NCBI GenBank assembly: GCA_002715375.1
Contig: PAZA01000060.1
Location: forward strand, 1 to 40,442
Reading direction: 5' to 3'
DNA from: Halobacteriovoraceae bacterium
GTDB lineage: Bacteria > Bdellovibrionota > Bacteriovoracia > Bacteriovoracales > Bacteriovoracaceae
Length of the DNA stretch: 40,442 bases
The notes beneath the pieces were generated by a model. The model did no database searches. It was given only the letters and a program-made list of their open reading frames with translations, and was not told the DNA's origin. The translations under genes and the position numbers were made by a program. Below are positions 1 through 40,442 of the stretch, piece after piece. Positions within the stretch are counted from its first letter, which is position 1, and each line of letters opens with the position of its first letter.

Positions 1-319
1 CAACTAATTAAAAAATTAAAAAATAAGAAGAGGGAATTTATATTAGTAATTGCTCCTTTCTCAAAAAAAAATTCATCACCTTAGCTTATTCCTTATAAGT
101 TCCTGTGCAATATTAAACATGGAGTCATGATCTTTTTACTTCCCTTTTAAGTCATATATCAGGTAACAATAAATTTTATTGTTTTTATCCCCTTCATGAA
201 GCGACTCCTTTTGACATCATACATAATAAACGTTATTTAACTTTTATCTCTTTTAACTGCAAAAGTGTTTATTTTAAGAAGTTTTTTAAAGTAGGCATTT
301 CCCAACAGGAGTTTTAGAA
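1..319. other. AT-rich intergenic region, no gene seen
   Basis: I find no reading frame with a start and ribosome binding site on either strand. A short minus-strand frame starting near 82 closes after about 12 codons. The region probably serves as the leader and promoter region of the acylase gene that follows at 320. Confidence 0.5.
211..239 (+). promoter_or_regulatory. Candidate sigma-70 promoter of the acylase gene
   Basis: A perfect -35 box TTGACA (211-216) is followed by a 17-base spacer and TATTTA (234-239) as the -10 box. It would give a leader of about 75 bases before the GTG at 320. Seen by eye only; AT-rich DNA throws up such matches by chance, but the perfect -35 box and ideal spacing make this the best candidate in the window. 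Confidence 0.45.
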
Positions 320-2689
320 GTGTTGAAAAAAATCCTTTTCACTACTTTGTTTCTCTCAACTGTCGTCCTTTCTTCAGTGTATTACCTTTTTCATAGGTCT
401 AAGCCAATTACCGAAGGTGTAGTGTTTTTAAAGGGCCTTGAAAGCAAAGTTAGGATTGTGAGAGATGAGTGGGGTGTACCCCATATCACATCGAATAGTG
501 AAAGAGATGCTTACTTTGCTTTGGGCTTTGTTATGGCAAGTGAAAGACTTTTTCAAATGGATATTCAAAGAAGATTGGCGAATGGACAGCTTAGCGAAGT
601 TTTAGGAAAAAGAACTTTAGAAGTAGATAAAAAATTCAGAACTCTTCGGTTTAGAAAAGCTATGATAGAGCTGATGGAGAAGAGAGAAAGAGAAGGCAAA
701 AGAAATAAAAAAATGTGGAGTTATCTAACAGCTTTTTACTATGGTGTTAATGAGTATATTAAGAAAAATCCACTTCCTATTGAGTTTCATTTATTAGGTT
801 ATGAGCCAAAACCTTTTGGCCCTTATGATGCTTTTTCTTTTAGCGGTTATATGGGCTATAGCTTTGCAACTTCGTTTCGAAAAGATGTTCTTTTTTCCAC
901 ATTAGCTTCTACGTTACCCAAGGATATGTTTGAAAACTTAAGACCTGAACCTTCATTTGATGAGAAAAAGGTTGCAGCTGTGTCTGAGGTTTCTCTTAAA
1001 AAAATATTGGGAATTCATGAAGAGTTAAAGCAGGGCTTTTATGCCTTTGAAGGAAGTAATGCTTGGGTTTTATCAGGAAAACGTTCCAAAAGTGGTAAGC
1101 CAATTCTTGCTTCTGATCCACATATTGCTTTTGCCACACCAGGAGTTTGGTTTGAAGCTCATATAAAGACACCTTCTCATGAAATTTATGGTCATTACCT
1201 TCCTTTAATACCCTTTCCGGGGTTGGGGCATAACAAGCATATTGCTTGGGGCCTTACGATGAGTAAGGTTGACGATATGGACTTTTATAAAGAAACGCTA
1301 TCTCCTGACGGTAAGAAAGTTAAATTTAAAGGGGAGTGGCAGCCTGTTAAAGAATATGAAGAAGTCATTCAGGTAAAAGGTGAAGCTCCTGAAAAGTTGA
1401 AAGTTAGAATAACCCCTCATGGACCTCTTTTGGACCAGATTATGGATGGAAAACCTATTTCCGTAAAGTGGAGTTTTTACCATCCTGAAAACTTAGCTTT
1501 AGAGGGCATTTACAGGGGTGCTAGGGCCAAGAATTGGAAAGAGTTTACAAAAGCATTTGGGTATGGAGCTGCTCCAGGACTCAATATTGCTTATGCGGAT
1601 TCTAAGGGAGATATTGGGTCTATGGTGTATGGAAGAATACCAAACAGGCCCAAGGGAATGAACTCAGACAGAATTTTAGATGGCGCTTCCGGAAAGGATG
1701 AGTATTCCTATTTTCCTACATCTGAAAACCCTAGAACTTATAACCCAAAGTCGGGAGTCATTGTTCTTGCTAACTGGAGACCTTTAGAGGGGGAGAATAT
1801 AGCGGGTTTTTGGTCTCCTTCTGATAGATTTGATGCGATTAACTCTCTTCTTGGAAAACAAGAAAAGTGGAGTATTGAGGAGTTGAAAGAGATTCAAACT
1901 TCATCTTTTTCTCAAACAGCGCAATCAATTCTTCCCATATTACTTTCTTCACTCAAAGGAAAAGACTTTACTCAGAGAGAGGAAGGTATAATCAAAGAAC
2001 TTAAGAATTGGAATTTTCGCTCCTCTATTAAAAGTGAGGCGGCTTTGATTTATCATCAATGGAATTTAGAAAATAAAAAACTTCTTTTTGATGAGCTTCC
2101 AGAAGAACATAAGGAAACTTATTGTAGTCTTGGTTCTCATTGGTTTTCTTATAAGAGGTTATTAGAGCAAGATAATGCTTCTTGGTGGGATTTAAAATCT
2201 TCAGATAATAAAATAGAAAAAAGAGATGAAGTTCTTTTTTTGGGTTTTAAAAATGCGATTAATAGTCTTTCAACAAACTTTGGTAGTCGTGTAGAAAATT
2301 GGACTTGGGGTAAGGCACATACTGTTGAGCATGTTCATCCACTTGGTAAAGCAAAGCCTTTAAATTACCTTTTTAATTTGGGTCCTTATTGTGCTTCTGG
2401 TGGTTACGAACTGATCAATAACTTGGCCAGTAAAGGTTGTTCCAACGGGTTTAAAATTGTTTCTGGGCCATCGACAAGAAGGTTAATTGATTTTAAAACA
2501 CCAGGCTTTTCTTGGGGCGTGCTTCCTCTGGGGAATTCCGGACATATGTTTAGTGAGCACTACAAAGATCAGAAAGATCTTTATCTTGAAAACAAATACC
2601 GCTTCCAATTAATGAATTCGTCGGCCATCGAAAAAAATAAGGTGAGTGAACTCATTCTAGTGGGGCAAAAACGCAAAAGTTTAAATTAA
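320..2689 (+). CDS. Penicillin acylase family protein (Ntn hydrolase)
   Basis: The 789-residue product is the usual length for the penicillin/acyl-homoserine-lactone acylase family, which hydrolyses amide-linked acyl groups after self-cleavage of a precursor. Residues 5-24 form an N-terminal hydrophobic segment, so export to the periplasm or membrane anchoring is expected. The alpha-chain region (about 40-235) has the family blocks RDEWGVPHI, LGFVMASERLFQMD and RRLANGQLSE. The motif GSNAW places the autocatalytic serine, which would become the beta-chain N-terminus, at Ser246, and SGKPILASDPH follows as in known members. The GTG start is chosen because AGGAG (307-311) sits 8 bases upstream. 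The gene stands alone. The substrate (beta-lactam, N-acyl homoserine lactone, or N-acyl amino acid/aminolipid) cannot be told from sequence; the family call is secure. Confidence 0.9.
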   Translation: MLKKILFTTLFLSTVVLSSVYYLFHRSKPITEGVVFLKGLESKVRIVRDEWGVPHITSNSERDAYFALGFVMASERLFQMDIQRRLANGQLSEVLGKRTLEVDKKFRTLRFRKAMIELMEKREREGKRNKKMWSYLTAFYYGVNEYIKKNPLPIEFHLLGYEPKPFGPYDAFSFSGYMGYSFATSFRKDVLFSTLASTLPKDMFENLRPEPSFDEKKVAAVSEVSLKKILGIHEELKQGFYAFEGSNAWVLSGKRSKSGKPILASDPHIAFATPGVWFEAHIKTPSHEIYGHYLPLIPFPGLGHNKHIAWGLTMSKVDDMDFYKETLSPDGKKVKFKGEWQPVKEYEEVIQVKGEAPEKLKVRITPHGPLLDQIMDGKPISVKWSFYHPENLALEGIYRGARAKNWKEFTKAFGYGAAPGLNIAYADSKGDIGSMVYGRIPNRPKGMNSDRILDGASGKDEYSYFPTSENPRTYNPKSGVIVLANWRPLEGENIAGFWSPSDRFDAINSLLGKQEKWSIEELKEIQTSSFSQTAQSILPILLSSLKGKDFTQREEGIIKELKNWNFRSSIKSEAALIYHQWNLENKKLLFDELPEEHKETYCSLGSHWFSYKRLLEQDNASWWDLKSSDNKIEKRDEVLFLGFKNAINSLSTNFGSRVENWTWGKAHTVEHVHPLGKAKPLNYLFNLGPYCASGGYELINNLASKGCSNGFKIVSGPSTRRLIDFKTPGFSWGVLPLGNSGHMFSEHYKDQKDLYLENKYRFQLMNSSAIEKNKVSELILVGQKRKSLN

Positions 2690-2947
2690 AAAAGAGGCTT
2701 AAACCTTTTCCTCACTCTGCTTTAAGAGAGCTGAGTGTCCTTTATGAGTTGAGGCAATAAAATTTATTTAGCCATAGACCAATATTTGCCTCCATTAAAA
2801 AACAGATATTTGTATAGAATTTGTTTGCATAAAATAGGTTTAAAAACCCAAATCAGTTCGTTATATTTGTCTTTTCCAAAATTCTTTCATAAACAGAATG
2901 AAGAAAAAAATTAGGTTTTTTATAACAAAAGCTAAGAGTGGTGTGGT

Positions 2948-3988
2948 GTGCAGGACAATAGAACAGAAGTTGAGTCAAAAAGCTTAGAAGAGAGAAAAAC
3001 TGACCACCTTGATTTGGCCGTTAAGTCTCAGACTCCTAAGGAAACTGTTGACTCCCGTTTTGATTTTGAGCCTCTCCTGGCAGCTCATCCAAATCCATTA
3101 AATACTGACTTATCTTGCGTCTTTTTAGGTAAGAAAGTTAAAGCCCCTCTCTGGATATCGAGTATGACGGGTGGAGCTAAAGAAGCTGGAAAGCTTAACA
3201 AAGTTTGGGCCAAGGTTGCTGCTGAATTTGGGTTAGGTATGGGGCTTGGTTCTTGCCGAACGCTTCTTAGCAGTTCAAAGCATAGAGGCGATTTTGATTT
3301 GAGACCTATTTTGGGTGATGAGCTCCCCTTTTATGCAAACTTAGGAATTGCTCAGGTTGAGGAGCTTATAGAGAATGGCCAAGAGAAAAAGCTTCATGAT
3401 CTTGTTGAAACACTCGATGCAGACGGTCTTATTGTCCATATAAACCCATTACAGGAATGGTTCCAACCTGAAGGTGATAGATATAAAAAAGCGCCTCTAG
3501 AAACTATAAAAAGGCTTTTAGATGTGTTTGAAAAGAACCTCATAGTAAAAGAGGTTGGTCAAGGGTTTGGTCCTAGAAGCCTTGAAGAGCTTATCAAATT
3601 GCCTATTAGCGCGATTGACTTTGCTGCGTTTGGTGGAACAAATTTTACAAAGCTAGAGCTTATGAGAGGGAAGGTGAATGACTTTGCAAGCTATTCCCAG
3701 TTCTCTCAGGTTGGCCATACGGCAGATGAGATGATAATTTGTGCCAATCGTATCCTGGAGAAGCTCGGCCCTGAAGCGAAGTGTAGGAATTTTATTATAT
3801 CTGGTGGAGTAAGAGACTCTTTACATGGTTTCTACTTAATGGAAAGTCTCGTTGGGGCATCAGTCTATGCTCAAGCAAAAGCTTTTTTAGTCAAGGGTAG
3901 AGAGGGTTACTCATCACTTAAGGAATATGTTGAATCAGAGTTGAAGAATCTTGCTTTGTCGAAGGCTTTTTTGAAGGTCAAGGCTTAG
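2948..3988 (+). CDS. fni: Type 2 isopentenyl-diphosphate Delta-isomerase
   Basis: FMN- and NADPH-dependent enzyme interconverting isopentenyl and dimethylallyl diphosphate; 346 residues, normal for the type 2 family. Diagnostic blocks are RKTDHLDLA (16-24), SSMTGG (71-76), GLGMGLGSCR (95-104), HINPLQEWFQPEGDR (164-178, with the metal-binding Glu at 175), VKEVGQGFG, AFGGTNF and a late ISGGVR phosphate-binding loop. The start is GTG with a weak AGAG about 8 bases upstream. It is the first gene of a same-strand mevalonate operon: the HMG-CoA reductase gene starts 31 bases downstream and the next four genes overlap. Putting the isomerase first makes the operon self-sufficient for both C5 units from mevalonate onward. 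Confidence 0.95.
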   Translation: MQDNRTEVESKSLEERKTDHLDLAVKSQTPKETVDSRFDFEPLLAAHPNPLNTDLSCVFLGKKVKAPLWISSMTGGAKEAGKLNKVWAKVAAEFGLGMGLGSCRTLLSSSKHRGDFDLRPILGDELPFYANLGIAQVEELIENGQEKKLHDLVETLDADGLIVHINPLQEWFQPEGDRYKKAPLETIKRLLDVFEKNLIVKEVGQGFGPRSLEELIKLPISAIDFAAFGGTNFTKLELMRGKVNDFASYSQFSQVGHTADEMIICANRILEKLGPEAKCRNFIISGGVRDSLHGFYLMESLVGASVYAQAKAFLVKGREGYSSLKEYVESELKNLALSKAFLKVKA

Positions 3989-4019
3989 TTTTGTTAATGA
4001 ATAGAAAGAGGTTATTTGT

Positions 4020-5342
4020 TTGAAAGAGATAACTAGCTTTTCAAAGTTTTCCAAGAAGCAAAAATTAGACTTTTTAGTGGAGACTTTCTTTGAAGGTTCT
4101 TTTGATATACGGAAAAGGATTGAAAGTTTCTGGCACAAAAATGAATCTTTTCAAAGAGCATTTGATGAATTTAGTGAAAATACCATAACGAACTTTTTTC
4201 TTCCTTACGGTGTTGTTCCAAATTTAATGATTAATAATAGCCTTTACTGTGTTCCCATGGTTACCGAAGAAAGCTCTGTCGTGGCAGCTTGTGCTAAAAG
4301 TGCTAAGTTTTGGATGTCTCGGGGCGGAATGAAAACGAGGGTTATCTCAACCTCTAAAGTGGGACAGATTCACTTTTTTTGGCATGGTCAAAAATCTCGT
4401 TTGGAGTCTTTTTTTAGAGGCTTGATCCCAGACTTAAAGAAATGTGTCGAACCTCTCGTTTTTTCTATGGAACAACGAGGTGGTGGAATTCAGGGGATTG
4501 AGCTTGTCGATAAGACTTCCATTGAAAAAGGCTTTTTTCAAGTTCATGTAAAGTTTGAAACCTGTGATGCAATGGGAGCTAATTTCATTAACTCAGTTTT
4601 GGAAGCATTTGCTACGAAGTTAAAGGAGAGTGTCGAATCCTCTCCATCCTTTACAGGGGAAGAGCGAAAAGTTGATATCATAATGTCGATTCTCTCTAAT
4701 TATACTCCTGAGTGTCTTGTAAGGTCAGAGGTTTCTTGTCCTATAGAAGAATTGGACCATTTGGGATTGTCGATGAGTCCAGAGGCATATGCTGAGCGTC
4801 TTAGGAAAGCTGTCTTGATTGCTAATACAGATGTTTATAGAGCAACAACTCATAATAAAGGTATTATGAACGGTATTGATGCTGTTGTTTTAGCGACTGG
4901 GAATGACTTTAGGGCAGTAGAGTCTTGTGCCCATGCTTATGCTGCCAGAGATGGGCGTTATAGATCGTTGAGTGATGTTAACGTTAAGGATGGCCAATTC
5001 ACCTTTAGCTTGGAGCTTCCTTTGGCCCTGGGTACTGTTGGTGGACTGACGTCGCTTCATCCATTGGCAAAAATTTCTCTTGAAATATTGGGGCAGCCAT
5101 CATCTTCCAAGTTGATGGAAATTGCAGCCTCGATTGGTCTCGCCCAAAACTTTGGTGCTCTCAACTCTCTAGTCACTTCAGGGATACAAAAAGGGCATAT
5201 GAAAATGCATTTATTTAATATACTCAATCACTTTAATGCGAGTGAAGATGAGAGGGAAAAAGCTAAGGCTTTTTTTGTTGATAGAGTTGTTTCCTTTAAT
5301 GCTGTTAAAGAGTTCTTAAATGGTTTGAGGAAATATCACTAA
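4020..5342 (+). CDS. mvaA: Hydroxymethylglutaryl-CoA reductase (class II-like)
   Basis: Reduces HMG-CoA to mevalonate, or runs in reverse in some bacteria. The 440-residue length and motifs are those of the soluble bacterial (class II) enzyme: VTEESSVVAA with catalytic Glu83/84, CDAMGANFINSVLEA (182-196), NKGIMNGIDAVVLATGND with catalytic Lys280, and a late GHMKMHL carrying the catalytic His. There is no membrane domain. The TTG start at 4020 follows AAAGAGG with about 8 bases of spacing. The stop TAA overlaps the ATG of the next gene by one base (TAATG), implying translational coupling. Cofactor preference (NADH or NADPH) is not readable here. Confidence 0.95.
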   Translation: MKEITSFSKFSKKQKLDFLVETFFEGSFDIRKRIESFWHKNESFQRAFDEFSENTITNFFLPYGVVPNLMINNSLYCVPMVTEESSVVAACAKSAKFWMSRGGMKTRVISTSKVGQIHFFWHGQKSRLESFFRGLIPDLKKCVEPLVFSMEQRGGGIQGIELVDKTSIEKGFFQVHVKFETCDAMGANFINSVLEAFATKLKESVESSPSFTGEERKVDIIMSILSNYTPECLVRSEVSCPIEELDHLGLSMSPEAYAERLRKAVLIANTDVYRATTHNKGIMNGIDAVVLATGNDFRAVESCAHAYAARDGRYRSLSDVNVKDGQFTFSLELPLALGTVGGLTSLHPLAKISLEILGQPSSSKLMEIAASIGLAQNFGALNSLVTSGIQKGHMKMHLFNILNHFNASEDEREKAKAFFVDRVVSFNAVKEFLNGLRKYH

Positions 5343-6382
5343 TGGAAAGGGGAATTGAAACTGAGGTAAATAAAAGAAACTCAGCTAAAAAAACTCAAAA
5401 TTTCTATGGCAACGGAAAACTTCTTATTTCTGGTGAGTACTTTGTGTTGGATGGAGCAGTTGCTTTAGCTCTGCCAACGATTTTTGGGCAAAAATTAATG
5501 GTTTCACATAAACCTTCTTTCAACCCAACTTTAACTTGGAAAAGTTATGATGAAAAAGGAAAGATTTGGTTTGAGTCAGAGTATGAATTTTGGCATTTTC
5601 GTTGCTTGAGAGAAAACCCCTCCTCTAAAGCGATTAGGCTTCAAGAGCTTCTTCTGGAAGTCAGGAAAGAAAATAGCCATTTTTTAAGAGAAAATGTTGA
5701 TGTCGAGGTTACAACTAAGACTAATTTTCCTCTGGATTGGGGGTTGGGTTCAAGTTCCACCCACATCTTTAATATAGCTCAGTGGGCTTATGTAAACCCT
5801 TTTAAGCTTCTTTTTGAGACAACTGGAGGGTCGGGTTATGATATCGCTTGTGCTCAGGCTGAAGGACCGATTTTTTATCAGTTAAAAGGAAAAATGCCCT
5901 CATGGAGCCTTGTCGACTTTAACCCTTCATTCAAAGAAAACCTTTATTTTGTTTATTTGGGAACGAAAAAGGATTCAGCTCAAGCTGTAAAGGATTACCG
6001 AGAAAAAGGCTCAGCTAGTAAAGATACAATTAATGTTATTAATGCTCTTACAAAAGCGATGGCCGTTGCTGATGACCTCCATGATTTTGAAGAACTCTTG
6101 GTAGAGCATGAAGATTTCGTTTCTAGTTATATGGGCCTTGAGCCAATTAAAAAGACTACTTTCCCCGACTTCTGGGGTTCCATAAAATCTCTAGGTGCTT
6201 GGGGTGGAGATTTTGCTTTGGTAACAAGTGAAGAATCCCCTACTGCCACTAAGGAATACTTTAAAAGAAAATTAGGTCATGATGTCATTTTCTCCTATAG
6301 GGATATTATTCTTGAAAGGAGTCCTTTGCTCTCAAAAGAACCTGTAGGCATATCTATAAATAGAGAGGAGTTTCTTCAATGA
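5342..6382 (+). CDS. GYDIA family GHMP kinase
   Basis: GHMP-fold kinase of 346 residues. Near the N-terminus it has YGNGKLLISGEYFVLDGA (22-39), the substrate-loop block of mevalonate-pathway kinases. GLGSSST (134-140) is the ATP-binding loop, and GGSGYDIA (162-169) holds the signature that names the GYDIA kinase group, best known to me from Bacteroidetes mevalonate clusters. It overlaps HMG-CoA reductase by one base upstream and the decarboxylase by four bases downstream (ATGA). Because the operon also encodes a more typical mevalonate kinase and a decarboxylase, I infer that this protein supplies the phosphomevalonate kinase step. That is not proven by the sequence; it could instead be a second mevalonate kinase. 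Confidence 0.85.
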   Translation: MERGIETEVNKRNSAKKTQNFYGNGKLLISGEYFVLDGAVALALPTIFGQKLMVSHKPSFNPTLTWKSYDEKGKIWFESEYEFWHFRCLRENPSSKAIRLQELLLEVRKENSHFLRENVDVEVTTKTNFPLDWGLGSSSTHIFNIAQWAYVNPFKLLFETTGGSGYDIACAQAEGPIFYQLKGKMPSWSLVDFNPSFKENLYFVYLGTKKDSAQAVKDYREKGSASKDTINVINALTKAMAVADDLHDFEELLVEHEDFVSSYMGLEPIKKTTFPDFWGSIKSLGAWGGDFALVTSEESPTATKEYFKRKLGHDVIFSYRDIILERSPLLSKEPVGISINREEFLQ

Positions 6383-7467
6383 TTCCCTTTGATGTAAGCT
6401 CCGTTAAAGGAGATCTAAATATTGGTAAGGTTTCTTGGGAAGCTCCTAGTAATATAGCCCTTGTGAAATATTGGGGAAAAAAGGGACTTCAGCTTCCTAT
6501 GAATAGCTCTTTGAGCCTATCGCTTAGCTCTTCTAAGACAAGGACAACACTTTCTTGGAAAAAAAAGTCTGATGGAAAGGGTGTCACCTTTGACCTTTTT
6601 TTTGAGGGAAAGAAAAAGTTACAATTTCAGAAAAAAATTAGTACTTTTCTCAAAAGAGTTGAAGAGAAAATTCCAAGTCTTAAAGACTACCACCTCCAAT
6701 TTGATTCGGAGAATACCTTTCCACACTCTGTTGGGATCGCTTCATCAGCATCATCGATGGCTTCTCTTGCTCTTTGTTTAGGAAGCTTTGCAGCCTACTC
6801 TGGTGTAGAATCCTTTCTTGGAGATACTTTTTTTAAGGAAGTGTCATCAATAGCGAGGCTTGGATCGGGTAGTGCCTGCCGCTCGATTTATGGAGGCTGG
6901 GCATCTTGGGGCCCGTACGAAATTGATGATAATGAAAAAGGGAGTAATTTCTACGCGACTCCTTTTACGAGAATAGATTCCCTTTTTGAAGAAATGAGCG
7001 ATTTTATTCTTATTGTTGATAGTGCTCCTAAAAAAGTATCATCGACGGAAGGGCATGCCTTAATGCAGGGACACCCTTTTGCTAAGGGAAGAGTTCTTCA
7101 AGCTGAGAGTAATATGAAGAAGCTTGTTGACTCTATTTTGAAAGGAGACTGGGATGCTTTTCAAAGTGTTGTTGAAAATGAAGCACTTTCTTTGCATTCG
7201 TTGATGATGAGTTCTAAAAACCCCTATATTTTGATGCACCCGAGGTCTTTGGCAGTTATTGAAAAAATCAAAGAAATGAGGGCAAAAACAGGAGTCAAAT
7301 GCTGTTTTACCCTCGATGCTGGCCCCAATATACATCTTCTTTGCCCTAAGAGTGAAAAGGTTGTTGTAAAACGTTTTGTTGAAAACGACTTAAAAGGCTT
7401 TTTAGAAAATGAAAGGTGGATTGAAGACTCTGTGGGTGACCTTGGCCCAAAGGTATTGGAGTGTTGA
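6379..7467 (+). CDS. mvaD: Diphosphomevalonate decarboxylase
   Basis: ATP-dependent decarboxylation of mevalonate 5-diphosphate to isopentenyl diphosphate. The 362-residue GHMP-fold protein carries the hallmark WEAPSNIALVKYWGK (20-34), the phosphate-binding stretch SVGIASSASSMASL (117-130) and SIARLGSGSACRSIYGGW (157-174). Near the C-terminus, LDAGPNIHLL has the expected active-site Asp and substrate loop. The ATG at 6379 overlaps the end of the preceding kinase (ATGA), and the TGA at 7465-7467 overlaps the start of the following kinase. The decarboxylase motifs separate it clearly from the two kinases in the same operon. It is somewhat longer than typical bacterial members (about 320-340). 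Confidence 0.95.
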   Translation: MIPFDVSSVKGDLNIGKVSWEAPSNIALVKYWGKKGLQLPMNSSLSLSLSSSKTRTTLSWKKKSDGKGVTFDLFFEGKKKLQFQKKISTFLKRVEEKIPSLKDYHLQFDSENTFPHSVGIASSASSMASLALCLGSFAAYSGVESFLGDTFFKEVSSIARLGSGSACRSIYGGWASWGPYEIDDNEKGSNFYATPFTRIDSLFEEMSDFILIVDSAPKKVSSTEGHALMQGHPFAKGRVLQAESNMKKLVDSILKGDWDAFQSVVENEALSLHSLMMSSKNPYILMHPRSLAVIEKIKEMRAKTGVKCCFTLDAGPNIHLLCPKSEKVVVKRFVENDLKGFLENERWIEDSVGDLGPKVLEC

Positions 7468-8411
7468 TGGATAAGGAACTTTTTGTTTCTAAAATTCTTC
7501 TTTTTGGGGAATATAGTATTATTAAAGACTCTATGGCCCTATGTGTTCCGTACTCTTTATTCGAAGGTTTTTTAACTTTTAGAAAAGGAAATGGTCCTAA
7601 AGTTGAACCAGAGTTAAAAGCATTTTCTCAATACCTCAAAAAACTACATAGAGAAAAAGCATATCCTATCTCCGACTTTCAATTTGATCTTCAGTCTTTT
7701 GACTTTGATATATCACAAGGGCTCTTTTTTGACTCTACGATTCCCCAAGGTTTTGGGTTAGGTAGTTCAGGAGCTTTATGTGCTTCCCTTTTTTCTCGTT
7801 ATGCGCTTAACAGTAGTAATAAAGATGAGTTCTTAAAAGACCCTAAAATGATATACAGACTTCGAAATTATTTTTCTTTAATGGAGTCTTTTTTTCATGG
7901 ATCAAGTTCGGGGTTAGATCCTCTCATTAGTTATTTAAATCAGCCCATTTTAATTAGGGCCAAAAATGATTTTGAAAGAGTTGATCTTTCTCTCAATCAA
8001 TTTGGAGAAGGTGAGGGAGGTATTTTTCTATTAAATACAGGAAGATCCCGCAAAACAGAACCCTTAGTGAATCTCTTTTTAGAAAAATGCTTAACTTCTG
8101 AGTTTAATAAAGTTTGTGAAGAAGAGCTTTTGCCGGTTACGAATGAATGTATAAGACATTTTCGTAAAAACGATCCTTTAAATTTATTAAGCTCTTTTAA
8201 ATCTCTCTCATTGTTTCAAAAAGAGTATTTTGGACCAATGATACCTCCTCTTTTTAAGGAGTTATGGGAAAAGGGTCTCAGCAGTAATGACTTTTATTTA
8301 AAGCTTTGCGGTGCTGGAGGAGGAGGATTCCTTTTGGGTATAACTGATGACTTTGCCAAGGTCGATAATGTCTTAAGTAATCACGAGATTAGGATTGTCT
8401 GCCGTTTTTAG
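7467..8411 (+). CDS. mvk: Mevalonate kinase family GHMP kinase
   Basis: Last gene of the mevalonate operon, 314 residues. Motifs are SKILLFGEYSII near the N-terminus, PQGFGLGSSGAL (93-104) as the ATP loop, FHGSSSGLDP (143-152, with a candidate catalytic Asp at 151) and LCGAGGGGFLLG near the C-terminus (GHMP motif 3). The FHGxSSGLDP motif is typical of mevalonate kinase. Three in-frame starts exist (GTG 7461, TTG 7464, ATG 7467). I chose the ATG because GGAG at 7458-7461 lies 5 bases upstream and it makes a TGATG coupling with the decarboxylase stop. The stop lies only 3 bases from the end of the convergent crotonase gene. Confidence 0.87.
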   Translation: MDKELFVSKILLFGEYSIIKDSMALCVPYSLFEGFLTFRKGNGPKVEPELKAFSQYLKKLHREKAYPISDFQFDLQSFDFDISQGLFFDSTIPQGFGLGSSGALCASLFSRYALNSSNKDEFLKDPKMIYRLRNYFSLMESFFHGSSSGLDPLISYLNQPILIRAKNDFERVDLSLNQFGEGEGGIFLLNTGRSRKTEPLVNLFLEKCLTSEFNKVCEEELLPVTNECIRHFRKNDPLNLLSSFKSLSLFQKEYFGPMIPPLFKELWEKGLSSNDFYLKLCGAGGGGFLLGITDDFAKVDNVLSNHEIRIVCRF

Positions 8412-8414
8412 TTG

Positions 8415-9278
8415 TTATTGAAGGTTTTCTTTTTTAGTAGGGCCCTCTTTTTTTAGAAGTAGGCTTAAATCTCTCGCTTTGACAAATTCTTGAGAGGGGC
8501 TTTTTTTGGAATTATTAATTTTCTTTTTCCAGTCATTCATGGCCAATCCAGCTAAGGCGAATTTTTTTTCGAAAGTAATTGCTCTATCTAAACCAGGAAG
8601 GATCGCTTCCAATAGACTTCTTTTTGTTTGAATCCTTACTACAGGAGCTTGGTTTGATATATTTGTAAGCATCTCTGATAAGACTCCCTCTTCTTCGTCC
8701 TTATTTAAAAAGTTATGAATAAAGCCACTTCCCTTAAGTGCTTGGTTATCAATAGAATGTGGAGAAAGAAGCCAGTTTCTAATAAAGGAGTTGGGAATTA
8801 TTTCTTTAGAAAAACCTATACCTCCCCCTGAAGGGATGAGGGCTTGTTTAAGGTGATCAAAAGAAAAATAGTTTTCTTGGTAAGCTAACCTTATATCTGC
8901 TCCCATTGCGAGCTCTAAACCGGGTCCTACACCACCACCCTGGAGATTCACAATAATAGTTTGAGGTAAAAAGAACATAACGTAGACGAGTTTTTGGTAT
9001 TTTTCTAATAATTTTTGGAAATGTTTTTCAGGAAGCTTTATGAATTCATCCAAGTCAAAACCTTTTGAGAAGTATTTATCCTGACCTGTTATGACGACAG
9101 AGTTAACTTCAATATGTTGAGAAAGCCATGAGAAAAGAGATTCAAGCTCATCCAGCATTTCTTCATTGATGAGGTTTTTTTTTGATTCTTCAGGTTGGAT
9201 CAATTGAAGAAACAGAGTTTTAGTTTTTGAAGTAACATGAACTTTAAGCGTATTAAAATTAAAAATTTCTGTCTTCAC
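8415..9278 (-). CDS. Enoyl-CoA hydratase/isomerase (crotonase) family protein
   Basis: Crotonase-fold protein of 287 residues. The oxyanion-hole region reads FSKGFDLDEF (70-79) and LQGGGVGPGLELAMGADIRLA (112-132), and LIPSGGG (147-153) follows. Of the two catalytic glutamates of enoyl-CoA hydratase, the first (Glu122 in GLELAM) is kept. The position of the second appears to hold His142 (FDHLKQALIP, where hydratases have PE). The protein may therefore be an isomerase, hydrolase or other crotonase-type enzyme rather than a classical hydratase. Convergent with the mevalonate operon, 3 bases apart. A perfect 14-base palindrome lies 48 bases upstream of its start. Specific substrate unknown. Confidence 0.82.
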   Translation of the reverse strand: MKTEIFNFNTLKVHVTSKTKTLFLQLIQPEESKKNLINEEMLDELESLFSWLSQHIEVNSVVITGQDKYFSKGFDLDEFIKLPEKHFQKLLEKYQKLVYVMFFLPQTIIVNLQGGGVGPGLELAMGADIRLAYQENYFSFDHLKQALIPSGGGIGFSKEIIPNSFIRNWLLSPHSIDNQALKGSGFIHNFLNKDEEEGVLSEMLTNISNQAPVVRIQTKRSLLEAILPGLDRAITFEKKFALAGLAMNDWKKKINNSKKSPSQEFVKARDLSLLLKKEGPTKKENLQ

Positions 9279-9325
9279 TAACCTTCCCTGGTTTTTGAAT
9301 TAGGATTTCAAATTTTATTTTTCCC

Positions 9326-9339
9326 AATGGTTAACCATT
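9326..9339. promoter_or_regulatory. Perfect 14-base palindrome upstream of the crotonase gene
   Basis: AATGGTTAACCATT is self-complementary over all 14 bases and lies 48 bases before the minus-strand crotonase start, where an operator would be expected. No second copy was noticed and no binding protein is identified, so the role is inferred from symmetry and position. Confidence 0.35.
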
Positions 9340-9347
9340 AGGCAAAG

Positions 9348-9387
9348 AAAAAAAAAGAGGGCCTTTTACTTGAGTATACTTTACTCA
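9348..9387 (-). terminator. Possible terminator after trxB
   Basis: Reading the minus strand past the trxB stop, TGAGTAAAGTATACTCA (9387-9371) forms a 6-base-pair stem with a 5-base loop, and nine U residues (9356-9348) follow after a 14-base gap. A second small stem, AAAAG/CTTTT, abuts the U-run directly. Neither is strong, so this is a weak intrinsic-terminator candidate. Confidence 0.3.
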
Positions 9388-9420
9388 GCTTTAAAGGTTA
9401 TAGATGATTCGGTCTAAAAG

Positions 9421-10353
9421 TTATTTACTTTCTTCATCTTCTAAAAACTTCTCAGCTTTCATTGCGGCCATACAACCTGAGCCTGCTGCCGTTATGGCCT
9501 GTCTATAAAAAGGGTCTTGGACGTCACCACAGGCAAAGACGCCTGGAATATTTGTATCAGGGCCATGTTGGGTTTTAATGAAACCATTTTCGTCAAGTTG
9601 TACCTGATTTCCTAAAAAGGTTGTATTAGGAGTGTGACCAATTCCCAAGAAAAAACCGTCTGTTTGTCTTTCAACTGATTCATTTGTTTCAGTATTTTTA
9701 ACTTTAATGCCTTTAACACCATTATCATCAAAAAGGATTTCTTCAACGACTGTATTCCAAAGAATATCTATCTTAGGGTTATCAAAAGCCCTTTGCTGCA
9801 TTGGCTTGGAAGCTCTTAAAGAACCTCTTCGGTGAATAATTGTTACTTTTTCAGCAAATCGAGTGAGGAAGTTAGCCTCTTCCATTGCAGTATCTCCACC
9901 TCCAACAACATGAACAATTTTATTTCTAAAGAAAAAGCCATCGCAGGTTGCACAAGCACTGACACCCTTTCCAATAAGTTCTTTTTCATTAGGAAGACCT
10001 AGATATTTAGCACTTGCTCCTGTTGATATAATAACTGTTTTTGCTTCAATCTCAGTACCATCCTCACAATTAATGAGAAATGGTTTCTTGTTAAAGTCCA
10101 CTTTTACAACATTTTTTTGCCAGTACTGGGTTCCAAACCTCTCAGCTTGCTTTTTCATTTTATCCATAAGGTCAGGTCCTTGGACTCCTTCAGGAAAACC
10201 TGGAAAGTTTTCCACGTCAGTTGTTGTGGTAAGCTGTCCGCCTGGCTCATGCCCTTCTAAAACGAGGGGGTTCAAGTTGGCCCTAGATGTATAAAGGGCA
10301 GCTGTATGTCCTGCCGGTCCAGATCCTACAATAACAACATCTCGCTGTTCCAT
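9421..10353 (-). CDS. trxB: Thioredoxin-disulfide reductase
   Basis: NADPH-dependent flavoenzyme that keeps thioredoxin reduced in the cytoplasm; 310 residues, the standard length. The FAD motif is VIVGSGPAGHTAA (7-19), the redox-active pair is CATC (Cys134/Cys137) in SACATCDGFFF, the NADPH-binding loop is GGGDTAMEEA (151-160) and HRRGSLRA (174-181) binds the NADPH phosphate. A C-terminal FACGDVQD FAD block is present. AAGGAAT lies before the ATG. It is not next to a thioredoxin gene; the nearest gene is a small hypothetical upstream on the same strand. Confidence 0.97.
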   Translation of the reverse strand: MEQRDVVIVGSGPAGHTAALYTSRANLNPLVLEGHEPGGQLTTTTDVENFPGFPEGVQGPDLMDKMKKQAERFGTQYWQKNVVKVDFNKKPFLINCEDGTEIEAKTVIISTGASAKYLGLPNEKELIGKGVSACATCDGFFFRNKIVHVVGGGDTAMEEANFLTRFAEKVTIIHRRGSLRASKPMQQRAFDNPKIDILWNTVVEEILFDDNGVKGIKVKNTETNESVERQTDGFFLGIGHTPNTTFLGNQVQLDENGFIKTQHGPDTNIPGVFACGDVQDPFYRQAITAAGSGCMAAMKAEKFLEDEESK

Positions 10354-10449
10354 GATTGAAATTCCTTTTTTTAAAAGATGTTAACGTCTGAGTACGGTGA
10401 GGGCGATGGTCATCTCCCTCTTAAATGATAAATTATTTTTTTTGGATTT

Positions 10450-10668
10450 CTATTCTAACTCATTTAAAGCAGCTTTACTTTCTTCAAGTTTTTCAATTTC
10501 CACTTTAATGTTTTCTGGTCTGTCATCCATTTCTGGGTTCAGCTCATAATAAGCTTTTATGGAGAGAAGTTCATCTGGGTTTGGAGCTTCCTGAGTCGTT
10601 TTAAAGCGCTCTTCCGTTAGTGTACAGTTATAAAAGAAGAGTTTTTTGTTTTTTTTCTTTCTACTCAA
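10450..10668 (-). CDS. Small hypothetical protein, 72 residues
   Basis: Short, very charged protein: a lysine-rich N-terminus (RKKKNKK), a middle block YNCTLTEERFKTTQEAPNPDELLSIKAYYELNPEMDDRPENIK that I write here only by its ends (residues 13 to about 55), and an acidic helical tail. The TTG start is supported by GAGGA 5-7 bases upstream, which argues for a real gene. It lies 96 bases upstream of trxB on the same strand and may share its transcript. There is no membrane segment, and only one Cys (Cys15). I do not recognise the family. Confidence 0.65.
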   Translation of the reverse strand: MSRKKKNKKLFFYNCTLTEERFKTTQEAPNPDELLSIKAYYELNPEMDDRPENIKVEIEKLEESKAALNELE

Positions 10669-10846
10669 AGTTTTTTCCTCGTTTGAAAATTACTGGCCGC
10701 TTTTCTTTTTCAATCCTTTTATTACCAATCTCTTTGGAAAAGGGCAATGGAGTTTGGCGTAATTACTGGACATTCCTACCTTATGGATAGTTGTGACATG
10801 TTGTGTTATGTTGTTAAGGTTAAGAATGGGTGTTTAGGTGGGGTTA

Positions 10847-12415
10847 ATGCTTCGTGTTATTTTTCGGTTTTGGTTCAGCTGGGTAGCTTTTTTCCTTTTT
10901 TTTATTTGGGTTTTAATCCTTCCTAGTGTTGGCCATGGGTTTTCTCAAGTGCAAATTAAGGAAGTTAGTGGCAGTAAAAAAACAATTGTGATGGATCAGG
11001 GCCTTTTGGATGGCCTAAAAACGGGTAAAAATGGATGGCTCTTCTTTTCTAGCCCTAAAAACCCAATAAAACTTAAAAAGGTTGCCTTTGGTGAAGCTGT
11101 AAAGGTGTTTCCTACTAAATCATATTGGTACTTGAGAAAAAGACCTGCTCCTGAGTATCTTAATCATGGTCAGAGACTTCTACTACTTGAGACTGATTCA
11201 GCTTTGCAAGGTTTGGCCCCTATAAATGTTAGGAAAAAAACAGTTTATCTCGATCCTAAGAGAGGCCCTGAGGAGTATTTGAAAAGTAAGGCCATGGATA
11301 AGGGCATTCCAGAAGATATTATCAAAGGTGGTAAGGCTTCAATCCGCTCTAGAGTTTTGAATGAAACGGCTCTTCCCAAGCATCAGCATATTGAAGTAAC
11401 GTCTTTTTCAAAATGGGATAAAAAAGAAGCTTTATCTTTATCAGAGGACGGTCTTCCAACAGATCATATCCTAAGCTCAAAAAAAGTTACTAAAGGAAGG
11501 GACCCTCAAGGTATTCGGGTTCAGAGAAAGTCTCAGATTTTAGAAAACCTAACTGATGGAGTTGTAAATAAAGGAAAATTTTATAAAGATTTGGATGACT
11601 TATATAAAGACATTGAGGCAACTTCACTTGTGCAAAATGGTTCACTCCATCCTACTGTTTACGATCAATATATTAGGAAAAAAAGAGAAGAAAAGGAGAT
11701 AAACTCTTTTGCTTTGGAAAAGATGATTCATGAAGGTGATCTTTGGTCTGTGGATATGGACCGAGATCAATTAAGGGAATTCTTTGTTGCAAGTGGTATT
11801 GCTATTGAAAGAGAAAGGCAAAAGTTTGCTCTTCAAAATGAAGTGGGTCATGAAATATTTATTCTTTATGGTGTGGATCTAAACTCCCATATTGACCCTA
11901 GTGATAAGAATTATCAGGGAAGTGGCGTTTCTTTGGGAATTGGTTACGATTACTTCTTGATGAGGACAATACCTAAATTAAATCACTTCTCTTTGGAGCT
12001 TTTCCTAGATACGTCTAATAATTATTACGATTTTGGAACAAAAAATGCTTTAACAAATGAGTTTTCTTTGAAAGTTTCTTTAAATTGGTACCTTCGCTTA
12101 CCTTCAACATTAAGGAAGTATATTTGGTATATAGGAACTGGGATAGGTTCAGGTCAAGCTAGTATTAAAAATGTTTCTTTCTCTAGACGCTATACTGCTC
12201 AAATTAGTGAGTTTCCATTTTTACACCTAGGATTAAAGTACCGATTTGGAGGTAGAGAAAAAGGGGATTGGTTCAACAAATCTGTTGGTCTTCATTTTCT
12301 TCTTTCGACAGGAGCTAAGCGTTTGACAGTTACAGAGCAAATTACGGATAGTATAGAAGCCAGCTTGAATGTTGGAGGAGTGAAGTTTTCTGGTGGGATT
12401 AATTTTCTTTTTTAA
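10847..12415 (+). CDS. Outer-membrane beta-barrel protein with N-terminal SH3-like domain, paralogue 1
   Basis: Protein of 522 residues. A hydrophobic N-terminal segment (about residues 5-32) ends near VGHGFS and suits a signal peptide. Next comes a small beta-rich domain containing SGSKKTIVMDQGLLDGLKTG and TKSYWYLRK, then a charged, helical linker (about 115-335). The C-terminal 190 residues alternate aromatic and polar residues (LEVGYDYFL-type strands, FSLELFLDTSNNYY, LGLKYRFGG) and end in Phe (GGINFLF), as expected of an outer-membrane barrel. ATG at 10847 is preferred to the in-frame GTG at 10838 because AGGTGGGG sits just before it. The next gene, 14 bases downstream, is a shorter relative. 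Function unknown. Confidence 0.7.
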   Translation: MLRVIFRFWFSWVAFFLFFIWVLILPSVGHGFSQVQIKEVSGSKKTIVMDQGLLDGLKTGKNGWLFFSSPKNPIKLKKVAFGEAVKVFPTKSYWYLRKRPAPEYLNHGQRLLLLETDSALQGLAPINVRKKTVYLDPKRGPEEYLKSKAMDKGIPEDIIKGGKASIRSRVLNETALPKHQHIEVTSFSKWDKKEALSLSEDGLPTDHILSSKKVTKGRDPQGIRVQRKSQILENLTDGVVNKGKFYKDLDDLYKDIEATSLVQNGSLHPTVYDQYIRKKREEKEINSFALEKMIHEGDLWSVDMDRDQLREFFVASGIAIERERQKFALQNEVGHEIFILYGVDLNSHIDPSDKNYQGSGVSLGIGYDYFLMRTIPKLNHFSLELFLDTSNNYYDFGTKNALTNEFSLKVSLNWYLRLPSTLRKYIWYIGTGIGSGQASIKNVSFSRRYTAQISEFPFLHLGLKYRFGGREKGDWFNKSVGLHFLLSTGAKRLTVTEQITDSIEASLNVGGVKFSGGINFLF

Positions 12416-12429
12416 GGAGTTTAAATTAA

Positions 12430-13560
12430 TTGGAAAATCTTGTGAAAAAATTAAAAAACGTAATCTTGTTATCCTTTTTTATCGCATTTAATTGTAATGC
12501 TTTGGATATGGATGAGACATTGACTTTTAGAATTCTAAAATTGTCTAAAACAAAAAGAACATTACTCGCAAATAGGGGAACAGACGATGGTTTAGAAATA
12601 AATAACCACGCCAAATTTTATCTTACTTCTACGGGGGTAGTTGCTAGAGCAGTTGTTCGGAAGATTTCGCCAACAAGGTCTGTCTGGGCAATATATAGAC
12701 TTGTCAATGAATCTGAAATTAATACGGGAAGAGTTCTCCAGTTAAAATCAGTATCAGCTGTTAAATTGAGTAAAGACCCTACAAAAATGCTTGATGTTCC
12801 ACCAGCTTCCATACCGATAGATGGTGGAGGGACATTAGCCGATTTGGAAAGTAAAGAAACAAAAGAGGAAAGAGAAGATTTAAGGAGTTTGAGGGAAGGT
12901 CCATTAAATGAAGAAGAGAGCGGAAAGGGTAAATTTGGACATCTAGACTCACATTTAAAGGCCCGAGGAGATGGAGGAAGGGCCTTCGGAAAGAAAAGTT
13001 GGGATGTTTTTTCTAATTTTAGTTTGAATAGTTTAAGCACTAAGGAAGATAGTGCTTCTACATCTAAAGTAACTTCTAAAAGTGAAATGGCCCTCTCTTT
13101 TGGTGTTGAGAAGTACTTCCCTTCAACAGAGGTAACTTTTTTTAAGAGAACGTCGCTTTTTGGAGAGTTTGAGTGGGTTAAAAATGTTTCAAAAGATACC
13201 TCTGGAGGAACTGATCAAGGGGATGTTGCTAAAACAGTTTTTTCGGGAGGAGTTAATTATCATTTATTCACGGACCCTTTTTCTTTTGACAAGTTTGTTC
13301 CTTTTGTAGGTCTCGGCTTTGGTATGGGGACAGACCAGAGGGAGTATACTGATGCCAGTGAGACGTCATTTACGGAGTCAAATGCTCATTATTTTTTAGG
13401 GGCAGGAGTCAAATTTTACGCGGCTTTTGGAATAGGTTTAAAAGGGATGGTTGACTATTATGTAAAAAACCAAAATCAAACAAATAGTCAGACTCTTGCT
13501 CTTACGACTTATCAAACTGTTGGGTTTCGCACGAGGTTAGGCTTAACTTATCGCTTTTGA
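12430..13560 (+). CDS. Outer-membrane beta-barrel protein with N-terminal SH3-like domain, paralogue 2
   Basis: Protein of 376 residues with the same plan as its upstream neighbour: signal peptide (about 1-24, ending CNA), N-terminal domain with KTKRTLLANRGTDDGLEI and TRSVWAIYR matching the neighbour's KTIVMDQGLLDGL and TKSYWYLRK, a charged linker (about 110-190), then a barrel-like region ending in Phe (GFRTRLGLTYRF). The TTG start is supported by AAGGAG 10 bases upstream; a GTG at 12442 is an alternative. Very likely an operon partner and an old duplication of the upstream gene. The extracytoplasmic location is inferred from signal peptide and barrel features. No specific function recognised. 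Confidence 0.7.
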   Translation: MENLVKKLKNVILLSFFIAFNCNALDMDETLTFRILKLSKTKRTLLANRGTDDGLEINNHAKFYLTSTGVVARAVVRKISPTRSVWAIYRLVNESEINTGRVLQLKSVSAVKLSKDPTKMLDVPPASIPIDGGGTLADLESKETKEEREDLRSLREGPLNEEESGKGKFGHLDSHLKARGDGGRAFGKKSWDVFSNFSLNSLSTKEDSASTSKVTSKSEMALSFGVEKYFPSTEVTFFKRTSLFGEFEWVKNVSKDTSGGTDQGDVAKTVFSGGVNYHLFTDPFSFDKFVPFVGLGFGMGTDQREYTDASETSFTESNAHYFLGAGVKFYAAFGIGLKGMVDYYVKNQNQTNSQTLALTTYQTVGFRTRLGLTYRF

Positions 13561-13613
13561 AAAGATTCATTTTCATATAAAACACCCTTAAAAAGTAAAA
13601 AATAGGAGATTCA

Positions 13614-14465
13614 GTGCCTTTCGTTTCTATTGATACTCAAAAAACAATAACTTATTTTAAATCTAAAAGGGATCTTTTAAGAAAAGAGGATTTTTTGGCC
13701 ATAGAAGAGCCTCTTGAGATGACTATTTCCTACAAAGGAAAAAAGAAGTCTCTTAGTTTGACAATGAGAACCCCTGGGAGTGATCAGGATTTGGTTGTAG
13801 GTTATTTATTGGCAGAAGGCATTATAAACACTTATGATGATATTGACTGGAGTCAGAAGGGTATTGTGTTTGAAGAGGGAAAAAACTCTCACGTTTGTGT
13901 TTATTTAAATAAAGAACCTGTTGATCTAGGTATTTTAGAACGAAACAGCTATATGAGTTCTAGTTGTGGTGTATGTGGCAAAGCTTCTATAGAAAGTTTA
14001 GATGTTTTACAAGAACTTAAGGATCAAGAAGACGAGGAAATTTCTAGGAAAGCGAGTATTCTTTCAAGTAGTTTTTTCTTTTCCCTTCCTAATATTTTAA
14101 GAAAAAATCAGGACATATTTGAAAAGACAGGTGGTCTCCATGGTGCAATGTTAGTGGGTTTTGAAGGGGAAATGATTGCTTTGCGGGAAGACGTTGGAAG
14201 GCATAATGCTGTAGATAAATTATTCGGGTATTGTCTTTTAAATAGGATTAACACCAAATTAGGAGTCCTACTTTTAAGTGGAAGAATAAGTTTTGAACTC
14301 ATACAAAAAGCTTCGAAATCTGGTGTCAAATTTGTCGCTGGAATAGGAGCGCCTTCATCTTTTGCTGTTTCTTTGGCAAGAAAAAATAATATAACCTTGG
14401 TAGGGTTTTTAAAGGAAGAGAGTTTTAACTGTTATACAGGGAATGAAAGGATCCTTTATGATTGA
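13614..14465 (+). CDS. fdhD: Formate dehydrogenase accessory sulfurtransferase FdhD
   Basis: FdhD passes sulfur from the cysteine desulfurase to the molybdenum cofactor, which formate-dehydrogenase-type enzymes need for activity. The 283-residue protein has the catalytic pair CGVC (Cys118/Cys121) in SSSCGVCGKAS and the family block LREDVGRHNAVDKLFG, followed by SGRISFELIQKA and GAPSSFAVSLA. GTG start with GGAG 6 bases upstream. Its last codons overlap the start of the molybdopterin oxidoreductase gene, so the two are translationally coupled, which strongly suggests that the oxidoreductase is its client. Confidence 0.95.
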   Translation: MPFVSIDTQKTITYFKSKRDLLRKEDFLAIEEPLEMTISYKGKKKSLSLTMRTPGSDQDLVVGYLLAEGIINTYDDIDWSQKGIVFEEGKNSHVCVYLNKEPVDLGILERNSYMSSSCGVCGKASIESLDVLQELKDQEDEEISRKASILSSSFFFSLPNILRKNQDIFEKTGGLHGAMLVGFEGEMIALREDVGRHNAVDKLFGYCLLNRINTKLGVLLLSGRISFELIQKASKSGVKFVAGIGAPSSFAVSLARKNNITLVGFLKEESFNCYTGNERILYD

Positions 14466-16821
14466 TGATAAATTGAAAAAAGAAGAAGGGATTAAACTGG
14501 GAAAGGAATCGGGTAAAAGGTTTGTTTATCCACTTTGCCCAGAAACTGAGGATCCTCTTATTATTGGGGAAAAGGCAACAAAAGCAGCAGGCCCAAAAGC
14601 TGTTTTATCGACAGGAAATCATATCTTTTCGAGGATGAGCATAAAAAAAGGTTTAAAAATTTTGGCCCAGGTAAACCAAAAGGAAGGTTTTGATTGTTCA
14701 GGTTGCGCCTGGCCTGACCCCGAGAAACGTTCATTTGCTGAATTTTGTGAAAATGGAGCAAAGGCCATAAGTCTTGAAGGAACGGACAAAAAAATAAAAC
14801 CCTCTTTTTTTAAAAAGTGGAGTGTTGAGGAACTTTCATTAAAAAGTGATTTATGGTTGACTGAACTTGGGCGATTAACAAGGCCAATGTATTTACCAAA
14901 AGGATCATCTCATTATGAAGAGGTGAGTTGGGCGAAAGCTTTTGAACTAATTTCTAAGAAAATAACTTCTTTAGAGTCTCAAGAAAGAGCAAGCTTTTAC
15001 ACTTCGGGTAGAACGAGTAATGAAGCAGCTTTTTTATATCAGCTTTTTGTTAGGTTGCTTGGAACAAATAACCTCCCCGATTGTTCAAATATGTGTCATG
15101 AGTCGAGTGGTGTTGCCTTGGGTGAATCTATTGGTATTGGCAAAGGCACTGTAACTTTAGACGATTTTAATAAAGCTGAGCTTATTTTAGTTGTAGGACA
15201 AAACCCTGGAACGAATCACCCTAGAATGCTTTCAGCGCTACAAAAAGCAGTGACTGAGAAAGGTGCAAGGGTTATTTCAATTAATCCTCTTTTTGAATCA
15301 GGCACTGCTTCTTTTGCAAATCCCCAAAAATTAGAAGGCCTTTTAGGATTAGGACTTCCTTTAGCCTCTCACCATATACCTATAAAGATTAATGGAGATG
15401 TGCCTTTTTTCCAGGGAGTTATGAAGTCAATTTTTGAGAAGATAGGGGAGCCAAATAACAATTATTCACTTGATTTAGATTTTATAAAAGGGAAAACAAT
15501 TGGCTTTGAAGATTTTCGAAAAAATATTTCGAAAACTTCCTGGGATGATTTGATTAGAGGCTCAGGAGTTTTCAAAAAGGAAATGGAATCTCTTGCAGAA
15601 GCTTATTTGAAAAGCAATAAGACAATTATTTGTTGGGCCATGGGGCTTACCCAACATGAAAATGCCGTGAGTAATATCCAGGAAATAGTAAACCTTCTTT
15701 TATTAAAAGGAAATTTTGGTAAGCCTGGAGCAGGTGCTTGTCCCGTTAGAGGACATAGTAATGTTCAAGGGGATAGGACGATGGGAATTCATGAGAAACC
15801 ATCGTCATCTTTCATTGATAATTTGGATAAAGCTTTTGATTACTCTTTTCCTAGAAAAGCTGGCTTTAATACTGTTGAAGTTATAAAGGCCATGGAGGAT
15901 GGAAAGGTTGACTTATTTTTTGCTCTTGGGGGAAATTTTTTATCGGCCACACCTGATACGCATAGAACTGCTAAGGCCCTTCAAAATTGTTCAATGACTG
16001 TTCAGGTGTCAATAAACCTAAACCGGTCACACCTTGTTACAGGTGACGAGGCCCTCATTCTTCCTTGCCTGGCCCGTTCTGAAAAAGATGTAACAAATAA
16101 AGGACTGCAATTTGTAACCGTAGAAAACTCAATGAGTTTTGTTCATTCGTCTAAAGGAGCTTTGGAACCCATTGATACTGAGCTCAAGAGTGAGGTTTCT
16201 ATTATTTCTGAAATCGCTGAAAGGACTCTTAAAAAAAGAGAAGAACAGGGAGTACCTTCTTTAAATTGGAAGGGTTTCCGTGAAAACTATGATTTAATAA
16301 GAAGCCTAATTGAAAAAAGTATCCCAGGTTTTGTCGATTATAATAAGAGGATAAAAGAGAACGCCGGTTTTTATCTGCCTCATCCTGTTAGAGATGAGAG
16401 GCGTTTTCCAACAAAGGAAGGGAAAGCCCTATTTACATTGCACGCAATTCCATTTTGGAAATTAAAGAAAGGTCAATACCATATGATGACTATTAGAACT
16501 CATGACCAATTTAATACAACCATTTATGGAAAAGATGACCGCTATAGAGGAATTTATGGCCAAAGAAGGGTTTTATTTATGAACTCTGAAGATATGGCAA
16601 ATGAAGGGTTTTTAGAGAAGGATAGGATCAATATAAGAAGTTATTTTGGAGAAGGACAAAGGGTTGTAAAAAACTTCTTTGTTGTACCTTTTGATATACC
16701 CAAAGGATGTACGGCAACTTATTTTCCAGAATCAAATGAATTGGTTCACCTTGAGAACCACGCGCATAAAAGTTATACACCAGTTTCTAAATCGCTTGTT
16801 GTATCTTTTGAAAAGGTTTAG
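14458..16821 (+). CDS. FdhF/YdeP family molybdopterin oxidoreductase
   Basis: Protein of 787 residues of the DMSO-reductase superfamily, FdhF/YdeP branch. Near the N-terminus it has GFDCSGCAWPDP (Cys80 and Cys83) and FCENGAKA, blocks characteristic of YdeP-like proteins, which have only part of the usual iron-sulfur cysteine pattern. DCSNMCHESSGVAL (about 208-221, Cys213 a candidate Mo ligand) and VVGQNPGTNHPRM follow; the C-terminal MopB domain contains RTHDQFNTTIYG. ATG at 14458 is chosen because AAAGGA lies 6 bases before it and the overlap with fdhD is 8 bases; an ATG at 14443 is also in frame. No signal peptide, so cytoplasmic. True substrate unknown; YdeP relatives are linked to acid resistance, others to formate oxidation. 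No electron-transfer subunits adjoin it. Confidence 0.88.
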   Translation: MIDDKLKKEEGIKLGKESGKRFVYPLCPETEDPLIIGEKATKAAGPKAVLSTGNHIFSRMSIKKGLKILAQVNQKEGFDCSGCAWPDPEKRSFAEFCENGAKAISLEGTDKKIKPSFFKKWSVEELSLKSDLWLTELGRLTRPMYLPKGSSHYEEVSWAKAFELISKKITSLESQERASFYTSGRTSNEAAFLYQLFVRLLGTNNLPDCSNMCHESSGVALGESIGIGKGTVTLDDFNKAELILVVGQNPGTNHPRMLSALQKAVTEKGARVISINPLFESGTASFANPQKLEGLLGLGLPLASHHIPIKINGDVPFFQGVMKSIFEKIGEPNNNYSLDLDFIKGKTIGFEDFRKNISKTSWDDLIRGSGVFKKEMESLAEAYLKSNKTIICWAMGLTQHENAVSNIQEIVNLLLLKGNFGKPGAGACPVRGHSNVQGDRTMGIHEKPSSSFIDNLDKAFDYSFPRKAGFNTVEVIKAMEDGKVDLFFALGGNFLSATPDTHRTAKALQNCSMTVQVSINLNRSHLVTGDEALILPCLARSEKDVTNKGLQFVTVENSMSFVHSSKGALEPIDTELKSEVSIISEIAERTLKKREEQGVPSLNWKGFRENYDLIRSLIEKSIPGFVDYNKRIKENAGFYLPHPVRDERRFPTKEGKALFTLHAIPFWKLKKGQYHMMTIRTHDQFNTTIYGKDDRYRGIYGQRRVLFMNSEDMANEGFLEKDRINIRSYFGEGQRVVKNFFVVPFDIPKGCTATYFPESNELVHLENHAHKSYTPVSKSLVVSFEKV

Positions 16822-17378
16822 TGATCTGAAAGTTTCCTTTTTATATACCTGATAAGGCCACCTACAATGGGAATATGCTCATAAATAAAAGCACCCATAT
16901 CAAAGTAATCTCTGTGGAAAATAACAAGGCCAGTTTTCGGATCAAACTTTAAATGAGAAACTCCTTCAAGTTTTATCTCTTTTCCTGATTTTAGAGATTT
17001 GCTTTTTAGATACATAATCCAAGAAAGCATGTGGGTGTTATCATTATTCGTTGAATCTTTGAAATCAAATCTAATATCGACAACATTTTGATAGAGGTTT
17101 AAATAGTATTTTATCATCTCTTCTCGTCCATTAATTGTACCGAGTGGATCCTTAAAAATGAGGTTAGGGTGATAAAATTTTTCACAGAGTGATTTCATAT
17201 TTGAAAAGTTGGCCGAATTAAAAAACTTAATGACTCTTTCTTTTGGGTCTTTAGGTAGGGTAACGTTTGTCATAGATGAAGTTGGTAGCGAATAAGAAAA
17301 AATAAAAATAGGAAAAATAAAAAAGTTTTTAAGAGAAGCTACTTTGCGAAGAAGGCCTATTTTATTTTTATGACACAT
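16818..17378 (-). CDS. Nuclear transport factor 2 (SnoaL)-like protein
   Basis: Protein of 186 residues. An N-terminal basic and hydrophobic stretch (KNFFIFPIFIFSYSLPTSS) looks like a signal peptide or anchor. The NTF2-like cone fold follows: ERVIKFFNSANF, CEKFYHPNLIFKDPLGTINGREEMIKYY and a last strand block IFHRDYFDMGAFIYEHIP. ATG at 17378 is chosen because AAAGG lies about 8 bases upstream; it overlaps the TetR gene by 11 bases. It is last in the lipid operon, and NTF2-like proteins are known companions of FAD-oxidoreductase/DUF1365/CFA gene sets in Proteobacteria. No catalytic role can be assigned. The stop overlaps that of the convergent oxidoreductase gene by 4 bases. Confidence 0.78.
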   Translation of the reverse strand: MCHKNKIGLLRKVASLKNFFIFPIFIFSYSLPTSSMTNVTLPKDPKERVIKFFNSANFSNMKSLCEKFYHPNLIFKDPLGTINGREEMIKYYLNLYQNVVDIRFDFKDSTNNDNTHMLSWIMYLKSKSLKSGKEIKLEGVSHLKFDPKTGLVIFHRDYFDMGAFIYEHIPIVGGLIRYIKRKLSDH

Positions 17379-17973
17379 CTTTGAGACCTTTTGCAAATTG
17401 AGTAAGAATCCTTGAAAAGTTATCTTTAAAAGATTTTGAATAAGGAGAAACTCCAACAATAGATTTCGTGAGTCTAGGGAAGCTATAGGGAGTAATTATA
17501 ATGCATGTTATTAAAAAAAGAAGATACCTTTCATCAATATTTTGGTCGATTAACCCTTCCTCTTTTTTCTTCCTTATCTCTTCTTCTCCAAATTCGTAAC
17601 TTTCATTTAAAATATCTTTGATAATTTTCAGACCCAATGGTTTGTCTTCTAAAGAGTCTCTCAGCATGATTTTAATAATTTCTTTGCTTTTTTCTGCTTT
17701 ATTAAGCCAAAAGAGGAGGGCTTCGTCTAAAGATGGTGGAAGCTCTTTATATCCTTTTTTTATTTTTCCTAAGATATTCATGAGAGTTTTTGCGTATAGG
17801 TCGTCTTTATTTTTAAAGTAGTGATAGATAAGTGCTTTATTAAACTTTGAGTGATGAGCAACATCATCTATCCTCGCGCCTTCTTTACCATTTTTAATAA
17901 AAATAGCTGCAGCTACATCCAAAATGTGTGAGATGGATTTTTGTGAATCTCTTTTTCTCAATTCAAACCTCAT
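17368..17973 (-). CDS. TetR family transcriptional regulator
   Basis: Protein of 201 residues. The N-terminal helix-turn-helix spans about residues 14-60: ILDVAAAIFIKNGKEGARIDDVA, then a recognition helix ending in the signature KALIYHYFKNKDDLY (46-60). The helical C-terminal ligand-binding domain is unlike any I can name. Its ATG overlaps the stop of the upstream CFA synthase by four bases (ATGA), so it is made as part of the lipid operon. A 7-4-7 inverted repeat 51 bases before the first gene of the operon is the obvious candidate binding site, implying negative autoregulation of the whole operon. The inducer is likely an acyl-CoA or lipid-derived molecule, by analogy only. Confidence 0.92.
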   Translation of the reverse strand: MRFELRKRDSQKSISHILDVAAAIFIKNGKEGARIDDVAHHSKFNKALIYHYFKNKDDLYAKTLMNILGKIKKGYKELPPSLDEALLFWLNKAEKSKEIIKIMLRDSLEDKPLGLKIIKDILNESYEFGEEEIRKKKEEGLIDQNIDERYLLFLITCIIITPYSFPRLTKSIVGVSPYSKSFKDNFSRILTQFAKGLKDVS

Positions 17974-19223
17974 TGGTGAGCAAGTAAATTATTAGGCTTT
18001 GAGTAAATCAATTGAACAACACTGATATTTTTTTGAAAAAAAGCGGCCTCACAGTATTTTAAATAGTAATTCCATTTTCTAATAAACTCTTTGGAAAATC
18101 CTAGTTTTTCTACTTGATCAATATTGTTATTAAAATTTTCGGCCCATTTGTTTAGTGTTAAGGCATAATCTTGTCCCATATCTTTCAATGAGTAAAGTTC
18201 GAAACCACCATTTTTTACTAAAGATTGATTCATTGTTTGAAGAGACGGTAAAAGAGAGCCGGGGAAGATATGCTTTTGAATCCAATCAATCCCTTTTCTG
18301 AATTCTTTATACCGACTATGTGGGGATGTAATAACTTGAAGCCCTAACAACCCTTTAGGAGAAAGAACTTGGTTAATTTTCTTAAAAAAGGTGTCATAAA
18401 ACTTATGTCCAACTGCTTCGAGCATTTCAATTGAGATAATTTTATCATAACTGCCTTCTAAATTCCTATAATCCATTAATTTAAGATTAATTTTGTGATC
18501 GACATTTTCCTTTTTGTGGAGCTTTTTAGCGTAGTCAAACTGTTCTTCAGATATAGTAATTGTCGTTACTTTACAACCAAATTCCTTGGCTAAAAGAAGG
18601 GAAAGACCTCCCCACCCCGTACCTATTTCTAAAACATGATCAGAAGATTTAATTTTAAGTTTTTTTGCAAGCGACAGATACTTATCTTTTTGAGCTGTCT
18701 CTAAATCTTTTTGTTGATTATCGAAAAGAGCACATGAATAAGTCATACTTTTGTCGAGAAAAGTATGATAAAAGTCATTTGATATGTCGTAATGATCTCC
18801 AATATTTTTTTTGCTTCCTTTAATTGTATTGTCTTTTAACTTGTGGCCTATCTTATTAATAAATTTAAAGAGGTTAACAAAGGAGGATCCTTTTTTTTGA
18901 CTACCAGAGATAGAAATGCCTTGCTCAATATTTAGAATAAACCATGAGATAACATTAAAGATACAGGGCGTATCCCAATATCCTTTTACATAACCTTCAC
19001 CAAAACCAATGTCCCCTTTTAGAATGATATCTCTAAAAATTTTTGGGTTTTTTATTTTAAGTTCTACCTTGGCTGATTTTAAGTCTTTTCCATAGATGAA
19101 GTTTTCACCGTTGGGAAGGGTTAGACTCAAATGACCTCTTTCCATGCTTTCAAGATGATTTAAAATCATATCTTGGCAGGTTTTATCGAAAAAATTGCCT
19201 TGGTGATTTGATAGATTATCCAT
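17970..19223 (-). CDS. Cyclopropane-fatty-acyl-phospholipid synthase family protein (long form)
   Basis: SAM-dependent methyltransferase acting on unsaturated phospholipid acyl chains; 417 residues. The N-terminal domain has IKNPKIFRDIILKGDIGFGEGYVKGYW, typical of CFA synthases. HYDISNDFYHTFLDKSMTYSCALF marks the catalytic domain, and the SAM loop is VLEIGTGWGGLSLLLA. A conserved block FIRKWNYYLKYCEAAF is near the C-terminus. ATG at 19223 is preferred to the upstream ATG at 19256 because AGAGG sits 6 bases before it and the overlap with DUF1365 falls to 8 bases. Next to the FAD oxidoreductase and DUF1365 it is the usual partner in this cluster. The product may be cyclopropane or a methyl-branched chain; sequence alone does not decide. 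Confidence 0.92.
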   Translation of the reverse strand: MDNLSNHQGNFFDKTCQDMILNHLESMERGHLSLTLPNGENFIYGKDLKSAKVELKIKNPKIFRDIILKGDIGFGEGYVKGYWDTPCIFNVISWFILNIEQGISISGSQKKGSSFVNLFKFINKIGHKLKDNTIKGSKKNIGDHYDISNDFYHTFLDKSMTYSCALFDNQQKDLETAQKDKYLSLAKKLKIKSSDHVLEIGTGWGGLSLLLAKEFGCKVTTITISEEQFDYAKKLHKKENVDHKINLKLMDYRNLEGSYDKIISIEMLEAVGHKFYDTFFKKINQVLSPKGLLGLQVITSPHSRYKEFRKGIDWIQKHIFPGSLLPSLQTMNQSLVKNGGFELYSLKDMGQDYALTLNKWAENFNNNIDQVEKLGFSKEFIRKWNYYLKYCEAAFFQKNISVVQLIYSKPNNLLAHQ

Positions 19224-19974
19224 AAAGTACCTCTGTTTGTTTATCTTTGTTTTCATTCTTTTTTATATATTTCAATTTTTTAAACCAAAGGATAAAAGCA
19301 TGCCAATGAATCAAGAACATAACTTTTAGTGTTTGAAGGGGAAAAGAAAAAATAAGTGAGATTAAATTTTTCCTAGTAATCTCTTTTGATTTTGCACGAA
19401 AAGTTGCTGTAAGAATTTTGGAATCATCTTGAATACTATCAACTTTTAGGAAAATTTCTTCTTCTTTCTCTTTGTTATTCATTTGGGAAAAAAAATTAAA
19501 AATCGTATCTAAGGGAATAAATGGAGAAACATAGAATAGTTTTTTAGTTTTTAATGAAGCTGTATTGCCTTTTATAATCGAATGATGGAAAATTTTTTGT
19601 TCTTTAAAAGTATTTCCAACTTCATAAATGATGGAGGAAAGTTTATCAAACTTATCAAAACAAAAAAACACACTAATGGGATTAAAGACATAACCAAAAA
19701 TTCTAAGGTTTGTTAGAAAGTAGATTTTATTGATATCTTTTTTCGTTATTTCTTTAAAGTGATCTTTTAATTTATCTTTGTTTAAGATGTAGTGGTCTTT
19801 TTTATTGAAGTTAAAAATCCCTTTTCTTTTATAACTGAGTAAAGGAAAAAATTTATCGAGGGAGTTTAGGTCATCTAAGTCTAAAAAAAACATGAAGTGT
19901 TTTAGAGAAAGCGAATATTTAATAGGGCGAGTTCTAATATGGTGAACTTTCCCAATAAATATTTGGGACTTCAA
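19216..19974 (-). CDS. DUF1365 family protein
   Basis: Protein of 252 residues. The family opening IFIGKVHHIRTRPIKYSLSLKHFMFFLDLDDL lies directly after the start, and GYVFNPISVFFCF (the conserved NPxSxxY/F-like block) and FHVSPFxP-like FYVSPFIPLD follow. TTG at 19974 is chosen: GGAG lies 6 bases before it and TTGA gives a 4-base overlap with the stop of the FAD oxidoreductase. An ATG at 20004 would need a 34-base overlap and add residues outside the family. The C-terminus has a hydrophobic stretch (VMFLIHWHAFILWF), so membrane association is possible. DUF1365 proteins regularly sit between a FAD oxidoreductase and a CFA synthase; biochemical role not established to my knowledge. Confidence 0.87.
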   Translation of the reverse strand: MKSQIFIGKVHHIRTRPIKYSLSLKHFMFFLDLDDLNSLDKFFPLLSYKRKGIFNFNKKDHYILNKDKLKDHFKEITKKDINKIYFLTNLRIFGYVFNPISVFFCFDKFDKLSSIIYEVGNTFKEQKIFHHSIIKGNTASLKTKKLFYVSPFIPLDTIFNFFSQMNNKEKEEEIFLKVDSIQDDSKILTATFRAKSKEITRKNLISLIFSFPLQTLKVMFLIHWHAFILWFKKLKYIKKNENKDKQTEVLYG

Positions 19975-21230
19975 ATTACACTCCGTTTTAGAATTGATTC
20001 GCATAAATTAACGGAAGAGAGAAGTGCATCCTCATGAAAACCATATCTAAAATAACTTCCAGTGAAATAGATGGATGTGTCTTGATTCAGGCTAGGTAAA
20101 AGCTTTTGAGCTTTAATTGCTTCAATATCAAAAAGAGGGTGTTCATAGTCAATGACTTTTAAGACTTTTTCAGGATTTATGTCTTTTTCTCCATTGATTG
20201 AAATAAAAAAGTGATTCTCGTTTGAGACTCCTTGAAGCTTATTCATATAGTAAATTGTTGAAGCGGTTATCTCACTATCAACTTTTTTAAAAATATAATT
20301 CCAACTTGCCCAAGCCATTTTCTTGGATGGCATCAATGAAGTATCTGTGTGAACAGTGGCCTTATTCTTTTCATATCGAAAAGAAGTTAATATTTTAAGC
20401 TGTTTTTCCGTGGGATTTTGAAGCATCTTTAAGGCCTCATCTCCATGACAGGCCAAAACAACTTTGTCGAAGTTTGTCTTTCCATCGTCCGTGTGAACAG
20501 TGACAGTTTCATCTTTTTCCTTAAAAATACCTCTAACTGGTGCATTGATATATATTTTTTCGGCAAATGGTTTTGTTAATTTTTTACAGTAATTCCTGCT
20601 ACCTCCATCAACTGTGTACCATTGGTGCTGAGTGTTTAATCCCAAAAAACCGTGATTATAGAAGAATTGGATGAGCGTTGTGATTGGAAAATTCAACATT
20701 TTATTTGGAGGTGTGGACCAGACTGCAGAACTCATCGGAATTAAGTAATCTTCAAGAAATGAAGAAGAATACTTTTCTCTTTCAATGTATTCTCCTATCG
20801 TCAAATACTCATTGCCATTACCTTCGAGTAACTTTGGAGCATTTTGATTAAATTTATTAATTTCCATTAAAAATTTATAGTAGGATGGGTTTAGAAGGTT
20901 TTTTCTTTGAGAAAAAAGGTGGTTTAGGCTTGATCCTGAGTATTCAAGACCTTTTGTTTTATTTTGAACACTAAAGCTCATGTCACTTTTTTTTATCTTT
21001 ACATCTAATTTTTTAAAAAGCTTCACAAGATTAGGATATGTTTCAAAATTAAAAACCATAAAACCTGTATCAAAAGAAGTTTCTTCTGGCTTCTTTACAT
21101 CAATGGTATTTGAATGACCCCCTATATAGTCTTTTTTTTCAAATACAGTGATGTCATAATCTTTGTGAAGAAAATATGCAGCTGACATACCTGCAATACC
21201 AGTTCCGATAATGGCCATTTTTTCTTTCAT
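19971..21230 (-). CDS. FAD-dependent amine-oxidase-type oxidoreductase
   Basis: Protein of 419 residues with the dinucleotide motif IIGTGIAGMSAAYFL (7-21), the acidic FAD-ribose end VFEKKDYIGGHSNT, and the substrate-side blocks MSSAVWSTPP and TVDGGSRNY. The last part has the FAD motif YFTGSYFRYGFHEDAL. The family includes phytoene-desaturase-like and amine-oxidase-like enzymes. In the lipid cluster it is presumed to oxidise or desaturate a methylated acyl chain. AGAGG precedes the ATG. It starts 20 bases after the short CFA methyltransferase and is coupled to DUF1365 by a 4-base overlap. In related clusters this flavoprotein is a member of singlet-oxygen-induced gene sets; that link here is inference. 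Confidence 0.9.
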   Translation of the reverse strand: MKEKMAIIGTGIAGMSAAYFLHKDYDITVFEKKDYIGGHSNTIDVKKPEETSFDTGFMVFNFETYPNLVKLFKKLDVKIKKSDMSFSVQNKTKGLEYSGSSLNHLFSQRKNLLNPSYYKFLMEINKFNQNAPKLLEGNGNEYLTIGEYIEREKYSSSFLEDYLIPMSSAVWSTPPNKMLNFPITTLIQFFYNHGFLGLNTQHQWYTVDGGSRNYCKKLTKPFAEKIYINAPVRGIFKEKDETVTVHTDDGKTNFDKVVLACHGDEALKMLQNPTEKQLKILTSFRYEKNKATVHTDTSLMPSKKMAWASWNYIFKKVDSEITASTIYYMNKLQGVSNENHFFISINGEKDINPEKVLKVIDYEHPLFDIEAIKAQKLLPSLNQDTSIYFTGSYFRYGFHEDALLSSVNLCESILKRSVI

Positions 21231-21250
21231 TTTATCCTCTGGTCTTTAAG

Positions 21251-22273
21251 TTATTTTTTTAAAAGGTAGTGACCTACATACCACTCATTCCCTCTGTCAT
21301 ATCCCCATAACTCTGCACAGGATAGGAAGAAAACCCTCCAATAACTGAACCATTTTTTCTCTTGCCCGACTCCATAACATTTTTTAAATATTTCTAATAT
21401 CTCACTTTTATTAGAATCCATATTATTTAACCAGCCATAGGATGTTTTTTTGTAGTGCTCTCCAGAAACAGTCCAGGTTTTTTCAACTTTTAAATGTTCA
21501 TTGAAATAATAGAGCAGGTGTTCACTTGGCATGATCCCACCACTAAAAAAATATCGACTCATCCAATCAGTTTCATCTTTTACATCAAAATAGTAGGTGT
21601 AGTCTTTATGAACGAAGATATGAACAAATAATTTACCATCACTTTTTAGAAAGGATGAAACTTTACCTAGAAGTTCTTTATAATTTCTCATATGTTCGAA
21701 CATTTCAATAGAGAGAACTCTATCGAACTTGGTATCTGTCTGGAAGTCATTTATATTTTTTGTAATAACAGTTAAATTATTCAATCCTCTCTTTTCTATT
21801 TCTGAATCGATATAAGTTTTTTGAGTTGATGAATTTGATACACTCATGATTTTTGAATCTGGGTATTTCTTCGCAAGAAAGAGGCTTAAAGAACCCCAGC
21901 CGCATCCTAGGTCAAGTATTGTTTGACCGTTTTGAAGTTCTGCTCTTTCTGAATAGGCTTCAAGCATCTCTAACTCTGCTTCGTCAAGACTTTTAGCTTT
22001 ATCCCATAAGCAGCAGCTGTATTTTAAATGTTTTCCCAAAACTTTTTGGTAAAACTTTGTTGGTACTTCATAATGTTGTTCATTGGCGGTTTTGACTTGT
22101 TCGGCAATTGGCCCTGATGATAACTCTGAACAGAGTTTTTTTAAGTGTATATTGTTTTTTTCTATACTGCCTTGATCTTCATCTTTGAGTCTTTGTCCTA
22201 AAAGACCTTTAATTTTCCATTTGATAAGAGAATCGGGTAAGAGGTTTTGTTCTAAAAGGTAATTTCCTAACAT
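21251..22273 (-). CDS. CFA-like SAM-dependent methyltransferase (short form)
   Basis: Protein of 340 residues related to cyclopropane fatty acid synthases but lacking most of the N-terminal domain of the longer paralogue in this operon. EQHYEVPTKFYQKVLG and YSCCLW (substrate-side blocks) precede the SAM loop ILDLGCGWGSLSLFLA (119-134); FDRVLSIEMFEHMRNY follows. AAGGAG lies 8 bases upstream of the ATG, which overlaps the desaturase stop by 7 bases. Two CFA-type enzymes in one operon imply either different acyl positions or a second methyl transfer. Eukaryotic coclaurine N-methyltransferases share this short architecture, so an N-methyl acceptor cannot be excluded. Confidence 0.87.
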   Translation of the reverse strand: MLGNYLLEQNLLPDSLIKWKIKGLLGQRLKDEDQGSIEKNNIHLKKLCSELSSGPIAEQVKTANEQHYEVPTKFYQKVLGKHLKYSCCLWDKAKSLDEAELEMLEAYSERAELQNGQTILDLGCGWGSLSLFLAKKYPDSKIMSVSNSSTQKTYIDSEIEKRGLNNLTVITKNINDFQTDTKFDRVLSIEMFEHMRNYKELLGKVSSFLKSDGKLFVHIFVHKDYTYYFDVKDETDWMSRYFFSGGIMPSEHLLYYFNEHLKVEKTWTVSGEHYKKTSYGWLNNMDSNKSEILEIFKKCYGVGQEKKWFSYWRVFFLSCAELWGYDRGNEWYVGHYLLKK

Positions 22274-23004
22274 GTTTGGGACTCCTTAATTTTTATGACA
22301 TGAAACTTTTCCATTAATTTGGCCATAAAATAAATGGGATCTTTCTCAAACCAGCGGATAGCAAAGTTTAGTTTTTGTGGATGGTGGTGATGATTATTTT
22401 GGTAGAGTTCCCCCATCATGAGAAAATCAAAAAAGAGTGTATTTTTAGACTTGTCACCGAGGTCAAAATTTCTATAACCGTATTTATGTCCGCACCAATT
22501 AACAATGGCACCATGAATTGGCCCCATTAAAGAATGGATCGGTACGCAGATGAGGGCGGTCCAAAAGTTGGTAAAATAAAGATAAAGTGCAAGGTAAATA
22601 AGAATCCAGGTGATTCTTGTGAACCAAGAGTCTGCAAATTTGTCTAAAAATGTCCATTTTGGAGTATGAGTAATTTTTTTAAAGACAAAGCTTTTATCTA
22701 ATAAGGACATATATTCTGAGTATGTTTTTTTCATAAGTGATGAAAGAGACTTATGAAAATGGGGTGAATGGGGATCTTTTTCTGTATCACTATAAGAGTG
22801 ATGCCTTCTATGCATTTCTGCGTAGGCTGAAGGGTTCAGATATGATGGACCCTGGGAAATGAATGTCAAAACATAAAAAAACTTTTCGAAAAAAGAATTC
22901 ATTTGAAACATTCTGTGTGCAGCATATCTATGAAGGAAAAAACTTTGGCAAAAGAGAGAGAGGTACCAATGGATTATTAAAAAAATTAAAACTGTTAAAA
23001 ACAT
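22267..23004 (-). CDS. Fatty acid (acyl-CoA/acyl-lipid) desaturase
   Basis: Membrane di-iron desaturase of 245 residues with the three histidine boxes of the Delta-9 group: HRYAAH (25-30), HRRHH (65-69) and NNHHHH (203-208). There are hydrophobic segments at 1-20, 40-55 and 130-160. The protein is shorter than most relatives (about 280-400) because it begins only two dozen residues before box 1. The ATG has GAAGG about 10 bases upstream. As first gene of the operon it would provide the double bond that the two CFA-type enzymes need. A TetR-type inverted repeat lies 51 bases upstream. Confidence 0.92.
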   Translation of the reverse strand: MFLTVLIFLIIHWYLSLFCQSFFLHRYAAHRMFQMNSFFEKFFYVLTFISQGPSYLNPSAYAEMHRRHHSYSDTEKDPHSPHFHKSLSSLMKKTYSEYMSLLDKSFVFKKITHTPKWTFLDKFADSWFTRITWILIYLALYLYFTNFWTALICVPIHSLMGPIHGAIVNWCGHKYGYRNFDLGDKSKNTLFFDFLMMGELYQNNHHHHPQKLNFAIRWFEKDPIYFMAKLMEKFHVIKIKESQTC

Positions 23005-23309
23005 ACTATGAGACCTTCATTAGCGCTATATCAAATGATGTTTTAATTTTTATCTAACTAACCGTTTAGTTAATTAGCTTAATTGAAGAATAATTTTTTC
23101 ATCTAAATGAGCAAAACTCAATATATTTTTTTGTTAAGAATTTAGACAAAAATTATATTCCTTCTTTAGGCCTCAGTTTTTTTTAAAAATAAAACCACGA
23201 AAATGATGAGAACTTTGTTTAATTATTTAACTTTTTTTAAAAAAAGACCGACTAATGTTCTAGGAATTTAATTTATAAATTTTGATTCTATATTTTGAGG
23301 AAAGGCGAC
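23005..23309. other. Intergenic control region of the lipid operon and the unknown secreted protein
   Basis: This 305-base, very AT-rich stretch separates two divergent genes. It holds the 23055-23072 inverted repeat and a shorter AT-rich repeat (AATTAGCTTAATT, from about 23073). I could not settle on a convincing -35/-10 pair for either direction, and I see no small gene. Confidence 0.6.
23055..23072. promoter_or_regulatory. Probable TetR operator, 7-4-7 inverted repeat
   Basis: TAACTAACCGTTTAGTTA consists of TAACTAA and TTAGTTA, perfect inverted arms around CCGT. Size, spacing and the AACCGTTT-like core suit a TetR-family dimer. It lies 51 bases upstream of the desaturase ATG, in the promoter zone of the operon that contains the TetR gene as its sixth member. 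I infer that the TetR protein represses its own operon from here. Confidence 0.65.
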
Positions 23310-25196
23310 ATGATAAAAAAATCATTAATTAAAAATTTTATTGTAGCTGTAACAAGCTCCCTCTTAATTACTGTTAAATCCTTTGGAGCTGACTTCTGGC
23401 TTCCAGCTCAAATTGTTATTCAACCTGATGGGTCTTTAACTCACAATTTCCCTTTCCCTTTGGAAAAGACTGACAGTATGATGGGAACGCACGGCTTTGG
23501 TGTATGGCCCAACGTGACTGGCTCACTCAATATTTTTAAAAGGGTTATTGCTGTCGACCCAAAACCAGAAGCATTGAAACCTGAAAATATGGTGAGAGAT
23601 GCAGATGGAGTTATGAGGTTAAAAAATAATAGAGCAGGCTATAGAGTTATCCAACATAAAAACTGGAATATAGGCGGAGGGTTAACGAGTGCCATTTTTG
23701 GAAGTGGTATGTTACTTCCGGCTGCCACTTTAACTCTGACGGGAACTTATGGCCGGAATATTGTGGCCAGCCGTTGGATAAAGGATTTTAGAAATGCAAA
23801 ACATCTTCCAAAGCCAAAAATACCAAGAAGTAAACAAGATTTAAGTAAGTGGCATGAAGATGATTTTTTAAGCTGGACTTCCACTAAGGATATTGCTTTT
23901 GCTGCAGGAGCTGGATTCGGTCCAGCAGCAGTTGGAGCAACTCTTATGGGAACGAGTACGTTTAATATTGGTATTAAAAAATTAGATAAATCAAAAGCAC
24001 CCTATGATGTAGAAGTAACGATGGAGAGGGCCAAAGGAAAGGGCTGGAATGTTAATGCCTCTGTTATGATTGCAGGAGCCGCTTATTCTAAGATGGTTGA
24101 TAAGGCAAAAAGTTGGACCTATCATTTTGATTTAGATGCGAAAAAGAAGGCAAAAGTTAAGTTTTTTCCTGCAAAGGGAATGAAGCCTTGGGAAGGCATC
24201 ACGGTTGATCTAGATGCATTAAGTATTTATAAAGAATTTTTAGCGGGAAATCTGGTCCCTGCTAATGTTGCTGCTGCTTTAGGTAATGCTAAATCTTTTG
24301 GAGTTCATCAAATTGACGAAACAAAAACGAGAACTAAAACAAAATCTAAATCAGTCGGTGTAAGCATTCCCTTTTTAATAAGTTCCAATTACAGCAAAGG
24401 TCAGAGCTTTTCTGTCTCAAATAGTAAACACCTCGATGAAGATACCATAGGAACAACATTACTTGGGGTTTATAATAAGGAGTATGAAACAGGTGGATGG
24501 TTAAGTAAAAATGCTCAAAGAACAAGGATGTTTAGTGGTAATTACCAAAAAGTGGCCCCATTAGATCCTAATTCAAATGATCCTGTGATGAGGAGATATT
24601 CAGGGAGTTATAAATACGTTTATATTAGAAATAAGGTTGATGGAAAAAAGCTTAAAAAAGAACTTAAGTATCTAGAGAGGAAAATTGGTTTTCAAAATCA
24701 ACTTAAAATAGATATTCCCGATAAAATTAAGTTAGGGACTATTCAAATTGAATTGGATTTAAGGATATCAAACATTGCCACAGATCATTTGATGAACATG
24801 GCGCAAAAGTTATCTAAGAGTCAGTTTGTTAATTTAGGGATGACCGATGCTAAGCAGTTCTTTGGTGGAGATTGGAAATACCTAGACGTATGCATGAACA
24901 GAAGATTGACTTGCCAAAGAAAGAAAACGACTCAAACGAAACAGGCCATGGAAAAAGCTTATAACGGCTTGAGAGAAATGTATGAGCACAAAAAGAAATT
25001 AGATTACAAGTCTTTTGTTAAATCCTTTGCTAAATTTGGAGAGGGTTTAATCAAAAACCGTTTTACCTTTAAAACAATTCTTTTCTTAACAAAAAATGTG
25101 AAGGGTGATTCTAAGAAAAATCCTGCAACCATGATGAATTTAAAAATCTCAGGAACTTCATTAGTCCCTATTAAAAGAGATATTGCCATCTACTAG
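23310..25196 (+). CDS. Secreted protein of unknown function, 628 residues
   Basis: I do not recognise a family. The ATG at 23310 follows GAGGAAAGG, so the in-frame TTG at 23295 is unlikely. A clear signal peptide (IKKSLIKNFIVAVTSSLLI, then SFGA before DFWLP) predicts export. The mature part opens with DFWLPAQIVIQPDGS. It holds two Gly/Ala-rich hydrophobic segments, near 118-145 (GGGLTSAIFGSGMLLPAATLTLTG) and 195-220 (AFAAGAGFGPAAVGATLMG; written by parts), which could insert in a membrane or pack as glycine zippers. A KTRTKTKSKS stretch lies in the middle, and the C-terminal third is lysine-rich and helical. The only cysteines visible are late (VCMNRRLTCQ). Divergent from the lipid operon. 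Function unknown. Confidence 0.75.
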   Translation: MIKKSLIKNFIVAVTSSLLITVKSFGADFWLPAQIVIQPDGSLTHNFPFPLEKTDSMMGTHGFGVWPNVTGSLNIFKRVIAVDPKPEALKPENMVRDADGVMRLKNNRAGYRVIQHKNWNIGGGLTSAIFGSGMLLPAATLTLTGTYGRNIVASRWIKDFRNAKHLPKPKIPRSKQDLSKWHEDDFLSWTSTKDIAFAAGAGFGPAAVGATLMGTSTFNIGIKKLDKSKAPYDVEVTMERAKGKGWNVNASVMIAGAAYSKMVDKAKSWTYHFDLDAKKKAKVKFFPAKGMKPWEGITVDLDALSIYKEFLAGNLVPANVAAALGNAKSFGVHQIDETKTRTKTKSKSVGVSIPFLISSNYSKGQSFSVSNSKHLDEDTIGTTLLGVYNKEYETGGWLSKNAQRTRMFSGNYQKVAPLDPNSNDPVMRRYSGSYKYVYIRNKVDGKKLKKELKYLERKIGFQNQLKIDIPDKIKLGTIQIELDLRISNIATDHLMNMAQKLSKSQFVNLGMTDAKQFFGGDWKYLDVCMNRRLTCQRKKTTQTKQAMEKAYNGLREMYEHKKKLDYKSFVKSFAKFGEGLIKNRFTFKTILFLTKNVKGDSKKNPATMMNLKISGTSLVPIKRDIAIY

Positions 25197-25204
25197 GCCA
25201 ATTA

Positions 25205-25255
25205 TGGACCTGTCTTTCCATCCAATGAAAATTATGGAATGGGAAGGTGGGTCTA
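25205..25255 (+). other. Long RNA hairpin downstream of the secreted-protein gene
   Basis: GACCTGTCTTTCCAT (25207-25221) pairs with ATGGGAAGGTGGGTC (25239-25253) at all 15 positions if G-U pairs are allowed (four wobbles), and two more pairs extend it to 25205/25255. The 17-base loop can itself close through UCC/GGA. The pattern of wobbles favours a plus-strand RNA structure over a DNA-binding palindrome. There is no U-run directly after it, so it is not a standard intrinsic terminator; a transcript-end stabiliser or leader structure of the next gene is possible. Confidence 0.6.
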
Positions 25256-25446
25256 AATGACTTATTGTGTTTCCCCTTTTTAAACAAGGCTTTTTCAAAA
25301 ATAGGCCAAAATCTAAGTCTCCAAAAATATGTCAAATTTGAATTTTACAATGCGTTAGGTCATTCCTTTTAGCCTCTAGCAGGCCTATAAACAGGGGGTC
25401 TTGTGGTCCATTTGCACTTCTAACAGTCAAAATAAAGGAGGAAAAA

Positions 25447-26367
25447 ATGCCGATCAAAAAAACTCCTGTCGATGAACTTGTCGTCTTTGGCTACGACCTT
25501 AAACAAAGGCGCGTTTATCTAGGAACGCCTGTTAACTGTCTTTCTGCGGATTCTCAAATAGGTGAGATCAGCCCAGAGAGTGCGGAAATGTTCAGTAGAG
25601 TTTTGGATAGAATGGAAGATGAGTTTTCTAGAAAGCCTATTGAGGTCCACCTCTCGACTTTCGGAGGTTGTGTTTACTCTGCATTAAAAATTATAGACCG
25701 ATTAGAGTCTTCAACGTGTCAAATTAAAATTATTGCTTCCGGTCCTATTATGAGCGCAGGCTTTATTATATTTAGTGCAGGTGATATCAGGCAATGTCTA
25801 CCTCATACGAGGTTCATGTGTCACGCAGCTAAAACAGAAGAGATATCAGGCTCTACAACTGATATAAAAATGGAATCAACTGAGCTAGATTGGATATCTA
25901 ATACTTTTGCTAAAATTTTATCGAAAAATACAAGAATGCCTCTCGATTTTTGGAAAAGTCTTCTTCGTTCTTCCAGAGATGTTTTCATGAGTGCCGAAGA
26001 AGTCAAAGAATTAGGTTTAGTTGATCAAGTTTTAGAACCTAAAAAAAGAGGAAACTTAAGAAAGGGTCCTCGCTATAAGACCTTAAATGGAGTAACGGAC
26101 GAGTCACTCATCCAAAAAACCGTAGATGAAATATTTAAAAGAATGGATCTTCCTACCCTTTCTCACGTTACTTTGAATAAGCCTATTATGGAGCCAGTTG
26201 ATCATAATGTTATTGTTGACGAGGATCCCGTTCCAGAAAAATATGATTCAGCTTTTAATGAAAAAAGATTAGATCGTTCGGACATCACTGCTAAGCATAT
26301 TAGTCAAATCATTGATAATGACAAAGACAAAAATATTTCTTGGAGTAAGTGTTCTTCTAAAAATTAA
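25447..26367 (+). CDS. ClpP-like serine protease with C-terminal extension
   Basis: Protein of 306 residues whose first 195 or so form a ClpP/crotonase-fold protease domain. The triad is intact: Ser103 in SGPIMSAGFII, His126 in RFMCHAAKT and Asp178 in RSSRDVFMSAEEVKELGLVD. The oxyanion loop reads STFGGCVYSAL, where ClpP has NSPGGSV. Residues 200-306 form an extra, charged, low-complexity extension (KKRGNLRKGPRYKTLNG onward) not found in housekeeping ClpP. AAGGAGG lies 5 bases before the ATG, one of the strongest ribosome sites in the window. No Clp ATPase gene is near, so it may act alone, with a distant partner or on special substrates. Confidence 0.85.
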   Translation: MPIKKTPVDELVVFGYDLKQRRVYLGTPVNCLSADSQIGEISPESAEMFSRVLDRMEDEFSRKPIEVHLSTFGGCVYSALKIIDRLESSTCQIKIIASGPIMSAGFIIFSAGDIRQCLPHTRFMCHAAKTEEISGSTTDIKMESTELDWISNTFAKILSKNTRMPLDFWKSLLRSSRDVFMSAEEVKELGLVDQVLEPKKRGNLRKGPRYKTLNGVTDESLIQKTVDEIFKRMDLPTLSHVTLNKPIMEPVDHNVIVDEDPVPEKYDSAFNEKRLDRSDITAKHISQIIDNDKDKNISWSKCSSKN

Positions 26368-26410
26368 ATCTATTTATAAACTTTAATTTGTATTCTCCGA
26401 TTAAGAGGTA

Positions 26411-27235
26411 ATGGCACCTTTAAAATCGGAGAATAAAAATAAGGTTGATGTGACTCATTTGGAGAAGGTTCCAAAAACTCTTCTTTTAACCTTAAAAGCA
26501 AAATTCGAAGCATCAATTGATCCCAGTCTTTCTTACTCTGATTCATATATTGAAACTATTTATAGATTGATAGACGATCCTATAAAAAAAACTCATCTTT
26601 TTTTCCTCTTAAAAAAAGGGATTATTTTGCGGACGAAGGGGATTGATTATTTACTAAAAAAAGAGATTAGGGAAAGAGAAGAGGATTCTACAGTTATTAA
26701 CCTGGCTTGTGGTTTGGATACGCGCTTTGAAAGAATGAGGGAAAAGTTTAAATTTAAAAAATGGTTCGATTGTGACCTTCCTCAAGTCATTGAAGTGAGG
26801 AAGCTTTTTTTTGAAGAAAATTTAGAAAATAAGATGACCGCCTTTGACATTTTGGATGAGTCTTGGCCTCTAAACTTTAAAGGAATCAATGACCCTATTA
26901 TCATTGTTGAAGGATTAACGATGTATCTTGATGAAGAAAAAATTAAAAAGTTCTTTTCAATTTTAAATAAATATTTTTCTCACTACTCTCTAATTTTGGA
27001 TTTTATGTCTCCTTTTTTTATAAAAAAAGAGTGGATGATGCCTGTTATGGAACAATTTGATGTCAACTTTACTTGGGGTGCGTCCTCTCCGGAAGAATTT
27101 TGTAAATACGAGCTTAGGCTAAAAGTTAAAGACAGTTTAGGTTTTATGGATGGGTTTAGGCACCAGGTTTTTAAGACTCCTTTTTTCAATATTTTTAGAA
27201 AGAAGAAAAACCTGGCACTTCTTAGAAAGGACTAA
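26411..27235 (+). CDS. Class I SAM-dependent methyltransferase, leucine carboxyl methyltransferase (LCM) family
   Basis: Protein of 274 residues with VINLACGLDTRFERM as SAM-binding loop, WFDCDLPQVIEVRKLF as the acidic-residue block, and IIIVEGLTMYLDEEKIKKFF, the signature of the LCM/TcmP O-methyltransferase group. EKVPKTLLLTLKAKFEAS matches the usual N-terminal block. The ATG at 26411 has AGAGG only 2 bases upstream, which is tight; an in-frame GTG at 26450 with AAGG 5 bases before it is a real alternative and would start closer to the family's N-terminus. Substrate unknown; likely a small molecule with a hydroxyl or carboxyl group. It ends exactly against the convergent oxidoreductase gene. 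Confidence 0.85.
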   Translation: MAPLKSENKNKVDVTHLEKVPKTLLLTLKAKFEASIDPSLSYSDSYIETIYRLIDDPIKKTHLFFLLKKGIILRTKGIDYLLKKEIREREEDSTVINLACGLDTRFERMREKFKFKKWFDCDLPQVIEVRKLFFEENLENKMTAFDILDESWPLNFKGINDPIIIVEGLTMYLDEEKIKKFFSILNKYFSHYSLILDFMSPFFIKKEWMMPVMEQFDVNFTWGASSPEEFCKYELRLKVKDSLGFMDGFRHQVFKTPFFNIFRKKKNLALLRKD

Positions 27236-28222
27236 TCAGATTTCTACAATGATTCTACCTTGAACTTTACGGTTAAGAATATCTTCAAATGCTGATGGAA
27301 GCTCATCCAGCTTTATTTTTTTATGAACAATATTAGAGATTGTTTCTGGTTTTAGTTCTAAACCAATCCTATCCCAAATCTTTTTTCTTAGATCCATGGG
27401 GCAATTTGCTGAACTAATTCCTAGTATACTAACTCCTCTGAGTATAAAGGGCATGACAGTTGATTGAAGTCCGTGGTGGGCCGCTAATCCAACACTTGCG
27501 ACATTACCCCAAGGGTTAATATGGGCGAGTAATTTTGCCAATGCTTCGCCTCCAAGGTTATCAATGGCCCCACCAAACTTTCCTTTTTCTAAAGGTCTTG
27601 ACCCTAACTCCAATTCTTCAAGTGGCATAACTTTGGAGGCACCAAGTTCTTTTAAATAATCATGGGACGTTTCTTTTCCAGAAATAGCAATGACTTCATA
27701 GCCTTTCTTTGCCATCATCATGACACCAAAACTACCAACTCCTCCGCTTGCTCCTGTTACGGCAATGGGTCCTTTCTCAGGAGTTTGATCATTAATTTCC
27801 ATCCTGTGAAGACAAATTCCAGCTGTAAATCCAGCAGTTCCAAAAATCATGGCTTCTTCTAATGTAAGATTTTTTGGAATTGGTACGGCCCATTCGGAGG
27901 GAACTCGAACAAGTTTTGAATAACCACCATCATGGGCTTCACCTAACCCGCAGCCTGTGACAAGGACCGATTCACCTTTTTTAAATAGTGGGGAATCTGA
28001 TTCAAGGACAATACCAGAAACATCGATGCCACCATTAATCGGCCACTTTTTAAAAATTTGCCCTTTTCCAGTTGCTCCTAACGCATCTTTGAAATTGACG
28101 CTAGAGTATTTGGCTTCAATGATAAGATCGCCTTTATCTAAGTCTTCGAGAGTTATTTCAGTCAGTTTTCCATAGATTTTTTTGTTTTCTTTAAAGCATC
28201 TAAAAGCGTGAAATTTATCCAT
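27236..28222 (-). CDS. YhdH/YhfP family NADPH-dependent reductase (acrylyl-CoA reductase-like)
   Basis: Zinc-independent medium-chain dehydrogenase/reductase of 328 residues. The YhdH/AcuI blocks are SSVNFKDALGATGKG, INGGIDVSGIV, GYSKLVRVPSEWAVPIP, TAGFTAGICLHRME, the Rossmann loop VTGASGGVGSFGV and a late LGISSANCPMDLRKKIWDR. Known members reduce acryloyl-CoA to propionyl-CoA or small quinones and enals with NADPH, so detoxification of acrylate-type electrophiles is the likely role; in marine bacteria this is often tied to dimethylsulfoniopropionate breakdown. Convergent with the methyltransferase gene (stops adjoin) and divergent from the amidohydrolase gene. Confidence 0.92.
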   Translation of the reverse strand: MDKFHAFRCFKENKKIYGKLTEITLEDLDKGDLIIEAKYSSVNFKDALGATGKGQIFKKWPINGGIDVSGIVLESDSPLFKKGESVLVTGCGLGEAHDGGYSKLVRVPSEWAVPIPKNLTLEEAMIFGTAGFTAGICLHRMEINDQTPEKGPIAVTGASGGVGSFGVMMMAKKGYEVIAISGKETSHDYLKELGASKVMPLEELELGSRPLEKGKFGGAIDNLGGEALAKLLAHINPWGNVASVGLAAHHGLQSTVMPFILRGVSILGISSANCPMDLRKKIWDRIGLELKPETISNIVHKKIKLDELPSAFEDILNRKVQGRIIVEI

Positions 28223-28368
28223 AATTAAACTTCCTTTGAAAAGAATCCGACAGTGAGATAGATATTGTATTTTTTAAAGGAAAGAGCACTGCGAAGAATC
28301 TTCCCTTTTATTTCTTTTTTGTTTAGATTGGTTATTTTTACGATAGAGAATAAACTAAGGATTATAGA

Positions 28369-29682
28369 TTGTATATTTTGAGCAATATTAAGAAATTATA
28401 TGATGGGAAATCTGCATTAAATTCATCACTTCATCAAAATATAGATGTAATGATTGAAGATGGGGTTATAAAAGATGTTGTTCCTCATCAAAAAGAAACT
28501 GGATATAGAGATTTTGCGTCCATCGATTGTTCAGATAAGTTTGTAACTCCAGGCCTCGTCGATTGTCATGCCCATATAACAATCTCAGGTATTGGAAAAC
28601 AAGATATTGACCTCATGAATTCTCAATCAGGACTTCTGTATGTCGAAAAAATTCTTTATACAACCTTAGTTAATGGTGGAGTTACAACGGCCCGTGATAT
28701 TGGTGGAGCGACTGACTTTATAAAAAGAATGATAAATGACAATATGATGATTGGCCCTCGGTTAAAAATTGCGATTGCTATGCTTTCAACAACAGGGGGT
28801 CATGCTGATTTTCGAGGGCCGGATAGGTGTCATGCCGAATTATCAAACCTTTTTAGAGAGGCTCCCGGGAGGCCTGGTAGTGTTATTGATGGACCGTGGG
28901 AGTGCCGTAAAAAAGTAAGAGAAATTGCGGCTTGCGGAGCTGACTTAATAAAAATTTGTACAAGTCCAGGAGTCGCATCTCCTTCTGATAAGTTAGAACA
29001 TAGAGAGTTTACAAGCGAAGAAATTGAATCTATTTGTGATGAAGCCCATGCGAGGGGGCTAACAGTTGCAGCACATGCTCATTCTCGATCCGGAATTCAA
29101 ATGGCGATTGAGCACGGAGTAAAAGACATTCAGCATATATCGTATATGGATGAGGAAATGGCCAACCTTGCTGCTAGCAAAGGATGCACAGTTACTCCCA
29201 CTTCGTGGGTTATCCAACACCTCCAAGAAATTCCAGACCTTGACCCTTTCGTAAAAGAAAAAGCAGCAGAAGTTTTTAAGCATCATAGAAATGCTGTCCA
29301 AGTGGCCCATAAAGCAGGGCTTAAAATTTTAGCGGGAACAGATGCTATAATGCCAGAAATGCACGGGAGAAATTATAAAGAAATCGATTCACTTTGTAAG
29401 GAGGAGTTACCCGTTCTTACGTCTTGGTATGGAATGACTGGTTTGGGAGCAAAAGAAATTGGTCAAACAGATACGGGGACTATTGAAAAAGGGAAGAGGG
29501 CGGATCTTTTAATACTTAGTAAGGATGTCATTTCCTCACCAGATTTATTTGAGACTCCAAAAACTTTATTGGAAGTTATTAAAGATGGGGAAGGATATAG
29601 AGGTTATTTGGAGGAAATCCCTCAAAGAAACTTTTCAACTCATCTTAAATCTGTCCTTGAATCAGAAAAAAAACCATCTTAA
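28369..29682 (+). CDS. Amidohydrolase family protein (imidazolonepropionase/prolidase-like)
   Basis: Metal-dependent hydrolase of 437 residues with the complete binuclear site: HAH (His67, His69) in GLVDCHAHI, Lys195 (probable carboxylated lysine) in ADLIKICTSPG, His236/His238 in VAAHAHS, His256 in DIQHISYMD and Asp325 in LAGTDAI. The C-terminal part has TGTIEKGKRADLLIL, the usual return to the small beta domain. The TTG start has AAGG about 9 bases upstream. No signal peptide, so cytoplasmic. Relatives hydrolyse Xaa-Pro dipeptides, N-acylated amino acids or cyclic amides; substrate cannot be fixed here. Stands alone. Confidence 0.9.
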   Translation: MYILSNIKKLYDGKSALNSSLHQNIDVMIEDGVIKDVVPHQKETGYRDFASIDCSDKFVTPGLVDCHAHITISGIGKQDIDLMNSQSGLLYVEKILYTTLVNGGVTTARDIGGATDFIKRMINDNMMIGPRLKIAIAMLSTTGGHADFRGPDRCHAELSNLFREAPGRPGSVIDGPWECRKKVREIAACGADLIKICTSPGVASPSDKLEHREFTSEEIESICDEAHARGLTVAAHAHSRSGIQMAIEHGVKDIQHISYMDEEMANLAASKGCTVTPTSWVIQHLQEIPDLDPFVKEKAAEVFKHHRNAVQVAHKAGLKILAGTDAIMPEMHGRNYKEIDSLCKEELPVLTSWYGMTGLGAKEIGQTDTGTIEKGKRADLLILSKDVISSPDLFETPKTLLEVIKDGEGYRGYLEEIPQRNFSTHLKSVLESEKKPS

Positions 29683-29759
29683 ATAAATCTTTTTTTTAAA
29701 CAAATTATAAAGAGAAATAGGTTAAGGATTTACTTGATCATAACCGACAAGTACAACCT

Positions 29760-31721
29760 ATGGTGGTACTTTATTTTAAAATAATTTCTATAATTACGCT
29801 TACTTATTTGTTAGCGGGAGCAAGAGTTTACTCTAGTGATGAAGTTATTTTAAAATCTATAAATGATAAGTTTAGTTTGGGTAGTTCCCTCTTCTTGTAT
29901 GAAGATAAAACGAATAAGCTAACTCATAAAGATATACAAAAACCAGAATTCGATCAATTATTTAAGCGTTCAAATCAAGAAGTCCCTTCCTTTGGTGTAA
30001 CAAGTTCAACAATTTGGGTCAAGATAATCATAACAAATAGAACAAAAGAGAAAAGTTGGATTTTAAAAAATGAGGTTGTTTGGCACGATTATTTTGATTT
30101 TTTCTCGATGGACAATGGGAAGCTTAAGGTATTTGAAACCGGTGATAGAAGATCTTTTAAAAAAAGAGATTTAAACTATAGAGGTTTTGCTTTTAATATT
30201 AGTCCTAAGGAAAAATCAATTTATTATATAAAAATTAAAAGTAAGGATGACTTATCGATTCCTCTTGAAATACTTACATTGAGGGATTTCTTATTAGAAG
30301 AGAAAGATGTAATGACGGGGTATGCTCTTTTTTATGGTGCCATTTTAATCATGGTTTTTTATAACCTTATAACTTACTTTTTTACAAGGGACTCTAGTTA
30401 TCTTTATTATTCTCTTACGATAACTGCAATTCTTTGGACTACTGCTGCTGCCAATGGAATTGCTTTTCAATTCCTTTACCCGAATTCGTTTTGGTTACAA
30501 AATGAAGGGTTCCTGTTAAGGGGAGGATTAATCGGTTTATTCCTTCATTTGTTTTTAAAAAAATTCCTTCTTATTAATAAACGAGAAAATAGGCGCATTT
30601 ATAATATTCTTCAAATTAATATTTATACTTCATTAATTTTTATTCTATTATCTTTTTTTGGCATTTATAGATTACTTTATTTTCCCTTCATATCATTTGT
30701 TATTTTTGCTTTTTGTTTTATTATTCTTGCTGGTTTGGTTCGATTAAAGCAAGGATACAGACCAGCAAGGTTTTATTTGTTGGCCTTCAGTGGATTCTCC
30801 TTAGGAGGATTGGTGCAATCCCTAAGTCTTTTAGGATTTATACCTCCTTTATGGATTGTTAGCCATGCTTTTCAAATAGGCAATTTATTTCAAACTGTTT
30901 TTCTTGCTTTTGCCTTAGGAGACAAATTTAAAAGACTTCAGGAGGAGGCCCTTGAACGAGAAATAGAAGCAAGAAAAGTTATGACAAATTTTGCTAGCAA
31001 ATTGGAAGAACAAGTAAGAGAAAGGACTAAAGAATTAGCAGAAAAAAATGAGCGCTTAAAAGAGTATGACTTTGCTGTTGCCCATGATTTGGCAAACCCG
31101 ATAGGTGTTGCTATAACTCATATTGAGCTTTACGAACACCTGTATACAGAAAATTTTTCGAAGACAAAAGAGGTTATTAAAAAGATAAAAAGTTCACTAG
31201 AGAAGTCTATATCAATTATTAACAATATTCTTATAAATTTTACCGTGGATAAAGTTGATTTAAAAAAGTATAAGATTTCTGAAATCTTAAATTTGGCACT
31301 TGATCAACTGGAGGTAAAAATCCAACAAAAAAATGCCAAGGTTGAGTTGGATCTAATGGTCCAGGAATTTATTTGTAATAACGCTTCTACAATCCAGATT
31401 TTTGCGAATATTATTAGTAATTCCTTGAAGTATTCTAAAAAAGAGGTTCCACCAATAATTAAAATAAGATCTTTTCAGGATAAAGATCATATTTTAATTG
31501 ATATAGAAGATAATGGAATAGGTATTAAAAAAGATATGATGAATCTTATCTTTGAGAAAAAAGGACGTGTTAGTGAAAGCGAAGAAGCTCCTAAAGGGCA
31601 TGGAATCGGTTTATACAATGTAAAAAAGATGGTTGAGGAAAATGAAGCTGAAATAAGTGTTAAGTCTGACTTTGGAAAAGGTTCAATTTTTACTCTTAAA
31701 TTTAAAAAGAAAATCTTTTAG
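29760..31721 (+). CDS. Sensor histidine kinase with 7TMR-DISM input module
   Basis: Protein of 653 residues: signal segment (7-22), an extracellular 7TMR-DISMED2-type beta domain (about 30-175, with GVTSSTIWVKI), a 7TMR-DISM seven-helix membrane block (about 186-388), a coiled coil (393-435), then the kinase core. The phosphoacceptor is His442 in AVAHDLANPIG. The ATPase has N550/N554 (NIISNSLKY), D584-G588 (EDNGIG) and GHGIG (613-617). No receiver domain and no response regulator gene nearby, so it is an orphan sensor here. DISM extracellular domains are thought to bind carbohydrates or other small ligands. No clear ribosome site precedes the ATG. Its 3' end overlaps the convergent RND pump gene by 39 bases. 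Confidence 0.9.
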   Translation: MVVLYFKIISIITLTYLLAGARVYSSDEVILKSINDKFSLGSSLFLYEDKTNKLTHKDIQKPEFDQLFKRSNQEVPSFGVTSSTIWVKIIITNRTKEKSWILKNEVVWHDYFDFFSMDNGKLKVFETGDRRSFKKRDLNYRGFAFNISPKEKSIYYIKIKSKDDLSIPLEILTLRDFLLEEKDVMTGYALFYGAILIMVFYNLITYFFTRDSSYLYYSLTITAILWTTAAANGIAFQFLYPNSFWLQNEGFLLRGGLIGLFLHLFLKKFLLINKRENRRIYNILQINIYTSLIFILLSFFGIYRLLYFPFISFVIFAFCFIILAGLVRLKQGYRPARFYLLAFSGFSLGGLVQSLSLLGFIPPLWIVSHAFQIGNLFQTVFLAFALGDKFKRLQEEALEREIEARKVMTNFASKLEEQVRERTKELAEKNERLKEYDFAVAHDLANPIGVAITHIELYEHLYTENFSKTKEVIKKIKSSLEKSISIINNILINFTVDKVDLKKYKISEILNLALDQLEVKIQQKNAKVELDLMVQEFICNNASTIQIFANIISNSLKYSKKEVPPIIKIRSFQDKDHILIDIEDNGIGIKKDMMNLIFEKKGRVSESEEAPKGHGIGLYNVKKMVEENEAEISVKSDFGKGSIFTLKFKKKIF

Positions 31722-34700
31722 ATCTTCACCGATATGATAAAAACAGGGTACTAAAAAAATAGTGAGTGGTGTTGCAACTATAAGACCATAACCTAAGCTT
31801 AAGGCCATTGGCATCATGAAGGGATCTGAGCCACCTATTCCATAGGCCAAAGGAAGAAGGCCAACAACTGTTGTTAAAGTCGTTATTAAAATAGGTCTTA
31901 ATCGGTGTGAAATGGCTTCAACCATGAGTGCATTTTTTTCTTCAGGGTTAGAGGCTTTCTTTATCGTCTCATTTAAATGATTTACTAAGACTAATGAGTC
32001 ATTAACAACAACACCAGCTAGTCCGATAGCTCCAAGCATGGCCATAAAACTAAGTGATTCCTGATGAATAGCAAATGAAATAATGACGCCGACAACGCCA
32101 AAGGGAATCGCAAGCATGACATAAATTGGTTGAAAGTATGAGTTAAAAAGTAAAACTAATAAAAAGTAGATTCCAATACCTGCGAAAATAAAAGTACTGA
32201 AAAGACTTTTTATAGATTTTTTAGTTTCTTCGGCTTCACCGCCAATTATAAAACGGGTTCCAGGATAATCTTTATCCAAATTATAAGAGGATATAATTTC
32301 TTGAGTTACTTTAACAGGGTCAGTTATACTTTGATCTAAATCAGCTGTAACAGTGATACTTCTTTCGCCATTATGGTGTTTTATAAAGCCTTTTCCAACT
32401 TGATTTTTAAAATAGGTCGCCTTACCTAGGGATATAAGCCTTCCATTTATATTGGGAATTTGAATTTTACTAATATTTTCTTCTATCATACGATCCTGCT
32501 CACTAAGGATTACGATGTATTCAATATCCTCATCTCCTCTTCTGATAGAAGTCGCTTTTACTCCATCAAAGGCCATTCTAAGTGACTTTACTACTGTTGG
32601 CAGATTAAGACCTAGGCGGGATAGTTTTTCATAATTAAAGAGAAGTTGAATTTCTTCTTTTCCAGGCCTTTGATCATTCTCAATGTCTTTTACACCTTTA
32701 ATACTTTTGAGTTTTTTCTCTACTGATTTTGCTAGCCTATTTCTTAAATTATCCTCCGCTCCAACAATTTGAATATCAATAGGTCTGCCAACGGGAGGTC
32801 CACCGGAAACAATATTAAAATTAATAGATTTATAATTTTTTACATTTTTTATTTTAGTTCTAAGCTCTTCTACTATTTCTCTTGCGACTCTTTTTCTTTG
32901 TCCATAAGGCGTAAGATCAATATAAATGACGGACCAATTGTCTCTCATCCTTGTTTTTATTTCATCTGCCCACATTCCTATTCTTGTAGAAAAAGAAAGA
33001 ATTTCACTCTTTTTTGATTTTAATAGAATATTTTCGATTTGAGCTATTTGCCTTTTATTTTCTAATAGGGTGACTCCCTTTTTAAGTTCGGCTGTAATAA
33101 TAATTCTCTCAGACACAGATTCAGGAAATAAGATAAATTGCATATAATTTTTGGCGTAATATAATGTACTTAATAATAAGATAAAAAAGAAAAATACAAA
33201 AAAGTACCGGAGTTTTAAAAATACCTTCGTTAAGTATATGAAGGGTTTTTTTATCCAAGTCTCAAACCATTCCCCTTCTTCTTTACTTTTTAATTTGTGA
33301 AGTCCTGGAACTAAGTGGGAAGGAAGAATAAAGGCACATTCGAAAAATGATATAAAAAGGGCAGCGCTTATAATAAGTGGAATGACAGCGATAAATTTTC
33401 CCATAAGCCCAGTCATAAAAAACATTGGAGCAAAGGCAAGAAAAGTCGTTAAAATTGTTGTAAGAACTGGCTTGAAAACTTCGGCAGTTCCATCGACAGC
33501 AGCTTCAACAGGAGTCTTTTTTAATTCTGAAAAATGACGGTAGATGTTTTCAGCAACGATGATAGCGTCATCAACAATAATTCCGACAACAATAATCATC
33601 GCGGTTAAAGAAACTGTGTCAAGGGCCATATTAATTGACTGTAAATAAATAATTGAGCCTAGAAGTGAAAAAGGAATACCGAGTGCTACCCAAAATGCAG
33701 TTCTATAGTATAAAAAAACGGAGAGAAGCAAGTTTACTAAAATAAGACCTAGTATTCCGTTATTTGCCACAATTTGAAATTTATCTCTTACAACTCTGGA
33801 GTTATCATTATTTAAAATAAACTTAACTTCACCTTTATAGATTTCTCTTTGCTCTTTAATAATTTTATTAATTTCATCAACCGTCTTAACTACATCAGCT
33901 ACCTCATTTTTATAAATAATAAGAGAAATAGCTTCTTGTCCATTAATATTTGTATAAATTTGAGGCGTTTGAAAACTTTCATTGACGAAGGCTAAATCTT
34001 GAATTCTTATCCTTTTACCTTCGAAGTTAGATCTAATGATCACATTTTTTACATCTTTTAAGTCTTTGAATTCGGCGAAAGGGACGATATTTTTTTCTTT
34101 GGTTAATTGAGTGATTTTTCCTACCGTTGTTCTTCTATTTCTTTTATTTAAAGCTTCATGAATTTGAAGGATCGAAATATCATTTTCAATTAATTTGGAA
34201 AGGGATGCCTCAATTTTCACTTGAGGAGAATAGAGACCAAAGCTTTCTATTCGAGAAATGCCATCTATGCTTTTTAATTTATTTTTGAAAATTTTAGCTA
34301 TTTGACGAAGTTTTTTATAATCTAAATGACTTGTTATACCAACTTCAAGGATTGGAAACATAGATGCGTTAAGTTCTGATATTTTGGGCTTACTTTGAAG
34401 ATCAGTAGGGAAGTCTGAGATTTGGCCAACATTCCTTCTTATTTCGTCTTTTACTTTTTCTTTATCAACTGCATTTTCGTCTATATAAATAACAACCCTA
34501 GAAATACCTTCTTGAGAAATAGAGAAACTTTTTTTTACATTTGAAATTAAATTAATCTTATTTTCTATTTTATTGGTTATTTTTAACTCGACATCTTCAG
34601 CAGACACTCCTGGATAATAAGTGACAATCATGACTCTTTGGAAATCGACTTCTGGTTGGGAATCTTTGTTTATTGTAAATAGACAATATAAACCTAAAGA

Positions 34701-34769
34701 GATAACAAAAAAGGTAAGAAGATGACTAAATGTTCTTCGAACAACAAAGAATTTTAAAACCTCTCTCAT
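31683..34769 (-). CDS. RND family efflux transporter permease
   Basis: Inner-membrane proton-driven pump of 1028 residues, near the AcrB family length. TM1 is at 15-32; the large periplasmic loop begins with FQRVMIVTYYPGVSAEDVE. The second helix bundle has the TM4 pair Asp400/Asp401 (IIVVGIIVDDAIIVAENIYRH) required for proton relay. A second loop contains SGGPPVGRPIDIQIVG. The repeat half has the matching AIGLAGVVVNDSLVLVNHLNE. No membrane-fusion partner or TolC-like gene adjoins it, so partners must lie elsewhere. The LGLNLPTVVKSLRMAFDG block suits the broad HAE-type group rather than metal pumps. The start is ATG; only a weak ribosome site (AAGA) is seen. Confidence 0.93.
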   Translation of the reverse strand: MREVLKFFVVRRTFSHLLTFFVISLGLYCLFTINKDSQPEVDFQRVMIVTYYPGVSAEDVELKITNKIENKINLISNVKKSFSISQEGISRVVIYIDENAVDKEKVKDEIRRNVGQISDFPTDLQSKPKISELNASMFPILEVGITSHLDYKKLRQIAKIFKNKLKSIDGISRIESFGLYSPQVKIEASLSKLIENDISILQIHEALNKRNRRTTVGKITQLTKEKNIVPFAEFKDLKDVKNVIIRSNFEGKRIRIQDLAFVNESFQTPQIYTNINGQEAISLIIYKNEVADVVKTVDEINKIIKEQREIYKGEVKFILNNDNSRVVRDKFQIVANNGILGLILVNLLLSVFLYYRTAFWVALGIPFSLLGSIIYLQSINMALDTVSLTAMIIVVGIIVDDAIIVAENIYRHFSELKKTPVEAAVDGTAEVFKPVLTTILTTFLAFAPMFFMTGLMGKFIAVIPLIISAALFISFFECAFILPSHLVPGLHKLKSKEEGEWFETWIKKPFIYLTKVFLKLRYFFVFFFFILLLSTLYYAKNYMQFILFPESVSERIIITAELKKGVTLLENKRQIAQIENILLKSKKSEILSFSTRIGMWADEIKTRMRDNWSVIYIDLTPYGQRKRVAREIVEELRTKIKNVKNYKSINFNIVSGGPPVGRPIDIQIVGAEDNLRNRLAKSVEKKLKSIKGVKDIENDQRPGKEEIQLLFNYEKLSRLGLNLPTVVKSLRMAFDGVKATSIRRGDEDIEYIVILSEQDRMIEENISKIQIPNINGRLISLGKATYFKNQVGKGFIKHHNGERSITVTADLDQSITDPVKVTQEIISSYNLDKDYPGTRFIIGGEAEETKKSIKSLFSTFIFAGIGIYFLLVLLFNSYFQPIYVMLAIPFGVVGVIISFAIHQESLSFMAMLGAIGLAGVVVNDSLVLVNHLNETIKKASNPEEKNALMVEAISHRLRPILITTLTTVVGLLPLAYGIGGSDPFMMPMALSLGYGLIVATPLTIFLVPCFYHIGEDLKDFLFKFKSKN

Positions 34770-34802
34770 GACATCTTATTGTGGTCCAAAAGGAAATTCA
34801 TA

Positions 34803-35246
34803 TCAAGATATTATTACGACTTTAAAATAAGAATAACTGCCTAAAAGAATAATATAGATGGCAAGGAAAAAGTGGAAAAAGATGGGGATACTGCCCCTTG
34901 GCCAAGTTATTTCAGGCTCTTTTATTTTATGGATAATAAAACGAATAATCATTAGGGCAAAGTATAACACTCCAAAGTATATATAATAAGTTGATGTTTT
35001 ATCATTTAAAATTAAAAATAAGGGACCTCTTCCCATGTATAGACAAAAATTAAAGATAACCATGCAGGTGTAAATAAAAATTTGATAGGTTAGAAGTATT
35101 GGGTATGGCATAAGACCTGAGTACCACATGTCCATCTTAGGCAGATAGGTAGGTGAGTATATGCCCACAAAAATTTGTGCTAAGATCCTTCCTAAAAAAA
35201 CTATGGTGATAAACCACAAGAGTAATTGGTAAATAATGTTTGTCAT
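34803..35246 (-). CDS. Small integral membrane protein, unknown
   Basis: Protein of 147 residues, mostly hydrophobic, with four probable membrane helices (about 5-28, 48-70, 84-106, 119-142) and few charges, mainly HKIKEPEITWPRGS between helices 3 and 4. It is 33 bases upstream of the RND pump on the same strand, so the two may be co-transcribed. Only a weak ribosome site (TAGGTC) is visible before the ATG. I recognise no family; a pump accessory protein is possible but unsupported. Confidence 0.6.
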   Translation of the reverse strand: MTNIIYQLLLWFITIVFLGRILAQIFVGIYSPTYLPKMDMWYSGLMPYPILLTYQIFIYTCMVIFNFCLYMGRGPLFLILNDKTSTYYIYFGVLYFALMIIRFIIHKIKEPEITWPRGSIPIFFHFFLAIYIILLGSYSYFKVVIIS

Positions 35247-35489
35247 ATAAGACCTATCGGATTAGAGACCCTATTTTATTAAGATTAATTAAGATTTTGG
35301 GCCTAATGTTTTTTTTATATCATTTTAAATAAGGAATTAATTTTGAAATGAAAATAAAAAGGTTCTAAATTATTTAAAGTAAACATTTTGCAAATACTAA
35401 GAAATAATTCATCAAGCTTTTACCTAGTTATGTTAATCTTAGATGGTTCAAAGAGGACATAATTAAATTACTTTTATTTAGAGTAAAAA

Positions 35490-38165
35490 ATGAAGTTCAA
35501 GCCTTTAAATAATTATGCTTCAAATTTATTTCATTCTGTTTTTCCGTATTTAATTTACCCAGGTACGCTCTTATCAGGTTTTTTATTTTTTAATTTTTTG
35601 AAAGAAAACGAAGTCCATCCATATATAGCAGCGATGAGTTCTCTTATGTTTTCTTCAATTTTAATTACCTTTTTTGAATTTACTTATCCTTATCGAAAAG
35701 AATGGCAAAACATTAAAAGTGATGTGAAGACCGATTTTTTACATATGGGTGTCACTCAGCTTATTTTACCAAGAATTTTAGAATTCTTTTTTGTACCTAT
35801 ATTTTATACATTAATAACTTCTATTATTTCAGAGTATAGATGGGAGTCTTTTACACACTTTTGGCCACACCATTCACCGATATGGTTCCAAGTAATTTTA
35901 ATGATGGTTTGCAATGAGTTTTTGCGTTATTGGGTTCACAGAATGGCCCACACGAAAAGGTTCTTATGGAAGTTACATTCTGTTCATCACAGTTCAGAAG
36001 TCCTATATTGGTTTAATTCTGGTAGGTTTCACCCTTTGGAAAAGGTCATTCAGTTTATTCCTGATACTCTAATTTTTCTTCTCATTGGTATGAATGAAGC
36101 CGTTTTAACGACCTACTTAGTTTTCTATGGTATTAATGGTTTTTTTCAGCATTCAAATATAAATGTAAAGTTTGGCTTTCTTAATTATATCATTAGTAGT
36201 TCTGAGCTTCATAGGTGGCATCATTCTGAGATTCCCAGAGAATCTAATGGTAATTATGGAAACAACCTCATTATTTGGGATGTTATTTTTGGAACATGGT
36301 TTTTACCAAAAGACAGATCTGTAGGTGAAATTGGTCTAAGAAATAGGAATTTTCCCAAGGAGTACTTAACTCAGTTAAAGGCACCTTTTATTTCTAAAAT
36401 AGACTTGAAAGAAGTTCCTGTTCCAACTTCATATGAAATTTTGGAAGGTATTGGTCATAAAATATTAAATTTTGCTATGAAGAGTAAGGTCCTAATTGTA
36501 GGGTCTTATCATTATAAAAACCTTGTTAATGCCTGTCATAACCCAAGAGAGACTCAAGAAAAAGTCCTTTTAAATATTCTCGATTTTCAAAAGGAGACTT
36601 TTTTTGGTCGTGAACATAATTTTAATAAAATTAATTCAATTAAAGAGTTTCAAGATAATGTTCCTCCACAGGACTATGAGTCATTAAGGCCTTTTATAGA
36701 TAAGCAGGATGAAACAGGTGAGCCTCATATTAATGCTGAAGACCCCATAATTTATGCAGTTACAAGTGGTAGTACAGGATCTCCAAAGTTTATACCTGTA
36801 TTAAAAAGAACTATAGAGTCTTTTAAAAGAAGTCAGTTAATTCAAGCCTATTCACAAATTATGGAAAGAGATGATGTTATAAGCGGTAAAATTATGGCCA
36901 TAATGGGTGCCAGTATTGAAGGGCATAGAAAGTCCAATATTCCTTACGGATCAGCCTCGGGGTTTGTTAAAGACCATGCCCCTAAAATAGCAAAGAAAAA
37001 ATATGTTATTCCTGGAGAGGTTGCTTATATTGAAGACAACCTCTTAAAATATCAAGCGATTATACGTCTCATACTTTGTCATGACGATATAACTTTTTTA
37101 GGCTCAGCTAATCCCTCAACCTTTATAAGAATTTTAGATTTGGTTAATGAGTATTGGAGCGAGTATTCTGTTGACTTGAAGGAGGGAACATTTTTTAGAG
37201 ATGATGATCTTGATGATAATGTAAAAAAAGCACTTCAACCTCTTTACTCATATAATCCTGATAAAGCTGAGAGGTTAGATAAAATTTTTAAAGATGATGG
37301 TGGAATTAAGTTACTCCATATTTTTCCAAACCTTCAAATACTTGCGACTTGGACTGGGGGAAGCTGCGGAACTGCCTTAGGGCATTTAAAGGGACAGTTT
37401 CCTGAAAAAATGTTAATTAGAGATGCAGGTTATCTGTCTAGTGAATTTAGAGGGACCATCCCTTTAACCTCAAATAAAACGACAGGAATACCAACTATTT
37501 TGGATAACTTTTATGAGTTTATTGAACGAGATTTATATGACAGTGGTGATAGAAACTTTATTCTTATTGATCAACTAGAAGATAGAAAAGAGTATTATAT
37601 TTTTGTAACCACTGAATATGGTCTCTATCGTTACTTTATGAACGATGTCATAAGAGTCGAGGGGTTTAAAAATAAAACACCAAGAATAAAATTTATTCAA
37701 AAGGGAAGAGGCGTTACGAATATTACTGGTGAAAAACTCTATGAGGGACAATTAATAGATGCTATGTCTGTTACCGAAAATGAAATGCATTTAAATTCCA
37801 AGTTTTTCTTGATGGTAGCTAATGAAAAGGATTCTTGTTATGAACTTTTTATTGAGCCTTCTAATAATTCGAGAGAAGAGTTTAAAAAACATCTAAAAGT
37901 CTTTTCTGAAAACTTAGATGATCATTTATCTAATATTAATGTAGAGTTTTATGCTAAAAGGAAAAGTGGTAGATTAAAAGCAACTCACGTATCTTTGTTA
38001 AAAAAGAACACTTATGAAGAAATGAAAAACTTTTACATCGAAGTTAAAAAACAAAGAGAAGCTCAATTTAAACCTAATCTTCTACAGTATCAAAAAGATT
38101 TAGAGTTTCAAATCAATAACTATGCAGAAGATTCAAGAGAAATCGATATAAAGAAAAAAGCCTAA
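35490..38165 (+). CDS. Fusion: sterol desaturase-type di-iron hydroxylase + GH3 acyl-adenylase
   Basis: Protein of 891 residues made of two enzymes. Residues 1-285 form a membrane-bound fatty acid hydroxylase/sterol desaturase domain with helices at about 18-37, 45-65 and 95-115 and the histidine clusters HRMAH (150-154), HSVHH (163-167), HPLE (181), QHSN (221) and HRWHH (241-245). Residues about 330-880 form a GH3 family domain: ATP loop TSGSTGSPKFIPV (425-437), WTGGSC (621-626), LYRYFMNDVIRV (712-723) and ITGEKLYE (745-752). GH3 enzymes adenylate a carboxylate and conjugate it to an amine, often an amino acid; the hydroxylase part would oxidise a membrane lipid. No frameshift joins the two. 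Weak ribosome site (TAGAG). Substrates unknown. Confidence 0.9.
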   Translation: MKFKPLNNYASNLFHSVFPYLIYPGTLLSGFLFFNFLKENEVHPYIAAMSSLMFSSILITFFEFTYPYRKEWQNIKSDVKTDFLHMGVTQLILPRILEFFFVPIFYTLITSIISEYRWESFTHFWPHHSPIWFQVILMMVCNEFLRYWVHRMAHTKRFLWKLHSVHHSSEVLYWFNSGRFHPLEKVIQFIPDTLIFLLIGMNEAVLTTYLVFYGINGFFQHSNINVKFGFLNYIISSSELHRWHHSEIPRESNGNYGNNLIIWDVIFGTWFLPKDRSVGEIGLRNRNFPKEYLTQLKAPFISKIDLKEVPVPTSYEILEGIGHKILNFAMKSKVLIVGSYHYKNLVNACHNPRETQEKVLLNILDFQKETFFGREHNFNKINSIKEFQDNVPPQDYESLRPFIDKQDETGEPHINAEDPIIYAVTSGSTGSPKFIPVLKRTIESFKRSQLIQAYSQIMERDDVISGKIMAIMGASIEGHRKSNIPYGSASGFVKDHAPKIAKKKYVIPGEVAYIEDNLLKYQAIIRLILCHDDITFLGSANPSTFIRILDLVNEYWSEYSVDLKEGTFFRDDDLDDNVKKALQPLYSYNPDKAERLDKIFKDDGGIKLLHIFPNLQILATWTGGSCGTALGHLKGQFPEKMLIRDAGYLSSEFRGTIPLTSNKTTGIPTILDNFYEFIERDLYDSGDRNFILIDQLEDRKEYYIFVTTEYGLYRYFMNDVIRVEGFKNKTPRIKFIQKGRGVTNITGEKLYEGQLIDAMSVTENEMHLNSKFFLMVANEKDSCYELFIEPSNNSREEFKKHLKVFSENLDDHLSNINVEFYAKRKSGRLKATHVSLLKKNTYEEMKNFYIEVKKQREAQFKPNLLQYQKDLEFQINNYAEDSREIDIKKKA

Positions 38166-38169
38166 TATT

Positions 38170-39285
38170 TTATTCTAAAATATTTTTAATTTTTTTACCA
38201 ATAATTTGAGAATCTTTTCTAATATTAACAAGTCCTCCTGTTGAGTCGTAATTTTGTCCTACATAAAATAGATTCGAAAAAATATAATCTTCAACTCGAT
38301 CCTTTCTTTTAGCAAAGCCTTTATTGTCCATCTCAATTTTAACTTCAAAAATATCAAAATTAACCTTGAAGCCAGTAGCTAGAATTATTGTATCTATTTT
38401 TTTAAACTCGTTGTTTTCTAGAATAATGCCATCTTCTTTATAGGAGATGATTTTTTTTTGATATTTAATTGAACCTTTTTTTATAGATTTTAAGAACTTT
38501 TTTCCAATAATGGGAGGGCGGTCTAAAGGACTATAATTCGGTCTAGGTATCAAAGGGCCACCGCTTAGTAGATCTATAAAAAAATTACCTATTTTAATCA
38601 AAGCCAATTGAAATGTCTTTGGAAACACAGACATGATGTAGCCTACATATTGGATAGGGAAGCCTAGCACAGATAATGGCGCTACATTGGCGCCGCTTTT
38701 AATATAAATTGTTGTATCAATGCCTTCTTCTGAAAGCTCATAAGATATTTCAGCAGCAGAATTTCCTGCCCCTACTATTAATACACTTTTATCTTTATAT
38801 AGTTCAGGGGTTTTATATTTAATGCTGTGTATTATCTCTCCTTTAAACTGTTCTATTCCATTTATTTTTGGGGTAAAGGGAAAGCTTGCAAGTCCAACGC
38901 CTAAAACTAAGAAGTCACATTCAAATATTTCATTGTCTAAAAAAACCTTCCATTTATTATTAATGACTCTTTCAATCTTTTTAACTTCTGAAGAAACTTG
39001 AATGGGCAACTTGAATTGATTCTTATAATCCTCCATATAATCAATGAATTGTTTTTTTGGTGGGAAAAGATTTACTTCTTTTTTAAATTTCATTCCAGGT
39101 AAATGTGAAAGATGCTTTCCTGTATGTAAAGTTAGACTTTTATAAAAGATCCTCCAACTATTTGCTATATGTTTTCCTTTTTCTAGAATTAAATGATCTA
39201 TATCGTAGTCTTTTAAAACTTTAGAAGTGGCCAATCCTGCTGGACCTGCACCTATAATAATTACCTTTTTGTATATTGTTTCCAT
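38170..39285 (-). CDS. YUCCA-like flavin-containing monooxygenase
   Basis: Protein of 371 residues. FAD loop IIGAGPAGLATSKVL (10-24), then ANSWRIFYKSLTLHTGKHLSHLPGM, the block where plant YUCCA enzymes read similarly. The flavin-monooxygenase signature FxGxxxHxxxY is complete (FKGEIIHSIKY, 147-157). NADPH loop VLIVGAGNSAAEIS (168-181), and ILATGFK near the C-terminus. It lacks the longer C-terminal part of Baeyer-Villiger enzymes. AGGGG precedes the ATG by 9 bases. It follows the BASS transporter gene with a one-base gap, on the strand opposite to the GH3 fusion gene and 4 bases from its end. YUCCA enzymes decarboxylate indole pyruvate; the substrate here is not shown by sequence. Confidence 0.88.
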   Translation of the reverse strand: METIYKKVIIIGAGPAGLATSKVLKDYDIDHLILEKGKHIANSWRIFYKSLTLHTGKHLSHLPGMKFKKEVNLFPPKKQFIDYMEDYKNQFKLPIQVSSEVKKIERVINNKWKVFLDNEIFECDFLVLGVGLASFPFTPKINGIEQFKGEIIHSIKYKTPELYKDKSVLIVGAGNSAAEISYELSEEGIDTTIYIKSGANVAPLSVLGFPIQYVGYIMSVFPKTFQLALIKIGNFFIDLLSGGPLIPRPNYSPLDRPPIIGKKFLKSIKKGSIKYQKKIISYKEDGIILENNEFKKIDTIILATGFKVNFDIFEVKIEMDNKGFAKRKDRVEDYIFSNLFYVGQNYDSTGGLVNIRKDSQIIGKKIKNILE

Positions 39286-39286
39286 T

Positions 39287-40150
39287 TTATTTTTCCCCTT
39301 TTCTTATAAATAAACCATAAGCTGTACCTGATATGTACATCAATATGCCGTAAGAGCCCGGAACGATACTCATTTCCCAACTTTGTAAAATACCATTTGT
39401 TATAAATAAGGCTAAGGCTCCATTTTGTATCCCTACCTCGAGACCTATTGTTAAAGTTTGGTCACTTCTCATTTTCATGGCCTTAGCAATCATATAACTT
39501 ATAAAGATTGCCGCAAAGTTCAAGGCTATTATTGATGGCCCAGATGCTTTTATAAAACTGAGGATATTTTCACTATTTTGTTTGAATATTCCTAAAATAA
39601 TAATTGAAAGAAAAATAATTGAAATCTTACTCATTACTTTTTCCAACTTTTTTGAAAAAATTGGTGCTGCTTTCTTTACAAGAATTCCTATTATGACAGG
39701 TACGATAGTAAAGCCGACTAGGATGAGGGATGTTTTGGTAATATCTAAGACATAACTTTGTCCACTATTAAATATATGTTTAGAGAAAAAATTAAAAAGA
39801 AAGGGTATCGTAATGGGAGATAAAAGACTCGAAATGCATGTTAGGCATATGGAAAGGGCCACGTCTCCTTTGAAGATGTAAGTAAAAATATTAGACGTTG
39901 ACCCTCCAGGGCAGAGACCTAAAACAACCAGTCCTAAAGCCAGAGTATTTGAATCGGGAAGACCGGATAAAGCTATTAAAGTGGCCAAGATTGGAAGCAT
40001 AATATTTTGTAAAATGAGACCCATAATAAATGCTTTAGGTTTTTCAAAAACCTTCTTGAAGTTGGAAAAATCGAGAGATAGTCCAATCCCAAACATAATG
40101 AGACACACTGAAAATGGTAAAAAAATCTGGATAAGTTCAGAACTTTTCAA
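39287..40150 (-). CDS. Bile acid:sodium symporter (BASS) family transporter
   Basis: Integral membrane protein of 287 residues with about nine or ten helices and the family blocks MFGIGLSLDFSNF, LGLVVLGLCPGGSTSNIFTYIFKGDVALS (two central regions that line the sodium and substrate path) and VGIQNGALALFIT. BASS proteins import organic anions such as bile acids, pyruvate or pantoate with sodium. The TTG at 40150 is chosen because AAAGGAG sits 7 bases upstream; a TTG at 40168 would place that ribosome site inside the coding region. It is the first gene of a two-gene unit with the flavin monooxygenase, so the substrate could be that enzyme's substrate or product. Confidence 0.88.
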   Translation of the reverse strand: MKSSELIQIFLPFSVCLIMFGIGLSLDFSNFKKVFEKPKAFIMGLILQNIMLPILATLIALSGLPDSNTLALGLVVLGLCPGGSTSNIFTYIFKGDVALSICLTCISSLLSPITIPFLFNFFSKHIFNSGQSYVLDITKTSLILVGFTIVPVIIGILVKKAAPIFSKKLEKVMSKISIIFLSIIILGIFKQNSENILSFIKASGPSIIALNFAAIFISYMIAKAMKMRSDQTLTIGLEVGIQNGALALFITNGILQSWEMSIVPGSYGILMYISGTAYGLFIRKGEK

Positions 40151-40203
40151 AGTTCTACTCCTTTTCAATTTTCTTTTTAATTTAACTCTACGATAATCAT
40201 TAT

Positions 40204-40442
40204 ATGTCTATAATAAATGAAATATTACTTTATCAAATGGAAATTCCATTCAAATTTAGCTTTGGCCATGGGGCGGCTAAAAGAAAGTCATCCGACTCTT
40301 TTCTTCTGGTATTGAAAACGAATGATGGAAAAATAGGAATTGGTGAAGGGTTACCTAGAGCTTATGTAACGGGTGAAACTTTAAATTCCTCAACAGAATT
40401 TTTTAAAGATCGTATTTATCCAAATATTATTCAAAGTAAAGA
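40204..40442 (+). CDS. Enolase superfamily enzyme (dipeptide epimerase/muconate cycloisomerase-like), 3' part outside window
   Basis: Only the first 79 codons are present. The product begins MSIINEILLYQMEIPFKFSF and continues with GHGAAKRKSSDSFLLVLKTNDGKIGIGEGLPRAYVTGET, the N-terminal capping-domain pattern of mandelate-racemase/muconate-lactonizing enzymes, including dipeptide epimerases and related proteins with GEGxPRxYVTGE. The ATG has no strong ribosome site. It is divergent from the BASS gene, 53 bases away. Catalytic lysines and metal ligands lie beyond the window, so substrate and class cannot be set. Confidence 0.75.
   Translation, partial: MSIINEILLYQMEIPFKFSFGHGAAKRKSSDSFLLVLKTNDGKIGIGEGLPRAYVTGETLNSSTEFFKDRIYPNIIQSK

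Follow-up and report, generated by a model that had tools for sequence, protein, structure and literature searches.

The GH3-like protein OlsH (Sinac_1599 of Singulisphaera acidiphila) was reported in 2025 to convert a free fatty acid, ornithine and ATP to N-acyl ornithine (PMC12493201). OlsH is a stand-alone protein of 526 amino acids, predicted to be soluble, and its gene lies in an operon with those of OlsG and OlsI. Its authors expect other amino acids to be used by other bacterial GH3 proteins, and state that most bacterial GH3 functions are still to be worked out; a text search of that paper found no mention of a fusion or of a hydroxylase gene (PMC12493201). OlsE, a His-cluster membrane hydroxylase, hydroxylates the ornithine head group of ornithine lipids after their N-acylation (PMC3972451), and is also a stand-alone protein, downstream of OlsB/OlsA. 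In the stieleriacine pathway, N-acyl tyrosines are made by the N-acyl amino acid synthase NasY, and stieleriacine C likely contains a D-amino acid (PMC12479983). No GH3, hydroxylase or enolase gene is described for that pathway; it resembles the one proposed here in that N-acyl amino acids are epimerised, by a step which in its case is unexplained.

We analysed a contig of 40,442 nucleotides (hereafter, the window) from the draft genome of a Halobacteriovoraceae bacterium (103 contigs, 72% complete). A single frame of 891 amino acids (35490–38165, + strand) runs from ATG to TAA with zero internal stops and encodes a membrane di-iron-type hydroxylase followed by a GH3 acyl-acid amido synthetase. 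A first-pass annotation, made from the sequence alone, had described this gene as a sterol-desaturase-type domain and a GH3 domain in one uninterrupted frame. This description is correct, as all four Pfam domains (FA_hydroxylase, GH3 N, GH3_M and GH3_C) score above their curated cut-offs. In the AF2 model (mean pLDDT 84.9), a helical membrane half is followed by a short unstructured stretch (amino acids 307–318) and then by the GH3 half; the mutual placement of the two halves is unreliable in this model (pTM 0.60). The linker between them (36390–36524, + strand; amino acids 301–345) is flexible at 307–318, where pLDDT is <50. Both the hydroxylase and the GH3 halves look active.

The hydroxylase half occupies 35490–36389 (+ strand; amino acids 1–300) and forms a helical membrane domain with predicted helices at 9–39, 44–65, 79–116, 131–155, 182–198 and 203–220. 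It belongs to the FA_hydroxylase/sterol desaturase superfamily (PF04116; amino acids 135–269, E 9e-31, 107.5 bits against a cut-off of 31). The His positions named in the first-pass annotation are right: the clusters HRMAH (35937–35951; amino acids 150–154), HSVHH (35976–35990; 163–167) and HRWHH (36210–36224; 241–245), together with His181 in RFH (36030–36032) and His221 in FQH (36150–36152), all on the + strand. The ten motif His residues that were checked are kept in every one of the 14 aligned hydroxylase rows. A search of PDB sequences with this half gave zero matches, and the tree of hydroxylase domains was poorly resolved. The hydroxylase half is very probably an active enzyme.

The GH3 half (36516–38087, + strand) consists of an N domain (amino acids 343–627, E 8e-53), an M domain (673–738) and a C domain (755–866), scoring 180, 58 and 48 bits (PF03321, PF23571 and PF23572) against a cut-off of 23.6 for each. 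Its three nucleotide motifs lie on the + strand and align throughout the 16 GH3 rows, so the ATP-binding residues, whose lack would have spoken against the first-pass reading, are in place. Motif I, TSGSTGSPK, is at 36762–36788 (amino acids 425–433; T425, S426, G427, T429 and K433 invariant in 16/16), motif II, YLSSE, at 37431–37445 (648–652; S651-E652 invariant in 16/16) and motif III, GLYRYFMND, at 37620–37646 (711–719; Y713, R714, Y715 and D719 invariant in 16/16). The first-pass annotation, which placed the ATP loop at 425–437, had proposed Ser428 for mutation; the counterpart of the essential S115 of OlsH (in TSGTTQG) is Ser426, and 10 of the 16 rows have Thr in column 428. Plant GH3 proteins (JAR1/GH3.11, GH3.6 and GH3.12) resemble this half in sequence (best E 4e-20) and in the Foldseek search (TM (target) 0.77–0.80), but they share only 17–20% identity with it in the fold search and are soluble, hormone-conjugating enzymes. 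The GH3 half is very probably an amide synthetase.

Fused genes were observed in ten Bdellovibrionota genomes from two families, the relatives having been gathered by a peptide-pattern genome scan of a kind that finds close relatives. Bacteroidota and Planctomycetota hold the majority of bacterial GH3 proteins. Besides the window, nine genomes encode the fusion as a single ORF: L003 (91% identical), L004 (73%), L026–L030, and, in the second family, L056 and L057, whose copies are in single-contig genomes. Internal stops that appeared in four of the relatives arose because the alignment overran the gene; each of the four has a single ORF, of 822–825 amino acids. Comparison of the window with L003 gives dN values of 0.045 for the hydroxylase, 0.048 for the linker and 0.041 for the GH3 part, synonymous sites being saturated or nearly so. 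Purifying selection thus extends to the linker. Zero fused copies were found among the plasmids of PLSDB.

The two enzymes also occur unfused. In an Armatimonadota genome (L005), the hydroxylase and the GH3 are separate genes with a 29-bp overlap, and this GH3 is matched in 4 of 291 Armatimonadota genomes, L005's own included. In five further loci (L031–L034 and L058), the GH3 has no adjoining hydroxylase. In the GH3 tree, fused, separate and solo copies cluster together, apart from most other GH3 proteins of Bdellovibrionota. One of the fused groups has L005 as its sister (support 99/98), and the genes may therefore have been joined, or split, on more than one occasion; the deep branch order is left unsettled by this tree. 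A second GH3 of the window genome, of 529 amino acids, falls outside the clade. Divergent GH3 genes are found at 859–2448 of L002 (contig C43 of the window genome) and in L061, L063 and L066–L069. The divergent GH3s of Bdellovibrionota recur in a cluster with protein families of ∼250 and ∼370 amino acids, in some cases with a ∼350-amino-acid protein that starts like a Rieske oxygenase (NWYIA...), and this cluster is possibly a second undescribed GH3 pathway.

The most constant neighbour of the clade GH3 is a gene of the enolase superfamily (muconate-cycloisomerase subgroup). In the window only its 5′ end is present (40204–40442, + strand), where 40225–40410 matches the enolase gene of L030 (44% identity, E 1e-12); the first-pass annotation missed this partner because the contig ends inside the gene. 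An enolase-superfamily gene lies near the clade GH3, fused or not, in all 15 loci that could be judged (the window and 14 others), which come from related genomes and are hence not independent; L003, where the contig ends first, is left out of the count. In 11 of the 15, the two genes are on the same strand, either overlapping (by 1–25 bp, nine loci) or separated by gaps of 13 and 16 bp (two loci). A single alpha/beta hydrolase gene stands between them in L032 and L033. Within the genus of the window, ∼2 kb and two opposite-strand genes separate the enolase gene from the fusion. These are, in the window, a flavin-monooxygenase-type oxidoreductase (38170–39285, − strand; Pfam Pyr_redox_3/FMO-like; syntenic in L003 and L004) and a transporter of the bile-acid:sodium-symporter family (39287–40168, − strand; Pfam SBF, 6e-40; syntenic in L004). 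When the enolase protein was searched against 126 genomes of the class, strong matches were obtained only where a clade GH3 is present: E values <1e-30 in nine genomes, all with the clade GH3 next door, followed by the incomplete copies of the window's genus (G122 and G000). The other matches were weak (∼25% identical), located elsewhere in the genome, and are probably MenC. In L004, the enolase gene (10743–11282) ends after 179 amino acids near the contig end, owing to a frameshift, a pseudogene or the assembly edge.

The enolase relatives, 13/13, keep the catalytic KxK, the metal ligands (D/E/D) and the second-face Lys; this observation rests on them since the window copy is cut before the catalytic residues. 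The fusion, the conserved catalytic residues of the three enzymes and the tight operon linkage of GH3 and enolase genes are all directly seen in sequence. A profile search of solved structures gave a dipeptide epimerase as the best match (3e-55), followed by 2p88 (1e-54), titled N-succinyl Arg/Lys racemase. Dipeptide epimerases were again the nearest in the fold search; the partner shares the catalytic Lys pair, the further Lys and the three metal ligands with 3jva, 3q45, 1jpm and 2p88 (TM 0.84–0.86). It differs from these dipeptide epimerases and the racemase in being only 22–24% identical and in its translational coupling to the GH3. On the epimerase equivalogs the partner reaches no more than 109 of the 500 bits needed (NF041118) and no more than 78 of 343 (NF011708), scores that place it outside both. 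Dipeptide epimerases end their eighth strand with a D-x-D that serves the free amino group of the substrate. At the end of predicted strand 314–318, which may be the counterpart, the partner has E318-G319-[GSA]320 in 13/13 relatives. Both kinds of solved relative, the dipeptide epimerases and N-succinyl-Arg/Lys racemase, shift the proton on the alpha carbon of N-acylated amino acids, the type of compound that a GH3 would supply.

Further genes accompany the pair. The enolase gene is followed by that of an ICMT-like methyltransferase in L027, L029 and L030; in L028, an HAE3/MMPL-type exporter comes between them. The family was assigned on the L027 copy, the other copies being alike in length and start. 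In the same position, L026 has an LCM-type methyltransferase. ICMT and LCM methyltransferases are unrelated families known for carboxyl methylation, and their sharing of one operon position is a hint that the pathway product may have a free carboxylate. L032, L033 and L058 contain alpha/beta hydrolases, a fold class to which the acyltransferase OlsI also belongs. These additions, together with the exporter, are compatible with a carboxylic lipid product. A protein with the PF13444 domain (OlsB-type acyltransferase) was not found in 9 of the 16 genomes with the pathway, including the three of the window's genus, none of which is complete; this leaves the GH3 as the only known candidate for N-acylation in many of these genomes. 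The remaining seven hold a PF13444 protein, and there the pathway may be redundant or may make a different lipid.

Elsewhere in the window, an RND efflux pump and a 147-amino-acid membrane protein without known family (31683–35246, − strand) lie upstream of the fusion and divergent from it, in an order kept in L003 and L004. A gene run at 16818–23004 (− strand), around a cyclopropane-fatty-acid-synthase-type methyltransferase (17970–19256; Pfam CMAS, 3e-84), is perhaps a second lipid-modification cluster. The gene at 320–2689 encodes a penicillin-amidase family enzyme (E 1e-195), a class of N-acyl amide hydrolases.

OlsE and OlsH are the sole NCBIfam families matched by the 891-aa protein. The hydroxylase half matches the OlsE model over its full length (NF052566; amino acids 20–303), and the GH3 half shares with OlsH the bacterial GH3 fold class, the nucleotide motifs and, by expectation, ATP-dependent amide formation. 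The scores are 173 bits against a cut-off of 475 (36%) for OlsE and 72 against 620 (12%) for OlsH (NF052613), which excludes membership in either family. Other GH3 proteins of Bdellovibrionota match the OlsH model equally well; for these reasons, the models allow only a weak inference of the substrate. Since OlsE and OlsH are the nearest named families, an N-acyl amino acid or an aminolipid is the best guess for the product, and in this respect the lipid route suggested in the first-pass annotation holds.

We slightly favour the view that the fused protein, anchored in the membrane, is a bifunctional enzyme that serves an N-acyl-amino-acid (amino-lipid) pathway, in which the enolase-superfamily partner epimerises the product. 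We infer the substrates, the order of steps and the regio- and stereochemistry of the product as follows. Using ATP, the GH3 half would adenylate a carboxylic acid (a fatty acid is the most likely) and would couple the acyl group to an amino acid at its alpha-amine; a basic amino acid of the ornithine or lysine type is plausible here. The N-acyl product would not leave the membrane, and the OlsE-like half with its His clusters would hydroxylate it there, on either the head group or the acyl chain. By removing the alpha proton that adjoins the free carboxylate, the partner would epimerise the N-acyl amino acid. The reverse order, hydroxylation and then conjugation, had been proposed in the first-pass annotation; we found no evidence for it, and the precedent of OlsE, acting on the head group after N-acylation (PMC3972451), favours amide formation first. 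Hydroxylation would be an optional step, given the five GH3–enolase loci with no adjacent hydroxylase. The parts of this proposal differ in strength. The two halves together probably make an N-acyl amino acid lipid carrying a hydroxyl; whether the enolase partner acts on this product is an evenly balanced question, and only tentatively do we suggest that it is an epimerase giving a D-configured lipid. About as tentative is the idea of a so far unrecognised, self-contained bacterial pathway whose products are membrane lipids of hydroxylated N-acyl D-amino acids; it would comprise the GH3, the fused hydroxylase and a dedicated epimerase, and would belong to Bdellovibrionota, from which an Armatimonadota lineage acquired it.

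The locus could instead be a fused form of the known ornithine-lipid route, where an OlsH-type GH3 makes the lyso-ornithine lipid, an OlsE-type half hydroxylates it, O-acylation is encoded elsewhere and the enolase is unrelated or minor. The exclusive NCBIfam matches and the alpha/beta hydrolases of the three loci named above agree with this possibility. We consider it unlikely: the scores are far under the equivalog cut-offs, neither an olsI-like nor an olsG-like neighbour was found beside the fusion in the window, and the most constant neighbour, the enolase gene, is absent from the reported OlsH operon. A conjugation of small molecules, in which a free fatty acid or terpenoid-like acid is hydroxylated and joined by the GH3 to an amino acid to give a signal or antibiotic, is less probable again. 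It would fit the likeness to the hormone-conjugating plant GH3s, and the RND or MMPL exporters and the BASS transporter nearby; on the other hand, the nearest characterised bacterial GH3 takes fatty acids (PMC12493201) and the hydroxylase is nearest to a lipid head-group enzyme. We give slightly less credence to the idea that the partner is a dehydratase or cycloisomerase, eliminating water from a product in which the hydroxylase has set the hydroxyl beta to the carboxylate, to form an N-acyl dehydroamino acid. o-Succinylbenzoate synthase is in the partner's subgroup and cis-3-hydroxyproline dehydratase also matches it, but epimerases or racemases head both the sequence and the fold matches, and the partner is present in the five loci where no hydroxylase is adjacent. 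Finally, an assembly or frameshift artefact, a concern of the first-pass annotation to which the draft state of the genome and the separate overlapping genes of L005 lend some colour, is ruled out for practical purposes by the nine further fused copies, two of them in single-contig genomes, and by the low dN through the linker.

Returning to the amino-lipid reading, each kind of enzyme in it is already known, and there is a fair chance that the pathway they form is a new aminolipid pathway. The first-pass annotation knew of no described system of this architecture. This stands for the fusion itself, as neither a hydroxylase–GH3 fusion nor a GH3–enolase pairing was found in a literature search that covered few subscription papers; the GH3 route to ornithine lipids, published in 2025 (PMC12493201), had been missed there. 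A GH3 route to bacterial aminolipids is a very recent addition to the field, and a natural fusion with a tightly coupled third gene turns it into a concrete, testable hypothesis about the product. If the partner epimerase acts on an N-acyl amino acid, it would be an enzyme that yields the D configuration in N-acyl amino acids, for which stieleriacine C currently lacks an explanation (PMC12479983).
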